A stretch of DNA of 64,000 nt from Flavobacterium weaverense. Lineage in GTDB: Bacteria > Bacteroidota > Bacteroidia > Flavobacteriales > Flavobacteriaceae. The first letter of the stretch is position 1; the number at the start of each line of letters is the position of its first letter. This document shows positions 1 through 64,000 of this stretch, piece by piece. The stretch is from NCBI RefSeq assembly GCF_003688495.1, contig NZ_REFH01000010.1, positions 434,001-498,000 on the forward strand. The letters are read 5' to 3'. A program made the translations under genes and the position numbers. Below the pieces are notes generated by a model. It was given only the letters and a program-made list of their open reading frames with translations. It searched no databases and was not told where the DNA came from.

Positions 1-18
1 GATTTTAGAAATAGGTAA

Positions 19-888
19 TTATTTGGTTTTAATCTTAGACCAAAGGTACATTAGCGCTTTGACAAAGGCGAATGAAAGTATTGCGCCAACTATTCCTGCG
101 AGAAATTCGCCTACAAACTGCGGTAAGCTTTGCACTAAATGATGCACGTATTCTATTTTGTGTACAAATATTCCGCCAGCTACTGATATTAAAGCGATTG
201 TTCCTACAAAGGCTAGACCTTTAATAACTAATGGAAGTAAACGGATTAATTGTTTTCCTATATACTTAGCAGTTTTAGAATCTTTTTTAAGTAATACCAT
301 TCCAAAATCGTCCATGCGGACAATAGCAGCTACGATTCCGTAAACTCCTACGGTGGCGAGTAAGGCTACAAAGGTTACAACCATTACTTGGGTGGCAATG
401 GGTTTTCCTTCTACACTTCCTAATGCTATGATCACGATTTCGACTGATAGTATGAAGTCGGTTACGATGGCTGCTTTTACTTTTTGCTTTTCTAGAACTA
501 AAACTTCTTCGGGTGTTAGCTCTGCGGCATCAGTAATTTTTTCAGCATGATCGTGCGGTACAATGTACTCGTATATTTTTTCGGCTCCTTCATAGGCGAG
601 ATAAACGGCACCCAAAATAAGTACAACAGTAATTAGCCATGGTACGAAATAGCTTAATAGAAAAGCAAGTGGTAGAATTATTAACTTATTTAAAAATGAG
701 CCTTTAGTGATGGCCCATAATACTGGTATTTCTCTAGAGGAAACAAAACCAGATGCTTTTTCGGCATTTACGGCTAAATCATCGCCAAGTATTCCAGCCG
801 TTTTCTTAGTAGCGATCTTGCTCATTAATACCACATCATCCATAAGTGCAGCGATATCATCTAGTAATGCAAAAATTCCTGAAGCCAT
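19..888 (-). CDS. DUF808 family inner-membrane protein (YedI-like)
   Basis: A 289-residue protein that matches the DUF808/YedI family from its opening (MASGIFALLDDIAALMDDV) and its several long hydrophobic segments. The segments lie at about residues 70-95, 145-190, 215-245 and 260-280, so it is a multi-pass inner-membrane protein. The family's biochemical role is unknown; nothing in the sequence shows a catalytic site. It lies three bases downstream of the dienelactone hydrolase gene on the same strand, so the two are probably co-transcribed. The family assignment is confident; function is not claimed. Confidence 0.85.
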   Translation of the reverse strand: MASGIFALLDDIAALMDDVVLMSKIATKKTAGILGDDLAVNAEKASGFVSSREIPVLWAITKGSFLNKLIILPLAFLLSYFVPWLITVVLILGAVYLAYEGAEKIYEYIVPHDHAEKITDAAELTPEEVLVLEKQKVKAAIVTDFILSVEIVIIALGSVEGKPIATQVMVVTFVALLATVGVYGIVAAIVRMDDFGMVLLKKDSKTAKYIGKQLIRLLPLVIKGLAFVGTIALISVAGGIFVHKIEYVHHLVQSLPQFVGEFLAGIVGAILSFAFVKALMYLWSKIKTK

Positions 889-891
889 AAT

Positions 892-1803
892 TTATTTCTT
901 ATTTAGTTTTTCTTTGAAAAAATAGATTGTTCGTTGCCATGATAGCGTAGCAGCTGCTTCGTCATATCGAGGAGTTGTATTGTTGTGAAAGCCGTGATTG
1001 ACTGCGGGATAAATAAAAGCAGTATTTTCCACTTTATTTTTATTGAGAATGGTTTCAAATGCGGGCCAACCTTCATTTACTCTTGTATCTAATCCAGCAT
1101 AATGTAATAGGAGTGGAGTTTTGATATTCTCAGCTTCGTCGGGAGTGGGTTGTCCACCGTAATAAGGTACGGCTGCATTAAGTTCTGTTATTCTGACTGC
1201 CATCATTGCAGCAATCCAACCACCAAAGCAGAATCCAACAACGCCAACTTGCCCGTTACAATCCTTATGTGACCTTAAAAAGTTATAAGCTGCGATAAAA
1301 TCCTCAAGCATTTCTTCGCGAGTTCGCTTTTTTTGTAATTCTCTTCCATCATCATCATTTCCAGGATAACCGCCCAAAGGTGATAGCGCATCAGGGGCCA
1401 ATGTAATAAATCCTTCCATTGCGGCTCTGCGTCCCACATCTTCAATGTATGGATTGAGTCCGCGGTTTTCATGGACCACAATAATGCCGGGTAATTTCTT
1501 ATTAGATTTTGCTGGTTGTGATAAAAGTCCTTTGATTGAGCCTCCGCCTTTTGGCGAATTGTATGTAATAAATGCTGATTTCAGTCGGGGATCATCTGAT
1601 TTTATCAAAATAGAATCCAAATAATTAGGGGTCATGAAACTAAGTAATGACGGAAGCGTTAGCGCACCAACGGCAAACAAGGATAGTTTTTCAACAAATT
1701 GTCGTCTCTCTATTTTATTGTGGGCGTAATCATCGTATAAGTCAAATACTTCTTGACTTATATCTTCTTTGGTTAGTTTGTTCATTTCTAATTTTTCAGA
1801 CAC
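892..1803 (-). CDS. Dienelactone hydrolase family protein with Tat-like leader
   Basis: A 303-residue alpha/beta hydrolase of the dienelactone hydrolase family. The nucleophile elbow carries cysteine (GVVGFCFGGW), as is typical of this family, and a late histidine sits in VNHGFHN. The N-terminus has an extension with twin arginines (ERRQFVEKL) followed by a hydrophobic stretch (about residues 38-55), which looks like a Tat signal or a membrane anchor. That would place the hydrolase outside the cytoplasm. The natural substrate is unknown; the name describes the fold, not a proven reaction. A second start codon six residues in is also possible. It is the first gene of a likely two-gene unit with the DUF808 gene. 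Confidence 0.85.
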   Translation of the reverse strand: MSEKLEMNKLTKEDISQEVFDLYDDYAHNKIERRQFVEKLSLFAVGALTLPSLLSFMTPNYLDSILIKSDDPRLKSAFITYNSPKGGGSIKGLLSQPAKSNKKLPGIIVVHENRGLNPYIEDVGRRAAMEGFITLAPDALSPLGGYPGNDDDGRELQKKRTREEMLEDFIAAYNFLRSHKDCNGQVGVVGFCFGGWIAAMMAVRITELNAAVPYYGGQPTPDEAENIKTPLLLHYAGLDTRVNEGWPAFETILNKNKVENTAFIYPAVNHGFHNNTTPRYDEAAATLSWQRTIYFFKEKLNKK

Positions 1804-2355
1804 CTAATGTAAGAAAAAAACTTTTTTTGATGCAATACTAATATTGTTAATGTTTTAGTTAAATGATGGCGATGATTAAAAAGTTTTTTAAGAGGGAAAA
1901 GAGTGTAGTTTAGGTAAGAGGTATGTAATTGTATTTAGTTTTACAATGTGATTTTTTAGCCACAGATTATTATGATTTAAAGGATTACTTTTTTAATAAT
2001 TTGAGAATTAGTGGAAGTTGAGAGTATCAGGGTAAGCTAAGTCCATATTTTTATTTTTTAAATACATCTTTATCATTTAACTGTAGTTAGAATGTAAAGC
2101 TATTTTAAAGTAGTAAGATTCTTGAAACAGATTATTCTGATTATCATAATTTTAGATTTGGAAATGGTTATTATTGAAGCTTTTGATATCTTACTTTAGC
2201 ATCTACTCTTATTATTTTTGCAACAGATTAATTTATCTATAAAAAAGTAGGAAATTTTTTTTTTTGGTTTTGTTTAACCTTTTTGGTTTAAAAACGAACT
2301 TTTTTGCAAAGTTTAGAGTGTATTGCGAGGTTTGTAATGAAATTTATTTTACATT
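1804..2355. other. Intergenic region between divergent genes
   Basis: About 550 bases of very AT-rich DNA with no convincing gene. It contains a degenerate CACAGATTA-type stretch near 1960-1990 and again near 2125, resembling the short repeats seen near 8270 and 8550. Its right end holds the upstream sequence of the MerR-type regulator, described separately. Confidence 0.5.
2268..2285 (+). promoter_or_regulatory. Upstream copy of the crtI promoter motif
   Basis: The 18-base stretch TTTTGTTTAACCTTTTTG differs at one base from 3278-3295 in the crtI promoter (TTTTGTTTAATCTTTTTG). It contains one TGTTTAA half-site (2271-2277) but lacks a good matching right half at the expected spacing. It could be an extra regulator-binding site upstream of the MerR gene. 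This is inferred from sequence similarity only. Confidence 0.45.
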
Positions 2356-2387
2356 TGTTTAATAAATTTGAAGTAACGATGAACAAT
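2356..2387 (+). promoter_or_regulatory. Candidate promoter and autoregulatory operator of the MerR gene
   Basis: TGTTTAA (2356-2362) is followed after 17 bases by TGAACAAT (2380-2387), which matches 6 of 8 bases of the right half-site TAAACAAA found at crtI. A perfect Bacteroidota -7 element, TAAATTTG (2363-2370), lies between the half-sites. It ends eight bases before the ATG at 2379, so the transcript would be leaderless or nearly so. The right half-site overlaps the start codon. A bound regulator would block RNA polymerase. No good -33 TTG was found at standard spacing. Confidence 0.5.
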
Positions 2388-3275
2388 ATAAAAAATGTAT
2401 TCAGCATTAAGGATCTGGAGAACCTTTCGGGGATAAAAGCGCATACGATACGAATCTGGGAAAAGCGATATGATATTTTGCAACCCATGCGTACCGATAC
2501 GAACATTAGATTATATGATTTGGCCAGCCTACAAAAGCTTTTAAATATCACATTGTTACATGATTATGGATATAAAATATCAAAAATAGCTACTTACCCG
2601 CAGGACAAAATACCATCATTAGTACGCGAAATAATTTCGAATAAAACAGCTAAAAGTCATGCGATTAGTGAGCTGAAAATGTCGATGATGAATTTTGATC
2701 AGGAGTTATTTTTCAATACATACAACTGGCTTATCGCTGAAAAATCATTCAAAGAAATCTTTCATCAGGTTTTTATTCCATTAATGAACGAATTAGGTCT
2801 GTTATGGCAATCTGATACGATTACACCAGCACATGAGCATTTCATAAGTTACCTAATTAAACAAAAATTATTAGTTAATACTGAGAAATTACAAGTACTA
2901 AAACCGAGTAAAACGGATAAGGTTTTTGTTCTTTCTTTACCAATGAACGAAATTCACGAATTAGGTTTGATGTATCTAAATTATGAAATTTTGTTACAAG
3001 GTTATAAGACGATTTATTTAGGCGAAAGCATGCCAGTCGATAACTTAAAGCATTTAAAAAAGCATTTTGATTCAATTGTTTATGTTTCTTATCTTACAGT
3101 TCAACCAGAACGTGATTTACTTGACGGATATATCAATAAAATGTCAGAAGAATTAGTTGATGATACTACAGAATTATGGTATATTGGTAGAATGGTAGAA
3201 TTTATAAAAAGAGATGGACTTTCAGAGAATATTTCGATTTTTGCCTCTATTGGCGATTTAGTAAATCAAATTTAG
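2379..3275 (+). CDS. carH: MerR-family transcriptional regulator, CarH/LitR-type B12 photoreceptor
   Basis: A 298-residue regulator. Residues 7-75 form a MerR-type winged helix (FSIKDLENLSGIKAHTIRIWEKRY). The rest matches the two-part cobalamin-binding region of CarH. It has the W-x9-EH signature (W143, E153-H154) and the E-x-H-x-x-G motif (E191, H193, G196), whose histidine is the lower axial cobalt ligand in CarH. In that family, adenosylcobalamin holds the tetramer on DNA in the dark and light breaks it. The start at 2379 was chosen because the MerR domain begins there and a -7 element lies just upstream; the frame is also open further 5'. It sits directly upstream of crtI. B12 binding and light sensing are inferred from conserved residues. 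Confidence 0.85.
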   Translation: MNNIKNVFSIKDLENLSGIKAHTIRIWEKRYDILQPMRTDTNIRLYDLASLQKLLNITLLHDYGYKISKIATYPQDKIPSLVREIISNKTAKSHAISELKMSMMNFDQELFFNTYNWLIAEKSFKEIFHQVFIPLMNELGLLWQSDTITPAHEHFISYLIKQKLLVNTEKLQVLKPSKTDKVFVLSLPMNEIHELGLMYLNYEILLQGYKTIYLGESMPVDNLKHLKKHFDSIVYVSYLTVQPERDLLDGYINKMSEELVDDTTELWYIGRMVEFIKRDGLSENISIFASIGDLVNQI

Positions 3276-3277
3276 TA

Positions 3278-3312
3278 TTTTGTTTAATCTTTTTGTATAT
3301 TTGCTAAACAAA
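3278..3312 (+). promoter_or_regulatory. crtI promoter with inverted-repeat operator
   Basis: A perfect 8-base inverted repeat, TTTGTTTA (3279-3286) and TAAACAAA (3305-3312), brackets a -7 element TATATTTG (3296-3303). The ATG of crtI starts at 3312, eight bases after the -7 element, so the mRNA would be leaderless or nearly so. The core TGTTTAA-N17-TAAACAAA is identical to the one between the TetR and TIGR01777 genes. It is a candidate operator for the CarH-like regulator encoded just upstream. Base identity is seen directly; protein binding is inferred. Confidence 0.65.
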
Positions 3313-4781
3313 TGAAACATACAATTACAATTATAGGTTCGGGATTTTCAGCAATGGCAGCATCTTGCTATTTGGCTAAAAGCGGACATCAAGTTACCGT
3401 TTACGAAAAAAATTCAAGTATTGGTGGTCGTGCCAGACAGTTAAAAAGAGAAGGTTTTACATTTGACATGGGGCCGAGCTGGTACTGGATGCCGGATGTA
3501 TTCGAACGATTTTTTGCTGATTTTGGAAAGAAAACTACAGATTATTATGAGTTAATAAAGCTGTCACCAGCGTACCGCGTGTATTATGGAATTGATGATT
3601 TTATTACTATCGCTGATAATTTAGAAGAAATTATTACTTCATTTGAAGCAATTGAAAATGGTAGTGGAAAGTTATTGAAAAACTTTATGGCTGAAGCCAA
3701 AAGTAATTATGATATTGCTATAAAAGAATTAGTGTATCGTCCGGGTGTTTCTCCTCTAGAATTGATTACTCCTGAAACTGCTATGAAAGTAGGACAGTTT
3801 TTTAGTAATATCAGTAAGGACGTTAGAAAGAAGTTTAAAAATAAAAGATTAATTCAAATTCTAGAATTTCCGGTTTTATTTCTTGGCGCAAAGCCATCAG
3901 ATACACCCTCATTTTATAGTTTTATGAATTATGCTGATTTTGGTTTAGGTACTTGGCACCCAAAAACAGGAATGTTTGACGTAGTTCGTGCTATGGAAAC
4001 ATTAGCAAGAGAATTGGGAGTGCAGTTTGTTATGAATGCCAATATTGAAAAGATAATCGTTGAGAATAAAACGGCTAAAGCGATTGTTGTTAATGGAAAA
4101 AGAATTGATTCTGATTTAGTGTTAAGTGGTGCAGATTATCAACATACAGAGACTTTATTGGATCAGGAACACAGAGCCTATTCAGAGAAATACTGGGACA
4201 GCCGCGTGTTTGCACCTTCGTCATTGTTGTTTTATGTTGGTTTCAACAAAAAAATAGAAAATATATCACATCATGCTTTATTCTTTGATGTTGATTTTTA
4301 CCAGCATGCAAGAGATATTTATGATGAGCCGCAATGGCCTGCAGAACCTTTGTTTTATGCTAACTTTCCATCGGTAACTGATAAAACTGCTGCTCCTGAA
4401 GGAATGGAATCTGGATTTTTTCTAGTGCCATTAGCGCCTGGGATAAATGACACTGAAGCCTTACGTGAAGAATATTTTGATAAGATAATGGATCGTTTTG
4501 AGTCGCTGACAAAGCAAAGTGTCAGAAATAATATTATATTTAAACAATCGTTTTGCAAAAATGATTTTGTTTCTGAATACAACTCATACAAAGGGAATGC
4601 TTATGGAATGGCGAATACGCTGTTGCAAACTGCATTTTTGAGACCGAAGTTAAAGAGTAAAAAAGTTAAGAATTTATATTTTACGGGACAATTAACTGTT
4701 CCAGGACCAGGAGTTCCACCTGCATTAATTTCTGGAAAATTAGTGTCGGAATTAATTAATAAGCAATTTTCAGAGCAATAA
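3312..4781 (+). CDS. crtI: Phytoene desaturase / carotenoid dehydrogenase
   Basis: A 489-residue FAD-dependent desaturase that would convert phytoene to lycopene or related desaturated carotenes at the membrane. The N-terminus has the dinucleotide-binding motif (IIGSGFSAMAAS), then IGGRARQ and FDMGPSWYW. The C-terminus carries the family signature LYFTGQLTVPGPGVPPA. Length is usual for CrtI. It follows the MerR gene by 36 bases, under its own promoter and operator, and leads the carotenoid operon; crtB begins one base after its stop. Assignment is secure; the exact number of desaturations cannot be read from sequence. Confidence 0.95.
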   Translation: MKHTITIIGSGFSAMAASCYLAKSGHQVTVYEKNSSIGGRARQLKREGFTFDMGPSWYWMPDVFERFFADFGKKTTDYYELIKLSPAYRVYYGIDDFITIADNLEEIITSFEAIENGSGKLLKNFMAEAKSNYDIAIKELVYRPGVSPLELITPETAMKVGQFFSNISKDVRKKFKNKRLIQILEFPVLFLGAKPSDTPSFYSFMNYADFGLGTWHPKTGMFDVVRAMETLARELGVQFVMNANIEKIIVENKTAKAIVVNGKRIDSDLVLSGADYQHTETLLDQEHRAYSEKYWDSRVFAPSSLLFYVGFNKKIENISHHALFFDVDFYQHARDIYDEPQWPAEPLFYANFPSVTDKTAAPEGMESGFFLVPLAPGINDTEALREEYFDKIMDRFESLTKQSVRNNIIFKQSFCKNDFVSEYNSYKGNAYGMANTLLQTAFLRPKLKSKKVKNLYFTGQLTVPGPGVPPALISGKLVSELINKQFSEQ

Positions 4782-4782
4782 T

Positions 4783-5625
4783 ATGAAGCAATTATTTGAC
4801 GATGTATCTTTTAAGTGTAGTAAGCTAGTTACTAAAAACTATAGCACTTCTTTTTCTTTGGCGGTATATATGTTGTCGCCAAGTATTAGAGACGCCATCT
4901 ATAGCATCTATGGATTTGTTCGTTTTGCGGATGAAATTGTGGATAGTTTTCATGGTTTTGAAAAGGAAGATTTAATTACCGAGTTTGAAGAAGACTATTA
5001 CAAAGCTTTTGATAGAGGAATTAGTTTGAATCCAATATTGAATTCTTTCCAACAAACAGTTAAGGAATACAACATCACTGACGATTTGATTCAGGCGTTT
5101 TTACGTAGTATGAAGTTAGATTTGATAAAGTCAGATTACCACAGCAAAGAAGAATATGATGCGTATATTTACGGGTCGGCTGACGTTGTCGGTTTGATGT
5201 GTCTTAAAGTTTTTGTAGCTGGTGACAATGAACGTTATAATCAGCTTAAAGATGAAGCGATGCGTTTAGGTTCAGCATTCCAAAAAGTGAATTTTCTACG
5301 TGATTTAAAGGATGATAATTTAGTTTTAAATCGTAATTATTTTCCTGGTGTTGATTTGAATTCATTTGATGAAAATGCGAAAACAGCAATCATTAATGAG
5401 ATTAATGAAGATTTTAGAGTGGCTTATGAAGGGATTGTAAAATTACCTATCGAAGCAAAATTTGGTGTTTACACTGCTTTTGTATATTACAAAAAACTGC
5501 TTAAAAAATTAGAAAACACACCTTGTGAAGAAATAGGAAGCGCAAGAATCAGGGTTTCTAATTATACTAAAGCGGGACTTTTAGCAAGGTCTTTTGTGTC
5601 TTACAAATTAAAGTTAGTGCAATAA
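4783..5625 (+). CDS. crtB: Phytoene synthase
   Basis: A 280-residue squalene/phytoene synthase that condenses two geranylgeranyl diphosphates to phytoene. Both aspartate-rich metal-binding motifs are visible: D50-E-I-V-D54 and D174-L-K-D-D178 within QKVNFLRDLKDD. Length matches the short bacterial form. It begins one base after the crtI stop, so the two are surely one transcript. Squalene-synthesising relatives exist, but the crtI-crtB-crtZ context makes phytoene synthesis the clear reading. Confidence 0.95.
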   Translation: MKQLFDDVSFKCSKLVTKNYSTSFSLAVYMLSPSIRDAIYSIYGFVRFADEIVDSFHGFEKEDLITEFEEDYYKAFDRGISLNPILNSFQQTVKEYNITDDLIQAFLRSMKLDLIKSDYHSKEEYDAYIYGSADVVGLMCLKVFVAGDNERYNQLKDEAMRLGSAFQKVNFLRDLKDDNLVLNRNYFPGVDLNSFDENAKTAIINEINEDFRVAYEGIVKLPIEAKFGVYTAFVYYKKLLKKLENTPCEEIGSARIRVSNYTKAGLLARSFVSYKLKLVQ

Positions 5626-5670
5626 GCTGTTAGTTTTTTAAAGGAATTTTAAATTAAATAGAGAATAGAA

Positions 5671-6111
5671 ATGATATTTTTTCTGATTTTTTTCGGTACT
5701 TTTTTAATAATGGAATGTGTTACTTGGTTAACGCATAAGTACGTAATGCACGGATCAATGTGGTATTTCCACGCAGATCACCACCAACCAAAATATGCCA
5801 ACGTTTTCGAACGAAATGATGTGTTTTTTGTAATCTTTGCGATTCCTAGTATAGCACTTTTTTACTTTGGTGTAGAAGGAGGATTGAATTATTTATTCTT
5901 CATCGGCTTGGGTATAATGTTTTATGGTTTTTGCTATTTTATGATACATGATGTATTAATTCACCAGCGTTTTAAATGGTTCAAGCACACTAACAACAAA
6001 TATTTAATTGGGCTTAGAAAAGCACACAAAGTACATCACAAGCACTTAGGCAAAGAGCACGGAGAATGCTTCGGGATGCTTTTCGTTCCTTTCAAGTATT
6101 ATAAAATTTAA
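5671..6111 (+). CDS. crtZ: Beta-carotene hydroxylase
   Basis: A 146-residue integral-membrane di-iron hydroxylase of the CrtZ/fatty-acid-hydroxylase superfamily. It has the expected histidine clusters: HKYVMHG, FHADHHQP, HDVLIHQ and HKVHHKHLG. It would hydroxylate beta-carotene rings to give zeaxanthin, the usual yellow pigment of flavobacteria. It follows crtB by 45 bases in the same operon. Its substrate needs a lycopene cyclase, and none is encoded in this window, so the cyclase must be elsewhere if the pathway is complete. Confidence 0.92.
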   Translation: MIFFLIFFGTFLIMECVTWLTHKYVMHGSMWYFHADHHQPKYANVFERNDVFFVIFAIPSIALFYFGVEGGLNYLFFIGLGIMFYGFCYFMIHDVLIHQRFKWFKHTNNKYLIGLRKAHKVHHKHLGKEHGECFGMLFVPFKYYKI

Positions 6112-6424
6112 ACGGTTTTAAGCTAGATATTTTATTACAAATAACAGATGTAGAATTAAGTAATTAATTTTTGATAATTTGTGTAATTTGTGGTTATAAA
6201 ACATTAAAATCTTTTTCTAATATAGCATCATTTTTATCATGGCGTTACACCGCTTTCACTCTCCGACAAATCGGAAGTGATAGCGGTGTTGGGCTATCCG
6301 TTCCCGCTTTTTTATACCTAGCAAAAGCCAATTATACAAAGACCTCCACGTTACCTGCCGTGCTTTAGGCATGGTCCCACACGTGGCTCACAGATTTCAT
6401 CAACATTTTTCTTAAAAATCAATC
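6112..6424. other. Gene-free spacer in the carotenoid operon
   Basis: A 313-base gap, much larger than others in this run. It holds a degenerate TTTGTGTAATTTGTGG stretch (about 6178-6194), a strong hairpin repeat (6247-6289), and a more GC-rich tail including GGGCTATCCG and CCACACGTGG. Its composition differs from the flanking genes. I see no real gene; an open frame across the hairpin has no recognisable product. Confidence 0.55.
6247..6289. repeat. Long hairpin, probable dispersed intergenic repeat
   Basis: The left arm begins ACACCGCT and the right arm ends AGCGGTGT. They pair through TTCACT and AGTGAT down to an inner TCCGA-CAAA-TCGGA hairpin, with one mismatch and one bulge. The GC-rich stem and the following GGGCTATCCG resemble the dispersed intergenic repeats I associate with flavobacterial genomes. 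It has no T-run directly after it, so a simple terminator role is less likely. Copy number cannot be checked in this window. Confidence 0.55.
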
Positions 6425-6886
6425 ATGAAAATTTACAAACAAGAAACCGTTCAGCACGTAAACGCAACAGTAGAGGAATGCTGGGTTTTTTTCTCAAATC
6501 CGCAAAATCTACAAAAGATAACTCCTGAAGGAATGGGTTTTCAAATCACAGATTTCGATCATAAATCGATGTATCCAGGACAGATAATTCAATATAAAGT
6601 AACGCCACTTTTTGGTATCACATTATCTTGGATGACACTGATTACAAACGTTAAAGAAAATAGTTATTTTATAGATGAGCAGAAGTTTGGGCCTTACAGT
6701 TTTTGGCATCACAAGCATTTCTTCGAAGCAACTGCAACAGGTACAAAAATGACTGATGTTGTTCATTATGGTTTACCGCTTGGTTTCATAGGTCGTATTA
6801 TGAATACATTAGTGGTTAAGAATAAATTAAAATCTATTTTCGAATACCGCGTAACTAAGGTGGACGAAATGTTTAATGGAAAATAA
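6425..6886 (+). CDS. SRPBCC (START-like) family protein
   Basis: A 153-residue protein with the SRPBCC/polyketide-cyclase-like fold pattern: an N-terminal strand with VNATVEECWVFFSNPQNLQKITP, a central strand series, and a C-terminal helix. Such proteins bind hydrophobic ligands in a cavity. Its stop overlaps the photolyase start (TAATG), so the two are translationally coupled. Its place between pigment genes and a photolyase suggests a part in the photoprotective programme, but the ligand is unknown. Confidence 0.8.
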   Translation: MKIYKQETVQHVNATVEECWVFFSNPQNLQKITPEGMGFQITDFDHKSMYPGQIIQYKVTPLFGITLSWMTLITNVKENSYFIDEQKFGPYSFWHHKHFFEATATGTKMTDVVHYGLPLGFIGRIMNTLVVKNKLKSIFEYRVTKVDEMFNGK

Positions 6887-8181
6887 TGAGCAAGCAAGAA
6901 GTTTCTTTTTTTTGGTTTAGACGTGATTTGCGTTTAGAAGATAACGTAGGTTTGTTTCATTCTTTGCAATCTAAATATCCCGTCATTCCTTTATTTATAT
7001 TTGACGATGCTATTGTAGAAAGTTTACCTGAGACTGATCCCAGAGTTGGTTTTATTCATGAAAATCTTTCAAAGATTAATGAGAAATTAAAAGAAAGTCA
7101 AAGCTCTATTTTAATTAAAAAAGGTAAAACGCTAAACGTTTGGCAAGCACTTTTAGAGGAGTACGACATCAAAGAAGTTTTCTTCAATAAAGATTACGAA
7201 CCTTACGCAATAAAAAGAGACGTACTCATCAGCGAACTATTAGAAAAAAATAGTGTTCTTTCTAGTTCATTTAAAGACCAAGTAATTTTTGAAGAAAAAG
7301 AAATTACAAAAGCTGATGGATTGCCATACACCGTTTATACCCCTTTTAAAAATAAATGGTTAGAGAAGTATAAAACAATGGCCCCTGTTGCTGAATACGA
7401 CAGTTTAAGCCTTCTGCAGAACTGCTTTAAGCGTAAATTCCATTTCCCTACATTAGAAGATATCGGTTTTAAAGAAAGTAAAATAAAAGTAAGAGATCAC
7501 AATTTAAAATTTGTTTCTAATTACCAAGACATACGCGATTTTCCAGCATTAGATAAGACTAGTTATTTATCAGCACATTTACGTTTTGGAACAGTAAGCA
7601 TCCGAAAATTGGTGAATTGGGCATTTCATAAAAACGATGTTTTTTTGAGTGAATTGATTTGGAGAGAATTTTTTATGCAAATCCTTTTTAGTTTTCCAAA
7701 AGTAGTTACTCAAAATTTTAAAGCTGCTTATGACGGAATCCAGTGGCGTAATAATGAAGAGGAATTTAAACGTTGGTGCAACGGAACAACAGGATATCCA
7801 ATGGTTGATGCAGGAATGCGCCAATTAAACGAAACTGGATACATGCACAATAGAGTTCGTATGGTTGTGGCTAGTTTTTTATGCAAGCATTTACTAATTC
7901 AATGGCAGTGGGGAGAAGCTTACTTCGCTGAAAAATTACTTGATTACGAAATGTCAGCTAACGTTGGGAATTGGCAATGGGCTGCAGGAACGGGTTGCGA
8001 TGCTGCACCATATTTTAGAGTATTTAATCCCGAAATCCAACAAAAGAAGTTTGACGAAAAGGGAGTGTACGTTCGTAAATGGATTAAAGAATTCGAATTA
8101 GGATACGGAAAACCCATGGTTGAACATGCTATGGCGAGAGACCGCGCAATTGTTACTTATAAGGCTGGAATTATAAAATAA
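6886..8181 (+). CDS. phrB: Deoxyribodipyrimidine photolyase, class I
   Basis: A 431-residue light-driven DNA repair enzyme that splits cyclobutane pyrimidine dimers. The N-terminal antenna domain starts FFWFRRDLRLEDN. The C-terminal FAD domain has WREFFMQILF, TGYPMVDAGMRQL, MHNRVRM and NVGNWQWAAGTGCDAAP, all standard for class I photolyases. It is coupled by a one-base overlap to the SRPBCC gene. It is one of three photolyase/cryptochrome family genes in this island. CPD specificity is inferred from family motifs. Confidence 0.9.
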   Translation: MSKQEVSFFWFRRDLRLEDNVGLFHSLQSKYPVIPLFIFDDAIVESLPETDPRVGFIHENLSKINEKLKESQSSILIKKGKTLNVWQALLEEYDIKEVFFNKDYEPYAIKRDVLISELLEKNSVLSSSFKDQVIFEEKEITKADGLPYTVYTPFKNKWLEKYKTMAPVAEYDSLSLLQNCFKRKFHFPTLEDIGFKESKIKVRDHNLKFVSNYQDIRDFPALDKTSYLSAHLRFGTVSIRKLVNWAFHKNDVFLSELIWREFFMQILFSFPKVVTQNFKAAYDGIQWRNNEEEFKRWCNGTTGYPMVDAGMRQLNETGYMHNRVRMVVASFLCKHLLIQWQWGEAYFAEKLLDYEMSANVGNWQWAAGTGCDAAPYFRVFNPEIQQKKFDEKGVYVRKWIKEFELGYGKPMVEHAMARDRAIVTYKAGIIK

Positions 8182-8648
8182 TTTTTTTTTGCCATGTAAG
8201 TCATTTAAGTTTTTTTGCACAATTAGTAAGTTTATGAAGTAGGGTTTAAGAAAAATAAGTTTTTTTGAACACAGATTACACTGATTTAAAAGATTAACGC
8301 AGATTCTTCTTTTGTGTTTTTTTGAACTTATGAGCTGCTTAAATTTATAAAATTAGGAATGTTTCAACAATTGAACTTTATACATCATTAAGAAAGTTAA
8401 GTTTCATGTTTACTTTATATTGACTACTAATTAAGTACTACTTCGTGCAATATTCTTCAATGAGACCACATATTATAAGCTAAATTCAATTAATTCGTCA
8501 GTTCGCGATCGCCCGGCTATGAGATTAAATTTTTTACACTTCATCAATTTGTGCTAATCTGTGAAATCTGTGTGAAAATTTTTTAATATAAAATTTGTGC
8601 CTTCGTGACTTTGCGGCAAATACAATCAACGTGTGGTTAAACTTAAAA
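8182..8648. other. Intergenic region with degenerate CACAGATT repeats
   Basis: A 467-base gap between convergent genes. It holds ACACAGATTACACTGATTT near 8268-8286 and, in opposite orientation, AATCTGTGAAATCTGTGTG near 8554-8572. These resemble common short dispersed repeats of flavobacterial intergenic DNA. Between them lies GCGATCGCCCGGC near 8506-8518. No gene is supported here. Confidence 0.45.
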
Positions 8649-10067
8649 TTACTTAATTAACTTCGCCAGCATTCCCTTAAAAATAAATCCGTGGAACGGT
8701 AAAACAGAATACCAATACAATTTTCCCCAAACTCCCCTAGGTCGGAAAGTAGCAGCTTGATAAAGCGTGTTGTGAATTATTTTAAATTCCAGCCAAGCTT
8801 CCCCTGGTAATTTCATTTCAGCAAAAAGAATCAGTTTCCCTTCTTCCTTATTCGCATATAAAACACGCCAAAAGTCCAACGCGTCACCAGAATGAATGTC
8901 GTGTCTATTTGTTCTACCTCTTCGAGATCCTACACCACCATACAATTTGTCTATAAATCCCCTTAAACTCCATAACCAGTCACCATAATACCAACCCGTA
9001 TCTCCACCAATTGACCATATTCTATTAATTGTAAAATCGCGGTCGATGATTTCCATCTTACGACGATCAATAAAACAGTCTTTTTTTGGAACTTTTAGAT
9101 ATGCAGACATATTTTTGCTGAAACGACCACTAACTAACGAGTCTTTCCAACTAGACGCTACCTTATCTTCATCAACTTTTATTAGCGCACGGGCTAGTGC
9201 TTGTTCATAAGTCATTGGAGTGACATCGAGTAATTCATTTATTCTGGTGTCATTACAAACGACTTCCACCTTCATGCTGCTCACTAATGCAGATGCGAGG
9301 CGATATGATGTTGAGGTTACAAAATACAGCCAGTAAGAAGATAATTTTGGAGTCATTACTGGAACAGTGAAGATCCAGCGCTTTAAATGTTTTGCCTCCG
9401 CAAAACCCATTAGCATTTCCTTGTATGTTAAAATATCGGGACCGCCTATATCAAAACTTTGGTTGAAAGTTGCAGGATTTAGTAATGATTTTGATAAAAA
9501 TTCAAGGACGTCAGGTATAGCAATAGGTTGGCATCTTGTATTTAGCCATTTTGGAGTGACCATAACAGGTAGTTTATTCACAAGATCCCGAATAATATCA
9601 AAAGACGCGCTTCCTGAGCCGACAATAATTCCAGCTCTTAAAGTAGTGGTCGCAAACGTTCCAGAGGTCAATATTTCCTCCACTTTTTTACGGGAAGATA
9701 AATGCTTAGAAAGGGATGAATCATTTATAATTCCGCTTAAATAAATAACTTGCTTAGCTGTAGTTTCATTTACTCTTTCGACAAAATTCAAAGCAGAATC
9801 ACTTTCTAGTTCATCAAAATTAGTTGCTGAACCCGACATTGAATGTATTAAGTAATAAGCGGCGTCAATATCTTCTGGAATATTTGAAATCGTTTCCTTG
9901 TTGAGAAAATCAACTTCTACTACTGTTATTTTATCTTGCAATTCAGCAGGAGCGTAGAACCTGTTTTTGTCTCTTACACAACATACTATATCATGTCCTT
10001 GTTCTATCAATAATGGTAAAAGTCGTTTACCGATATAACCTGTTGCACCTGTTAAGAGAATTTTCAT
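8649..10067 (-). CDS. SDR-type NAD(P)-binding protein with DUF2867 domain
   Basis: A 472-residue two-part protein. Residues 1 to about 300 are an atypical SDR Rossmann domain starting LLTGATGYIGKRLLP. The C-terminal part (about 320-472) matches DUF2867, with WYYGDWLWSLRG and FRPRGVWGKLYW. The reaction is unknown. Such genes are often found near carotenoid or photolyase genes, so a role in the light response is plausible. It is separated from folE by a terminator-like hairpin and therefore probably has its own promoter, where a TGTTTATT inverted repeat lies. Confidence 0.8.
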   Translation of the reverse strand: MKILLTGATGYIGKRLLPLLIEQGHDIVCCVRDKNRFYAPAELQDKITVVEVDFLNKETISNIPEDIDAAYYLIHSMSGSATNFDELESDSALNFVERVNETTAKQVIYLSGIINDSSLSKHLSSRKKVEEILTSGTFATTTLRAGIIVGSGSASFDIIRDLVNKLPVMVTPKWLNTRCQPIAIPDVLEFLSKSLLNPATFNQSFDIGGPDILTYKEMLMGFAEAKHLKRWIFTVPVMTPKLSSYWLYFVTSTSYRLASALVSSMKVEVVCNDTRINELLDVTPMTYEQALARALIKVDEDKVASSWKDSLVSGRFSKNMSAYLKVPKKDCFIDRRKMEIIDRDFTINRIWSIGGDTGWYYGDWLWSLRGFIDKLYGGVGSRRGRTNRHDIHSGDALDFWRVLYANKEEGKLILFAEMKLPGEAWLEFKIIHNTLYQAATFRPRGVWGKLYWYSVLPFHGFIFKGMLAKLIK

Positions 10068-10144
10068 AGTTCAAGTTTGTTTGGATTTTGGACACTAAGG
10101 AAATTATGATTGCGAATTATTAAATTTCGCTATAAATTAATTCC

Positions 10145-10182
10145 CTGTTTATTTAATTTGTAATGCCATGATTAATAAACAG
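10145..10182. promoter_or_regulatory. Inverted repeat upstream of the SDR/DUF2867 gene
   Basis: CTGTTTATT (10145-10153) and AATAAACAG (10174-10182) form a perfect 9-base inverted repeat with a 20-base spacer. It contains TGTTTA and TAAACA, like the crtI operator, but these cores lie 24 bases apart rather than 18. It could be a variant operator for the same regulator or an unrelated palindrome. Confidence 0.35.
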
Positions 10183-10221
10183 ATTTATTTCTACATTTAT
10201 CACATTTGCCACTTTTTTAAA

Positions 10222-10254
10222 CAAGTATGGAATCTATAAAAGATTCCATACTTG
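10222..10254 (-). terminator. Hairpin ending the photolyase-folE operon
   Basis: CAAGTATGGAATCT and AGATTCCATACTTG form a perfect 14-base stem with a five-base loop. Read on the minus strand it is followed by TTT and an A-rich stretch. It lies about 60 bases beyond the folE stop, so it is the likely operon terminator, although its U-run is weak. Confidence 0.6.
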
Positions 10255-10311
10255 AACAATCAATTAAATCTGTAATTGATTAAAATATATCCTTTACTCT
10301 AAGGACTAAAT

Positions 10312-10911
10312 TTAGCTTAATTTATTCGAAACTAAACTAATAAATTCTTTTCTAGTTTTATTTTTCTCAAAAGCTCCTGTAAAAGAAGATGTAGTTGTTA
10401 CAGAGTTTTGTTTTTGAATTCCGCGCATTTGCATGCACATGTGCTGAGCTTCAATTACAACTGCAACTCCTAGTGGTTGTAACGCCTCTTGGATACAATC
10501 TTTAATTTGGTCCGTCAATCTTTCTTGAACTTGCATCCTTCTTGCGAAAGCATCAACAACTCTTGGGATTTTGCTTAAACCTACAATTTTTCCATTTGGA
10601 ATATATGCTACGTGCGCTTTTCCAAAAAATGGTAACATGTGGTGCTCACACATAGAATATACTTCGATATCTTTCACAACTATCATTTGTCTATGATCTT
10701 CAGTAAACATTGCTGATTTCAAAATCTCTAAGGGATCTAATCCGTAACCATGCGTTAGGTATTGCATTGCTTTTGCAACTCTTTCTGGTGTTTTTTCAAG
10801 ACCTTCTCTATCAACGTCTTCTCCTAATGTACCAATTATTGTTTTATAATTACCAGCTAGTGCCGCAGTAACTTCTGTATCGTATTGTTCTATTTTTTCG
10901 TAGCTTTTCAT
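10312..10911 (-). CDS. folE: GTP cyclohydrolase I
   Basis: A 199-residue GTP cyclohydrolase I, the first enzyme of folate/pterin synthesis, making 7,8-dihydroneopterin triphosphate from GTP. The zinc ligands are visible as C88 and H91 ([12 protein letters not shown]) and C159 (QHMCMQMRG). Length fits the family. It is the last gene of the leftward photolyase operon. Photolyases use methenyltetrahydrofolate as antenna, so a light-linked folE makes sense. I cannot tell whether it is the only folE of the genome. Confidence 0.93.
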
Positions 10912-10952
10912 CTCTTATTATTATGGTTATATATTTTACTATTGGGGTTTTA

Positions 10953-11636
10953 TTAGATTTTGAATGTTACGATTCCGTAGTCCATTTCAAAAATTTGTCC
11001 TGAAATAGATTTCGCATTTTCAGATATTAAGAAGTTAGCCATACTTGCTACTTCTTCTGGTTTTAAGTATCCTTTCATTGGATGACGTTCTACCATATTT
11101 TCTTTCATTCGATCATTCCTTAAAATTCCAGCAGCAAGTGTGGTTTCTGTAATCGTAGGAGCAATCGCATTGATACGAACAACTGAAGCTAACTCAGCAC
11201 CTAGTGATTTTACTAAACCTTCAATTCCTGCTTTTGCAGTAGCGATACTAGCATGATAGGGCATTCCTAATTTTACCGCAACTGTACTAAATAAAACTAT
11301 TGATGGATCAGTTCCTTTTTTTAGTGTTGGTAAATACTTTTGGATTGCTTTTACTGCACCAATAACGTTTATTTCAAAGTCAGTTCTGAAATCTTCAATA
11401 CTTAAACTTCCTATTGGTTTTAAGTTGATAGAACCTGGACAGTAGATTAAGGTATCAATGCTTTCAATTTCCGGCAGTGCATCTTGCAATACATCTAATG
11501 AAAAGTGCTTTAAATTAGCATGTTCAATTTCAGGAGCATTGCGGCTAATGTTGTAGACTGCGTTCGTTTCTAATTGTTGTAACAAAATCGCATTACCAAT
11601 TCCTTTGCTACCACCTATGATTACAATGTTTTTCAT
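10953..11636 (-). CDS. SDR family protein lacking the catalytic tyrosine
   Basis: A 227-residue classical-length short-chain dehydrogenase. It has the cofactor loop IIGGSKGIGNAI, S117 of the active site (LFSTVA) and K135, but the tyrosine of YxxxK is replaced by isoleucine (I131-A-T-A-K135 within HASIATAKAGIEG). The C-terminal NAIAP and SGQIFEMDYG segments are normal. Loss of the tyrosine suggests altered chemistry or a non-catalytic role. It lies between folE and the TIGR03643 gene in the photolyase operon, so a pterin-related substrate is possible but unproven. Confidence 0.85.
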   Translation of the reverse strand: MKNIVIIGGSKGIGNAILLQQLETNAVYNISRNAPEIEHANLKHFSLDVLQDALPEIESIDTLIYCPGSINLKPIGSLSIEDFRTDFEINVIGAVKAIQKYLPTLKKGTDPSIVLFSTVAVKLGMPYHASIATAKAGIEGLVKSLGAELASVVRINAIAPTITETTLAAGILRNDRMKENMVERHPMKGYLKPEEVASMANFLISENAKSISGQIFEMDYGIVTFKI

Positions 11637-11682
11637 ATTTTATACCAATCAGTTATTATTCTTATTTTACTTTTAGCGAAGG

Positions 11683-11967
11683 TTAACGCTTTGAAATTTT
11701 ATTATTATTAATTTGCCTCTGCATACTACATTTAAAGCGACCTTCTCGAAAATCCCTTAATTTTTCATGCTTTGTTTTTCGGCCTTGAACTCTTTCGCGC
11801 CACATTCTAAAACTAGAGGCTTTCATTTCAGTTCGCATCAAGTCGATTACTTCTTGCTCTTTTAAGCCAAACTGCATTAAAATTGCGTCAAAAGTGGTTC
11901 GGTCTTCCCAAGCCATTTCTATAATTCGATCTTTGTCAATATCGTTTAGTTCTTTTTTTGTCGTCAC
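11683..11967 (-). CDS. TIGR03643 (DUF2805) family small protein
   Basis: A 94-residue protein matching the TIGR03643/DUF2805 family: KDRIIEMAWEDRTTFDAI, then GLKEQEVIDLMRTEMKASSFRMWRERV, then a basic tail. The family usually occurs beside photolyase or cryptochrome genes, and its function is unknown. The helix-turn-helix-like pattern and basic charge would fit nucleic-acid contact, but that is speculation. It lies 39 bases after the photolyase-like gene and before the SDR gene. Confidence 0.85.
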   Translation of the reverse strand: MTTKKELNDIDKDRIIEMAWEDRTTFDAILMQFGLKEQEVIDLMRTEMKASSFRMWRERVQGRKTKHEKLRDFREGRFKCSMQRQINNNKISKR

Positions 11968-12006
11968 GATTTTAAGTTTTATGATTTGTTGTACTTCTAT
12001 TTTTTA

Positions 12007-13491
12007 CTATTCGCTGTCGCCAATGTCAGACATAGTATGTAATTTTAATATTCGCAGACTTTCCTCTTTTACCATTGGATTTTTCTTCATTTTCCACAAA
12101 AAGTCACTTGCAAATTTTCTCGTCCGTTCCATATTTACAATAGGTTTTGGATAATTCACTCCTAATTCGAAATCATTAAACTTTTGATCTAAATAGGTCA
12201 TTTTGTAAGGTTCATGTACAAATGCTCTAGGTAAATTGTCTAATTCTGGAACCCATTTTTTTATAAATTCTCCGTCTGGATCGTGATCGTAACTATTTTT
12301 TATTGGATTATAAATACGTAACATATTGATTCCAGTTTCGCCAGCTTGCATTTGTAATTGCGGAAAGTGAATGCCAGGTTCAAAATCTAAAAACATTTGC
12401 GATAGGTGAGATGTAGCATCTTGCCACGGTTGCCACAAGTTATGAGTAAAAAAAGAAACTAGCATAGCTCTCATTCTAAAATTCAGGTAGCCGGTTTCAT
12501 TTAAACAACGCATACATGCATCAATTAAGGGAAATCCTGTTTGGCCTGTTTTCCATGCTTCTATGTAATTTTCATTTTGTTTCTTCTTAAGAGAATGAAA
12601 ACCTTTATTAACACTTTCGAATTCCATGATTTCTTCCATTTCAAATTTCTGAATGAAATGTGCTTGCCACGTCAATCGAGATACAAAAGAGTCAATTTGC
12701 TTTTTATCAGAACACGTAAGTCGGAATGTCGCTGCCTTTTGTAAAACTTGTCTCGAAGATAAATTTCCCCAAGCAATGTAAGGCGATAATCTGCTGCAGC
12801 TTTTTCTAGCAAGTAAAGGTTTTGAAATATTGTAGCTATAGCTGTGATACCGATCATCTAGAAAAGTCTGTAGATATTTCCCAGCCATGGTTGATCCTCC
12901 TTTTTGGAAAATAGCATCCGGAATGGTTTCTAAATTTTTCTTATCTAATACATTTTCAAGTTCTATAATTTCGCTATTTTTCAAGAAATCATTTGGGTTT
13001 GGATTAAAAACGAATAAAGGATCGTTCATATAATTCTCCCAATTAGTAACCCAATTTGATCTATTACTTAAACCTCTGAAAATTCCATTATTGATATTTT
13101 CTACCCAATTGATTTGGTTGTTTTTGCAAAATCTTTTAAAACTTTTGTCCCTTTCGTAGGTAATTTTTAAACCGGTTTCTTGATGAGAAAATACTGTATC
13201 AATTTTATAAGTTTCCTCAATAATATTCAACGCCTGAATTACTTCAGATGAAACGGCTAAAACATGTGTGTTAAGCGGTTGCAATTGAGTATTAATATCT
13301 ATAATCGATTGCTTAATAAAATTCCAATGTCTCGCACTATAATGCGAATCATGCTCTAATGATTTTTCGAAAACATAAAGCAATAAAGTTGGAATACCTG
13401 TTTTTGACGCATTAAAAATCGCCTCGTTGTCTTGCAAACGAAGGTCTCTTTTAAACCAAACTACATTGATAATTTTTTTATTTGTGCTCAT
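12007..13491 (-). CDS. Divergent cryptochrome/photolyase-family flavoprotein
   Basis: A 494-residue member of the photolyase/cryptochrome family. The antenna-type domain opens VVWFKRDLRLQDNEAIF. The FAD domain has SRLSPYIAWGNLSSRQ, RLTWQAHFIQKFE, TGFPLIDACMRCLNETGYLNFRMRAM and MLRIYNPIKNS. The loop that reads NxGNWQWAAG in ordinary photolyases is here GIHFPQLQMQAGETG, so the flavin surroundings and the tryptophan chain differ. It is neither a DASH protein nor a standard CPD enzyme by these motifs. It starts six bases after the DASH gene and is surely co-transcribed. Its activity, repair or signalling, is unknown. Confidence 0.85.
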   Translation of the reverse strand: MSTNKKIINVVWFKRDLRLQDNEAIFNASKTGIPTLLLYVFEKSLEHDSHYSARHWNFIKQSIIDINTQLQPLNTHVLAVSSEVIQALNIIEETYKIDTVFSHQETGLKITYERDKSFKRFCKNNQINWVENINNGIFRGLSNRSNWVTNWENYMNDPLFVFNPNPNDFLKNSEIIELENVLDKKNLETIPDAIFQKGGSTMAGKYLQTFLDDRYHSYSYNISKPLLARKSCSRLSPYIAWGNLSSRQVLQKAATFRLTCSDKKQIDSFVSRLTWQAHFIQKFEMEEIMEFESVNKGFHSLKKKQNENYIEAWKTGQTGFPLIDACMRCLNETGYLNFRMRAMLVSFFTHNLWQPWQDATSHLSQMFLDFEPGIHFPQLQMQAGETGINMLRIYNPIKNSYDHDPDGEFIKKWVPELDNLPRAFVHEPYKMTYLDQKFNDFELGVNYPKPIVNMERTRKFASDFLWKMKKNPMVKEESLRILKLHTMSDIGDSE

Positions 13492-13497
13492 GTGTTT

Positions 13498-14802
13498 CTA
13501 AAATAATTGTTGTTGCAACCATAACTTCTGAAATTTTGATTCTCCATCATATCGTTCCGCTTGCAATGGAATATTGAACTTTCGATCTCTTGGATCATTG
13601 CCCACACCAGATACATACATCCAATTGCCATAATTACTGTGGACATCATAATCTATTAACGTTGACTCAAAGTAAGCAGCTCCAATACGCCAATCTAAAA
13701 GTAAATTTTTAGCAAAGTAAGACGCTACATTTTGTCTTCCACGATTGCTCATCCATCCTGTCTGCTTTAATTCTATCATGTTAGCATTTACAAAAGGCTC
13801 AGCTGTTGTTCCATTTATCCAAGCGTTAATTGCCGATGGATTTGTTTTCCAATCGTAGTTTTTATCTAAAATGCCTCCGATTTTAAAAATCGATTTGCCA
13901 TTTTTAAGAGAAACGTATTTGAAATAATCTCTCCAAATTAATTCGAAAATTAACCAATAAGTCGAATCGTTTTTGCCTATTTCTCGTTCGTATTTTAATA
14001 TTTCCCAATAAATAGTTTTAGCTGAAATACTTCCATTAGCTAACCAAGGAGAAAATTTTGAACTAAAATCTTTACCTATTAAACCATTGCGCGTTAATTT
14101 ATAAACACCAAGTTTTTTAGTTTCCCAAAAATAGTGTTGAATTCTTTCTAACGCCTGATTTTCGCCACCATGATACGGAAAAGCAGTTCGAGAATCTGTA
14201 GCAAAATCACTAAAACCTAATGCCTCCAATGAAGGGATCTCAGTTTCATTTGTTATCAGATTCTCTTCTGCCACTCTATTTACTACAAACTCAGCCCTAA
14301 CCTTTGTATATTTTTCGCACTTTGTTCTAAATTGTGTAAACACATTTGGAATAAAATTCAATTCAAATGGAACATCGACTGGATGAAATAAAAACTGATT
14401 GTAAGTCGATTTAAATTCAATCTCGCTAGAAACTTTAGATTTTACATTTTTTAAAACTTCCATTTCTTCAGTTGTCCATTCTTCCTGAAGATATATTGAA
14501 GTAATTTCGTGTGATGCTGTAATCTCAGCAATGCGGTCTTCTGGTTTTTGATTGTAAACCAAAAGAGAAATATTCAGTTTTTGTAAATTCTCCTTAAGTT
14601 CCGTAATTGTTTCAATTAAAAACTTAGCTCTGAATTTTTCAGTATTTTTAAATCCGAAAGTTGTCACTTCATAATGTCTGGGATCAAAACAATATACTGC
14701 AATAACAGAATCGTTTTCAGCAATTGCATTAGACAATGATTCATTATCATTTACTCTTAAATCGTTTCTAAACCAAACTAACCCTTTTTGTTTCTTTTGC
14801 AT
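13498..14802 (-). CDS. DASH-family cryptochrome
   Basis: A 434-residue cryptochrome of the DASH type. It opens [17 protein letters not shown]. The FAD domain includes [52 protein letters not shown] and the DASH hallmark [25 protein letters not shown] proteins are blue-light flavoproteins that repair pyrimidine dimers in single-stranded or looped DNA. Its start lies inside the end of the DUF2256 gene (25-base overlap), which implies coupled translation. Confidence 0.92.
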
Positions 14803-14912
14803 TTTTCACTACAATATTTGACTTCTTCCCAAACTTTCTCCCATTTCTTCCGCCATGTAAAAGGTCGGTTGCAAACCAAACACATTTTAGTAGGCAGATT
14901 TTCCTTTTTCAC
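14778..14912 (-). CDS. DUF2256 small zinc-ribbon-like protein
   Basis: A 44-residue protein with two cysteine pairs, [10 protein letters not shown] and YCSEKC, and the conserved WRKKWEKVW between them. This is the DUF2256 pattern; four cysteines suggest a zinc ribbon. The start is GTG at 14912, overlapping the TAG stop of the kinase gene by one base, and the end overlaps the DASH start by 25 bases. DUF2256 genes usually occur beside photolyases and cryptochromes. The gene is short and easily missed, but the motif match and tight packing make it real. Confidence 0.85.
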
Positions 14913-16219
14913 TATTTATACTTTTCGAATTCGTTCACTGTTATTTTAGCTTTCAAATCAAACATTAAGTTATACAAGCCAAAAAACGTTCTATTCATGT
15001 ATATGAAGTGTTTCGAACCTCTGTTTCCATTCATTTTTTTCAAATTCGTGTCCTTAGAAAAGCGTTCGCCTAATTGAGCGATACTTTCAAAAAACGTTTC
15101 GTCAGAGAAATCAAAAGTTTTATCTTGGAATGGTTTAGTAAATAGAGAAAGCAAATCGTGAAACATTTCAGTGAAATAGGCTATTTCCTCTTTCGAATCA
15201 TCCGTGCGTAAAATTTCTAATTCAAATAATTTTGCATTAAAGATTTCAGCATTATTAATTACGTTTTTATCTATTAATTCAAAGTAAGGAATATAGAAGT
15301 CGGTTGGAATTTTTTTCATGCAACCAAAATCCAGTGCAACTAATTCATTTTTATCGTTTACTAAAAAGTTTCCAGGATGCGGATCAGCATGTACTTTTTT
15401 CAAAATATGAATTTGGTACATATAAAAATCCCATAGCGCTTGACCAACTTTATCAGCTACCGCTTGATCTGTGTTTTTCTTAGTGAACTCAGATAAGTGA
15501 ATTCCTGTCATCCAATCCATTGTGATGATTTTTTCAGAAGAATATTTAGCATAATATTCTGGAAAAACTAAATTTTCAATCTTTTTACAAGCTTCGACAA
15601 CTTCTTGACTTTGTTCTAGTTCCAATAAATAATTAGTTTCCTCAATTAATTTATCTTCTACTTCTTTAAAGTACTTATCAGAATCTTTTCCTTGTAAGTT
15701 GAACATTCTAATAGCTATTGGTTTAACCATTGCTAAATCAGATGAGATACTATTTGCCACGCCTGGATATTGAATTTTGACCGCTAATTTTTTTCCATCT
15801 TTCATAGCAACATGGACTTGACCAATGCTTGCTGCATTTACTGAAGTTGCATTGAATTCATCAAATATCTCATAAGGTGTTTTACCAAAGTTGTTTTTGA
15901 AAGTCTTCAACACTAAAGGTGCAGATAATGGTGGAACTGAAAATTGAGAAAGTGAAAACTTCTCTACATACGCTTGCGGTAAGAAACTTTTGTCCATACT
16001 CAACATTTGCGCAACTTTCAATGCACTTCCCTTTAGGCTTTTCAAACCATCGTAAATATCCTCAGCATTATCTTCGTTGAGTTTATCCCGTGTCAAATCT
16101 GAATTGACCATTTTCTCACCGTAATATTTCAAATAATTTACTCCTACTTTTGCACCAGTTTGCACTAGTTTTGTAGCTCTTTCAATTTTTGAAGTTGGTA
16201 TGTAGTCTATCGTTTTCAT
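14912..16219 (-). CDS. ABC1/AarF/UbiB-like atypical kinase
   Basis: A 435-residue protein of the ABC1/UbiB atypical kinase family. It has [23 protein letters not shown] (an alanine/lysine ATP-binding region), [11 protein letters not shown] (catalytic loop) and ALDFGCMK (metal-binding DFG-like site). Upstream, [14 protein letters not shown] matches the family's KxGQ-type extension. UbiB supports ubiquinone synthesis in proteobacteria, but flavobacteria use menaquinone, so the job here must differ. Its start overlaps the TetR stop by one base, which makes it part of the light-response operon. Confidence 0.85.
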
Positions 16220-16878
16220 TATTTGTTGTATATTTTTTCTTTGAAAATAAATTTTCCAAAGTCGATTAAGCTGTCTATTGGAGCAATGTTCATTAATTCG
16301 AAAGTCGCTTTTACTGATTTTTCAATGTAGATGTCTGTTTTTTCAAAAGCAGGTGATGAATCTTCCATCCAGAACTTTAATGTCAATAGCAGTTGAATCC
16401 ATGAAGTTTCTTGAAATGCTTTCTCTTGAAAATTTTGAAGTTTCTCTTGTTGTGTTCTAAAATCATCTGAAATAATTTCAGTCAAATAATTTTTAAAGCT
16501 GTTTCTAAGACCAGATAATTGCATTAATTTTTTCAACTGATTACTCTGCTCTTTTAAAACTAACATCACATAACTTCTGTTTGCCGTTAGGATTTCAAAG
16601 AATGTAAAGTAAAAACTTAGCATCTTGCTTCTCATGTCATAAGTTTCATAATCTGCATTTTTAGCAAGAAGTTCTGTAGTCTTTTCGACAAACATTTTGA
16701 AAATTTCCTTCTCAATACTTTCTAATGTTCCAAAAAAAGCATAAAATTCAGTTTCAGTAAAATCATTCATTTTCGTGAAATGATAAACAGATTTTGGTTT
16801 TTCACTATGCTCCAATACATAATCCATGTACATTGAAACGATTTTGTCTTTTGTTATTGCTGTTTTTTTAGTAGCCAT
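16219..16878 (-). CDS. TetR-family transcriptional regulator
   Basis: A 219-residue predicted TetR-type regulator. The N-terminus (ITKDKIVSMYMDYVLEH... FTETEFYAFFGTLESIEKEIF) has the helix pattern of a TetR DNA-binding domain. The remainder is helical, fitting a ligand-binding or dimer domain. It leads the eight-gene leftward operon and is coupled to the kinase gene by a one-base overlap. Its promoter region holds the TGTTTAA-N17-TAAACAAA operator, so it may act below the CarH-like regulator. Its ligand is unknown. The DNA-binding helix is divergent, so the family call is probable rather than certain. Confidence 0.7.
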   Translation of the reverse strand: MATKKTAITKDKIVSMYMDYVLEHSEKPKSVYHFTKMNDFTETEFYAFFGTLESIEKEIFKMFVEKTTELLAKNADYETYDMRSKMLSFYFTFFEILTANRSYVMLVLKEQSNQLKKLMQLSGLRNSFKNYLTEIISDDFRTQQEKLQNFQEKAFQETSWIQLLLTLKFWMEDSSPAFEKTDIYIEKSVKATFELMNIAPIDSLIDFGKFIFKEKIYNK

Positions 16879-16916
16879 TTTGTGTGTATTTCAAATTAGA
16901 GTATAAAGATAATAAA

Positions 16917-16948
16917 TGTTTAACGATATTTTAATAAAGTTAAACAAA
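16917..16948. promoter_or_regulatory. Shared operator in the TetR/TIGR01777 divergent promoter
   Basis: TGTTTAA (16917-16923) and TAAACAAA (16941-16948) are separated by 17 bases, exactly as at crtI (3281-3287 and 3305-3312). The extended arms GTTTAAC and GTTAAAC are also perfect inverted repeats. The site lies about 40 bases upstream of the TetR start and 48 bases upstream of the TIGR01777 start. It could control both directions. Identity of the motif is seen directly; the binding protein is inferred to be the CarH-like regulator. Confidence 0.6.
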
Positions 16949-16995
16949 ATTTAATATAATTTTATAGTATTAAAAATGAGTAGCTTTACGGTATT

Positions 16996-17910
16996 ATGAA
17001 AAAGAACGTTTTAATTAGTGGTGGTTCAGGATTTATAGGTAGACATTTGACTGATTTATTGATTAGCAAAGGCTACACAGTTTCAATTCTAAGCAGGTCG
17101 GAAAAACAGAATAAAAAAGATATTTTCTATTATAAATGGGACGTCGCGGCTCAGTTTATAGAAGAGGATGCAGTCTTGAAAGCAGATTATATTATTCATC
17201 TTGCAGGAGAGAATATCGCTGAGAAGCGTTGGACTGCAAAAAGGAAAGCGGCTATTATTGATAGTAGGGAGAAATCAACGCAACTCCTATATATGGTACT
17301 TAAAAAACATTACAAGAAATTGGATGCTTTTATTTCTGCGTCAGCTGTTGGTTACTATGGCGCTGTTAATGGAGAAGAGATTTGTAAAGAAAGTGATGCT
17401 CCAGCAAATGACTTCTTGGGTTACGCCTGTCAGAAGTGGGAAGACTCCATTGATTTCATTGAGAATTTAAACATTCGCACGGTAAAAATAAGAACAGGCT
17501 TAGTAATGGGTAGAAACGACGGATTCTTGAAGCAATTGATTCCACTATTTAAATATAGATTAGGTTCGGCTTTAGGTTCTGGAAAACAGTATATGCCGTG
17601 GATTCATATAGATGATTTATGTGGCATGTATTACCAAGCTATAATTAAGGAAGATATGGCCGGACCATATAATGCTGCTGTATGTGATAATACAAACAAT
17701 AGTGTTTTTTCTAAAACTTTGGCTCGTGTTTTTGGTTATTCAATATGGTTGCCGAACGTTCCTGAATTTGTATTAAAAATGGCTTTAGGGGAAATGTCAA
17801 AAATTGTTTTAACTGGAAGAAGAGTTTCATCTGAAAAGATTGAAGAAACTGGTTTTAATTTTAAATACAAACAATTAGAAGAAGCGCTTAAAGATTGTGT
17901 AAAGGATTAG
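16996..17910 (+). CDS. TIGR01777 family NAD-dependent epimerase/dehydratase-like protein
   Basis: A 304-residue extended-SDR protein of the TIGR01777 (YfcH/SulA-like) family. It opens VLISGGSGFIGRHLTDLL and has HLAGENIAEKRW, SASAVGYYG and MPWIHIDD, all typical. The reaction is unknown. It is transcribed divergently from the photolyase operon and shares the operator, so it likely belongs to the light regulon. The related genes in this island (three SDR-type proteins) hint at several redox steps on unknown small molecules. Confidence 0.87.
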   Translation: MKKNVLISGGSGFIGRHLTDLLISKGYTVSILSRSEKQNKKDIFYYKWDVAAQFIEEDAVLKADYIIHLAGENIAEKRWTAKRKAAIIDSREKSTQLLYMVLKKHYKKLDAFISASAVGYYGAVNGEEICKESDAPANDFLGYACQKWEDSIDFIENLNIRTVKIRTGLVMGRNDGFLKQLIPLFKYRLGSALGSGKQYMPWIHIDDLCGMYYQAIIKEDMAGPYNAAVCDNTNNSVFSKTLARVFGYSIWLPNVPEFVLKMALGEMSKIVLTGRRVSSEKIEETGFNFKYKQLEEALKDCVKD

Positions 17911-17912
17911 AT

Positions 17913-18452
17913 TTATTTAAGTAAACAGATAATTTGTGTATTTACATTTTTAGAAATTTTGCTTCGAACTAATAAAGGTATTTCAATTTTGAAATCATCC
18001 GTATTTAAAGGGAACTCTGACGTAAATTCGATACCTTTTTCGACTTTTCTTAAAGTTCCTTTAACAGACATTTTTTTAGAACGACCATGTAGTGTCATTT
18101 TACCATTAATTTGATAAGAGTTTGGTTGAGAAGTAATAGTAGCTAAATTAAATTTTTCGATTATTCCTTAAAATATAGCTTTAGCGTAACGATCACTTTC
18201 CATGTAGTTGCTGTTGAAGTGCTGCTCCATTAAGCTTCTTTCAAATTTAAAATCCTTAACCGTAACCCAACAAGTAAACTCGCCCGTTTTTGTAATTAGT
18301 ACACACCTCGCTTTGTTATTTGTAGCTTTCACTTCTTCGAATAAAGGAATGGATGCTTCAAAATTTACGATGCCATTATTGGACATCATTTTTTCTTGAG
18401 CATGTAATGTAAATGAAAGTAATGTTAAAAGTAAAAAAGTAATTTTTTTCAT
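17913..18452 (-). pseudogene. YceI-like secreted protein, interrupted by an in-frame stop
   Basis: One reading frame of 180 codons covers a YceI-like protein with a signal peptide (KKITFLLLTLLSFTLHAQ), but an in-frame TAA at 18168-18170 divides it. The first part ends SDRYAKAIF-stop and the second resumes GIIEKFNLATITSQPNS and runs to a normal stop. A single base change from AAA (lysine) would explain it. YceI-family proteins bind isoprenoids in the periplasm, which would suit a pigment neighbourhood. It may be a recent pseudogene or a sequencing error. Confidence 0.75.
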
Positions 18453-18612
18453 ATTAGTCTATGAGTTAATTACTTAAAGTTACAAAAAATAATCCGTATT
18501 CAAAACGAAAAGAAAGGCCGCTGCTAGCGCTGAATGTATAAAGATTGTTGTCCTATTATATAAGGTAGAATAGATCGTTGTTATGGGAATGAGCTGAAGT
18601 TATTAATGAAAC

Positions 18613-19161
18613 TTATTTTAGCTCTAATTTGATGTTATAATTCTTCAGACTTTCGATCGACTCCTCAGAGCTGTAATCAAATTCCTCTTCGTGAATATTT
18701 TGCTCTTTTTTTAATGCAATTTGCTTGATACAATTTATAAAGCGTCTCACATCTTTCTTTTGAGATAAAATTAGTCCTGGAACAGGAATATTTACTCCAT
18801 CTTTATCTTTCGCAACCATTGTAAAGTAAGAGGAATTGCAATGTTTTATTTGGCCGGTCTGAATGTTTTCAGCTTCTACTCGAATACCAATAATCATGGA
18901 GCTTTTACCAACATAGTTAACACTTGCTTTCATAGTAACCAATTCACCGACCTCAATAGGATTCAGGAAATTTACTGTATCTACGGAAGCGGTAACACAA
19001 TAATTACCTGAAAATTTTGAAGCACAAGCAAAGGCGATCTGATCTAATAAGGATAAGATATAGCCTCCGTGAATTTTACCACTAAAATTGGAATGGCTAG
19101 GAAGCATTAATTGTGAAATACTGATATCAGACGAAGAAACAGTTTTAAAAATTGGATTCAT
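18613..19161 (-). CDS. Acyl-CoA thioesterase, hotdog fold
   Basis: A 182-residue hotdog-fold thioesterase of the YciA/BACH type. The key segment is FSGKIHGGYILSLLDQIAFACASKFSGNYCVTASVDTV, split here as GKIHGGYILSLLDQ with the acidic catalytic residue. The middle GELVTMKASVNYVGKSSM also fits. It would hydrolyse acyl-CoA thioesters in the cytoplasm. Its stop is about 160 bases from the broken YceI gene, and its start lies directly beside the stop of the small membrane protein gene; all are on the minus strand. Confidence 0.85.
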   Translation of the reverse strand: MNPIFKTVSSSDISISQLMLPSHSNFSGKIHGGYILSLLDQIAFACASKFSGNYCVTASVDTVNFLNPIEVGELVTMKASVNYVGKSSMIIGIRVEAENIQTGQIKHCNSSYFTMVAKDKDGVNIPVPGLILSQKKDVRRFINCIKQIALKKEQNIHEEEFDYSSEESIESLKNYNIKLELK

Positions 19162-19527
19162 TTATTTTATTTTAAATGGAGAATTGACTTTTTTAACAGA
19201 CGTAATAAAGTAGCGCGTGTCGCCCCACCAAGGAAAAGTTTTATACCGTTCCTTATAACTTACTTGGACATATTGGCCCTCCATATTTTTTAAATCTGTA
19301 ATTACGTTTTTCTCACTATCTAAAACTGAAAAAGAAAATATTTGAGCTCCTGAAATTCCCTGACTTATTTCGCCTTCCCACGTTTTAAACAGAATTCCTT
19401 TATGACTCACTTTTATAAGTTCGCCTGAACGAACGCCTTCGCTATACGATGCATTGTGCAAAAAGCCAAAATAGACTCCGACTACCACTGCACTTATAGC
19501 AACTATTATTAATAGAAATTTTTTCAT
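19162..19527 (-). CDS. Conserved hypothetical membrane-anchored protein
   Basis: A 121-residue protein with one N-terminal membrane segment (KKFLLIIVAISAVVVGVYFGF) and a small exported beta-rich domain containing SHKGILFKTWEGE and FPWWGDTRYFITSVK. Similar small proteins are common in flavobacteria and are sometimes mislabelled as phosphogluconate dehydrogenase; there is no such enzyme motif here. It lies between rmuC and the thioesterase with spacers of only a few bases, so the three form an operon. No function is known. Confidence 0.75.
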   Translation of the reverse strand: MKKFLLIIVAISAVVVGVYFGFLHNASYSEGVRSGELIKVSHKGILFKTWEGEISQGISGAQIFSFSVLDSEKNVITDLKNMEGQYVQVSYKERYKTFPWWGDTRYFITSVKKVNSPFKIK

Positions 19528-19533
19528 GGATAA

Positions 19534-20904
19534 TTAATTTAATAGATGATTTTCGTCTTTTTCTGCTCGATTTATAATATTTTCAGGAAGTGCTTTTTTA
19601 GCTTTAGCACCCATTTTTTTTAATTTTTCAACGCTAGTTATTAAGTTACCTTTTCCATCGACTAATTTATTCATTGCGCCCGTATACTCCGTTTTTGTTT
19701 CGTCAATCTTTTTTCCTATCCGAATTAAATCACTCACAAAACCCTCAAATTTATCATATAATGCTCCCGCTTGTCGCGCAATTTCTAATGCATTTTCTTG
19801 CTGTTTTTGATTCGTCCACATGCTATCTATAGTTCTCAAAGTGGCTAATAAAGTTGCGGGAGTCACAATTACAATATTTTTTTCGAATGCTTTATTGTAT
19901 AAACTAGTATCTTCATTCAGCGCCATCGCAAATGCAGGCTCAATGGGAATAAATAAAAGTACAAAATCTTGGCTCTCGATTTGGTATAATTCGTGGTAGT
20001 TTTTATTTCCTAATTGCTCGACGTGTCTTTTAATAGATAATACATGTTCTTTCAAATAACCATTCTTTACGATATCATCTTCTTCGTTGATGAATTTTTC
20101 ATAAGCTGTCAATGAAACTTTCGAATCTACAATCATTTTTTTACCATCTGGTAAATTAATGACTACGTCAGGAAACACGCGATTTCCTTCTGCAGTTGTA
20201 AAAGCTTGCTGCACTTCATATTCGCGTCCTTTCTCTAATCCTGATTTTTCAAGCACACGTTCGAGAACTAATTCACCCCAATTACCTTGCATTTTGCTAT
20301 CGCCTTTCAATGCTTTAGTCAAGTTTATGGTTTCCTTGCTCATTTGAATATTCATTTCGCGTAAACCCAAAATTTGTTGGCGCAATGCAGCATGATAATC
20401 AATACTTTCTTTATGTGTGTCTTCTACTTTTTTCTCGAATAACTGAATTTTATCTTGCAGTGGAGTCAAGATATTTTTCATATTCTCTTTGTTTTGCTCT
20501 GTAAATTTATTCGATTTTTCTTCCAGAATTTTATTGGCTAAATTTTCGAATTCCTTTGTGAATTTCTCTTGCAGCTTTTCGACTTCTTCTTTTTGTTCTT
20601 TGTTGCGTTCCCACAGATTTTCAAAATCAACTTCTTTCTTAGAAAGCTGAATAGCTAGACTGTCTTTCTCCGTTCGGATCGATTCTTTTTCAGAATTGCT
20701 GTTTTGTAACTGCTTGTCGAAATTGGCTTTTTCAGCATCAATTTGTTCTTTTAATTGATTGATCTGCGCATTAGCAGCAATCATTTTTTCTTCCAAACTA
20801 ATTTTTTCCGAAAGGAATCGAGATGAGAATATTAGTTTGCCAAGAAAAATGCCTAGGAGTAGCGCAATGATAAAAACGACTAAAAACGGTAGTATAGTAG
20901 ACAT
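19534..20904 (-). CDS. rmuC: DNA recombination protein RmuC
   Basis: A 456-residue RmuC-family protein. An N-terminal membrane helix (LPFLVVFIIALLLGIFLG) is followed by a long coiled coil (about residues 35-180) and the conserved nuclease-like domain with NWGELVLERVLEKSGLEKG, PDVVINLPDGKKMIVDSKVS and LLFIPIEPAFAMAL. RmuC limits inversions at short inverted repeats and is thought to act as a nuclease. Length is normal. It appears to be the first gene of a three-gene operon. Confidence 0.92.
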   Translation of the reverse strand: MSTILPFLVVFIIALLLGIFLGKLIFSSRFLSEKISLEEKMIAANAQINQLKEQIDAEKANFDKQLQNSNSEKESIRTEKDSLAIQLSKKEVDFENLWERNKEQKEEVEKLQEKFTKEFENLANKILEEKSNKFTEQNKENMKNILTPLQDKIQLFEKKVEDTHKESIDYHAALRQQILGLREMNIQMSKETINLTKALKGDSKMQGNWGELVLERVLEKSGLEKGREYEVQQAFTTAEGNRVFPDVVINLPDGKKMIVDSKVSLTAYEKFINEEDDIVKNGYLKEHVLSIKRHVEQLGNKNYHELYQIESQDFVLLFIPIEPAFAMALNEDTSLYNKAFEKNIVIVTPATLLATLRTIDSMWTNQKQQENALEIARQAGALYDKFEGFVSDLIRIGKKIDETKTEYTGAMNKLVDGKGNLITSVEKLKKMGAKAKKALPENIINRAEKDENHLLN

Positions 20905-21087
20905 GAAAAATAGGTTTTGAAAAGTAAAAGTAAGGAATAATATGAATTGTAAGATTTAAAAGGCGTTTAGTGCCGGTGATTGATTTAATAGTTTTTTTTT
21001 GGAGCTGATTTCTTCAGCATAAAAGACTCTAATTAGGAAATATTCTGCTTAGGTTTATAATAAATTTTTTAATATTGAATTTATATT

Positions 21088-21103
21088 GGTGTATATTTAC
21101 ACC
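21088..21103. promoter_or_regulatory. Operator palindrome of the parDE operon
   Basis: GGTGTA-TATT-TACACC is a perfect 6-base inverted repeat 15 bases upstream of the ATG of the antitoxin. Type II antitoxins usually repress their own operon through such sites close to the start. The position overlaps where a -7 element would lie. Confidence 0.6.
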
Positions 21104-21118
21104 ACTAATATTTTAATT

Positions 21119-21358
21119 ATGTCAAGACAAAGTATCACATTAGCAGAGAAAAATGATGAATGGTTAAAAAATCAAGTTGCTGAACAAGAGTTTTCGAGTA
21201 AAAGTGAAGCTGTGAATTTTTTAATTAAGCAAGCGCGTGAGCGTGAAGAGTATCATGAATACGTTCAAATGAAAATTGATAGAGGTTTAAAAAGCGGATT
21301 TAGTACTAAAACTAAAGAAGAGCTTTTAGAACAAATTAGAAGTCGCTTGAATGTATAA
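21119..21358 (+). CDS. parD: ParD-like antitoxin
   Basis: A 79-residue ribbon-helix-helix antitoxin: SRQSITLAEKNDEWLKNQV opens the DNA-binding part, and EFSSKSEAVNFLIKQAREREE the helical part. The C-terminal tail would neutralise the toxin. The ATG at 21119 is preferred over an upstream start because the ribbon-helix-helix begins there and the operator lies just before it. The gene overlaps the toxin gene by eight bases. ParD/ParE naming follows the family, not a test. Confidence 0.85.
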   Translation: MSRQSITLAEKNDEWLKNQVAEQEFSSKSEAVNFLIKQAREREEYHEYVQMKIDRGLKSGFSTKTKEELLEQIRSRLNV

Positions 21359-21626
21359 GTTTACCCTTTCGTTTGAGGCAGAGGAGGATATTACCAGGAT
21401 TTTTGAATTTGGTTTGGGAAGATTTGGTTTACTTCAGGCAAATAAGTATTACAGTATGTTATTTGAATGTTTTAACAAAATTGCTTTAAATCCCTTTTTA
21501 TTTCCAGCAGTATTAAGATATAAAGATGTCGAGCGCTATTGCGTTTGCGGCGTCGACACAATCTATTATAATATTAACGGTGACGAAATTGAAATTGTAA
21601 CGATAATTGGAAGGCAAGATTATTAA
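21351..21626 (+). CDS. parE: ParE/RelE-superfamily toxin
   Basis: A 91-residue toxin of the RelE/ParE superfamily, with YKFTLSFEAEEDITRIFEFG at the start and RYKDVERYCVCGVDTIYYNINGDEIEIVTIIGRQD at the end, the usual C-terminal strand pattern. ParE proteins inhibit DNA gyrase; RelE proteins cut mRNA. The RxD end and the ParD partner favour ParE. It is complete and of normal size. Confidence 0.85.
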   Translation: MYKFTLSFEAEEDITRIFEFGLGRFGLLQANKYYSMLFECFNKIALNPFLFPAVLRYKDVERYCVCGVDTIYYNINGDEIEIVTIIGRQDY

Positions 21627-21796
21627 GTAAAATTTATATTAATTAACCTGTCTACAATCAACCGTAGTTGAGTTGAGTTTTCTATTAAAATGGGCTGATT
21701 CTAAATTTGCTTGACCTTACTCCAAATATGCTTTAATCCCCTAATTTTAATTCCGTTTCTCCTTTTATTTTAAAATTTTAATATTAAATGTTCCAC

Positions 21797-21840
21797 AAAA
21801 AAAAAGCCAATAAGGATTTTCATCTCTATTGGCTTTTTTT
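21797..21840. terminator. Bidirectional rho-independent terminator
   Basis: AAAAAGCCAATA and TATTGGCTTTTT form a stem with A- and T-runs on both sides. It lies about 170 bases beyond parE and 16 bases beyond the convergent hypothetical gene at 21857, so it can serve both. Confidence 0.8.
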
Positions 21841-21856
21841 GAAAAAAATATAAAAA

Positions 21857-22231
21857 CTATTCGTCTAATTTGATATTGCCTCGATCTTCGTGATTGTCTG
21901 GATGAGATGCAGGATAACGATGAGCGGTAATGTCTGAATTTAAATCTTTATTTTCGACAGTTCGCATTTCTTCTTTTTCAGAAGATACAGCCCGACTTAA
22001 ACTTTCGTTTTCGTTCCAATTTCTCTCTTCGTCAGGAATTGATGCAACACTTCCATCCACATTACGCGCTCTTTGCACAATTTTTTTATTGCCATTAGCG
22101 TCAATTTCTACTTCTTCTGTAATATTAGATGTAGCAGAATTGTAATCTTCAGGAATGTTCTCGCCACTAAATCCCTCATTTGTATTCTGCTTATTATTTG
22201 TCTTTTTTGAACCTAAATCGTTGCTTTCCAT
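21857..22231 (-). CDS. Hypothetical hydrophilic protein
   Basis: A 124-residue, highly polar and probably unstructured protein rich in N, E, S and D (for example SNDLGSKKTNNKQNTNEGF, then VEIDANGNKKIVQRARNVDGS). No domain or signal peptide is visible. A good terminator follows it, which supports expression. I do not recognise a function; a stress-related disordered protein is one possibility, nothing more. Confidence 0.6.
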   Translation of the reverse strand: MESNDLGSKKTNNKQNTNEGFSGENIPEDYNSATSNITEEVEIDANGNKKIVQRARNVDGSVASIPDEERNWNENESLSRAVSSEKEEMRTVENKDLNSDITAHRYPASHPDNHEDRGNIKLDE

Positions 22232-22403
22232 AATGATTAATTTTAATGAATATCATTTTACTTAGGTATAATATTACGAATATTAAGCGGTGAATTTGAA
22301 TTATTTAACATGTTTTTATGTAGAATGATCTAAATGCAGCTACTTACCATTTCACATTTAGTGAAAACAAAACTATCTTTGCATTTACTAATCGTATCGC
22401 TTC

Positions 22404-22970
22404 ATGTCGCATTGTCATTTCATTATTCATAAGCCTTACGGCTATTTAAGTCAGTTTATTTACGAATTAAAAAGGAAAAAGAAACTGCTAGGCGAATTGT
22501 ATGATTTTCCGAAAGGAACCATGGCTATAGGGCGTCTAGACGAGGACTCCGAGGGATTACTTTTACTTACTACAGATGGAATGATGAGTGAAACGATCAG
22601 GAGTAAAAAAGTAGATAAAGAGTATTACGTTCAAGTCGACGGAATCATTACTCAAGCCGCAATAGAACAATTGCAAAAAGGAGTTGAAATTGGATTTAAC
22701 GGAACTAAGTACATTACGAAGCCTTGTCACGCTAAATTAATTACAGAAATTCCTGCTTTTGGAGCGAGAGGTAAAAAGATACGGGATGAACGACACGGAC
22801 CAACATCTTGGGCTTCAATTACTGTAAATGAAGGGAAATTTCGTCAAGTTCGCAAAATGACTGCTGCTGTTGGATTTCCTACTTTGCGCTTAGTACGCGT
22901 TCGAATAGGAAATGTGCATCTTAATGACTTACAAGCTGGAGAAGTTGTTGTAGTTGACAGTTTTCAATAG
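22404..22970 (+). CDS. rluE: rRNA large-subunit pseudouridine synthase E-like
   Basis: A 188-residue RsuA/RluB/E-family pseudouridine synthase without an S4 domain, like RluE. It opens HFIIHKPYGYLSQF and has the catalytic aspartate motif GRLDEDSEGLLLLTTDG. The C-terminus has GKFRQVRKMTAAVGFPTLRLVRVRIG. It would modify a 23S rRNA uridine. A -7 element TATCTTTG (22374-22381) lies 22 bases before the ATG. Target site assignment rests on family likeness only. Confidence 0.87.
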   Translation: MSHCHFIIHKPYGYLSQFIYELKRKKKLLGELYDFPKGTMAIGRLDEDSEGLLLLTTDGMMSETIRSKKVDKEYYVQVDGIITQAAIEQLQKGVEIGFNGTKYITKPCHAKLITEIPAFGARGKKIRDERHGPTSWASITVNEGKFRQVRKMTAAVGFPTLRLVRVRIGNVHLNDLQAGEVVVVDSFQ

Positions 22971-23050
22971 CAATAGTAATTTCAGATGAAATAAAAAATC
23001 TTCAATCAATCAAGCAACCTCAGAACTTTAATAAAAAATCAAAAATCTAA

Positions 23051-23506
23051 ATGTTAAATATTGTTTTAATAGAACCAGAAATACCTAACAATACTGGAAA
23101 TATCGGTCGTTTGTGCGTTGGTACTGAAAGTCGGTTGCATCTAGTTCATCCTTTTGGTTTTGTGATTAATGATAAAAACTTGAAGCGTTCCGGACTCGAT
23201 TATTGGGTGCATCTTGATGTAACTGAATATGAAAATGTAGCGGAATGGAAAGCGCAAATTTCTGATTTATCACGCGTTTTTCTAATGAGTTCGCATGCCG
23301 AAAAATCCTATTTAGAAACAGAATTTCAAGATGGTGATTGGTTGGTTTTTGGAAAAGAAAGCAAAGGATTGAGTGCTGAGGTTTTGGAGCAATTTGAGAA
23401 TCATCTTACGATTCCTATGTCAAATTTAATACGAAGTTTTAATATTGCAAATTCCGTAGCTTTCGTTATTGGTGAAGCCAAAAGGCAAATTATGTTAGAT
23501 AAGTAG
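23051..23506 (+). CDS. trmL: tRNA (cytidine/uridine-34-2'-O)-methyltransferase
   Basis: A 151-residue SPOUT methyltransferase of the TrmL type, which methylates the wobble base of certain leucine tRNAs. The family signatures IEPEIPNNTGNIGRLC, FGKESKGLS and IPMSNLIRSFNIANSVAFVIGE are all present and form the trefoil knot SAM site. Length is standard. It ends one base before the convergent ABC transporter gene. Confidence 0.93.
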   Translation: MLNIVLIEPEIPNNTGNIGRLCVGTESRLHLVHPFGFVINDKNLKRSGLDYWVHLDVTEYENVAEWKAQISDLSRVFLMSSHAEKSYLETEFQDGDWLVFGKESKGLSAEVLEQFENHLTIPMSNLIRSFNIANSVAFVIGEAKRQIMLDK

Positions 23507-23507
23507 T

Positions 23508-24290
23508 TTAAACAATTATAAACTTTCCTTTTTCTGGGTCAAAAACAATATGTTCGTCATTAAATAATCTACTAAAACTGCCTTTTGCAATAAAATTACA
23601 AGGTTCGTCTTGAATTACAGTTTTTGGTGTCATAATGATCATCTCGTCACTCAATTGTATTGCCATATCGATATCATGTGTCGAAAAAAGAATACATTTA
23701 TCTGTTTCCTTTGTTAACTTTTTAAGCAATTTAAATAGCGAAACTTTATGTAACAAATCAAGATGCGTCGTTGGTTCGTCCAAAATTATTAAAGGTGTAT
23801 CTTGAGCTAGCGCTCTTGCAATCAAAACCTTTTGTAATTGACCATCACTTATTTCGAAATGCTTTTTATCAGCTAAATGAGTAATTTGAGTTAACTCCAT
23901 TGCCTCATTTACCTTAGTAATGTCTTCTGCGGTTAATTTTCCAATCCAGTTCGTGTACGGTTGTCGCCCTAACGCGATCAATTCGAAAACAGTTAAATTG
24001 CTAGGTGGTAATTTTTCAGTCAGCACTACACTTAAATTTTTGGCTAATGTTAGAGCATCTAGTTCGTGAATATTAACTTGGTTTAGTAGTACGGTTCCTG
24101 ATATTGTCTTTTGAATTCCCGTAATCGTTCGTAATAGGGTAGATTTCCCAATTCCGTTGGCGCCTATTAAAGAGATCAACTTTCCTTTTTTCAGAGATAA
24201 ATCAATATCAGATGCGATTACAGTATTGTGTTTTTTGGAAGTGTAACCAATGGATATTTTGGAAGCTTGTAAAATGATTTCGTTTTTCAT
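23508..24290 (-). CDS. btuD: ABC transporter ATP-binding protein, probable cobalamin importer
   Basis: A 260-residue ATPase of the FecCD/BtuD class. It has the Walker A (LIGANGIGKSTLLR), the signature region (HFEISDGQLQKVLIARALAQ), Walker B (PLIILDEPTTHLD) and the switch histidine (FSTHD). It would power import through the adjacent permease. It overlaps the permease stop by one base. Iron-siderophore import is the family alternative, but the riboswitch-controlled BtuB and BtuG-like genes next door favour cobalamin. Confidence 0.85.
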   Translation of the reverse strand: MKNEIILQASKISIGYTSKKHNTVIASDIDLSLKKGKLISLIGANGIGKSTLLRTITGIQKTISGTVLLNQVNIHELDALTLAKNLSVVLTEKLPPSNLTVFELIALGRQPYTNWIGKLTAEDITKVNEAMELTQITHLADKKHFEISDGQLQKVLIARALAQDTPLIILDEPTTHLDLLHKVSLFKLLKKLTKETDKCILFSTHDIDMAIQLSDEMIIMTPKTVIQDEPCNFIAKGSFSRLFNDEHIVFDPEKGKFIIV

Positions 24291-25321
24291 TAATTGATCA
24301 TTTTTTGTTTTCTAATCAAGAGCCAAATTACGATTGGTGCGCCAAAAATACTTGTAACAGCGTTTATTGGCAAGGTAATGTCACTTCCCGGAAGTTGGGA
24401 AATACTATCACAAATAAGCATAATTAATGCACCAAATAGGATCGTACTCCAAAATAATATTGTGTGGTTACTCGTTTGGAAAACTAGTTTTGCAATGTGA
24501 GGAACTGCTAATCCTACAAATGCAATAGGACCTGCAAAAGCGGTGATGCTTCCAGCCAAAATACTAGTTGCAAATATGATTATCATTCGTGATTTTTTAT
24601 AGTTCAATCCTAAACTTTTTGCGTAGTTTTCGCCAAGAAGTAAAGCGTTCAAAGGTTTTATGCTTAAAATACTTAATAGTAAACCGCTCACAACGCAACA
24701 AGTTAAAATCACAATTGCAGTCCACGATAAATTTCCTAAATTTCCTAATGACCAAAAAGTGAATTTTTGTAATTGTTCTGCAGTGCTGAAATAAGTTAGT
24801 GTTCCTACAATTGCACTGGTTAAACTCCCAAACATAAGCCCGACAATTAATATCGCCATAGTATCGCGCAAACGATGTGAAACCGTTAAAACTGCCAGTA
24901 AAACTGCAAAACTTCCTAGACTAGATGCCAAAACAATTCCATAAGAAGACAATAAAAATGTCGCTAAAAATGAAGGCATCAGTGCAGCGCCTAAAATAAC
25001 TATTGCTACTCCTAAACTAGCGCCAGAACTCAGTCCTAAAACGTACGGTCCAGCGAGAGGATTTCTAAATAAAGTTTGCATTAATAAACCACTTATAGAT
25101 AAGCCCATTCCCACAAGAATAGCTGCTAAAGCTTTAGGCAAGCGATAATTAACAATGATATAATGCCAAGTTTCTTTAGTGGGAGTTCCTCCAATAAGAC
25201 TATTAAAAACTTCCTTTAAAGGAATGGACACTGATCCTAAACTAATGTTTATTAAGAACAACAAGATAACTCCAAAGGTTAGGAGTACAAAAAGTAAGGA
25301 GTTTCGGTTTGAGTTGTTCAA
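24290..25321 (-). CDS. btuC: FecCD-family ABC transporter permease, probable cobalamin importer
   Basis: A 343-residue permease with about ten membrane segments and the family signatures LPKALAAILVGMGLSISG, NPLAGPYVLGLSSGASLG and GPIAFVGLAVPHIAKLV. These match BtuC/FecCD permeases that carry corrinoids, siderophores or heme. It lies between btuD and the binding-protein gene with a one-base overlap and a one-base gap, so the three are one operon. The substrate is inferred from context. Confidence 0.87.
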   Translation of the reverse strand: MNNSNRNSLLFVLLTFGVILLFLINISLGSVSIPLKEVFNSLIGGTPTKETWHYIIVNYRLPKALAAILVGMGLSISGLLMQTLFRNPLAGPYVLGLSSGASLGVAIVILGAALMPSFLATFLLSSYGIVLASSLGSFAVLLAVLTVSHRLRDTMAILIVGLMFGSLTSAIVGTLTYFSTAEQLQKFTFWSLGNLGNLSWTAIVILTCCVVSGLLLSILSIKPLNALLLGENYAKSLGLNYKKSRMIIIFATSILAGSITAFAGPIAFVGLAVPHIAKLVFQTSNHTILFWSTILFGALIMLICDSISQLPGSDITLPINAVTSIFGAPIVIWLLIRKQKMIN

Positions 25322-25322
25322 T

Positions 25323-26459
25323 TTATTCTAATTTCTGAAAGAAAAAAAGTTCGTGCTTCGGTAGTAATTCAGGATGAAATATTTTAATTAGATCTTTTAG
25401 CACCCAATCTGGGCGTGTTGGCGACCATTCAAAATACACAATTCCTCCTTTTAAACCTTTCTTTACGCTATACGAATATACTTTTTTATTCTTAAAAGAA
25501 TCAAATTCCTTATAATGTGGATTACTATCCTCCATCTGTTTTAAAGAGGAAAAATCTCCAGGGCTAACCCAGAATTCGGCACTTTTAGCTTGATCTAATA
25601 CGGTTTCAAATGGCAAAGTTAAACTTCCAGTTCCTTTAGTATTTGACCATAAATAGTTTGATTGTGCGTCTTTCATAAATAGTGCTGCCCAACTTTCGCC
25701 TTGTGGAACGTACCATTGCTCTTGATACATCGCTCCGCTTAAAACAGTAGGTTTTGAAAGCGCTTTTTTGGCTAAAGCCAAAGTGCTATTGTATTCTTTT
25801 TCGATTTCAGTGAAGATTTCATTTGCTTTATTGTCCAATCCGTATAACGCACCGAAAAACTTGATCCATTCTGCTTTTCCAAGTGGTGATTGCTCGGTCC
25901 AGTCGCCATTAAAAATTACTTTTAAACCACTTTTTTGTAAATTGTCAACGGTGGGATTACTATTGCTCAAACCAAAACTAACTATTAAATCCGGTGCCAT
26001 ATCGATAAGCACTTCGGTATTAAGTGATTCATTTTTTCCAACTTCTCTAACTTTCCCAGAATCAATTAATTTTCTTGTTAGTGCAGATGAAATATAATCT
26101 GTGTTTGGAAATCCAACTAATGTTTTTTCGACACCTAACATTTCTAAGGCTGGAATGTGAGTAGTTGAGGTTACTACGATCGATTTTAAGGGGATTGGTA
26201 TGACAGGAAATTGCTTCAAACTATCTGGAATAATTCCGTCTTTTTCTTGTAAAATATAATTGAAATTTTCTTTGGCTCCAGGCCAAGGCTTTGTTATTTT
26301 AAGTATCGAAAAACCTTTGTATTTGTAAATTTCAAGTCCTTTAGCGTATAAGATTTCGTTTTTTACTGCAACTGTGTTTTCAGCACTAGTTTCTTTTTTA
26401 CATTGGACGAATAGCAAAAAGATAAGAAAAAAGTAAATTGTATTTTTAACGAATTTCAT
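25323..26459 (-). CDS. btuF: Lipoprotein solute-binding protein of the cobalamin ABC importer
   Basis: A 378-residue helical-backbone binding protein of the BtuF/FepB class. A lipoprotein signal is visible (FFLIFLLFVQCKKE), so it is anchored by C19 or so. The domain has VVTSTTHIPALEMLG, DLIVSFGLSN and a C-terminal lobe with SWAALFMKDAQSNYLW. The ATG at 26459 is preferred because the signal peptide begins there; an open frame extends 13 codons further. Upstream, on the minus strand, lies ACTATACTTTTG, an approximate -7 element. Cobalamin as ligand is inferred from neighbours. Confidence 0.85.
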   Translation of the reverse strand: MKFVKNTIYFFLIFLLFVQCKKETSAENTVAVKNEILYAKGLEIYKYKGFSILKITKPWPGAKENFNYILQEKDGIIPDSLKQFPVIPIPLKSIVVTSTTHIPALEMLGVEKTLVGFPNTDYISSALTRKLIDSGKVREVGKNESLNTEVLIDMAPDLIVSFGLSNSNPTVDNLQKSGLKVIFNGDWTEQSPLGKAEWIKFFGALYGLDNKANEIFTEIEKEYNSTLALAKKALSKPTVLSGAMYQEQWYVPQGESWAALFMKDAQSNYLWSNTKGTGSLTLPFETVLDQAKSAEFWVSPGDFSSLKQMEDSNPHYKEFDSFKNKKVYSYSVKKGLKGGIVYFEWSPTRPDWVLKDLIKIFHPELLPKHELFFFQKLE

Positions 26460-26571
26460 AAAGCAATTTTTTTTTACAAAAGTATAGTTTTGTTTCAATA
26501 AAAAAACTGCTGTGTGATATTAGGCACTTATTTTCTACTATCGATAGCGTAACTTTGACAAAAAATAAATC

Positions 26572-26691
26572 ATGAGAGACAATTCAAATACCTTCATATA
26601 TATCGTTGCCGGTGTTATCATATTGCACTTTATAGTTGGTTTCGCTTATTTAGTTTATAAATTAACTAAGAAGGAAGATAAGAGTAAATAA
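26572..26691 (+). CDS. Small single-pass membrane protein (39 residues)
   Basis: A 39-residue reading frame encodes a short polar start, one membrane helix (FIYIVAGVIILHFIVGFAYL) and a lysine-rich tail (LTKKEDKSK), the classic shape of small membrane proteins. A perfect -7 element TAACTTTG (26550-26557) lies 14 bases before its ATG. It sits between the divergent cobalamin transport units. No function is known. Short length keeps certainty moderate. Confidence 0.6.
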   Translation: MRDNSNTFIYIVAGVIILHFIVGFAYLVYKLTKKEDKSK

Positions 26692-26776
26692 ATAGTTTAA
26701 ATAACTGTTTACTAGAATTTTAAGTGAGTTTAAATTTATAATCCTTGTTCTTTAACCTTACATTGTTTTATTTTTC

Positions 26777-26784
26777 TACCTTTG
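26777..26784 (+). promoter_or_regulatory. Promoter -7 element of the cobalamin riboswitch transcript
   Basis: TACCTTTG fits TAnnTTTG and is placed about 12 bases before the start of the riboswitch. A -33 TTG at ideal spacing was not found. Confidence 0.5.
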
Positions 26785-26795
26785 CACCCGAATTA

Positions 26796-26962
26796 AGGTT
26801 GTATTTTGTTTTATGCAAAACACATTAAAAGGGAATTAGGTTTAAAACCTAAGCTGTTCCCGCAACTGTACGCTATTAAGCTTGTTGTTATCTACAAAAC
26901 CACTGTCACGCCTTGCGCGATGGGAAGGTAAACAACAAGACGCAAGCCAGGAGACCTGCCTT
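26796..26962 (+). ncRNA. Cobalamin (B12) riboswitch
   Basis: The conserved core is plain: AAAGGGAATTAGG (from 26828), GCTGTTCCCGCAACTGTA (26853-26870), CCACTG followed by a variable arm, GGGAAGG near 26921, and CCAGGAGACCTGCC (26947-26960). This is the adenosylcobalamin-type riboswitch. It precedes the BtuB-like receptor gene; bound B12 would lower expression. A later hairpin, GAACTTT-N7-AAGGTTC (about 26980-27000), directly before the ATG may be the expression platform. Confidence 0.95.
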
Positions 26963-27007
26963 ATTTCTTAACTAATATCGAACTTTCGGGAAAAAGGTTC
27001 AGAAATT

Positions 27008-28843
27008 ATGGCAACTAAAAAATTTCTTCTTTCTTGCATTTTGTTATTTGGTCAACTTATTGTTGCTCAAAATAGTACAGCAGTACCTTTAAATGAAGTT
27101 ATAGTATCTGATAACCAACTCAAGAATTTTACTGACTCACAATCTGTTCTTAAACTGAACGATTCGATCATTAGTAAAAATCAATCTTCTCTGACTTCAC
27201 TTTTAAACTACAATTCGGTAATTTATTTTAAAGAAAATGGTTTGGGAATGGTTTCTTCACCGTCTTTCAGAGGAACCACAGCACAGCAAACTGCCGTAAT
27301 ATGGAACGGCATTAATATCAATTCGCAATTATTAGGGCAAACCGACTTCAATACGATTTCGACGAGAGGCTACAATTCAATAGATATTAAAGCGGGTGGA
27401 GGAAGTGTAATTTACGGAAGTGGCGCAATAGGAGGGACGATCCATTTGAATAATGACTTGAAATTTAAAAACACTTTCAAAAATAATCTAGAAGTATACT
27501 ACGGCGACTTTAATACGCTGAGCGCAGTTTACGGAATTACAGCTGCAACAAACAAATGGAGCGTAAATGCAAGTTTAACTAGAAACAGTTCCGATAATGA
27601 TTTTAAATTTGTTGGTCAAGAGGATAGAAATGTCAATGGACAGTATTACAATAATAATTTAAGTACAGCAATAGGGTACAAGATTAACGCTAAAAATAGT
27701 ATTAAGTTTTACAGTGAACTTTATGATGGCGAACGACATTTTTCATTAACGTCACCATACGCAGTCAAAACAAAGTATCAGGACTTCAATACCAGAAATT
27801 TAGTGACATGGACGAGCATTGTAGGGAATTCTACTTCCAATTTGAAAGTAGCTTATATCACTGAACATTACAACTACTTTGAGGATATCGATACTAAAGA
27901 ATATGAGTCGGGTGGAGTAAATAGTTTTATTGCAAAATATGACTTTCTCTATGCTTTTACTCCAAAAATGATTCTCAACACAATTGTAGATTACAATAAA
28001 AGTAAAGGTATTGGATCTGGCATCGGGACGGAAAGCAGAGAAATAGGAGGCGTAAGTGTTTTATTAAAACATAGCCTTACCGAAAGATGGAATTACGAAC
28101 TCAGTTTTCGAAAAGAAATCTCCGACGTTTATAAGAGTCCAATTCTTTTTTCAGCGGGATCAAAGTTTGATTTTTCGAAATTATATCAGTTGAAACTTAA
28201 CGTATCACGCAATTACAGAACGCCCACATTTAACGATTTATATTGGTTAGGAAGCGGTAACCTTGATTTGAAACCAGAAAACTCGTATCAGGTAGAAGTG
28301 AGTAATGATTTCCAATACAAAGATTTTACTTTATCCGCTAATGCTTACTCTTCTAAAATCGATAATATGATTCGCTGGTTACCTAATAACAGTGGTAATT
28401 GGTCTCCTGTAAATACAGATAAGGTCTCTATTTATGGTGCAGAAGCGTTGTTAGGTTGGCAAAAACATTTTAATAAACATTCTGTAGGTTTTAATGGAAC
28501 GTATTCATACACCGTTTCTACCGATGACAAAAATGATAAACAATTATTTTATGTTCCTTATCATAAAATGACAGCATCCTCCTCTTACGCATATAAAAAC
28601 TTTGCGCTGTACTATCAATTTATGTTTATTGGCGAAGTTTTCACAACATCTGATAATGATCCTAATACTATTTTAACTGATTATAATGTTTCAAATATAG
28701 GAATGGATTATAATTTCAGTAAAAAAGATATATTTAAAATTGGCTTTAAAATAGCCAATGTCTGGAACGAAAAATATGAAAGCCTTCCTAGTCGTATGAT
28801 GCCCGGAAGGAATTTAACTCTTTATTTAACCCTTAATTATTAA
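27008..28843 (+). CDS. btuB: TonB-dependent cobalamin receptor
   Basis: A 611-residue outer-membrane TonB-dependent receptor. A signal peptide (FLLSCILLFGQLIVAQ) is followed by a plug domain (SPSFRGTTAQQTAVIWNGI, then IKAGGGSVIYGSGAIGG) and a beta-barrel with NYRTPTFNDLYWLGSGNLDLKPE. The C-terminus ends in a tyrosine strand (LYLTLNY). It would import cobalamin across the outer membrane. The B12 riboswitch upstream is strong support for the substrate. It is four bases from the BtuG-like gene. Confidence 0.92.
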   Translation: MATKKFLLSCILLFGQLIVAQNSTAVPLNEVIVSDNQLKNFTDSQSVLKLNDSIISKNQSSLTSLLNYNSVIYFKENGLGMVSSPSFRGTTAQQTAVIWNGININSQLLGQTDFNTISTRGYNSIDIKAGGGSVIYGSGAIGGTIHLNNDLKFKNTFKNNLEVYYGDFNTLSAVYGITAATNKWSVNASLTRNSSDNDFKFVGQEDRNVNGQYYNNNLSTAIGYKINAKNSIKFYSELYDGERHFSLTSPYAVKTKYQDFNTRNLVTWTSIVGNSTSNLKVAYITEHYNYFEDIDTKEYESGGVNSFIAKYDFLYAFTPKMILNTIVDYNKSKGIGSGIGTESREIGGVSVLLKHSLTERWNYELSFRKEISDVYKSPILFSAGSKFDFSKLYQLKLNVSRNYRTPTFNDLYWLGSGNLDLKPENSYQVEVSNDFQYKDFTLSANAYSSKIDNMIRWLPNNSGNWSPVNTDKVSIYGAEALLGWQKHFNKHSVGFNGTYSYTVSTDDKNDKQLFYVPYHKMTASSSYAYKNFALYYQFMFIGEVFTTSDNDPNTILTDYNVSNIGMDYNFSKKDIFKIGFKIANVWNEKYESLPSRMMPGRNLTLYLTLNY

Positions 28844-28846
28844 ACA

Positions 28847-29875
28847 ATGAAATTTAAAAATGTTTTTTTAGGAATTTTCGCAAGTGCTTTATTACTTGCT
28901 TCTTGTAGTAATGATGATGCCACTGATAATAATGTTCCTTTAGGAGCATATGATAATGGAGTTCTTGTTTTGAATGAAGGTAACTTTGGTACACCAAATG
29001 CTTCTGTTTCATATATTTCTAATGATTTTACAGTAGTAAATAATATTTTTGGCATAGAAAACAGCGATAAAAAATTAGGGGATGTAGCGCAATCACTAAG
29101 TTTTTCAGACGATAAAGCATTTATTGTACTAAACAATTCAAATGTGGTTGAAGTAGTAAATAGATATACTTTTAAAAGTATAGCAACTATTACAGATCAA
29201 CTTAAAAACCCTCGTTACAGTGTTGTTTTAAACAATAAATTGTATGTGACCAATTCGAAAACTAAAGCAGTAACGGTTTATGATGCAAAAACGTACAGTT
29301 ATTTAGAAACTATTGTGATTAATAAAACATCAGAGAAAATAATTACTGCTAATGGTAAATTATATGTTACTAATGGTGCTTTTGGAAGTGGAAGTAATGT
29401 CACGGTAATCAATCCATCAAGTAACAATGCTATGAGTACGATCATAGTTGAGAATGGAGTTAATTCAATTGAAGAGAAAAATGGATTTGTTTATGTTTTG
29501 TGTGGTAACAGCACGAAAAGTAAATTATTTAAAATTAATACAACCAATGACACTGCAACTTCTATAGAATCAACTACGTTTACGAAAGCGTTGAATATGG
29601 ATATCGAAGGTGATAAAATATATTATACTAAAGGAACAGGAATTTATGCTATGTCATTAAATGCTACTACTTTCAATGAAACACCATTGTTTTCAGTTGT
29701 TGATAATAATTTTTCTACTTTGTATGGTTTTAGTGTAATAGGAAATAAAATTTATACAGCTGATGCTAATGGATTTACAGCTGCAGGTACTGCAAAAGTA
29801 TTCTCTAATACTGGTACTGAGCTAAAATCGGTTACTGTAGGTTTAGGACCAAATAGTTTCTACGCTAATAATTAA
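28847..29875 (+). CDS. btuG: BtuG-like surface beta-propeller lipoprotein (DUF5074)
   Basis: A 342-residue lipoprotein (signal GIFASALLLASCSNDD) with seven-bladed-propeller-like repeats: VLNEGNFGTPNASVSY, KLYVTNSKTKAVTVYDAKT, KLYVTNGAFGSGSNVTVIN and KIYTADANGF. This is the DUF5074/YncE-like pattern of BtuG, a surface protein of Bacteroides that captures B12 and hands it to BtuB. It shares the riboswitch transcript with btuB. Orthology is inferred from fold pattern and place, so the symbol is tentative. Confidence 0.75.
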   Translation: MKFKNVFLGIFASALLLASCSNDDATDNNVPLGAYDNGVLVLNEGNFGTPNASVSYISNDFTVVNNIFGIENSDKKLGDVAQSLSFSDDKAFIVLNNSNVVEVVNRYTFKSIATITDQLKNPRYSVVLNNKLYVTNSKTKAVTVYDAKTYSYLETIVINKTSEKIITANGKLYVTNGAFGSGSNVTVINPSSNNAMSTIIVENGVNSIEEKNGFVYVLCGNSTKSKLFKINTTNDTATSIESTTFTKALNMDIEGDKIYYTKGTGIYAMSLNATTFNETPLFSVVDNNFSTLYGFSVIGNKIYTADANGFTAAGTAKVFSNTGTELKSVTVGLGPNSFYANN

Positions 29876-29923
29876 AAAAAAATGATAAGGAGTCATTAAT
29901 TCTTCAACCTTATTATTAATATT

Positions 29924-29964
29924 AAAAAAGCACCATTTTTCATTACGAAAAATGGTGCTTTTTT
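29924..29964 (+). terminator. Rho-independent terminator of the btuB-btuG operon
   Basis: AAAAAAGCACCATTTTTC and GAAAAATGGTGCTTTTTT form a perfect 18-base stem with a five-base loop. It is flanked by A- and T-runs, so it can also serve the convergent protease gene. Confidence 0.9.
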
Positions 29965-30045
29965 GGTTTTAATAGCATTTGTATTAAAGTAAAACGTAAT
30001 ACTAAATTAAAAATAGTAATACGATAACTATATAGGAGAGTTTAT

Positions 30046-31497
30046 TTATTCTAAAGCTTTTAAAAGTCCTTCGGGAGCTTTATCAATATACATTTCGTTT
30101 TGGAATCGTGTCATCGATTTAGAGTCTTTAAAAAACTTAAAAGTTTCTGTCGAATTTTGTTTTAACATTCTTCCTGTTCCTGTAATTTTTCCAATTGCAA
30201 CATTTAATAGAGGTTCTGAGCTTTCGCCAAGAGTTCCAAATGTGCTCAAAGTTTCTTTTATTGCAAAATCAGGTTTTAGACCTGTGAAATAATCACCAAA
30301 ACCAACAGAGTTTACAATTTTTAAAACAATTGGTTGCATTGCGTATTTGTGTTTCGGATTTCTATTTTTATCAGTGAAATCAGGAGAGTCGTATAAGGTT
30401 ACAGAACCTACGTTTTTACCAACGGTTAAATCACCAATTTGGATCACATTAATATGAGGCTCTAATCCGTTAATTACTAATTCACTTGCTGATGCAGTTC
30501 CGCTAGCAGTCAATATGTAAACTCTAGTTAAGTTTAAACTGTTAAGTGGTGTAGCTTCAATTGTATCAGTGAAATAATTAAATAATTGAGAAGGATCTTC
30601 TCTTTCAAAATAGGCGTTAATTTTTGAGTTCCATTGTTGCTTAGCAAAAACTTTACCTTTAAATTGACCTGTAATCATACTAGCTAATCGTGTAGCAGTT
30701 AAGACAGATCCTCCACCATTGTATCTTAAATCTAAAACTAAATCTGTTACTCCCTGCGATTTTAAACTTCCAAAAGCATCATTTAACTTGCTGTCAAAAT
30801 CACCATAGAAACCATTGTACATCAAATAACCAATCTTATTTGCTCCAGATGTAATGACTTTATTAATTAAAATTGGATTTTCTGTTAATACTGTTTTTGT
30901 CAATGAAACTGATTTTCCATTGCTTACTACAGTCGTACCATTCAAATCTGCCATATTTAATGTGTAATTCTCATTAGGGCCAAAAAGTAAGGCTGAGTAG
31001 TTACTGGCTGTTAATTGCGTTCCATTGACTGCAGTAAAAATATCACCACGTTTTATATTCTTAGTTGACGCATCAGAATTTGCAATAATGTAACGAACGT
31101 AACCAAATATTTCAGTTTGACTTCCGTTTTTATAACTCAATCCAAATTCAACACCATTATTTTTAGTTGTACCTTGAAGTTGTCCTTCTAACTCTAAGTA
31201 ATCATCTACAATCCAGCTAAATCTATCAATAGACTCATCTACTCTTAAAGCATCAAATAGTTCTTCGGGAACTGGATATTTATTTAAAAAAACGTTTAAA
31301 GCTTTTTGATTGGCAAAGCGATCATCACTTAAATTTGGCACATCTGCTTGCCATAAATAATATTGGTTTAAACCTTTCCAAATAAAATCTTGAACCTCTA
31401 AAGTTGCAGGAGGAGCAACATCATCATTATCTTGACAACTTTGAAAAGTAAAAAGAACTGAAAATAATAAAAACGAAAATAGGAGTGTTTTTTTCAT
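30046..31497 (-). CDS. S41 family peptidase, lipoprotein
   Basis: A 483-residue C-terminal-processing-type protease. A lipoprotein signal (LLFSFLLFSVLFTFQSCQDN) leads to an N-terminal helical part, a PDZ-like domain (KRGDIFTAVNGTQLT) and the S41 catalytic core with LVLDLRYNGGGSVLTATR and the serine motif TASGTASASELVINGL. It would act in the periplasm or at the cell surface. The ATG at 31497 is chosen because the signal peptide begins there. It is divergent from the sigma-factor gene. Confidence 0.9.
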   Translation of the reverse strand: MKKTLLFSFLLFSVLFTFQSCQDNDDVAPPATLEVQDFIWKGLNQYYLWQADVPNLSDDRFANQKALNVFLNKYPVPEELFDALRVDESIDRFSWIVDDYLELEGQLQGTTKNNGVEFGLSYKNGSQTEIFGYVRYIIANSDASTKNIKRGDIFTAVNGTQLTASNYSALLFGPNENYTLNMADLNGTTVVSNGKSVSLTKTVLTENPILINKVITSGANKIGYLMYNGFYGDFDSKLNDAFGSLKSQGVTDLVLDLRYNGGGSVLTATRLASMITGQFKGKVFAKQQWNSKINAYFEREDPSQLFNYFTDTIEATPLNSLNLTRVYILTASGTASASELVINGLEPHINVIQIGDLTVGKNVGSVTLYDSPDFTDKNRNPKHKYAMQPIVLKIVNSVGFGDYFTGLKPDFAIKETLSTFGTLGESSEPLLNVAIGKITGTGRMLKQNSTETFKFFKDSKSMTRFQNEMYIDKAPEGLLKALE

Positions 31498-31620
31498 GTT
31501 TGGGATATCGATATCAATTATAAACGTAAAAATACTAACTTTAGTTTTATTTCCTCTTCTTTGTAACAAAAAGAAATCTGAATCGTCTTAAAATTAGAAT
31601 CACTTTAATAACTACTCTTT

Positions 31621-32130
31621 ATGAACCAAAATGAGTTTATAAGTCTCGTATCGCCATTTAAAGAAAAAGTGTTTAGACTCGCTAAACGTCTATTGATAAG
31701 TAGAGAGGAAGCGGAGGATGCAACTCAGGAGATTTTGGTAAAATTATGGAATAAGAATAGTGACTTATCAACTTTTAAAAGTCTGGAAGCATTTGCTATG
31801 ACAATTACAAAGAATTATTGTCTAGATCAGCTGAAGTCAAAAAGAGCAGGAAATATTACTTTAAATGATACTGATTTTAAAAATAATGATTCGGGATTGG
31901 AGAAAAAAGTAGAGGATTATGATAGTTTGTATTGGGTTGAGAGATGTATTAATAAATTACCAGTGCAACAGCGAATCATTATTCAGCTTCGGGATATAGA
32001 ACAATATGAGTTTGAAGAAATGGCAAAAATATTAGACTTGAGTGAAAGTACAATTAGAGTTTCGCTTTCAAGAGCTAGAAAAGAAGTTAGAGGATTTATG
32101 ATAAAAGCACACAATTATGGAATCAAATAG
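31621..32130 (+). CDS. ECF-type RNA polymerase sigma factor
   Basis: A 169-residue sigma-70 of the extracytoplasmic-function group. Region 2 is visible as AKRLLISREEAEDATQEILVKLWN and region 4 as LPVQQRIIIQLRDIEQYEFEEMAKILDLSESTIRVSLSRARKEV, shown here in part. Region 2.4 contains FKSLEAFAMTITKNYCLDQLKSK. It overlaps the anti-sigma-like gene by 14 bases. Its regulon cannot be read directly; the following DUF4252 genes are probable targets. Confidence 0.92.
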   Translation: MNQNEFISLVSPFKEKVFRLAKRLLISREEAEDATQEILVKLWNKNSDLSTFKSLEAFAMTITKNYCLDQLKSKRAGNITLNDTDFKNNDSGLEKKVEDYDSLYWVERCINKLPVQQRIIIQLRDIEQYEFEEMAKILDLSESTIRVSLSRARKEVRGFMIKAHNYGIK

Positions 32131-32614
32131 AGTCGAAGCGCTGCTGCAGAAATATTTTGATGGAGAAACCTCGATTGATGAAGAAATAGAGTTAAAGGAA
32201 TATTTTTCTTCTAATCAAGTGGCCTCTCATCTAACGGAACATAAACCTTTATTTCAGCATTTAGCGAATGCAAAAAACCAACAGTCTACAAATACAGAAT
32301 ATGAATTTAAAATGAACAAAGATCAAAAGATTATTAAAAAGAGAAATTTTTATTGGCTTTCAATTGCCGCTTCTATGCTTATTTTGTTAGGAGTGGGATC
32401 CTACTTATTTTACGCATCGGATAACAGAATTGACAATGACGAACTAGGAACTTACGATGATCCTAAAGTTGCTTTTGAAGAAACACAGAAAGCGTTGTCG
32501 TTGCTATCTCTCAAAGTAAATGTTGGCATAGAAAGTGTACAGTATATCGAAGAATATCAAAACACAAAAAACAGGATATTTAGAAGTTCTAAAAATAATT
32601 CTCAAGGGCTGTAA
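32117..32614 (+). CDS. Probable anti-sigma factor (single-pass membrane protein)
   Basis: A 165-residue protein with an N-terminal cytoplasmic part (VEALLQKYFDGETSIDEEIELKEYF), one membrane helix (YWLSIAASMLILLGVGSYLFY) and an outer tail. The FDGETS-type opening and the 14-base overlap with the sigma gene are typical of Bacteroidota anti-sigma partners. No zinc anti-sigma motif is seen. Function is inferred from context. Confidence 0.75.
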   Translation: MESNRVEALLQKYFDGETSIDEEIELKEYFSSNQVASHLTEHKPLFQHLANAKNQQSTNTEYEFKMNKDQKIIKKRNFYWLSIAASMLILLGVGSYLFYASDNRIDNDELGTYDDPKVAFEETQKALSLLSLKVNVGIESVQYIEEYQNTKNRIFRSSKNNSQGL

Positions 32615-32686
32615 AGCTTCTTGATAATCAAGGGCAATATTAATAGTTGCAGTAATTACTTTAAATAATACTAATAAATTTATAAA

Positions 32687-33289
32687 ATGAAATCAATCAA
32701 TCAAAATGCGAGCTTTTCTGGGAAAGCACAACAAAAAACACTAAACAGTAAATTCAGTTTTGGAAAGGCTTTTTTTCTAACACTATTATTTGCTATGGCT
32801 TCGACTGTAACTTTTGCGCAATCAGCTTTCGATAAATTCGACGGTCAAGATGATGTCACTTCAATTATTGTCAATAAAAAAATGTTTGATTTAATGAGTA
32901 AGGTTAAAGTAGATGCTTCTGATAAAGAGACACAACAATATCTTAGTCTGATTAAAAAATTAGATAATTTAAAAGTGTTTACCACAAAGAACGCAAAAGT
33001 TGAAGGTGAAATGCGACTAGTTGCTGATAAGTATATTAAAACAGCTGGTTTAGAAGAGTTGATGCGTGTAAATGAAAATGGAAGAAATGTCAAAATTTTA
33101 GTGAAGTCTGGAACAACTGATTCTCAAATCAGGGAATTATTAATGTTCATCGAAGGAGCTAAAAATACAGATAGCGTATTAATGTCATTAACTGGTAATT
33201 TTGACCTGAACGAAATTTCTATTCTTACGGATAAAATGAGAATTCCAGGCGGTGAAGACTTGAAGAAAGCGACAAAAGGTAAAAAATAA
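32687..33289 (+). CDS. DUF4252 family exported protein
   Basis: A 200-residue exported protein of the DUF4252 family. A signal peptide ends near FAMASTVTFAQ; the mature part has FDKFDGQDDVTSIIVNKKMFDLMSKV and a LMFIEGAKNTDSVLMSLTGNFDLNEI end. DUF4252 genes commonly follow an ECF sigma and anti-sigma pair in Bacteroidota; their role is unknown. The second DUF4252 gene starts four bases later. Confidence 0.82.
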   Translation: MKSINQNASFSGKAQQKTLNSKFSFGKAFFLTLLFAMASTVTFAQSAFDKFDGQDDVTSIIVNKKMFDLMSKVKVDASDKETQQYLSLIKKLDNLKVFTTKNAKVEGEMRLVADKYIKTAGLEELMRVNENGRNVKILVKSGTTDSQIRELLMFIEGAKNTDSVLMSLTGNFDLNEISILTDKMRIPGGEDLKKATKGKK

Positions 33290-33293
33290 TACT

Positions 33294-33827
33294 ATGAAAG
33301 CACTAAACATAATCGTACTGTTTTTTAGTTTATTTTTAATTAGTTGTAATTCAGAGCCAAGTTTGCAAAAGTATTTTGTGGAAAATACTGAAAATAAAAA
33401 CTTTATAGCGTTAGATGTATCTCCGGAGATATTAAACGTCGACAAGAATAAGTTATCAGTTGCTCAAACCGCTGCTTTGAAATCATTTGAGAAAATGAAT
33501 GTTTTAGCTTTTAAACTTACGGACACAAATAAAGCAGAGTTTGAAGTAGAGCGTGCAAAGGTTGATTTAATTTTAAAAGATAAAAAATACCAGCAATTGA
33601 TGAAATTTGGCTCTGGTAAAGAAGGTGGTTCTGTTAGTTTTGTTGGAACTGATGACCATATAAAAGAGTTTGTTTTCTATGCTAATAAAAAAGAAAATGG
33701 TTTTGCCGTAGTTCGAATTTTAGGAAAAGATATGAATCCAACAGACGTTATGACGATGTTAAGCGTTTTGCAACATTCAAATATTGATCTAGAGCAATTG
33801 AAACCATTGCAGCAGTTAATGAAATAA
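33294..33827 (+). CDS. DUF4252 family lipoprotein
   Basis: A 177-residue lipoprotein (NIIVLFFSLFLISCNSE) with a DUF4252-like mature part: FIALDVSPEILNVDKNKLS, LMKFGSGKEGGSVSFVGTD and VVRILGKDMNPTDVMTMLSVL. It is the paralogue of the gene just before it and lies in the same operon. The function is unknown. A strong terminator follows. Confidence 0.8.
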   Translation: MKALNIIVLFFSLFLISCNSEPSLQKYFVENTENKNFIALDVSPEILNVDKNKLSVAQTAALKSFEKMNVLAFKLTDTNKAEFEVERAKVDLILKDKKYQQLMKFGSGKEGGSVSFVGTDDHIKEFVFYANKKENGFAVVRILGKDMNPTDVMTMLSVLQHSNIDLEQLKPLQQLMK

Positions 33828-33868
33828 TTTTATTAATAAGTATTTATCGATTAAAAATATATTATGAC

Positions 33869-33906
33869 AAAAGCGTCTTGAAATTTACTCAAGACGCTTT
33901 TGTTTT
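33869..33906 (+). terminator. Rho-independent terminator of the sigma/DUF4252 operon
   Basis: AAAAGCGTCTTGA and TCAAGACGCTTTT form a perfect 13-base stem with a seven-base loop and a T-rich tail, 42 bases after the last DUF4252 gene. Confidence 0.9.
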
Positions 33907-33960
33907 TAATAGATTGCCGCAATTATTTTTAGATGATTGAACTTTAGAAGTTTTACAATA

Positions 33961-34467
33961 TTATTTACAAAACATGTTTTTGTTTTTTATGGCACTCTGA
34001 CTACCATATTGAATTGCTTTAGCAAAGTCAGCACACGCATTTTTCTTATTTTTGAGATGAAAATTAGAAAGACCTCTTAGATTATAAGCAATATAATCTT
34101 TGGCATTTAATTCTATCGATACTGTGCAGTCAGTAATAGTACTAGCATAATCTTTAGCCTTATAATTTAAATCAGCTCTTGTTGTGTAAGCATCTCCTTT
34201 AGATGGTTCTATTTTTATTGTTGTATTAACATCAGCTAAAGCGCCTTTGACATCTCCCAGCTTTTGTTTCAGAAGTGCTCTATTTAAATACGCTTCAGCA
34301 AACAAAGGATCGATGCGAATAGCTTTTGTGTAATCATCAATCGCTCCTTTAGTATTTCCAGTTTCTGATTTTTTTAAAGCTTTATCGAAAAGATCGTAGG
34401 CAGCTGGACTTTGGCTCCACGAAACGACGGAGCACAATAATAATGCGAGAACAAATTGTTTCTTCAT
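33961..34467 (-). CDS. Exported tetratricopeptide-repeat protein
   Basis: A 168-residue protein with a signal peptide (KKQFVLALLLCSVVSWSQS) and about three TPR units: KGAIDDYTKAIRIDPLFAEAYL, KGALADVNTTIKIEPSKGDAY and ASTITDCTVSIELNAKDYIAY, with a fourth partial unit. TPRs bind other proteins; no catalytic domain is present. It is alone on its strand and ends close to the convergent DUF4252 terminator. Confidence 0.8.
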   Translation of the reverse strand: MKKQFVLALLLCSVVSWSQSPAAYDLFDKALKKSETGNTKGAIDDYTKAIRIDPLFAEAYLNRALLKQKLGDVKGALADVNTTIKIEPSKGDAYTTRADLNYKAKDYASTITDCTVSIELNAKDYIAYNLRGLSNFHLKNKKNACADFAKAIQYGSQSAIKNKNMFCK

Positions 34468-34780
34468 AAAGGCAAAGTTTAAGTTGGCTTGTTTTTTATA
34501 AACAGTATTTCATTAATCAAATAAAGATTCATTTTTTGCTTTATAATTTAGTAAACGATTTAAAATCGAATTTATTTGATTGGGTTGTTAAGAATGCTTA
34601 AAATATTGATTGGTATTGTTTTAAGTATTTTAAATTATAAATTCAAATGCCGTAAATAAAATTATCGATCTGAAATTTTTTTAAATATCACTAATTCTGG
34701 GTATTGTGGAAGTACTTCTATAGCTCTATTTTTGTAGTAGAATACATAATTTGTATAAAATACTAATCTGCAGTTCTAAA
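34468..34780. other. AT-rich intergenic region
   Basis: A 313-base AT-rich spacer between divergent genes. It contains a TAATTTG stretch near 34747-34753 that may be part of the promoter for the small membrane protein to its right. Nothing else is recognised. Confidence 0.4.
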
Positions 34781-34939
34781 ATGATGAATCAATTACAGTA
34801 TAAACAAAATAATAGATCGAACAGTTCAAAAACTACTTCAGTCTTTTTATATCTTGGTACTTTCTTCGTTGCCACTTTAACTATTTCTATTGCTGTATTA
34901 ATAGTATTGATCGTTGCAAACCCTACTTATTTCTTTTAA
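34781..34939 (+). CDS. Small single-pass membrane protein (52 residues)
   Basis: A 52-residue protein with a polar N-terminus (NQLQYKQNNRSNSSKT) and one long membrane helix (FLYLGTFFVATLTISIAVLI) near the C-terminus. Two ATG codons in tandem open the frame; the first is taken. A TAATTTG element lies some 27 bases upstream. There is no recognisable family. Small size and lack of neighbours in the same unit keep confidence moderate. Confidence 0.5.
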   Translation: MMNQLQYKQNNRSNSSKTTSVFLYLGTFFVATLTISIAVLIVLIVANPTYFF

Positions 34940-35362
34940 AAAATTCTGCTTTCGTAAATTTATTGAAATTTTTTGCACTCAAATACGTTGAGCTGAAAAT
35001 TTAAGATCGATAGATGATTTAAATTTTTCATGCAGTCAAATGACATTGCACATTTTTCATCAAGTTTTGAGCGAACTTTTACACCTTTTATATATTTTCT
35101 TAAATAAGTGTTTGAAGGACTTTGCTAGCGGTTAGATCGCACGTTTTGAGTTTCCACAACTTCCTTACGTCATTTCGATGAAAACGCTTTAAAGCGACTT
35201 TATTTTAAGTCGAGGTCGATAAAACTTTTAATAATCAAGCTTTGATTAAAGTATAGACTATTTATTTTTTGGTTAGAAAATAATTTACAAACTAAATTTT
35301 CATTTCTAATTTGGTAAAGACGCCATTAACTTCCACTTTACCAACAAAATTAAGCTTTAAAA
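34940..35362. other. Intergenic region upstream of the tRNA terminator
   Basis: Some 420 bases with no gene. It contains two adjacent short hairpins, CGCTTTAAAGCG and CGACTTT-N5-AAGTCG (about 35190-35213). They could belong to an unrecognised RNA or a repeat, but no known family is seen. Confidence 0.35.
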
Positions 35363-35364
35363 AT

Positions 35365-35419
35365 AAAATCCCGAAATTAAAAAGTCAAAGCAAGCTCTGT
35401 TTTTTAATTTCGGGATTTT
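35365..35419 (-). terminator. Terminator of the tRNA cluster
   Basis: AAAATCCCGAAATTAAAAA and its exact complement form a 19-base stem around a 17-base loop, directly beyond the 3' end of tRNA-Leu on the minus strand. The T-rich end gives a good rho-independent terminator. Confidence 0.8.
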
Positions 35420-35428
35420 GTTAATTCG

Positions 35429-35511
35429 TGACCACGGTGGGATTTGAACCCACACGCCCTTGCGAGCACCAGCCCCTCAAGCTGGCAAGTCTACCGTTTC
35501 TCCACGTGGCC
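35429..35511 (-). tRNA. tRNA-Leu (GAG)
   Basis: Read on the minus strand, it folds as a class II tRNA with acceptor stem GGCCACG / CGTGGTC, discriminator A, a long variable arm (GTGCTCGCAAGGGCGT region), the T-arm GTTCAAATC and anticodon loop TTGAGGG, giving anticodon GAG. Length is 83 bases. The CCA end is not encoded. It would read CUC and CUU codons. Confidence 0.93.
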
Positions 35512-35520
35512 TAAAAGTAA

Positions 35521-35551
35521 AAAAGGTCATTCGCATAGCGAACGACCTTTT
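35521..35551 (-). terminator. Hairpin between tRNA-Leu and tRNA-Lys
   Basis: AAAAGGTCATTCGC and GCGAACGACCTTTT form a 14-base stem with one mismatch and a three-base loop. It could terminate part of the Lys transcript or serve as a processing signal between the tRNAs. Confidence 0.55.
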
Positions 35552-35552
35552 G

Positions 35553-35625
35553 TGACCCGACTGGGGCTCGAACCCAGGACCCCATCATTAAAAGTGATGT
35601 GCTCTACCAACTGAGCTATCGAGTC
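35553..35625 (-). tRNA. tRNA-Lys (TTT), copy 1
   Basis: A 73-base cloverleaf on the minus strand: acceptor GACTCGA / TCGGGTC, D-arm with AGCTCAGTTGGTAGAGC, anticodon loop TTTTAAT (anticodon TTT), T-arm with GGTTCGAGCC, discriminator A. No encoded CCA. It is identical to the copy at 35665. Confidence 0.95.
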
Positions 35626-35664
35626 AATGCTTTCAAGAAAATTATGTGTTGATCACTAAAATTG

Positions 35665-35737
35665 TGACCCGACTGGGGCTCGAACCCAGGACCCCATCAT
35701 TAAAAGTGATGTGCTCTACCAACTGAGCTATCGAGTC
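35665..35737 (-). tRNA. tRNA-Lys (TTT), copy 2
   Basis: Identical in all 73 bases to the copy at 35553 and separated from it by 39 bases. This is a tandem duplication of the lysine tRNA gene, likely co-transcribed with tRNA-Leu from upstream to the right. Confidence 0.95.
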
Positions 35738-35864
35738 ATATTCTTTCCTTGAATGCGGGTGCAAATATAAGGACTTTATTTGGAGTTTTCCAAGCATTTT
35801 TATTATAAATTTGTCTTTTTTAAACAAAAATTCTCAACACCTTAATTTGTAAGGTTTTATTAAG

Positions 35865-36383
35865 ATGAAAAAAATTATATTATTGGGTTATATGGGTTGT
35901 GGTAAGTCCACAATTGCAAATAAATTATCGCAAAGTCTAAAAATTCCGTTCGTAGATTTGGATGAAAAAATTGAAGAAAAAGCAAATTTGTCTATAAATG
36001 AGATTTTTGATACTCGCGGCGAAATATACTTTAGAAAGTTAGAACATCAAGTTTTTGTCGAATTGTTGAACTCACCCGATAAACAAATAATTGGTTTAGG
36101 AGGAGGAACTCCATGTTATGCCAATAATCATGAATTATTAAACGGAGAAAATGTTGCTTCTATTTATTTGAAAGCTTCAATTGATACATTATTTAGAAGA
36201 CTTTCTACCAATAAAAGCAAAAGACCCCTTATTTCACAAAAAAATGATGTGGAAATGAAGGAGTTTATTGCGACGCACCTTTTCGAAAGAAGTTATTATT
36301 ACAATCAAGCACAATTTAAAGTGACTGTTGATGAAAAAACAATTGATCAGGTAGTTCTTGATATTGAATGCATCTTAGCTTAA
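35865..36383 (+). CDS. aroK: Shikimate kinase
   Basis: A 172-residue shikimate kinase of the aromatic amino-acid pathway. It has the Walker A loop LLGYMGCGKSTIANKL, the shikimate-binding aspartate FVDLDEKIEE, TRGEIYFRKLEH and the GLGGGTPCY motif. Length is typical. Its last nine bases overlap the end of the convergent phosphoribosyltransferase gene. Confidence 0.95.
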   Translation: MKKIILLGYMGCGKSTIANKLSQSLKIPFVDLDEKIEEKANLSINEIFDTRGEIYFRKLEHQVFVELLNSPDKQIIGLGGGTPCYANNHELLNGENVASIYLKASIDTLFRRLSTNKSKRPLISQKNDVEMKEFIATHLFERSYYYNQAQFKVTVDEKTIDQVVLDIECILA

Positions 36384-36875
36384 ATAAGCGTAGCTGCTGC
36401 CGTCTTCATCAAATACAACTTGGACATGCTCAAATAACGACGTTGATAGAGAGATTCCTTTAAAATCAGCTTTTACAGGATACTTTTTATGATTTCTATC
36501 TACTAGCACTGCAGTTTTGAATTTCTTTAATGGAACATCAATAAAATGACGTACAGCATATATTAATGTAGTTCCTGAATTAAGAACGTCATCAACTAAA
36601 ATTAAACCTTTGTTTGCATAATCTTCTTTTGCTAACGAAGTTTGGATTGGTAACTGTGGATTCTGTTTATTGATTTGCACTTTGCAAATTGAAACTTTTA
36701 TTGGAGAAATAGTTTCTAACATAGAAGCTATTTTTTCTGCGAAAATAAAGCCGTTATTAGCAATTCCTGCAATTACAATTTCTTCTTCATCAACAAACGT
36801 TTCATAAATTTGATACGCAATTCTTCTAATTTTATGTTCAATTTCCTGATTGGTTAGGATTATATCTTTGTTCAT
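36375..36875 (-). CDS. Phosphoribosyltransferase (PyrR/Hpt-like)
   Basis: A 166-residue type I phosphoribosyltransferase. The PRPP-binding motif is LILVDDVLNSGTTLIYA, and IVIAGIANNGFIFAEKI matches the N-terminal substrate part. It might act as a PyrR-like regulator/uracil PRTase or on purine bases. The neighbouring S4 RNA-binding gene on the same strand gives no clue. The family is certain, the substrate is not. Confidence 0.85.
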   Translation of the reverse strand: MNKDIILTNQEIEHKIRRIAYQIYETFVDEEEIVIAGIANNGFIFAEKIASMLETISPIKVSICKVQINKQNPQLPIQTSLAKEDYANKGLILVDDVLNSGTTLIYAVRHFIDVPLKKFKTAVLVDRNHKKYPVKADFKGISLSTSLFEHVQVVFDEDGSSYAYLS

Positions 36876-36955
36876 TATATATATTGTAAGTTGTTATTAA
36901 CAGATTGGTAGATTTAAATATTATTTCGGCTAATGGATTAGCTAGCGATGCTAAA

Positions 36956-37342
36956 TCAATCTTCTTCTTCTGTTTTTATTTCGTTACCAAATTCATCGAT
37001 ATCTCTTCTATCTTTTTTTGTTGGTCTTCCTGTGCCATTTTTTCGATAATGTTCCTTCGATAATTTTAAGAGTTCTAAATGTTGATAGACTTCAGCTGGA
37101 GTGTCATTCCTTCTATAAATGTCAACAAGTTTTGCGCCCACACGGTTCTCAGGAATGTCTAAAACCGTTATAATCTGGGTGATTTGATCTTTTCTAAATG
37201 TGATTTTATCAGTAGGAAATACCTCCTTAGAAGGTTTGGCAACTAGACCATTCACAGTCACGTGGTTCTTTTTACAGGCTTCGGTAACCATGTTTCGGGT
37301 TTTGTAATACCTCACACACCATAAATATTTATCTATTCTCAT
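36956..37342 (-). CDS. S4-domain RNA-binding protein (HslR-like)
   Basis: A 128-residue S4-domain protein. MRIDKYLWCVRYYKTRNMVTE opens the S4 fold (split here: MRIDKYLWCVRYYK, then TRNMVTEACKK) and continues VTVNGLVAKPSKEVFPTD. The basic tail ends near RPTKKDRRD. HslR-type proteins recycle stalled 50S subunits. The ATG at 37342 is chosen because the conserved domain begins there; the open frame runs 15 codons further but is not conserved in type. Confidence 0.88.
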   Translation of the reverse strand: MRIDKYLWCVRYYKTRNMVTEACKKNHVTVNGLVAKPSKEVFPTDKITFRKDQITQIITVLDIPENRVGAKLVDIYRRNDTPAEVYQHLELLKLSKEHYRKNGTGRPTKKDRRDIDEFGNEIKTEEED

Positions 37343-37422
37343 AAATTTTCTAAAATCGGAGTTAAATTGTTTACAAAAATCAATCAATATTGTATCTTGC
37401 GCACTTAAAAAAATTAGCTATA

Positions 37423-38403
37423 ATGAACAAATTTAAGTATTATTTTATTCTATTAATTACAACCCTGTCTTTATTTTCATGTTCAAAGGATAATGACACA
37501 GCAGATATTACTCCACCAAGAGATTACGCAGAGCAATATGCAACTGATTTGAAAGATATTGAGGAATATTTGAATAATTATTATATCGAAGATGTTTCTG
37601 CAGACGCTGATACTAAAATAACAAAAATACCGACTGGAGGAACTCAACCTTCACTAATGTCATACTTAAATAAAACTACGTTCCCGAAGCTTTTATATCG
37701 TGAGTTAAATTTTCATAATATTACCTATAAATTATATTATTTAGTGCTAAGAGAAGGAGTAGGGTTGTCACCAACTAATACTGACGGTGTTCTTACAGCT
37801 TATAAAGGCGAATATTTATCGCGAACTAAAGTAGCTGAAGTTCAGAATTTAGGTGCAACTTTCTTTGAAGAATCAAAAACTCCACAGCAGTTCTTTTACT
37901 TGTATAATCCAAATGCTCCGCTTATTAAAGGTTGGGAAGAGCTTTTTCCACAATTTAAAACTGGAACATACCTATCAAATGCTGACGGTACGGTTACTTA
38001 TAGTAATTTTGGAGCTGGAGTATTATTTATTCCTTCAGGTCTTGCTTACTATAACGCAGGAAGTGCTACTATTCCAGCATATGCGCCTTTAGTTTTTAGT
38101 GTGAAATTATATGAAATTAACAGAGTAGATTCAGATGGAGATGGAATAATGGATTTCCAAGAAGATTTAAATGGTGATGGTTACATGCGTTTATTACCAG
38201 CAGGAGTTACAAATCCTGATGATACTGACGGAGATGGAATACCTAACTTTCTAGATGCAGATGATGATGGTGATGGAGTAAGTACTAGAAAAGAAATAAC
38301 AGATGCAAATGGTAAAGTAATACCGTTTGACTTAATTCCAGCATGTGATGGAAACACAACAGATCCTGCTAGGAAAAAAAGACACTTAGTTAAATGTAAT
38401 TAA
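37423..38403 (+). CDS. FKBP-type peptidyl-prolyl isomerase lipoprotein with calcium-binding repeats
   Basis: A 326-residue lipoprotein (FILLITTLSLFSCSKDND). Residues about 110-235 match the FKBP fold: VLTAYKGEYLSRT, then PLIKGWEELFPQFKTG and LFIPSGLAYYNAGSATIPA. The C-terminal part has thrombospondin type 3-like acidic repeats (DSDGDGIMDFQEDLNGDG, DTDGDGIPNFLDADDDGDG) that should bind calcium. It would help fold or tether proteins at the surface. The start is the ATG ahead of the signal peptide. Confidence 0.87.
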   Translation: MNKFKYYFILLITTLSLFSCSKDNDTADITPPRDYAEQYATDLKDIEEYLNNYYIEDVSADADTKITKIPTGGTQPSLMSYLNKTTFPKLLYRELNFHNITYKLYYLVLREGVGLSPTNTDGVLTAYKGEYLSRTKVAEVQNLGATFFEESKTPQQFFYLYNPNAPLIKGWEELFPQFKTGTYLSNADGTVTYSNFGAGVLFIPSGLAYYNAGSATIPAYAPLVFSVKLYEINRVDSDGDGIMDFQEDLNGDGYMRLLPAGVTNPDDTDGDGIPNFLDADDDGDGVSTRKEITDANGKVIPFDLIPACDGNTTDPARKKRHLVKCN

Positions 38404-38416
38404 GGTTATAAAAAGC

Positions 38417-38460
38417 AAAAAAAAAATCCAGTTGGTCAATGCCAACTGGATTTTTTTTTT
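38417..38460. terminator. Bidirectional rho-independent terminator
   Basis: TCCAGTTGG and CCAACTGGA form a stem with a six-base loop, flanked by long A- and T-runs. It separates the convergent FKBP and transketolase genes. Confidence 0.9.
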
Positions 38461-38477
38461 GCTCTAAATGAAAAGTA

Positions 38478-39431
38478 TTATTTTCTTTTCATCACTCTTT
38501 CTACAGCTTCAACAATAGCTTGATTGTTTAGTTTGTATTTATCCATTAACTGTTCTGGTGTTCCAGACTCTCCAAAACTATCATTAACAGCAACAAACTC
38601 TTGAGGAGCTGGATCGTTTAAAGCAAGAACTCTAGAAATGCTTTCGCCAAGTCCTCCTAATATATTATGCTCTTCAGCAGTAACGATACATTTTGTTTTT
38701 GCCAAAGATTTTAAAATAGCTTCTTCGTCTAATGGTTTAATAGTATGAATGTTAATTACTTCAGCAGAAATACCTTGCGCCTCTAAAGCTTCAGCTGCAA
38801 TTAAAGCTTCCCACACTAAATGTCCTGTTGCTACAATAGTTACATCAGTTCCTTCAGTTAAAACAATTGCTTTACCAATTTCGAATGGTTCATCAGCTGG
38901 CATGAAATTAGGAACTACTGGACGACCAAAACGCAAATAAACTGGACCTTGATGATCTGCAATTGCTAAAGTCGCTGCTTTAGTTTGATTGTAATCACAG
39001 GTATTGATTACAGTCATTCCTGGTAACATTTTCATTAAACCAATATCTTCAAGGATTTGGTGAGTTGCACCATCTTCTCCTAAAGTTAATCCGGCGTGCG
39101 ATGCACAAATTTTCACATTTTTTTCAGAATAAGCAACTGACTGACGGATTTGATCATAAACTCTTCCAGTAGAAAAGTTTGCGAAAGTTCCCGTAAAAGG
39201 AATTTTACCACCAATAGTTAATCCTGCTGCGATTCCAATCATATTTGCTTCAGCAATTCCGATTTGGAAAAAACGCTCTGGATGATTTTTTTTGAAATCA
39301 TCAAACTTTAATGATCCAATTAAATCAGCACAAAGTGCAACAACGTTTTCGTTTTTTTGACCTAATTCTGTCATTCCCGCTCCAAAACCTGAACGAGTAT
39401 CTTTACTTCCTGTATTTGTATATTTTTTCAT
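38478..39431 (-). CDS. Transketolase, C-terminal subunit
   Basis: A 317-residue protein equal to the pyrimidine-binding and C-terminal domains of transketolase. It opens KDTRSGFGAGMTELGQ and includes GIAEANMIGIAAGLTIGGK and CASHAGLTLGEDGATHQ. It pairs with the N-terminal subunit encoded 63 bases upstream. The two-gene form is common in Bacteroidota and archaea. It acts in the pentose phosphate pathway. Confidence 0.92.
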   Translation of the reverse strand: MKKYTNTGSKDTRSGFGAGMTELGQKNENVVALCADLIGSLKFDDFKKNHPERFFQIGIAEANMIGIAAGLTIGGKIPFTGTFANFSTGRVYDQIRQSVAYSEKNVKICASHAGLTLGEDGATHQILEDIGLMKMLPGMTVINTCDYNQTKAATLAIADHQGPVYLRFGRPVVPNFMPADEPFEIGKAIVLTEGTDVTIVATGHLVWEALIAAEALEAQGISAEVINIHTIKPLDEEAILKSLAKTKCIVTAEEHNILGGLGESISRVLALNDPAPQEFVAVNDSFGESGTPEQLMDKYKLNNQAIVEAVERVMKRK

Positions 39432-39494
39432 TTTCTAATTTAGATTTTTTGCAGCATTCAAATGAACACTAATTACTTAGTGGAAGCGTACTTC

Positions 39495-40349
39495 CTAGTA
39501 GTCTGAATTGCCTCCAACATTATAGTTTTGAGCTAATGCAATTTCTAACTGTGTATCATTTGGTGCCTTACCATGCCAAGCATGAGTATTCATCATGAAA
39601 TCTACTCCATTACCCATTTCAGTATGCAACAATACACAAACTGGTTTTCCTTTTCCTGTTCTTGACTTTGCATCATTCATCCCAGCAATGATAGCTTCGA
39701 TATCATTCCCTTTTTCAATTTCTAAAACATCCCAATCAAAAGCTTCAAATTTTGCTCTTATGCTTCCCATTGCTAGAACTTCGTCAGTAGGACCATCAAT
39801 TTGTTTTCCGTTTAAATCGATTGTAGCAATTAGATTATCTACATTCTTAGCAGATGCGTACATGATTGCTTCCCAGTTTTGACCTTCTTGCAATTCACCG
39901 TCACCATGTAAAGTGTAGATAATGTGTTTATCACCGTTTAGTTTTTTAGCTTGAGCAGCTCCAATACCAACAGATAAACCTTGACCAAGAGAGCCTGAAG
40001 CCATTCTTATTCCTGGTAAACCATCGTGAGTAGTAGGATGTCCTTGCAATCTTGAATTAATCAAACGGAAAGTCGATAATTCAGAAACTGGAAAATATCC
40101 TGTTCTCGCTAATACGCTGTAAAACACAGGAGAAATGTGACCATTAGAAAGGAAGAAAATATCTTCTCCTATTCCGTCCATCTCAAAACCTTCTTTACGT
40201 TCCATTATATTTTGGTATAAGGCTACAAGAAATTCAGTACAACCTAGAGAACCACCTGGATGACCTGAGTTTACTGCGTGTACCATTCGAAGAATATCTC
40301 TTCGCACTTGGATAGTTAAATCGTTTAATTGTTGTGTGTTTGGTTTCAT
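39495..40349 (-). CDS. Transketolase, N-terminal (thiamine diphosphate-binding) subunit
   Basis: A 284-residue protein equal to the N-terminal domain of transketolase. It has VNSGHPGGSLGCTEFLVALYQ (split: VNSGHPGGSLG), GSLGQGLSVGIGAAQAKKL and the thiamine diphosphate motif GDGELQEGQNWEAIMYA, ending IDLNGKQIDG. The ATG at 40349 is chosen since the conserved domain begins QQLNDLTIQVRRDIL; an open frame extends 26 codons upstream without conservation. It forms an operon with the C-terminal subunit. Confidence 0.92.
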   Translation of the reverse strand: MKPNTQQLNDLTIQVRRDILRMVHAVNSGHPGGSLGCTEFLVALYQNIMERKEGFEMDGIGEDIFFLSNGHISPVFYSVLARTGYFPVSELSTFRLINSRLQGHPTTHDGLPGIRMASGSLGQGLSVGIGAAQAKKLNGDKHIIYTLHGDGELQEGQNWEAIMYASAKNVDNLIATIDLNGKQIDGPTDEVLAMGSIRAKFEAFDWDVLEIEKGNDIEAIIAGMNDAKSRTGKGKPVCVLLHTEMGNGVDFMMNTHAWHGKAPNDTQLEIALAQNYNVGGNSDY

Positions 40350-40501
40350 TTGTGTGTTAAAAATTAGACTTGGCAAAGATAAACAGATATTTTGATTTAT
40401 GGATATTTCCATTTTTTGATTTATCAATAGTTATCAAGGATTTCCAACTTTTTCAACAATATTATTTTCTGCAACAACCGAGTATTTAGTACCTTGCCAA
40501 A

Positions 40502-41083
40502 ATGTTCCAACAATTATTCGATAGCATTCAAGAAAAAGTAACAGTTACTCCAGCAGAAATGGACATTTGCAAAACTTTTTTCATACCTAAAAAGTTGCGT
40601 AAAAAGCAGACTTTATTGCAAGAAGGTGACATTTGCATTCATAATGCATTTGTGGAGAAAGGTATTATGCGTTCTTTTTTTACTGACGAAAAAGGAAATG
40701 AACATATCGTTCAATTTGCAATCGAAGGTTGGTGGATTACTGATTTGTCTAGTTTTTTGACTAAAAGTAATTCGATTTATACTATTGAAGCGCTTGAGGA
40801 TTGTGAACTACTATTATTAACCATGGAAGCGAGAGAAACTCTGATCGATAAAATCCCAATGTTTGAACGATACCAGCGACTACTATTACAAAACGCTTAC
40901 ATTGCTAATCAAGCTAGGATTAATTCAGCGCTTACTGAAACTGCCGAAGAAAAATACGTTAAAGTTGGTTTAGCCTATCCTGGAATAATCAAACGTGTTC
41001 CTCAACACATGATTGCTTCGTACTTGGGTTTGAAACCAGAAACCCTGAGTAGAGTTAGAAAACAGATTAGCACTCGCATTTAA
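40502..41083 (+). CDS. Crp/Fnr-family transcriptional regulator
   Basis: A 193-residue regulator. The cyclic-nucleotide-binding-type barrel has QEGDICIHNAFVEKGIMRSFF and GWWITDLSSFLTKSNSIYTIEAL (quoted in part), and the helix-turn-helix is IASYLGLKPETLSRVRKQ. No cysteine cluster for an iron-sulfur centre is present. Ligand unknown. A perfect palindrome with an FNR-like core follows six bases after its stop, so it may control the next genes. Confidence 0.88.
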   Translation: MFQQLFDSIQEKVTVTPAEMDICKTFFIPKKLRKKQTLLQEGDICIHNAFVEKGIMRSFFTDEKGNEHIVQFAIEGWWITDLSSFLTKSNSIYTIEALEDCELLLLTMEARETLIDKIPMFERYQRLLLQNAYIANQARINSALTETAEEKYVKVGLAYPGIIKRVPQHMIASYLGLKPETLSRVRKQISTRI

Positions 41084-41088
41084 TTTCT

Positions 41089-41108
41089 CTGTTGACCTAA
41101 ATCAACAG
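41089..41108. promoter_or_regulatory. Crp/Fnr-like palindrome
   Basis: CTGTTGA-N6-TCAACAG is a perfect 7-base inverted repeat. Its core TTGAC-N4-ATCAA differs by one base from the FNR consensus TTGAT-N4-ATCAA. It lies between the Crp/Fnr gene and a hypothetical gene, 70 bases before the latter's start. There is no T-run, so a terminator is unlikely. Confidence 0.55.
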
Positions 41109-41177
41109 AATTTCTTGTTTTACATCAACAACAATTGCACTGCTGCAGCCTTAAATTTGTCTTGTAAATAAAAGTCA

Positions 41178-41606
41178 ATGTCAATTAGGAAAACATTTGC
41201 AGTAATTGGTCTTTCAAAATTTGGAATCATTTCTGTATTGTCTAAAATTGGACAAAATAACAACGCGCTGATATTTGATGGTGCTTCATCTTTTACTGAT
41301 GAGGTTTTTTCGAAAAGTAGAACTGTAGTTCCAAATTTAGAAGTTGAAATAGCCACTTGTCCAATTGATGCGAGTTGGGAAGCTGATGTTATTGTAATTT
41401 CAGATTCTTTTGTTCGAAAAGCAGAATCCATAAAGAAAATCACAAAAGTTTCTACTGGTAAAACTGTTATTATCGTAAATGATAATGAGAAAAAAGAAGA
41501 TGACTTCCAAAATTCTGAATCGCTGCTATCTCTTTTTCCTTATTCGAATGTGAGAAGCATTACTGAAGCAGAAATTGAGAGTTTTGACTTTATGTTACCA
41601 TTGTAA
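41178..41606 (+). CDS. Hypothetical protein with Rossmann-like N-terminus
   Basis: A 142-residue protein beginning SIRKTFAVIGLSKFGIISVLS, which resembles the first strand and glycine turn of a nucleotide-binding Rossmann fold, though the GxGxxG is not complete. Later segments (EADVIVISDSF, GKTVIIVNDNE) read as alternating strands and helices. It lies after the Crp/Fnr palindrome and before the old yellow enzyme gene. I do not recognise a function. Confidence 0.6.
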   Translation: MSIRKTFAVIGLSKFGIISVLSKIGQNNNALIFDGASSFTDEVFSKSRTVVPNLEVEIATCPIDASWEADVIVISDSFVRKAESIKKITKVSTGKTVIIVNDNEKKEDDFQNSESLLSLFPYSNVRSITEAEIESFDFMLPL

Positions 41607-41707
41607 TATACGTCTTGATGAAGTGAGAACAAACTTTTATACACAAACAGGTTAAATTTTTATCAATATAGTTTCTAAAATCAATACTTTTTAATTAAAA
41701 AAAAAAC

Positions 41708-42802
41708 ATGAGCAAATCACTTTTATTCCAGCCCTACACTCTAGGAGATATAATTTTAAATAATAGAGTAGTAATGGCACCAATGACCAGAAGCCGTTCT
41801 AATAACGAAGGAAATGTTGCGACGGACTTAACTGCTAGATACTATGAGCAAAGAGCTACCGCAGGTTTAATTATTACAGAAGGAACTTTTGTGAGCACTA
41901 AAGCAGTTGGTTTTATAAATGTCCCAGGAATTTACAGCGAAGCACAAATAGAAGGTTGGAAATTAGTTACAAAAGCGGTGCATGATAAAGGAGGAAAAAT
42001 ATTTGCTCAACTTTGGCACACAGGAAGATTATCGCATCCTGATTTACATGCGGGTGAATTACCTCATGCTCCTTCAGCTTTAAATCCTTTTGCAAAAGCA
42101 TTTACCAACGATGGTTTTGTGGATACTGTAGTTCCAAAAGAAATGACGATTGAGGATATTAATCAAACTGTTTTAGATTTTACAAATGGAGCTAAAAACG
42201 CATTAGCTGCAGGTTTTGATGGTGTGGAGTTGCATGCTGCAAACGGTTATTTATTACAGCAATTTTTTAATAGATACTCGAACCATCGCACAGACGATTA
42301 TGGTGGTTCAATGGAAAATAAATCCCGTATCTTATTTGATATTTTAAATGCATTTAAAGGAGTAATTGACTATTCTAAAGTTGGAGTTCGTTTAAATCCA
42401 AGTTTGAATAATGCTCAAGGAATGATGCTTGATAAAGATACTATCCCGACGCACGAATATATTGTAAAACGCTTGAATGATTACGGATTAGCTTATATTC
42501 ATTTAACAGAGCCTTTTACGCCAGTAGATGATATTCCTTTTGCGGTAACAGAAGTTGCAAAACATTTTAGACCTTTATATAATGGTACATTAATCATTAA
42601 TAAAAGTTTCACAAAGGAGACCGGAATTAAAGTTATTGAAGATGGCTATGCTGATTTAGTGGCTTACGGAGTGCCATTTATTGCTAATCCAGATTTAGTG
42701 GCGCGTTTTGAAGCAGATGCTCCTTTGAATGCTCCTGATCAAGCAACTTTTTATACGCCTACTGAGAAAGGTTATACTGATTATCCATCAATGACAAAAT
42801 AA
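41708..42802 (+). CDS. nemA: Old yellow enzyme-family alkene reductase
   Basis: A 364-residue FMN-dependent reductase. It has NNRVVMAPMTRSRS, AQLWHTGRLSHPD, GFDGVELHAANGYLLQQFF and NHRTDDYGGSMENKSR, all standard for the family. It would reduce activated alkenes or nitro-compounds with NAD(P)H. A good terminator follows. It may be controlled by the adjacent Crp/Fnr regulator, but no second palindrome is seen at its own start. The symbol is by similarity. Confidence 0.9.
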   Translation: MSKSLLFQPYTLGDIILNNRVVMAPMTRSRSNNEGNVATDLTARYYEQRATAGLIITEGTFVSTKAVGFINVPGIYSEAQIEGWKLVTKAVHDKGGKIFAQLWHTGRLSHPDLHAGELPHAPSALNPFAKAFTNDGFVDTVVPKEMTIEDINQTVLDFTNGAKNALAAGFDGVELHAANGYLLQQFFNRYSNHRTDDYGGSMENKSRILFDILNAFKGVIDYSKVGVRLNPSLNNAQGMMLDKDTIPTHEYIVKRLNDYGLAYIHLTEPFTPVDDIPFAVTEVAKHFRPLYNGTLIINKSFTKETGIKVIEDGYADLVAYGVPFIANPDLVARFEADAPLNAPDQATFYTPTEKGYTDYPSMTK

Positions 42803-42829
42803 ACATTATTTTAAGAATTACATTTTATA

Positions 42830-42856
42830 AATAAGCCCGCGTGAAGCGGGCTTATT
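42830..42856 (+). terminator. Terminator of the alkene reductase gene
   Basis: AATAAGCCCGC and GCGGGCTTATT form a perfect 11-base stem with a five-base loop, 28 bases after the stop. It also faces the convergent rhodanese genes. Confidence 0.85.
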
Positions 42857-42917
42857 ACTTTTTAAGAAAAAACAGATCGAGAAGAAGTTCACATTAAATA
42901 GTGCTCAAATTCTATTT

Positions 42918-43235
42918 TTATCGAAGTTTGTTATTAAGGCTGCTCCATCCGCCACCATTGTAAACTGATGTGTACCCTTTAGATTTTAAAATTCCCTTTG
43001 CTGATGCACTTCTCATTCCTGAGGCGCAACACGTAATAATTACTTTATTTTTATCTTTTAGTTTACCCAAATTACTGCTTAAAGTATCAAGAGGTATATT
43101 TATTGAGCCGTTAACATGTCCGCCTGAATATTCTCCTTTACTACGAACGTCAACTATGATCGCTCCTTGCTTCACTAATTCAGCATAATTAGTACTTGGT
43201 CCAAAACCAAATAATTTTTTAATTGCGTCTATCAT
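42918..43235 (-). CDS. Rhodanese-domain protein, copy 1
   Basis: A 105-residue single-domain sulfurtransferase. It has GAIIVDVRSKGEYSGGHVNG and the active loop C70-A-S-G-M-R-S76. The rhodanese cysteine carries a persulfide. It lies five bases after the second rhodanese gene and is co-transcribed with it. The ATG at 43235 is taken because the domain begins soon after; the upstream extension in frame is not conserved in type. Confidence 0.88.
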   Translation of the reverse strand: MIDAIKKLFGFGPSTNYAELVKQGAIIVDVRSKGEYSGGHVNGSINIPLDTLSSNLGKLKDKNKVIITCCASGMRSASAKGILKSKGYTSVYNGGGWSSLNNKLR

Positions 43236-43240
43236 TTTTT

Positions 43241-43525
43241 TTAGTTTGTTCGTGATTGATAATAATTTACATCTAACCAAGAACCACCATTGTAACAGTC
43301 GATTCCTTTTTGAGAAAGATAGTGCTGCGCTTGTCCGCTTCTATTTCCTGATGCGCAACATAGAATTAAAGGTGATTTTAGATTCTCTATTTCTTCCATT
43401 CTCTCTTGTAATTCCGCTAGTGGAATATTAATGGAGTCTGCAACGTGACCGCCCATAAACTCTTCATGTGTGCGAACGTCGACGATCGTGCAGTTTTTTT
43501 CTTTTATCAAATTTTCAATTTTCAT
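43241..43525 (-). CDS. Rhodanese-domain protein, copy 2
   Basis: A 94-residue single-domain sulfurtransferase with TIVDVRTHEEFMGGHVADSIN (quoted in part) and active loop C57-A-S-G-N-R-S63. It is the first of a two-gene rhodanese operon. The two copies share the fold and the CASGxRS loop but differ elsewhere, so they are old paralogues. The sulfur partner is unknown. Confidence 0.88.
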   Translation of the reverse strand: MKIENLIKEKNCTIVDVRTHEEFMGGHVADSINIPLAELQERMEEIENLKSPLILCCASGNRSGQAQHYLSQKGIDCYNGGSWLDVNYYQSRTN

Positions 43526-43880
43526 ATTTTTTTAAATTACCGTATTTATGATTATGACTGATTGTTTCAAATTCACAATGTCAATTTATATATTACAAAA
43601 GTAATGCAACAAAGAGTATTCGAAGGTAACTTTTGTTACACAAGAGAATTTTATTTAAATTTTTAATTGAAAAAAAATATGGTGACTTGAAGGTACAGTT
43701 TTCTTTTCGAAAGGTTGAGAAGAATCTTTTAGTAATAAAGAAAATATAATTTTTATACTCCACGATCGCTTTAGATTAACAAATCATAAATCGCAGTTAA
43801 ATTCCATTTTAGACGGCTCTTCTGGTATGCGTAGATGTAATAATATAAATTTTTTAATAGTATATTCGTAAAAAAAAAAT
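43526..43880. other. AT-rich intergenic region
   Basis: A 355-base spacer between the divergent rhodanese and hydrolase genes. No gene or clear structure was found; it must hold both promoters. Confidence 0.4.
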
Positions 43881-44720
43881 ATGCGTTTTACATTTTATAT
43901 CTTCATTTTAGCGATGCCTTTTCTGTTTTTAAATTGTAGTTCAAAAAAAAATTCAAATGTTTCCTACTTGGAAAATAGTGCAAAAGATAGTCCAAATGCG
44001 CCTAAAATGAATGTTTTTACAGCTCGTAAGTCCACTACTAAACAAGCTCCCGTTCTAATTTTTATTCATGGAGGAAATTGGAATAGTGGAAGGAAAGGAA
44101 CTTATGATTTGTTAGGTAGAAATTTTGCTAGTGAAGGAATAGTAACTGTGATTCCCGATTATACTTTAAGTCCAGATGCAAGCTATGATGTGATGACTAA
44201 GCAAATAGCTGCTGTTATTAAATGGGTTCAGAAAAATATTAGTGAATATAATGGTGATCCAAATCAAATTTTTATAACTGGTCACTCTGCGGGAGGGCAT
44301 CTGGGAGCGCTCGCTGTGATGAATACAAAATATGGAATTGATCCTAAAACTATTTCTGGGATTATTTTAAATGATGCTGCTGGATTAGATATGAAAAACT
44401 ATTTAGAGGGAAATCCGCCTACTGTTAAAGATGATTATTTGGCAACATGGACTTCTGATCCAGTAAAATGGAAAGACGCTTCTCCAATTTATTTTTTAAA
44501 TAAGAACACACCGCCTTTCCTAATCTATGTTGGTGATAAAACCTATAATTCGATAAAAGTTGCAAATAGCCGTTTTTTAAATGCGTTGAAACCATTTCAG
44601 CCTGAGGTTCAAACAATTCGTTTAAATAAAAGACATGTGCCAATGGTGCTACAATACTTCAATCCTTGGAGTGATCGATTTGATGAAACTATTTCATTCA
44701 TAAATGCTCAAAAAAAATAA
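43881..44720 (+). CDS. Alpha/beta hydrolase lipoprotein (esterase-like)
   Basis: A 279-residue hydrolase of the hormone-sensitive-lipase/BD-FAE type. A lipoprotein signal (ILAMPFLFLNCSSKK) anchors it. The oxyanion motif is FIHGGNWNSG, the nucleophile elbow ITGHSAGGHLGAL, and a late histidine lies in NKRHVPM. It probably cleaves esters outside the cytoplasm. Its substrate is unknown. Confidence 0.87.
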   Translation: MRFTFYIFILAMPFLFLNCSSKKNSNVSYLENSAKDSPNAPKMNVFTARKSTTKQAPVLIFIHGGNWNSGRKGTYDLLGRNFASEGIVTVIPDYTLSPDASYDVMTKQIAAVIKWVQKNISEYNGDPNQIFITGHSAGGHLGALAVMNTKYGIDPKTISGIILNDAAGLDMKNYLEGNPPTVKDDYLATWTSDPVKWKDASPIYFLNKNTPPFLIYVGDKTYNSIKVANSRFLNALKPFQPEVQTIRLNKRHVPMVLQYFNPWSDRFDETISFINAQKK

Positions 44721-44788
44721 ACACTAATTTTTGTTATTGGCAGCTGTTCCATGATTTTGGATTAAACTTTTACGAAATTGATGATAGA

Positions 44789-45202
44789 TTATTTATTTAA
44801 TGTAGCGTCTACACTATATTTTCCACTTCCGAGTAAAAACAGGGCAAAGTAGCCGAATAAGTAAATCAAAGCTAATTCTTTAGTTCCCAAGGGATCATTT
44901 ATGTGAACAATAAATGCAGCAACTACCATGGTTGTAATTAGAGGAATTAATGCTAGTCTTGTCGAAAATCCGATGATTGTCAATATCGAGCAGATAACTT
45001 CTGCGAAGACAGCTAAAAATAATGATGCAGGGCTCCCAATACCAAGCGGGTCGCCAAATTCCATATTTCCATTTATCAATTTCATCATTTTTGGAATACC
45101 ATGACTTAACATTAACAGACCTAAAGAGAGTCTTAATAAAAGTGAAGCAATATCATTGGCGTTGGTAGACCAAGAAGTAGGAGAAAACATTTTATTGCGC
45201 AT
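44789..45202 (-). CDS. DoxX family membrane protein
   Basis: A 137-residue four-helix membrane protein of the DoxX family: ASLLLRLSLGLLMLSHGIPK, then AVFAEVICSILTIIGFSTRL and a C-terminal YLFGYFALFLLGSG. DoxX-type proteins are linked to redox and respiratory functions, but the exact role is unknown. The ATG at 45202 is the conserved-looking start. Confidence 0.85.
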   Translation of the reverse strand: MRNKMFSPTSWSTNANDIASLLLRLSLGLLMLSHGIPKMMKLINGNMEFGDPLGIGSPASLFLAVFAEVICSILTIIGFSTRLALIPLITTMVVAAFIVHINDPLGTKELALIYLFGYFALFLLGSGKYSVDATLNK

Positions 45203-45622
45203 GATATGGATTTTATATTTTTTTCGAAACAAACATAAGAATAATTTTGATTCAGGTGCTTGAAGATAATATTGTTTTTATTTCATCGCTGGAACTTACA
45301 ATTGTTATTTTGTCACAAGATCACATCAATTAAATAATTTGAATTCTACTTATAGATGAGATAAGGCGACAAGGTATTTGTTTAAAATTAAATGAAATTA
45401 ATTCGATTATTAATTTTCGAAATAGAGCGATTATAACTAAATCCCAAATCTTAATTAAATTTTCTGTTATGTAATTTTCAAATTGTTGAATTAACCTATC
45501 TTTGCGCTCCCGAATGGTCGGGAAAAAAGAGAATTTATTACAAAATTTGTTAGTAGTCCTTATTTAAAAAGGGAACTGCTCGCTGATTAATTCTTTTTAT
45601 AATGAAACAATTTGAGAGATAG
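45203..45622. promoter_or_regulatory. Promoter and structured 5' leader of tgt
   Basis: The gap before tgt holds a -7 element TATCTTTG (45497-45504) followed by about 115 bases of leader. The leader starts with a perfect hairpin TCCCGA-ATGG-TCGGGA (45508-45523) and later has CCTT-N7-AAGG within AGTAGTCCTTATTT (near 45555-45575). It may be a regulated leader. It does not match the preQ1 riboswitch consensus that I know. The left part of the gap has no features. Confidence 0.45.
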
Positions 45623-46753
45623 ATGAAATTTGATTTATTGAAAACAGACCCGTTATCAAAAGCTAGAGCGGGAACTATTACTACTGATCATGGTGTTATT
45701 GAAACGCCTATTTTTATGCCTGTAGGAACTGTTGCTTCTGTAAAAGGAGTGCACCAAAGGGAATTAAAAGAAGATATAAATCCAGATATTATATTAGGAA
45801 ATACGTACCATTTATATTTGCGTCCGCAAACTGAAATTCTTGAAAAAGCAGGCGGATTGCATAAATTTATGAATTGGGATCGTAATATTTTGACTGATTC
45901 TGGTGGATACCAAGTGTATTCGCTTTCAGCAAATAGAAAAATCAAGGAAGAAGGAGTAAAGTTTAAGTCACATATTGACGGATCTTATCACTTTTTTACG
46001 CCTGAAAATGTAATGGAAATTCAGCGTACAATTGGTGCTGATATTATCATGGCTTTTGATGAATGTACACCTTATCCTTGCGATTATCGTTATGCGCAAC
46101 GCTCTATGCACATGACGCACCGTTGGTTAGATCGTTGCATTAATCATTTGGATAAAGTTCCTGTAAAATATGGTTATGATCAAGCATTTTTCCCTATAAT
46201 TCAAGGAAGTACTTATAAAGATTTACGCCGTCAATCAGCAGAATATATTGCAAATTCAAATCAAGTTGGTAATGCAATTGGTGGATTGTCTGTTGGAGAA
46301 CCTGCAGAGGAAATGTACGCCATGACTGAAGTGGTTTGCGAAATTCTACCAGAAGACAAACCGCGTTATCTGATGGGAGTGGGAACTCCAATCAATATTC
46401 TTGAAAATATCGCTTTAGGAATTGATATGTTTGATTGTGTTATGCCAACGCGTAATGCTAGAAATGGAATGCTTTTTACAGCTAACGGAACCATAAATAT
46501 CAAAAATAAAAAATGGGAAGCCGATTTCTCTCCAATTGACGAAATGGGAATGACATTCGTTGATACGGAATATACAAAAGCATATTTAAGACACTTGTTT
46601 GCTGCTAATGAATACTTGGGTAAGCAAATTGCGACTATTCATAATCTTGGTTTTTATATGTGGTTGGTTCGTGAAGCTAGAAAACATATATTAGCGGGTG
46701 ATTTCAAGCCTTGGAAAGAAATGATGGTTAAAAATATGAATCAGCGATTATAA
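45623..46753 (+). CDS. tgt: Queuine tRNA-ribosyltransferase, zinc ligands absent
   Basis: A 376-residue tRNA-guanine transglycosylase that inserts the queuosine precursor at the wobble position. The catalytic regions are intact: ILTDSGGYQVYSLS, MAFDECTPYPC, GGLSVGEP and DCVMPTRNARNG. However, the usual zinc site CxCxxC is missing: the segment SPIDEMGMTFVDTEYTKAYL (46533-46586) has no cysteine where three are expected. The histidine in IATIHNLGFY remains. It is followed by an LptF/LptG gene, as is common in Bacteroidota. Confidence 0.93.
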   Translation: MKFDLLKTDPLSKARAGTITTDHGVIETPIFMPVGTVASVKGVHQRELKEDINPDIILGNTYHLYLRPQTEILEKAGGLHKFMNWDRNILTDSGGYQVYSLSANRKIKEEGVKFKSHIDGSYHFFTPENVMEIQRTIGADIIMAFDECTPYPCDYRYAQRSMHMTHRWLDRCINHLDKVPVKYGYDQAFFPIIQGSTYKDLRRQSAEYIANSNQVGNAIGGLSVGEPAEEMYAMTEVVCEILPEDKPRYLMGVGTPINILENIALGIDMFDCVMPTRNARNGMLFTANGTINIKNKKWEADFSPIDEMGMTFVDTEYTKAYLRHLFAANEYLGKQIATIHNLGFYMWLVREARKHILAGDFKPWKEMMVKNMNQRL

Positions 46754-46825
46754 TATATTTGAGTCAGGTTTTAGATTTCTACTTAACGAAATATAAAACC
46801 TGAAACTTTAAACTTGGTGCAAAAT

Positions 46826-47914
46826 ATGCTTACAATAATTGATAAATACATCCTAAAGAGATATTTAGCCACATTTTTGGTGATGTTATTGTTGTTTATT
46901 CCCATTGGAATTGTCGTTGATGTTGCTGAAAAGATCAATAAAATTCTTGAGAATAAAGTGCCAATCATGGAGGTTGCATTTTATTATTACAACTTCACCG
47001 TTTATTTTGCAAGTTCACTTTTTCCTATATTTCTATTTTTATCGGTGATTTGGTTTACTTCAAAACTGGCAAATGATACTGAGATAATTGCTATTTTAAG
47101 TTCAGGAATTTCGTTTACTCGCTTTTTAAGGCCTTATATTATAGGTGCTTCAATTGTTTCTATTTTTGTTTTACTTATGGGATTCTTTGTAGTTCCAGCG
47201 GCTAGTGAGGGATTTAACAATTTTAGATATACATATTTAAAAGGAGGAGGCAAGGAAGCCATGCGAGGGAATAGCACTGATGTGTATCGCCAAATAAGTG
47301 ATGATGAATTTATCTACGTTAATAGTTTTAATACAGAATCTAAAACTGCTTTTAATTTTTCATTAGAGAAATTCAAAAAACAAAAATTAGTTCATAAAAT
47401 TACTGCAAGTAGAATAAAGTGGAATCCGAAAGAGAAGAATTATACGATGTATGATTATTCAAAAAGAACGGTTGGTGAGTTTGACGATAAAATCGAAAAG
47501 GCAGCTGAGAAAAAAGCAGTCTTTAATTTTGATTTGGAAGATTTAACTCCTGTAGTCTACATAGCTGAAACCTTAAGTTTAGGAAAACTAAACGCCTTTA
47601 TAAAAAAGGAAAGAGAACGCGGCTCGTCAAACATCAATGTTTACCTAGTTGTTTTATATAAAAAATATAGTGTACCTATTTCTGCGTTTATACTAACAAT
47701 TATCGCGGTGGCGGTTTCTTCGATGAAAAGAAGAGGAGGAATGGGAACAAATCTTGCTATTGGAATTGCACTGGCCTTTGCCTTTGTATTCTTTGATAAA
47801 ATATTTGGTGTACTTGCTGAAAAATCAAGTATACCACCTATGTTAGCCGTGTGGTTACCAAATATTGCCTTTGGAATTTTAGCTATTTATTTATTACGAA
47901 ATGCAAAGCGATAA
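46826..47914 (+). CDS. LptF/LptG-family permease (lipopolysaccharide export)
   Basis: A 362-residue permease of the YjgP/YjgQ type. It opens LTIIDKYILKRYLATFLVML and has six membrane segments, three at each end around a periplasmic beta domain. The C-terminal SMKRRGGMGTNLAIGIALAF is typical. The family extracts LPS from the inner membrane with LptB. The ATG at 46826 is chosen over a TTG four codons upstream. It overlaps the EamA gene by 14 bases. Confidence 0.9.
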   Translation: MLTIIDKYILKRYLATFLVMLLLFIPIGIVVDVAEKINKILENKVPIMEVAFYYYNFTVYFASSLFPIFLFLSVIWFTSKLANDTEIIAILSSGISFTRFLRPYIIGASIVSIFVLLMGFFVVPAASEGFNNFRYTYLKGGGKEAMRGNSTDVYRQISDDEFIYVNSFNTESKTAFNFSLEKFKKQKLVHKITASRIKWNPKEKNYTMYDYSKRTVGEFDDKIEKAAEKKAVFNFDLEDLTPVVYIAETLSLGKLNAFIKKERERGSSNINVYLVVLYKKYSVPISAFILTIIAVAVSSMKRRGGMGTNLAIGIALAFAFVFFDKIFGVLAEKSSIPPMLAVWLPNIAFGILAIYLLRNAKR

Positions 47915-48806
47915 CTTTAAAAGTTACATAAACCTCCATCTAATTGTTTTTATTTGGGGTTTCACTGCCATTTTAGGCGCTTTAATTACAATTAATGCAG
48001 ATGCTTTGGTCTGGTATCGAATGATTTTTGCAGCTGTTTTTCTAGGTGCATTTTTGGTTTACAAAAAGAAACCTTTTAGAATTCCATTAAAATCATTTCT
48101 TAAATTGATTTTTGTCGGACTTTTAATCGCGCTGCACTGGATCTTTTTTTTCAAAGCAATTCATGTCTCAAATGTCTCCATTACATTATCGGTCTTTTCA
48201 TTAGGTGCTTTTTTCGCTTCCATTTTAGAGCCACTTTTTTATGGTCGAAAGGTTTTATGGTATGAAGTATTCTTCGGATTGATTATTATTGCTGGATTAG
48301 CACTGATCATGAAAGTCGAAATAAATTATCTTGATGGAATGTTATATGCTCTAGCAGCAATTATACTCGGAGTTTTGTTTACGCTAATGAATGGAAAATT
48401 GATAGCAGATCACGATCCATCAGTGATTTCATTCTACGAATTTTTATCAGGTGCTTTTTTTATATCAGTTTACTTCCTGTTTCAGCAAAAAATCACTGTT
48501 GATTTCTTTGTGTTAACGACTAATAACTGGATATTAATATTGGTTTTAGCATCTGTTTGTACCGCTTATGCCTTTACAGCATCGGTAAAAGTAATGCAGA
48601 AATTGACGCCTTACACGGTAATGTTAACTACAAACCTAGAACCAGTGTACGGCATTATATTGGCTTATTTTATTCTTGGAGGAAAAGAAAAAATGAGTTT
48701 TGAGTTTTATATTGGTGCCATAATTATAGTTCTGACTGTTATACTAAATGGTGTTATTAAACAATATCAAAAGGTAAAATTAAAGAAAGATATGAGCACT
48801 TTGTAG
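47901..48806 (+). CDS. EamA/DMT-superfamily transporter
   Basis: A 301-residue transporter with ten membrane helices in two EamA repeats. Features include FIWGFTAILGALITINADALVWYRM (in part), LSVFSLGAFFASILEPLF and TYVMLTTNLEPVYGIILAY-like sequence (YTVMLTTNLEPVYGI). Members export amino acids or other metabolites; the substrate cannot be told. It overlaps the LptF/LptG gene. Confidence 0.87.
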   Translation: MQSDNFKSYINLHLIVFIWGFTAILGALITINADALVWYRMIFAAVFLGAFLVYKKKPFRIPLKSFLKLIFVGLLIALHWIFFFKAIHVSNVSITLSVFSLGAFFASILEPLFYGRKVLWYEVFFGLIIIAGLALIMKVEINYLDGMLYALAAIILGVLFTLMNGKLIADHDPSVISFYEFLSGAFFISVYFLFQQKITVDFFVLTTNNWILILVLASVCTAYAFTASVKVMQKLTPYTVMLTTNLEPVYGIILAYFILGGKEKMSFEFYIGAIIIVLTVILNGVIKQYQKVKLKKDMSTL

Positions 48807-48861
48807 AATTCATTTTTTACATTTTAATAAACAAATAGCCATTTTGAACGATTAAAAATTT

Positions 48862-48869
48862 TATATTTG
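48862..48869 (+). promoter_or_regulatory. Promoter -7 element of accA
   Basis: TATATTTG fits the TAnnTTTG consensus and lies 33 bases before the accA ATG. A TTG at 48844-48846 is a possible -33, though the spacer of 15 bases is short. Confidence 0.5.
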
Positions 48870-48902
48870 CCAATCGAAATAAAACAAAAACGCAAAAATC
48901 CT

Positions 48903-49856
48903 ATGGAATATTTAGATTTTGAGCTTCCAATAAAAGAACTAGAAGAGCAGTTAGATAAATGTCTTATAATCGGACAGGAATCAGATGTTGATGTAACGAA
49001 TACTTGCAAGCAAATCAACAAAAAACTAGAAGAAACCAAAAGAAGTATATATAAAAACTTGACTGCTTGGCAGCGAGTTCAATTATCAAGACATCCTAGT
49101 CGTCCATACACAATGGATCACGTACGTGCTTTGTGTGGTGATACATTCTTAGAGCTTTTTGGAGACAGAGGTTTTAAAGATGATAAAGCCATGATAGGTG
49201 GTTTAGGAAAAATTGATGGACAGTCGTTTATGATTGTTGGTCAACAAAAAGGTTTTAATACTAAAACGCGACAGTTCCGTAATTTTGGTATGGCAAATCC
49301 AGAAGGCTATAGAAAAGCCTTAAGATTAATGAAGATGGCAGAGAAATTTGGTATTCCTGTATTAACATTAATTGATACTCCAGGAGCTTATCCAGGATTA
49401 GAAGCTGAAGAGCGTGGTCAAGGAGAAGCAATTGCTAGAAATATATTTGAAATGGTTCGTTTAAAAGTACCGATCATTACTGTCATTGTAGGTGAAGGTG
49501 CTTCTGGTGGAGCATTAGGAATAGGTGTTGGTGATAAGGTTTATATGATGGAAAATACTTGGTATTCTGTTATATCTCCAGAATCTTGCTCTTCAATTTT
49601 ATGGAAAAGCTGGGAATATAAGGAGCAAGCTGCTGAAGCTTTGAAACTGACTTCTGCAGATATGAAAAAACAAAAATTAGTTGATGATATCATTCCAGAA
49701 CCTTTAGGTGGAGCTCACTATGATAGAGAAACTGCTTTTAAGACGGTTGAGCAGTATATAATGAAAGGGTATAATGAGTTGAAAGACTTATCAACAGAGA
49801 AATTAATCGCTAAGCGAATGGAGAAATACTGTGATATGGGTGTTTACAGAGAGTAA
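48903..49856 (+). CDS. accA: Acetyl-CoA carboxylase carboxyltransferase, alpha subunit
   Basis: A 317-residue alpha subunit of the carboxyltransferase in fatty acid synthesis. It opens [16 protein letters not shown], then [28 protein letters not shown] (in part), [21 protein letters not shown] (in part) and the oxyanion motif [15 protein letters not shown]. The ATG at 48903 is used because the conserved opening starts there. A terminator follows. Confidence 0.95.
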
Positions 49857-49876
49857 ATAACTTGAATCAAATATAT

Positions 49877-49912
49877 AATCCGTCTCGTTTACAAATGAGA
49901 CGGATTTTTTTT
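49877..49912 (+). terminator. Terminator of accA
   Basis: AATCCGTCTC and GAGACGGATT form a perfect 10-base stem with a ten-base loop and a T-run. Confidence 0.9.
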
Positions 49913-50000
49913 GGGTTATGAACAAAAAATAGTTGGTTATCAACAATTAAAAGTAATAACTCAACGGCTATCTTTTTTTAATTTTAGTTACTTTCGCTCT

Positions 50001-51545
50001 ATGGAAAACTTTAGAAATATCAGTCCAGTTAAGGTTGATAAAACTACTATAATAAGCCTTGAAAAAGGAAAATTGCAACCGCAAGTTCTTGATTTAGAAG
50101 AAGCTGTGTTGGGTGCAATGATGATTGACAAAAAAGGAGTTGATGATGTAATTGACATCTTACAGCCCGACGCTTTCTATAAAGAAGCACACAAATATAT
50201 CTTTGAAGCTATCGTTCAGTTGTTTACGGAGACGCAACCAATTGACTTGTTAACCGTTTCGGCACAACTAAAGAAAAATGCCAAATTAGAACTTGCAGGT
50301 GGTGATTTTTATCTAATTCAGCTTACGCAAAAGATATCTTCTTCAGCACATATTGAATTTCATTCTAGAATTATTCTTCAAAAATTTATACAACGTAGTT
50401 TGATTCGAATTTCAACAGAAATTATCGAAGATTCCTACGATGAAACAACAGATGTTTTTGATTTACTAGATCGTGCAGAAACAAAACTATACGAAGTAAC
50501 GCAAGGAAATATAAAACGTAGTTCTGAAACAGCTCAAAGTTTAGTTTTGCAGGCTAAAAAACGTATTGAGGAAATTGCAGGACAAGAAGGATTGAGTGGT
50601 GTAGCTACTGGATTTGATAAATTAGACAAGATAACTTCGGGTTGGCAACCAAGCGATTTAATTATTATTGCTGCGAGACCAGCAATGGGGAAAACAGCTT
50701 TTGTCTTATCGATGGCAAGAAATATGGCAATCGATTATGGTATGCCTGTCGCATTATTTTCGCTTGAGATGGCATCTGTCCAATTAATTACTCGTTTGAT
50801 TTCATCAGAAACAGGTTTGTCATCAGAGAAACTGCGTACTGGTAAATTAGAAAAGCACGAATGGGAACAATTAAGTACCAAAGTTAAAAATTTAGAAAAA
50901 GCACCTCTTTACATTGATGATACTCCATCTTTATCAATTTTTGATTTACGTGCCAAAGCGCGACGATTAGTTTCACAGCATGGAATTAGGATCATTATTG
51001 TCGATTATTTGCAATTGATGACCGCTGGAGGAAATGGAAAAGGTGGTGGAAATAGGGAGCAAGAGATATCAACAATTTCTAGAAACTTAAAAGCTTTAGC
51101 AAAAGAACTGAATGTGCCAGTAATTGCGCTGTCTCAGCTGTCGCGTGCGGTTGAAACTCGTGGATCTAGTAAAAGACCCTTATTATCAGATTTACGTGAA
51201 TCTGGAGCGATTGAGCAGGATGCAGATATCGTTTCTTTTTTATATCGTCCTGAGTATTACAAAATTGATGAGTGGGATGATGACGAAGCTTCTCCTACTG
51301 CAGGTCAAGCCGAAATTATGATTGCAAAACACCGTAACGGTAGTATTGAAAATGTAAGATTGAAATTTATTGGACATTTAGGAAAGTTTGATAATCTCGA
51401 AGATCATAGCGGTAATTATGATGATTTACCTTCAAGTATGAATCAGGATGACAATCCTTTTACAACTAAAAACTTACCATCGCCAAATGAAGCCTTTGGA
51501 AGTAATTTTAATGATCCAGAAGATGATAGTGATGTTCCTTTTTAA
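50001..51545 (+). CDS. dnaB: Replicative DNA helicase DnaB
   Basis: A 514-residue hexameric helicase. The N-terminal domain has PQVLDLEEAVLGAMMID; the RecA-like motor has Walker A AARPAMGKTAFVLSMARNMA, ALFSLEMASVQL, IIIVDYLQLM (Walker B) and LRESGAIEQDADIV. It unwinds DNA at the replication fork. The ATG at 50001 is favoured: the upstream frame extension contains no conserved sequence and lies directly after the accA terminator. The C-terminal acidic tail (about 40 residues) is usual in Bacteroidota. Confidence 0.95.
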   Translation: MENFRNISPVKVDKTTIISLEKGKLQPQVLDLEEAVLGAMMIDKKGVDDVIDILQPDAFYKEAHKYIFEAIVQLFTETQPIDLLTVSAQLKKNAKLELAGGDFYLIQLTQKISSSAHIEFHSRIILQKFIQRSLIRISTEIIEDSYDETTDVFDLLDRAETKLYEVTQGNIKRSSETAQSLVLQAKKRIEEIAGQEGLSGVATGFDKLDKITSGWQPSDLIIIAARPAMGKTAFVLSMARNMAIDYGMPVALFSLEMASVQLITRLISSETGLSSEKLRTGKLEKHEWEQLSTKVKNLEKAPLYIDDTPSLSIFDLRAKARRLVSQHGIRIIIVDYLQLMTAGGNGKGGGNREQEISTISRNLKALAKELNVPVIALSQLSRAVETRGSSKRPLLSDLRESGAIEQDADIVSFLYRPEYYKIDEWDDDEASPTAGQAEIMIAKHRNGSIENVRLKFIGHLGKFDNLEDHSGNYDDLPSSMNQDDNPFTTKNLPSPNEAFGSNFNDPEDDSDVPF

Positions 51546-51565
51546 GGAATACCAAAGATATTTTA

Positions 51566-51601
51566 AAATCCGTTTTCTTAACAAAGAAGACGGATTTTTT
51601 T
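51566..51601 (+). terminator. Terminator of dnaB
   Basis: AATCCGTTTTCTT and AAGAAGACGGATT form a stem with one wobble pair, a four-base loop and a T-run. Confidence 0.88.
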
Positions 51602-51653
51602 TATCTTTTAAGTTCTGTAAATTCGTTTATCTTTGAAATAAAAACAAACTGCC

Positions 51654-52916
51654 ATGCTTTTATCACGGTTACTCTGGATCTTAATTTTGCTTGCTTCCTT
51701 TTCAGTTAGAGGTTCTTTTATTTTGATTCCAATGGATGAAACCACGCAACAAAATCATTTGAAGGCGTACGGAATAACTTTTTGGTGCTTGGATAAAAAT
51801 TATAAAGCGAGCTGGTTACTCAATTATCGTGGTGGCTCTTTCTTACTTCCAGATGCAGTTGAAATTAGAAAGGAATGTCAAATACGAGGCGTTAATTTCG
51901 AAGTTATTTCTGATGCTGAACAAATTTCTATTTTGAATGAAATTGCAAGTCCTTCTCAAAATATGGAATCAGTGGTATTAGAGAAAGCACCAAAAATTGC
52001 TGTTTACACTCCAAAAGGAAAGCAACCGTGGGATGATGCCGTTACATTAGTACTTACCTACGCTGAAATTCCTTTTACAGCTGTTTATGATGAAGAAGTT
52101 TTAGGTGATCAGTTAGTGCTTTACGATTGGTTGCACTTACATCATGAAGATTTTACCGGACAATATGGCAAATTTTACGGTTCCTACAAAAATGTTCCGT
52201 GGTACATTGACCAAAAGAAGGAAGCCGAAAATTTAGCTGCAAAATTAGGATATTCGAAAGTATCTGAAGAAAAGGGAGCTGTAGCCAAAAAAATTAGAGA
52301 TTTCGTTGTTGGTGGTGGATTTATGTTTGCTATGTGCTCTGCAACTGACAGTTTTGATATTGCATTAGCAGCTGATGGATTGGATATTTGTGAGGCAATG
52401 TTTGATGGGGATGCAAGCGAAGGAAATTATCAATTGAAAATTAATTTTAGTAATTCTTTTGCGTTTAAAGATTTTACTTTGGAAAGAAGACCAGAAGTTT
52501 ATGAGTTCTCAGATATTGATATGACATCAAAACGAAAGCTTCCCGCTGCCAAAGATTATTTTACGTTAATGGAGTTTTCTGCAAAATGGGATCCAATTCC
52601 GAGCATGCTTTGTCAAAACCATACACAATTAGTAAAAGGGTTTATGGGACAAACTACCGCATTTGATGCTGCACTTATCAAGTCGAATGTGTTAACTATG
52701 GGAACTTGTGAGATAAACGGTGAAGCGCGCTACATTCATGGACAAAAAGGAAAAGGAATGTTTACTTTCTACGGCGGTCACGATCCAGAAGATTACGAAC
52801 ACCAAGTAGGTGATGCTCCTACAGTATTAGATTTACATCCAAATTCACCAGGATATCGATTGATTTTAAATAATGTTTTATTTCCAGCAGCAAGAAAGAA
52901 GAAAATGAAAACGTAA
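51654..52916 (+). CDS. Secreted protein with glutamine-amidotransferase-like fold
   Basis: A 420-residue exported protein with signal SRLLWILILLASFSVRGSF. It matches a Bacteroidota family that databases often name asparagine synthetase B, but I see none of the synthetase ATP motifs. It has VEIRKECQIRGVNFEVIS, APKIAVYTPKGKQPWDDAVT, FVVGGGFMFAMCSATDSFDI (a class I GATase-like nucleophile elbow with cysteine) and MFTFYGGHDPEDYEHQVGD. That suggests a GATase-like domain at the cell surface. Function unknown. A -7 element TATCTTTG lies 18 bases before the start. Confidence 0.75.
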   Translation: MLLSRLLWILILLASFSVRGSFILIPMDETTQQNHLKAYGITFWCLDKNYKASWLLNYRGGSFLLPDAVEIRKECQIRGVNFEVISDAEQISILNEIASPSQNMESVVLEKAPKIAVYTPKGKQPWDDAVTLVLTYAEIPFTAVYDEEVLGDQLVLYDWLHLHHEDFTGQYGKFYGSYKNVPWYIDQKKEAENLAAKLGYSKVSEEKGAVAKKIRDFVVGGGFMFAMCSATDSFDIALAADGLDICEAMFDGDASEGNYQLKINFSNSFAFKDFTLERRPEVYEFSDIDMTSKRKLPAAKDYFTLMEFSAKWDPIPSMLCQNHTQLVKGFMGQTTAFDAALIKSNVLTMGTCEINGEARYIHGQKGKGMFTFYGGHDPEDYEHQVGDAPTVLDLHPNSPGYRLILNNVLFPAARKKKMKT

Positions 52917-52983
52917 TTTTTGGGTTGAGGTATAAATTATTTTGGTTGTCTTTTATCTTTTAGATATTTTCAAATGATCATTT

Positions 52984-53817
52984 TTAATTTACGGAGAATT
53001 CAAACCAAATTGGAATGTGATCTGAAATTTTTCTAGCCTCTTTTAGTTTAGTGAAACTTTTATAGAAGGGAATGACACCTGAGTTAATGTACCTAACTTT
53101 AGCAATATTGAAATACATGTTGTCAAACTCTGATGCTAAACATAGATCCTCACGACATTCTTTTTTGAGTGATGTTTTTTGTCCTATTAAAATAGATTGA
53201 TAGCCCATTTTCTTCAAAGGATTAAAAACGGTATGCGATTGCGGACAATTGAAATCTCCAGCAAAAATTAAATTTAGATCAGGATATTCCGCTGGTAAAA
53301 ACTTAAAATATTTAATTTCAGTTTCCGGCTGTCTATTTTTAGTGATCGCATGAAAATTAACTACCGTAAATTCTTTGCCCTGATATTGAAAAGTACAGAA
53401 GTAAGGCTCCCTATCAATCTCTAAATGGTATTTTTGTTCCAGCCAAGCTTTTCCTATTTGCTTTACTTTGCTTGTTCTCCAAATAAACGCGTAGCGTTCC
53501 GTTTTATAAGCGCTACTGCTTGTTGGGTCGCTAATCGTATAATCCCATTCAGCTCCTTTAAGATTCAGTTCATCTGCTAATCTCGCTACTGCTTGTGCGC
53601 CACCATAACCTGCAACCACTTCTTGTATGGTGATAATGTCATAGTTTTTAATTGTGTCAGCGATGTAAACGATTGTAGAATCTGATTTTGATTTGCCTAA
53701 GTTTTCGATGTTCCAAGAGAGGAGTTTGACTTGTGCTGATAATGTAGTAGAAAAGCAAAGTAATAATAATATTATAGTAAATGCTTTGGTATAATTGATT
53801 TTTAAACTGTATATCAT
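52984..53817 (-). CDS. Secreted endonuclease/exonuclease/phosphatase family protein
   Basis: A 277-residue member of the EEP fold. A signal peptide (FTIILLLLCFSTTLSAQ) leads to LLSWNIENLGKSK, DIITIQEVVAG, VNFHAITKN, LIFAGDFNCPQSHT and SDHIPIWFEF, all metal-binding or catalytic motifs of the family. It probably degrades DNA or phosphodiesters outside the cell. It stands alone on its strand. Confidence 0.9.
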   Translation of the reverse strand: MIYSLKINYTKAFTIILLLLCFSTTLSAQVKLLSWNIENLGKSKSDSTIVYIADTIKNYDIITIQEVVAGYGGAQAVARLADELNLKGAEWDYTISDPTSSSAYKTERYAFIWRTSKVKQIGKAWLEQKYHLEIDREPYFCTFQYQGKEFTVVNFHAITKNRQPETEIKYFKFLPAEYPDLNLIFAGDFNCPQSHTVFNPLKKMGYQSILIGQKTSLKKECREDLCLASEFDNMYFNIAKVRYINSGVIPFYKSFTKLKEARKISDHIPIWFEFSVN

Positions 53818-54104
53818 TCCTGCTCTAGTAATTTAAAGTTACTGTCTAAAACACTTATACTTTTTTTAAGTTACTACAATAGTACTAAATAAATAATTGT
53901 CTCTTGTTATAATAATGCACTAGTGCTTATATTTTAAAACGAAACTTTTACTATTTCAGATTATCATGAATCAAGTAGAAATTAGTAATTAGATATTTAT
54001 ATTTTTTTATTACTTGGATAGTTTGAATGATTATTGTTAAAATGTAGCTAATTAATTTCAAGCTCAAGTGACAATAAATTAATTTATATTAACATCTAAG
54101 GCTA
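53818..54104. other. AT-rich spacer
   Basis: About 290 bases between same-strand genes with no recognised feature. Confidence 0.35.
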
Positions 54105-54512
54105 TTAATTTGCAATTCTATAATCATAAACGCGCTTTCGTATAAGATTTACGATGTTTATGTTTTCATTTTTAAGTTCGACAGGAAACTTCATTTTAAA
54201 AATAGTACCGTTTTTCAAACGTATTTTTAAATCGTAACCTTTGTAGTAATTCATCTTGATTATCGTAAGAATGATTAATCCAGGTGGGATAAGAAGTGCA
54301 ATATCATGTGATATGAAGAACAAGAAAACACTAAGAAGAAGTACCGATAAAAGTAAAAAAACAGCATTATTAAAATTTGATGATTTCCGAACAGTAATGT
54401 AGATTGCATCAAGATCAGAAAACATTATTTCTTTTTTTACTGTTTTCTTAGAAATAGCAATTAATCTGTTTTTCTCGATATTCAGAATTTCGAAAGTGTG
54501 TGTTAGGTTCAT
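54105..54512 (-). CDS. Hypothetical membrane protein
   Basis: A 135-residue protein with two neighbouring membrane segments (FLLLSVLLLSVFLFFIS and IALLIPPGLIILTIIKM) between a polar N-terminus and a basic C-terminal domain (YKGYDLKIRLKNGTIFKMKF). The ATG at 54512 is taken because the sequence before it reads like leader. The pattern resembles bacterial PH-domain-like membrane proteins, but I cannot claim the family. Confidence 0.6.
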   Translation of the reverse strand: MNLTHTFEILNIEKNRLIAISKKTVKKEIMFSDLDAIYITVRKSSNFNNAVFLLLSVLLLSVFLFFISHDIALLIPPGLIILTIIKMNYYKGYDLKIRLKNGTIFKMKFPVELKNENINIVNLIRKRVYDYRIAN

Positions 54513-54896
54513 TTTATAATTATGAATAAAGATTAAATAGTGGTTTTGTTTGCTTTTTATTTTAAAGTGCAAAAATTTTATTTATAATCAAATGGTTGAA
54601 TGGTAATTAGGAAATGGTCTATTCACAATACTACTCATAGTTTTTTAGACGCTATTTTGTTTTCTAGAGAAAGTGTAAATTAACATCAATTTTTGCGAGT
54701 CGGCAATACCCACTTTTAGTGATATTCTTACAAATTTTTATAAATTTTATGAGTGATTCAATCATTGTTTTGTAGCATTATAAATTTAATTTTTGAGTGC
54801 AATTTTAATGACGGTGTCTCAAACTATTATTTGTAATTATAAAGCATTAAGCTTTAATTTCTTACTTGGATTTTTTAAAATTTAAATTATTATGGT
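54513..54896. other. AT-rich intergenic region
   Basis: A 384-base spacer with no gene or clear structure. Confidence 0.35.
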
Positions 54897-55004
54897 TTAT
54901 CTATTTTTCCAAATGCTATGAACTAAACAAAATATGAATACTGCACCTAATATGATGATGAAAATTTGAGCCGAAAATAGTAGATCGAAAGTGAATAATG
55001 ACAT
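54897..55004 (-). CDS. Small membrane protein (35 residues)
   Basis: A short frame starting ATG at 55004 gives SLFTFDLLFSAQIFIIILGA followed by a hydrophobic stretch and HSIWKNR. A single membrane helix with a basic end fits the small membrane protein pattern. It lies just downstream of another small membrane gene on the same strand. Evidence is composition and layout only. Confidence 0.4.
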   Translation of the reverse strand: MSLFTFDLLFSAQIFIIILGAVFIFCLVHSIWKNR

Positions 55005-55075
55005 TTGGTTTGCTTTAGAGATTTACTTTCGTTGGTAATGAATTCCTATTTAAATTTTTGGTCTTTAGAAAACCA

Positions 55076-55396
55076 TTATTCTGCTTTAACATTTTTTCTA
55101 TAAAAAATTTTTCCCTTTTTATGTCTGCTAAATGAATGTGATTCAGTAAAATTTTTATTTTCTAGTATATAATCGATGTTAATTTTCTTTTTGTGTTTTT
55201 CAAAATAGTTAATCTTTTCACCTTCATTATTTAGTTTTTCTGTCTTTACACCTTTGCTAACTTTTGAGGATGATTCTACTGTTTCGTAGGTCGTTTGCAA
55301 AAGGTCTTGTTTTATAGATTTAGAATTGTAAATTACTTTAATGCTGTAGCACAATATGAAAGCGAAGATTAGTCCAACTACAATATATTTTTTCAC
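55076..55396 (-). CDS. Hypothetical protein with N-terminal membrane anchor
   Basis: A 106-residue protein: one N-terminal membrane helix (KYIVVGLIFAFILCYSIKVI) and a polar, lysine-rich outer part (VSKGVKTEKLNNEGEKIN and FSRHKKGKIFYRKN). No family is recognised. It starts beside a long gene-free region to the right. Confidence 0.5.
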   Translation of the reverse strand: MKKYIVVGLIFAFILCYSIKVIYNSKSIKQDLLQTTYETVESSSKVSKGVKTEKLNNEGEKINYFEKHKKKINIDYILENKNFTESHSFSRHKKGKIFYRKNVKAE

Positions 55397-56121
55397 TTTA
55401 TTTATGGTTTATCTTTTGAAATATGGATTATTTCTATTGTAACTCTCTCAATTTTAATTTGTTATTATCTTTTCTAACGGAATATTCTGATGTTAAATGT
55501 TAAAAACTATCTGTCCAGAAATTATAATTGATTGTATGAAATGATAGTTTAGAACTTAAATTGATTTTGGTATTAGAACTCATCAAAACTACTGATATGG
55601 AAAGATTTAAGTTTACGGGAAACCGTAAAGCGAGAAAAAAATTAATTTTATAACTAAATTAATGTAATTAGCGTCATAACATTAACGACATAAATTAGAT
55701 TTGAATTATCCGAAATGCTTTTTATTTAGTCTATTGATGAAGGGAACAACCTTTTTTTTTAAGAAGTAGAAATAATAATAAAAAGCACTTTTTAAAATTA
55801 TTTTAGAGATTGAAGTGTAGTAGTATTTTAAAGAATGTGGAGAAGCGATCTAATGTGTTGTAAGTTAATTAGTTAATCAGGTTTTCTAAGTTGAAAATTT
55901 ATAGAAAATTCGATAAACATTAAATATTTTTAATTGCAGTTTTATTTAATGTACTACTAAGTCCAAAGATTCGAACCCATTGTAAAAAAAATGTCATTTA
56001 TATAGTTAGACGCAGTAATGCTATAATTGTTTTACTATTTGAAGAGAGCAAATGAACTTGCGGCTTTGAATAGTTTAGAATGAATGTTAGGCTAAAGTTC
56101 TCACAATTAAATGTAAATTAT
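55397..56121. other. Long gene-free region (725 bases)
   Basis: The longest gene-free stretch of the window. It is AT-rich and contains a short palindrome, TTTACGGGAAACCGTAAA, near 55611-55628. I see no tRNA-like fold, repeat unit or coding frame. It might hold an unrecognised RNA or the remains of a lost gene. Confidence 0.4.
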
Positions 56122-56790
56122 TTATACTAAACCAAGATCTTTAGTAATAGCAATCAGATGCACATTATTAGTAGCTTTGAAATATATTTTAAGTTTATTA
56201 ACGCGCTTTTCTAGACTGCTGTTCCCATTAGGTTTTATTTCAGAATTTTTGAATTCTGCTGAAATATCTTCAATTGTTAATCCTTTCGCTAGTGACTTTA
56301 AAAGTAAAATATCGTACCGCTCAATCTCAAGTAGAGTGTTAGTTCTTAAGTTTCTTTCTATTTCGTTTGAAACTATTATTTCTTCATTATTACACAAACG
56401 ATTTATTGTAGATTCAAGTTCTTGAATGCTATCTCGTCCTTTGCATACGTAAGCATTTATTCCTAAATTAGTGTACAATGATTTAATTCGGAAAGATTTG
56501 TCTTCAATTGAAAAGACGATTGTCTTTATAGTTGGTTGCACCTTTTTTATCGCCTCGATAAGTTCTTCTCCTGATGTAAGTTTGTCGTCTCTATGATCTC
56601 TTTTGAATGATAAATCGCTAATGATTAAATCATAAGGCAAACCGTCATGCAGTGCTTTTTTAATTTTTAAAAACGCGTCATCACAATATTTACTATGGTT
56701 GATTTCATTAATACCTAACTTTTGTAATAATTGAATTATGGCAAAACTAATAGTATCTAAATCTTCAGCAATTAAAACTTTGGTAAACAT
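56122..56790 (-). CDS. Response regulator with C-terminal helix-turn-helix
   Basis: A 222-residue response regulator. The receiver has EDLDTISFAIIQLLQKLG, the probable phosphoacceptor aspartate in DLIISDLSFKRDHRD, and TIVFSIEDKSFRI. The C-terminal part (LLLKSLAKGLTIEDISAEF) reads as a LuxR/NarL-like helix-turn-helix. It lies 11 bases after the sensor kinase gene, so they form a two-component system. The signal is unknown. Confidence 0.85.
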   Translation of the reverse strand: MFTKVLIAEDLDTISFAIIQLLQKLGINEINHSKYCDDAFLKIKKALHDGLPYDLIISDLSFKRDHRDDKLTSGEELIEAIKKVQPTIKTIVFSIEDKSFRIKSLYTNLGINAYVCKGRDSIQELESTINRLCNNEEIIVSNEIERNLRTNTLLEIERYDILLLKSLAKGLTIEDISAEFKNSEIKPNGNSSLEKRVNKLKIYFKATNNVHLIAITKDLGLV

Positions 56791-56801
56791 AACTTTTTCA
56801 A

Positions 56802-58532
56802 TTAGATGGGAAGAACAATTTTCGTTTTGAATCCTTTATTGGATTTACTGTCAAAAGTAATTGTTCCGTCCATAGCTTGAATACGGTTTTCCACATTTTG
56901 AAGACCATTTTTCAAAATTATTTTATCAAGTTCTAATCCAACGCCATTATCACTGTAGTCCAACTGTAATTTATCGTCTATTTTTTTGAAAGTTAAAACA
57001 ACTAATGAGCTTTTACTATGCTTTTTCATGTTCACTAATAGTTCTTGGATTACGCGATAAATAGTAATCTTTTTAGTTTCGTCAATATTTAACCAGTTAA
57101 CTTCTTCCAATCCATTAATTATAATATTTAAGGAAGTCGTATTAAATCCAGACATCATTTCCTTGAGATTTGGCACGAATGAAACTCCAGTTTCAATGCT
57201 GCTATTTTCTCTTGAAATGTTTCGTGTTCTCGAATAAATGGTATCTAGATTGGTAAGTAAAGTTTCTTTATTTTCAATGGTAGATAAATCTTGTGTTTCA
57301 GTAAAAGCCATCGCTTGATATACATCGTTTGCTAACTCATCATGTAATTTTTTGGCAATTCTGATTTCGGTTTTGTAAGATATTCTTATTTTTTCTTTCT
57401 TGCTTTTTTGAAATAAAAAATAGTAAATAAAACTACCGATAACGGTAATAAGTCCAACAACCAAATAAAGTAATAAATTCTTATTTTTTTGTTTTTCTAA
57501 TTGAAGTGCAGACTCTATTTTTTGCGTTCTAAGATTAATATTTTCTTCTTTTTCTTTTTTAGAATCATATTTTATTTTGGCAAATTGTTTTTTAGAATTT
57601 TGTCTGACTTTTTGAATACTATCGTTCAGATGCAAGTAAGCTAAAGCAAATGATTTTAAATCATCTCCTGTATTTTGCTCTATTAAGCTTTTTAAAAATT
57701 TGAGACGTATTTCAATGACATTTAGTATTGTAGCTTTTTCTAAACCAAGAAGTAAGTAAGTATTAGATAAGTTTGGATTTTTCTTTTTGTAATATTCTGA
57801 TAAATTATAATAGCTCGATAATAATCCCCAGTTATCTTTAATTTCCTTTCTGAGTTCTAAACCTTTGTTTAAAAGTGGAAGTGCTTTTGCATTATCTAGT
57901 TTAAAGTAATTGTTACCTAGATTATCGACAACATAAGCATAATGTTCTGGATTATTTATAAGCTCTTTTTTTTGAATTAATGGTAAGAGAATTTCAACTG
58001 CTTTTTGATAATTGCCTTCTTCCGTGTAAGCTAAACTTATATTATTAATAATATGACATCTTATTAGCTCGTCTGTTTTTGAATTTATAGCTTTTTTTAA
58101 ATAAAATATAGCATTTTTGTTATCAAAGGTCAATAAGTAATTATTTCCTAAGCCTATATATAAGTTAGTTTCTCCATAAGGATATTTGTTGTTATTTTCA
58201 AGGAAAGGTAATGCCTCTACGCTAGTATCTTCGCTTCCGGAATAATCTCCCTGTTTGCGCTGCATTTCAGCCATCCATGATAATGAGTGAATGATTATCG
58301 AAGTGTCTTTTTGTATTTCTGCAGTATATCTTGCTTTATTAAAATAGTAATAAGAACTATCAAAATTACTGTTATCATTACTCTTATAACCAAGTTCAAG
58401 ATACTTATTTATAGTGGTCCTGTCTCTTTTTTTAGGTAATTCAGGTATTTCTTTAGCACATGAATTCAACAGTAGAGTAAGAATTATTACTACGTTAATA
58501 CAAATGAGAGGATATTTGTTATTTGAATTCAT
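56802..58532 (-). CDS. TPR-containing sensor histidine kinase
   Basis: A 576-residue kinase. The N-terminus reads as a lipoprotein-like signal (VVIILTLLLNSCAKEIPE), followed by TPR repeats to about residue 300, a coiled coil, a membrane helix (LLYLVVGLITVIGSFIYYFL), the dimerisation and phosphoacceptor segment KLHDELANDVYQAMA, and a HATPase with YRVIQELLVNMKKHSK and YSDNGVGLELDK. This layout is typical of Bacteroidota TPR kinases of the NarL type. Stimulus unknown. Confidence 0.88.
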   Translation of the reverse strand: MNSNNKYPLICINVVIILTLLLNSCAKEIPELPKKRDRTTINKYLELGYKSNDNSNFDSSYYYFNKARYTAEIQKDTSIIIHSLSWMAEMQRKQGDYSGSEDTSVEALPFLENNNKYPYGETNLYIGLGNNYLLTFDNKNAIFYLKKAINSKTDELIRCHIINNISLAYTEEGNYQKAVEILLPLIQKKELINNPEHYAYVVDNLGNNYFKLDNAKALPLLNKGLELRKEIKDNWGLLSSYYNLSEYYKKKNPNLSNTYLLLGLEKATILNVIEIRLKFLKSLIEQNTGDDLKSFALAYLHLNDSIQKVRQNSKKQFAKIKYDSKKEKEENINLRTQKIESALQLEKQKNKNLLLYLVVGLITVIGSFIYYFLFQKSKKEKIRISYKTEIRIAKKLHDELANDVYQAMAFTETQDLSTIENKETLLTNLDTIYSRTRNISRENSSIETGVSFVPNLKEMMSGFNTTSLNIIINGLEEVNWLNIDETKKITIYRVIQELLVNMKKHSKSSLVVLTFKKIDDKLQLDYSDNGVGLELDKIILKNGLQNVENRIQAMDGTITFDSKSNKGFKTKIVLPI

Positions 58533-58609
58533 TGCACGAAATTACTGAAATTAATATTTAAAAGAACACCTATTAATTATTTTAGTTTTATATTTCGTTA
58601 TAAATTAAA

Positions 58610-58639
58610 AAACCCCATCTCGCATTGCGGATGGGGTTT
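58610..58639 (-). terminator. Terminator of the thrS-infC-rpmI-rplT cluster
   Basis: AAACCCCATC and GATGGGGTTT form a perfect 10-base stem with a ten-base loop. Read on the minus strand it is followed by a T-run. It lies 38 bases beyond the rplT stop. Confidence 0.88.
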
Positions 58640-58676
58640 GTATAAGTAAGTAATCTAAATTATGTTGATAAAACGT

Positions 58677-59021
58677 TTATTTTACTTTATTAAGTATTGC
58701 TTTGAAAGCTTCTGGGTGATTCATAGCTAAATCTGCAAGAACTTTACGGTTCAATTCGATATTATTCTTTTTCACCTGACCCATGAATTGAGAATAAGAC
58801 ATTCCTTCTAATCTAGCTCCAGCGTTAATACGCTGAATCCATAATGAACGGAAATTTCTTTTATTCACTTTTCTATCACGGTAAGCGTAGCACATTGCTT
58901 TCTCTACCGCGTTCTTAGCAACTGTCCAAACGTTTTTACGTCTACCAAAGAAACCTTTGGCTTGCTTCATTATTTTTTTTCTTCTTGCTCTTTTTGCAAC
59001 TGAATTTACCGATCTTGGCAT
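58677..59021 (-). CDS. rplT: Ribosomal protein bL20
   Basis: A 114-residue bL20, needed early in 50S assembly. It has [41 protein letters not shown] (in part), [21 protein letters not shown] (in part) and [20 protein letters not shown]. Length is normal. It ends the standard thrS-infC-rpmI-rplT group. bL20 is known to repress its own operon in other bacteria. Confidence 0.97.
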
Positions 59022-59195
59022 AATTTTATTGTTTTTTTGTAGCAGGCGGCTTGAATTTAATCAAAAGCACTTAATGGCCATACTCCAAGGTTATTTTAAA
59101 TTGTTTTAACCTAAAGAAATCTTTAGTCAAATGTCAAAAGTCGGATGTCGAAAGTAATTAACTTTAGACTTTAAGACTTTCTAACTTTAGACTTA
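59022..59195. repeat. Degenerate GACTTTAGACTTT-type repeats in the rpmI-rplT spacer
   Basis: The 174-base spacer contains AACTTTAGACTTTAAGACTTT and further variants around 59125-59195. A similar run lies in the infC-rpmI spacer (59437-59508), with TTAAAGTC and AACTTTAGAC units. Such sequences are often seen between genes of flavobacteria; function unknown. Confidence 0.55.
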
Positions 59196-59393
59196 TTAGA
59201 TAATTCTTAATTGTTGTTTAATACTTTTCATATCTGTTTTGTGAACTAGCGCAGTATGTGTCAATGCTAATTTACGTTTTTTAGATTTTTTAGTCAAGAT
59301 GTGACTTTTAAAAGCATGCTTTCTTTTAATCTTTCCAGAACCAGTAACTTTAAAACGTTTCTTGGCGCTAGATTTGGTTTTCATTTTAGGCAT
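59196..59393 (-). CDS. rpmI: Ribosomal protein bL35
   Basis: A 65-residue bL35: [20 protein letters not shown], then [21 protein letters not shown]-like basic sequence ([19 protein letters not shown]). Length and order are standard. It lies between infC and rplT, but with unusually long, repeat-filled spacers on both sides. Confidence 0.96.
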
Positions 59394-59508
59394 TTTTTCC
59401 TAGTGTTTTAATTTATTCTTACTTACTTATCTTCTAGTCTTAAAGTAGAAAGTTTTAAAGTCATAAAGTGAAAACTTTAGACATTACAACTTGCGACTTT
59501 GGACTTAT

Positions 59509-60066
59509 TTATTTCTTCTTCTTAGGAGCAATGAACATAATCATTCTCTTTCCTTCTAGAACCGGCATAGCTTCTACTTTACCAAATTCTTCTAGATCTG
59601 TTGCTAATCTTAATAATAAGATTTGACCTTGATCTTTATAGATAATAGAACGTCCTTTAAAGAAAACGAATGCTTTTAACTTAGCACCTTCTTTTAAGAA
59701 TTTCTCTGCGTTCTTTCTCTTAAATTCATAATCATGCTCATCTGTTTGTGGTCCAAAACGGATTTCTTTAACAGTAACTTGAGTAGATTTTGCTTTTAGG
59801 ACTTTATCACGTTTCTTTTGTTCATAAACAAATTTCTTGTAGTCCATTATTTTACAAACTGGCGGCTCAGCATTAGGTGAGATTTCAACTAAATCCAATT
59901 CGAATTGATCTGCCAATCTTAGCGCTTCTGTAAGTTTAAAAACTCCAGGCTCTATATTTTCACCTACAAGTCGTACTTCTTGTATACCACGAATAAGGCC
60001 GTTTATTCTATGGGCATCTTTTTTTTCTACGCGAGGTTGGTAACCTCTGTTGCTTCTTATTGCTAT
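59509..60066 (-). CDS. infC: Translation initiation factor IF-3 with probable AUA start
   Basis: The homologous frame reaches back to 60066 and gives 185 residues: [20 protein letters not shown], then [20 protein letters not shown] and on to [20 protein letters not shown]. Between this start and the TTG at 59916 there is no ATG, GTG or TTG, although the missing N-terminal domain is clearly encoded. The start is therefore probably ATA at 60064-60066, or the ATA at 60058-60060. infC is known for rare start codons (AUU in E. coli) that allow IF-3 to control its own synthesis. It follows thrS by 16 bases. Confidence 0.85.
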
Positions 60067-60082
60067 GACTTTATAATTTAAG

Positions 60083-62029
60083 TTAAACTGTAAATACTTT
60101 TAATGTTTTGCTGATTTCATCATTTACAATTGCAGCAAATTCATCGATTGTAATTGTAATATTTCCTTTCCCTTCTTGACCGTGACGACGGATAGAAATT
60201 GTTCCATTTTTCTCTTCTTCTTCACCTACGATTAACATGAATGGGATTTTTTGCATCTCTGCATCCCTAATTTTCTTGCCTATAGTCTCGTTTCTGTTAT
60301 CAATGAGGGCGCGAATTTCGTGATTTTCTAGCAAATCTAAAACTTTTTTCGCATATATTTCATATTTCTCGCTCAAAGACAATATTATAGCCTGTTCTGG
60401 TATTAACCAAAGTGGGAAATTCCCTGCTGTATGTTCTAATAATATTGCTATAAAACGTTCCATTGAACCAAATGGAGCTCTGTGAATCATCACAGGTCTA
60501 TGTAATTCATTGTCAGAACCTTTGTATGTCAAATCAAAACGTTCTGGTAAGTTATAATCTACCTGAATTGTACCTAACTGCCATTGTCTTCCTAAAGCAT
60601 CTTTTACCATGAAATCCAGTTTTGGACCGTAGAAAGCAGCTTCACCATATTCAATAACAGTATTTAATCCTTTATCGGCTGCAGCGCTTATGATCGCATT
60701 CTCTGCTTTTTCCCAATTCTCATCAGTACCAATATATTTTTCTCTATTTTCTTTGTCTCTCAATGATATCTGAGCTGTGAAATTTTCGAAACCTAAAGAA
60801 CCAAATACATAAAGTACCAAGTCAATTACTTTTTTAAATTCCTCGTCTAATTGATCAGGCGTACAAAAAATATGTGCATCGTCTTGAGTAAAACCACGTA
60901 CACGGGTTAAACCATGTAATTCACCACTTTGTTCGTACCTGTAAACAGTACCAAACTCAGCATAACGCTTTGGTAAATCTTTATATGACCACGGACGTAC
61001 ATTATAAATTTCGCAGTGATGCGGACAGTTCATCGGTTTTAATAAAAACTCTTCACCTTCATGCGGAGTTGTTATTGGTTGAAAACTATCAGCTCCGTAT
61101 TTTGCATAGTGACCGGAAGTTACATATAATTCTTTCTGACCAATATGTGGAGTAACCACTTGCTCGTAACCTGCTTTTTTCTGTGCTTTTTTCAAGAATT
61201 GCTCTAAACGCTCTCTTAAAGCAGCTCCTTTTGGTAACCATAAAGGTAAACCTTGACCAACTTTTGCTGAAAAAGCAAATAATTCAAGTTCTTTACCTAA
61301 TTTTCTATGATCTCGACGTTTTGCTTCTTCAAGTAACGCTAAGTATTCTGTCAGATCTTTTTGTTTAGGGAATGATGTTCCATAAACACGAGTCAATTGC
61401 TTATTTTTCTCATCACCACGCCAGTAAGCGCCAGCAACACTCATGATTTTCATCGCTTTGATAATCCCAGTGTTTGGAATATGCCCACCACGACATAAAT
61501 CAGTAAAAGTATCATGATCGCAGAATGTAATTGTTCCGTCCTCAAGATTTGTGATTAATTCTGTTTTATAAACGTTGTCTTTGTATAATTCTAAAGCTTC
61601 TGCTTTAGTTACAGGGCGTAATTTAAACTCATGTTTTCCTCTTGAAATTTCAAGAACGCGGTCTTCAATTTTTTTGAAATCAGCATCTGTAATTTTATGA
61701 TCTTCAAAATCAACATCATAGTAAAATCCATTAGAGATTGCTGGCCCAAGAGTTAATTTAATTCCTGGATACATTTCTTCTAAAACTTGCGCCATAACGT
61801 GCGAAGTAGAATGCCAAAAAGCTTTCTTACCATTCTCGTCGTTCCAAGTAAATAATGTAAGATTTCCGTCCGTTGTCAATGGAGTAGAGGTTTCAATAGT
61901 TGTACCATTAAAAGAAGCTGAAATTACATTTCTAGCAAATCCTTCACTAATGCTTTTTGCAACATCCATAGGAGTTACATCAGAAGCATACTCTCTAATT
62001 GACCCATCGGGTAAAGTAATCTTAATCAT
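60083..62029 (-). CDS. thrS: Threonyl-tRNA synthetase
   Basis: A 648-residue class II synthetase. The TGS domain is at residues 1-60 ([20 protein letters not shown]), the editing domain follows, then motif 2 and the zinc-binding residues [33 protein letters not shown] and [19 protein letters not shown]. The C-terminal anticodon-binding domain has [22 protein letters not shown] (in part). It is the first gene of the thrS-infC-rpmI-rplT cluster. Confidence 0.96.
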
Positions 62030-62232
62030 TTTTTAAAATTTTATGAATGCAAAGATAGATTATTAGGAAAAGACAAGCAATAAATAGGTGATGTTTGTTA
62101 GTCTAAACTTTACAAAATAACGAAGTATTTTAAAAATGATCTGTTAATAAGGTAGTAGTTCACTCTTTTAACGATATTAACTGATAAAAAATTTAAAAAT
62201 AGTATTTTTTGACAACTGCAAAACTATCAATT

Positions 62233-62832
62233 TTACAAGTCAATTTTTCTTAATTCGATGTAGTTTCTATTTAGTTTTTTTAGAAGAATTCCATAAATTA
62301 ATTGATAAAAAAGCCATACAGCGCCAATTAAAAATGCAATGAAAAACAACATTAGAACACAGATTAAAACCATTTTTCCACCCGGACTATTTGCAGCTTC
62401 ATTTTGGAATTCATTAAAGAATACTATTACTGAAACAACAAAAACTAGCATTAGATTGAAAATAATGTAATAGCGCACAGTTTTCCTAGTATTTAATATG
62501 CATTCCATCAACTTTTTTGTATTCGAAGTAACAGTAATAGAACGGTAATTTCTATAAAATAAATACATAAAAAATAATGCCACTCCATAGCTTAAATAAT
62601 CTAAAAAGCTAATTAGTATCTCAACTATTGGTGATTCACTCGTTTTTTCAGTTGGCATTAAATAACTTAATGAATTCAATACTATAAATTCTAATATACT
62701 AATTATAAAAATCCACTTCACAATGGAAGATGATCTTTTATGAATCATTTTATAAATGTCATTTTCCGATACTTGCGCAAAAGAATTATCGATCTTTTGC
62801 CAATCCTTTTTTAATAAATCCAGCTCTTTCAT
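62233..62832 (-). CDS. Membrane protein, possible anti-sigma partner
   Basis: A 199-residue protein with a polar N-terminus (ELDLLKKDWQKIDNSFAQVS) and four membrane segments (IVKWIFIISILEFIVLNSL, YLSYGVALFFMYLFYRNY, YYIIFNLMLVFVVSVIVFF and MVLICVLMLFFIAFLIGA). Its start overlaps the sigma-factor stop (ATGA). Such partner genes are frequent after flavobacterial ECF sigma factors. A role as regulator of the sigma factor is inferred. Confidence 0.75.
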   Translation of the reverse strand: MKELDLLKKDWQKIDNSFAQVSENDIYKMIHKRSSSIVKWIFIISILEFIVLNSLSYLMPTEKTSESPIVEILISFLDYLSYGVALFFMYLFYRNYRSITVTSNTKKLMECILNTRKTVRYYIIFNLMLVFVVSVIVFFNEFQNEAANSPGGKMVLICVLMLFFIAFLIGAVWLFYQLIYGILLKKLNRNYIELRKIDL

Positions 62833-63332
62833 ATTCCTAATGGATTTAATATTTTTTTTAATTTCCCTTTTATCCTATTCATTTTTACACGAGCATTAAC
62901 TTCGCTAATCCCTAGTGTTTCTGATATTTCATGATAATCCTTATCTTCAAGATACATAAATATCAACGCTTTCTCAATGTCATTTAGTTGGTAAACCGCC
63001 TTATACATCAATTTCATTTGTTCTTCTTCTTCATAATCATACTCTACATCATTCAGGAAATGCTGCCTTCCTTCAAATTCTACTGTATTTATGGAGCGCT
63101 TTGTTTTTCTGTACAGCGTAATTGCGGTATTCAGTGCTACTCGATAAGCCCAAGTGGAGAATTTACTATCACCTCTAAACTTCGGGAATGCTTTCCACAA
63201 CTGAATCGTGATTTCTTGGAACAAATCCTTGTGGGCATCATCGTCATTAGTATATAACCTACAAATCTTGTGGATTATATTCTGATTTTCACGCAGCTGC
63301 TTGACAAAAGAATGTTCTAAATTTTCACTCAT
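62829..63332 (-). CDS. ECF-type RNA polymerase sigma factor
   Basis: A 167-residue sigma factor. Region 2: QNIIHKICRLYTNDDDAHKD, LFQEITIQLWKAFPKFRGDS, KFSTWAYRVALNTAITLYRK. Region 4: YQLNDIEKALIFMYLEDKDYHEISETLGISEVNARVKMNRI (in part). It is translationally coupled to the membrane protein gene that follows. It is distinct from the sigma factor at 31621. Confidence 0.9.
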   Translation of the reverse strand: MSENLEHSFVKQLRENQNIIHKICRLYTNDDDAHKDLFQEITIQLWKAFPKFRGDSKFSTWAYRVALNTAITLYRKTKRSINTVEFEGRQHFLNDVEYDYEEEEQMKLMYKAVYQLNDIEKALIFMYLEDKDYHEISETLGISEVNARVKMNRIKGKLKKILNPLGI

Positions 63333-63765
63333 ATATAGGTTAGTAATCCATTGATGGATTTTGTTACAAAGTAGCGGCTTTTTTTTAGGAGCACATACAT
63401 ATTAATTCAAAAAGTTATTTTGTCCTGCTTTGCGCTGTATCCTTGTTAATTGTGTCGCTACGCACACAATCAGCAAGGGATGTCACTACAATCAGGGCTA
63501 AATGACCACGTTTTATTTTCAATACACTCTTGTGACAAAGTCAATTTAGTTAAAAAGTCATTAAAGTTTAACACTTGGTTTTCAATCTACAATCAATCCC
63601 GAAAGTTCGGGACACTATTCATCAATCACAAATCAAAAATGTTTTCAATTTAAATATTCGTCAATTGTTTTCAAGACTCGGCTCCCATCTCCTTCGGAGA
63701 GGGGTTGGGGGAGAGGATATTACTTCGTATATTAGCAAATCTTAATTTCAGCATCAAGAATCTAT
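63333..63765. repeat. Intergenic region with several hairpin repeats
   Basis: A 433-base spacer holding TTGTGT-CGCTACGC-ACACAA (near 63450), the perfect palindrome TCCCGAAAGTTCGGGA (63597-63612) and a hairpin-rich GC block around GGCTCCCATCTCCTTCGGAG (63680-63699) followed by GAGGGGTTGGGGGAGAGG. The last resembles a common dispersed element of flavobacterial intergenic DNA. No gene is supported. Confidence 0.55.
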
Positions 63766-64000
63766 ATGAATATCCCACATTCAACATTACCTAGAGTAGT
63801 TATTATTGGCGGCGGCTTCGCAGGAATTGCATTAGCTAAAAAATTAAAAAATAAAAAAGTACAAGTCGTTCTTTTAGACAAGCACAATTATCATAATTTC
63901 CAACCTTTAATGTACCAAGTTGCGACGGGAGGACTCGAAGCAGGCTCGATTGCTTATCCAATTCGGAAAGTGATTCAAGAATATGATGATTTTTATTTCA
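63766..64000 (+). CDS. Type II NADH dehydrogenase / FAD-dependent oxidoreductase, partial
   Basis: The first 78 residues of a FAD-dependent NAD(P)H dehydrogenase. VVIIGGGFAGIALAKKL is the dinucleotide-binding motif, followed by VQVVLLDKHNYHNFQPLMYQ and VATGGLEAGSIAYPIRK, typical of Ndh proteins. The gene is cut by the window edge. It would feed electrons from NADH to menaquinone without proton pumping. Confidence 0.88.
   Translation, partial: MNIPHSTLPRVVIIGGGFAGIALAKKLKNKKVQVVLLDKHNYHNFQPLMYQVATGGLEAGSIAYPIRKVIQEYDDFYF

Follow-up and report, generated by a model that had tools for sequence, protein, structure and literature searches.

A CarH-like regulator and a candidate palindromic operator at light-linked genes in Flavobacteriaceae

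The carH–crt locus

The window, by which we mean the whole stretch of 64,000 nucleotides analysed here (Flavobacterium weaverense, contig NZ_REFH01000010.1, positions 434,001 to 498,000), carries a carH-like regulator gene directly upstream of carotenoid genes, as an earlier note on this DNA had stated: crtI starts at 3312 and is followed by crtB. The features of this run are numbered within the window.

2350..2357, plus strand: TACATTTG, a match to the TAnnTTTG −7 box, for carH (consensus from PMC9723704)
2356..2385: proposed operator for autoregulation, an inverted repeat that matches at 11 of 12 arm bases and whose right arm overlaps the carH start codon
2379..3275, plus strand: carH-like regulator of 298 amino acids, with MerR DNA-binding, four-helix and Rossmann B12-binding domains (from Pfam, sequence match and model)
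3281..3310: proposed operator of crtI, an exact copy of the inverted repeat TGTTTA-N18-TAAACA upstream of the gene, with the box TATATTTG inside it
3312..4781, plus strand: crtI, phytoene desaturase (729.7 bits with NCBIfam CrtID, whose cut-off is 640)
4783..5625, plus strand: crtB, phytoene synthase (SQS_PSY)
5671..6111, plus strand: hydroxylase gene that we take to be crtZ-like from synteny; it has no Pfam or NCBIfam match
6886..8181, plus strand: DNA photolyase (Pfam), in the same gene run as carH and the crt genes

Translation of 2379-3275 yields 298 residues followed by a stop codon. A longer open reading frame with a TTG start is also present, and the ATG at 2379 is preferred because relatives begin there and because a TAnnTTTG box, the −7 box in Flavobacterium (PMC9723704), lies at 2350-2357. 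The product is matched in Pfam by MerR_1 (3.5e-13) and B12-binding_2 (4.9e-10), and its nearest solved structures by sequence are those of the class I protein CarH/LitR of Thermus thermophilus (PDB 5C8D and 5C8E; E about 2e-15), with an identity of about 24%. An AlphaFold model with a mean pLDDT of 89.8, based on a 51-sequence family alignment, predicts the CarH architecture of a MerR domain, a B12-binding four-helix bundle and a Rossmann domain. Foldseek ranks Thermus CarH first for this model, and VIA-align superposes the B12-binding parts of the two with a Z of about 18 and a root-mean-square deviation of 2.4-2.6 Å over about 194 residues. The NCBIfam CarH equivalog NF052513 reaches only 79.2 bits, far below its cut-off of 400, but is still the best-scoring model. 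The F. weaverense genome has no second copy of carH, the one further match (E 0.02) being confined to the DNA-binding domain; a second B12-binding_2 protein, from a 912-aa frame, is presumably methionine synthase.

Among the best 80 named relatives, taken from at least 594 matching stretches, crtI lies near carH in 79/80, crtB in 78/80 and the crtZ-like gene in 76/80, and in Thermus, as here, the regulator gene sits beside crt and photolyase genes. A flavobacterial carH (66-68% identity) also occurs in three metagenome bins, L077, L080 and L081, so that their titles (Bifidobacterium, Klebsiella and Rhizobium) look wrong; in L081 a crt gene was not seen near carH.

The cobalamin site and cofactor supply

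The residues W143-x9-E153-H154 and E191-x-H193-x-x-G196, which the earlier note had read in this frame, occupy exactly those positions in the translated gene. Each of the six is invariant in the 110 A-type relatives (identity of 50% or more), with the Wx9EH motif and the lower-ligand part ExHx2G both intact in 110/110, and they are kept in 27 to 29 of 29 more divergent relatives; all 139 loci come from similarity searches, and some are near-duplicates of one another. Across the A-type set 25 of the 298 positions are invariant, a count that one partial sequence lowers in the N-terminal third.

The match to Thermus motifs that had been claimed holds for these six residues, but not for the neighbouring Thermus features, namely His132, GxxH and the full Rossmann motif. 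His132, which becomes a cobalt ligand after light in Thermus CarH (PMC10442372), corresponds to Gln144 here (Gln in 107/110 relatives), while Gly174 of GxxH, a glycine that acts via its main-chain carbonyl (PMC11796333), corresponds to Asn190 within NxxH (Asn in 105/110). The Rossmann signature is only partly retained: the x41 spacing of the classic motif x41-SxT/V-x22-27-GG leads to Tyr238-x-Thr240, with Thr in 110/110 and Ser absent, Tyr238 being the counterpart of Thermus Ser222 (Tyr in 96/110), and a single Gly of the GG is left (G270). Arg176 and Asp201, which we take to form the dimer salt bridge of Thermus CarH, are Ile192 (Ile in 102/110) and Ser217 (Ser or Thr in 105/110). Shared with Thermus are the MerR plus B12-binding architecture, Wx9EH, ExHx2G, GxxW and GxxxP. 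The light signature of SignatureFinder (PMC11796333) is represented by GxxW (G140-W143), EH (E153-H154) and GxxxP (G215-P219), and GxxH is missing from it.

Comparison with other members of the family places these differences in context. In PMC9304148, what sets CarH apart from CarA is the B12 motif combined with an intact Wx9EH. Myxococcus CarA, a B12-independent paralogue of CarH that has the same architecture and also controls carotenoid genes, lacks the Trp of Wx9EH but keeps the B12 motif and EH according to the same source, so that the contrast with B12-independent homologues drawn in the earlier note is broadly right; the Trp is present here and in 110/110 relatives, which rules out a CarA-like Trp loss. 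Class II LitR of Pseudomonas (PplR/PmlR2) likewise has a light regulon, to which photolyase, folE and cryptochrome-like genes belong (PMC9758184), but it keeps the four-helix bundle only and works with a LOV protein, whereas a Rossmann part is predicted in our model and aligns to that of CarH. CtMerR of Chloracidobacterium and photocobilins such as SasPcob are B12-binding photoreceptors that lack His132, as does the protein described here, and their structures give Z values of 15.7-17.5; photocobilins, however, carry a biliverdin domain, and the identity of CtMerR or photocobilins with the carH product is only 11-14%. The position of His132 is occupied by Gln in SasPcob and by Arg in CtMerR, two proteins that are reported to be light-responsive (PMC11796333), so Gln144 is in itself no bar to light sensing. 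Nor is a missing His after the Trp strictly disqualifying for a CarH protein, since this His is found in many, but not all, myxobacterial CarH sequences (PMC9304148). An ordinary MerR protein with chance residues was ruled out by the invariance of the residues and by the fold.

The window further contains the following features related to cobalamin.

26779..26977, plus strand: cobalamin riboswitch (101 bits), directly before the BtuB-like receptor gene
27008-28843: BtuB-like TonB receptor gene, after the riboswitch; best model below the curated cut-off
23508..26498, minus strand: transport genes of BtuD/BtuC type, with a gene for a binding protein; the best models stay under their curated cut-offs

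A PduO-type adenosyltransferase is also encoded in the F. weaverense genome, which, as judged from its genes, is equipped for both uptake and adenosylation of B12. Across 397 genomes of the family a carH match (1e-10) is found in 321 and PduO in 367. PduO is absent from 6/321 genomes with carH versus 24/76 without it (Fisher 5e-14, kinship ignored), in a comparison for which the two lists were crossed by hand and 10 of the 30 PduO-less genomes were deduced from gaps in the list; among high-quality genomes only, it is absent from 3/291 and 11/39, respectively, kinship again being ignored. Three near-complete genomes with carH (G008, G064 and G280) have neither PduO nor a CobA-type enzyme, and these may import AdoCbl or have a CarH that works otherwise.

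An inverted repeat at carH, crtI and other light-linked genes

The 30-bp inverted repeat TGTTTA-N18-TAAACA is newly described here and is found, by sequence, at carH, where TTTGTTTA forms one of its arms, at crtI, at a cryptochrome operon and at proteorhodopsin genes. In the window, the cryptochrome genes belong to a run on the minus strand.

16917..16946: exact inverted repeat before the minus-strand TetR-like run; proposed operator
16219..16878, minus strand: gene for a putative TetR-like regulator, first of the run
14912..16219, minus strand: presumably an ABC1-kinase-like gene
13498..14802, minus strand: cryptochrome DASH (497 bits, cut-off 317)
12007..13491, minus strand: cryptochrome/photolyase family protein, below subfamily cut-offs
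10312..11967, minus strand: last genes of the run, for a DUF2805 protein, a short-chain dehydrogenase and GTP cyclohydrolase I (folE)

The scores of the three sites (2356-2385, 3281-3310 and 16917-16946) were each reached by 0/200 shuffles. Elsewhere in the window the best repeat scores before SRPBCC-photolyase, DUF2867 and cryDASH and near the riboswitch lay within the shuffle range. The gap before the photolyase gene at 6886..8181 has no significant repeat, though relatives carry one there. Single half-sites, and a palindromic half combined with the promoter box at one mismatch, were not above chance in the window.

The spacing of the two arms is strongly preferred. When the 80 named loci and the window were searched (1.61 Mb, with the expectation taken from two-base block shuffles), TGTTTA-Nx-TAAACA occurred 55 times at x=18, where 0.45 were expected, and 8 times at x=19; no other x between 6 and 30 gave more than two occurrences. 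Within the 80 loci, 59 of the 61 repeat sites are found where carH, crtI or the TetR-like gene begins, and the site of L095 sits in the carH-crtI gap. One exact repeat, at L067:9151, lies about 850 bp upstream of carH and has no assigned target gene. Tandem direct TGTTTA repeats were considered as an operator and rejected, as they were not enriched in the 80 loci and the window with one shuffle as control.

At the carH promoters of A-type loci the repeat scores 11 or 12 of 12 in 102/109, against 0.6 in shuffles, and the 110 nt after carH hold a repeat of this quality in 45/109. The TAnnTTTG box is found within 120 bp of the carH start in 107/110 A-type loci and is followed by TTTA at 91 loci, compared with a background of 13/2155 (0.6%). 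In B-type CarH genes (n=19, 31-37% identical) the repeat of the gene's own promoter is shifted, with a TAGACA right arm and a spacing of 19, in 11/19, by our own count; the recognition helix reads LRKWETRY or LRKWESRY in most of the divergent set instead of IRIWEKRY. Such an altered repeat would be expected if CarH itself binds the repeat. Known CarH operators, including that of Thermus, are tandem 11-bp direct repeats of the form nnnnTnnACAn (PMC9304148), which PMC8156234 sets against the palindromes of ordinary MerR proteins; the arm TAAACA keeps the TnnACA core of these sites, but the proposed operator presents it as a palindrome.

The F. weaverense genome has nine exact sites, among them those at crtI and at the TetR-ABC1-cryptochrome run. 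Two more lie between divergent bacteriorhodopsin-family and beta-carotene 15,15'-dioxygenase genes, one near each start:

L164:5254-6985 (contig C3 of this genome, near 380,056-381,784): divergent proteorhodopsin/dioxygenase pair with two exact repeats between

By our reading of its sequence, the bacteriorhodopsin-family gene encodes a proteorhodopsin. One further site is at a flavin reductase and a photolyase-related gene and two are at fasciclin-domain genes, while near the sites at C3:458399 and C3:515627 a clear light gene was not found. With one mismatch allowed, the same genome holds 41 sites versus 67 for the reversed pattern, so that we accept as evidence only sites that match exactly, or that nearly do so at given promoters.

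Beyond this genome, proteorhodopsin is present in 100/397 genomes, of which 70 were taken for an upstream test (30 and 40 loci); four truncated loci were dropped and 66 were scored. A repeat of at least 11/12 lies within about 330 bp upstream of proteorhodopsin in 49/58 genomes with carH versus 1/8 without it (Fisher 1e-4, kinship ignored), the 58 including five with a divergent or partial carH. It is exact in 38 of the 49, and a good repeat is missing in 9/58. Genome-wide, exact sites number 120 versus 7 for the reversed pattern in 16 A-type genomes (92 versus 5 in 12 and 28 versus 2 in 4), compared with 14 versus 18 in 14 genomes without carH (Mann-Whitney 2.5e-6 between the two groups, kinship ignored). 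The A-type pattern is weak in ten B-type genomes (20 versus 10). The genomes for these counts were picked by hand, with near-complete ones preferred.

We inspected 42 sites in 40 regions of 7 genomes, excluding those at proteorhodopsin. Photolyase, cryptochrome or TetR-ABC1 operons account for 9/42 and the inside of a photolyase cluster for 2/42; a further 4/42 are at carH or crtI, 3/42 at folE, pterin-synthase or MsrA-folE genes, 7/42 at fasciclin genes, 4/42 at Porph_ging-like genes and 13/42 at other genes. The carotenoid-only frame of the earlier note is too narrow: genes for photolyase/cryptochrome, pterin, retinal and proteorhodopsin bear the likely operator as well.

Some neighbours of the repeat recur outside these classes. 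Fasciclin-domain (FAS1) genes adjoin it repeatedly, in several genomes (L162, L167, L290, L294, L297, L313, L315, L320 and L327), and genes for Porph_ging-like secreted proteins directly follow it in four genomes (L295, L307, L309 and L324), two identified by Pfam and two by likeness. The flavin-reductase promoter was rejected as a common target, since an exact site is found there in only 3/30 genomes; targets therefore vary.

A proposed light switch and its alternatives

The reading that we favour, and consider distinctly probable, is that the carH product is an AdoCbl-using light sensor of the CarH/LitR family, which would act as a dark repressor on the inverted repeat at light genes and be released by light. 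At the level of sequence, this reading draws on the residues, the predicted fold, the synteny, the conserved repeat and its co-occurrence with carH, and from these we infer AdoCbl binding, binding of CarH to the repeat, repression and its relief by light. In the dark, AdoCbl would be held between the four-helix bundle (W143, E153 and H154) and the Rossmann domain, with H193 as its lower ligand. AdoCbl-bound CarH would then form a DNA-binding oligomer on TGTTTA-N18-TAAACA, covering the TAnnTTTG box of light genes such as carH and crtI or lying close to it. Once light had broken the Co-C bond, the oligomer would be disrupted, which would release the carotenoid, photolyase/cryptochrome, pterin, retinal and proteorhodopsin genes. 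Lacking His132, the protein would need a light state other than the bis-His one of Thermus CarH.

The earlier note took the six residues to suggest a true light sensor. The residues themselves, the CarH fold, the genes for B12 uptake and adenosylation and the carH-PduO association all speak for this, but the residues alone are no proof, in view of Gln144, the partial Rossmann signature and the three near-complete carH-bearing genomes without a recognisable adenosyltransferase. Together with the loss of GxxH, these same points would fit a regulator of these genes that does not use AdoCbl to sense light, answering instead to another partner or signal with a B12 pocket that is vestigial or structural. 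Myxococcus CarA, or class II LitR, which is the effector of a LOV protein (PMC9758184), would be the model for such a protein. We consider this unlikely, since 110/110 relatives keep Trp, Glu, the two His and Gly, including the Trp that CarA lacks (PMC9304148), since SasPcob and CtMerR are reported to respond to light with Gln or Arg at the His132 position (PMC11796333), and since carH tracks PduO across genomes.

It is also conceivable, if quite improbable, that the repeat is bound not by CarH but by the TetR-like protein (16219-16878), with carH and crtI among its targets. Palindromic sites and autoregulation are usual for TetR proteins, and the TetR-like gene has the repeat at its own promoter, both in the window and in 8 of the 11 named loci where this gene occurs. 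Yet the repeat is found at carH promoters in 102/109 loci, varies together with CarH type, shares the TnnACA core with CarH sites and shows no enrichment in genomes without carH. Many MerR proteins activate from palindromes, and carH is associated with B12 metabolism genes, as might be expected if CarH bound the repeat to activate its targets, or if its repression were relieved when B12 is lost and not by light. This we regard as very unlikely, because the repeat encloses TAnnTTTG in 30/53 crt-type sites and 14/38 proteorhodopsin sites, a position suiting repression, because known CarH/LitR proteins are dark repressors (PMC9304148) and because the targets are light-linked genes.

Taking the AdoCbl-dependent repressor as the working model, it seems likely on balance that a CarH-like B12 photoreceptor is the master switch of light biology in many Flavobacteriaceae, operating through an unusual palindromic operator, and that its light state, and probably its oligomer, differ from those of Thermus. 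Rhodopsin genes are light-induced in a marine flavobacterium (PMC4831467, which reports on YIK11); the word regulator is absent from the main text of that article, and a regulator of the rhodopsin genes is not named in the excerpts consulted. A literature check of titles and abstract openings among the papers listed, in a library with few subscription journals, and of excerpts from PMC4831467 and PMC5932025 on flavobacterial rhodopsins, found neither a link of CarH or a MerR protein to proteorhodopsin nor a study of a flavobacterial CarH, and PMC12627116, which mentions proteorhodopsin and CarH, makes no link between them in the excerpts consulted. The carH product may be the long-sought light switch for flavobacterial light-harvesting genes. 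If so, the regulator of flavobacterial rhodopsin would be an identified gene, usually in single copy, with an identified DNA site, and the question of how rhodopsin is regulated by light would become directly testable. Bacterial phototrophy would also be tied to the supply of vitamin B12, because dark repression should fail without AdoCbl. Furthermore, a palindrome-binding variant without His132 would join the B12 photoreceptors and could be useful both for studies of mechanism and for green-light gene switches.

As a separate observation, the window carries a Flavo-1 small RNA (Rfam RF01705) at 63417-63503 on the minus strand.
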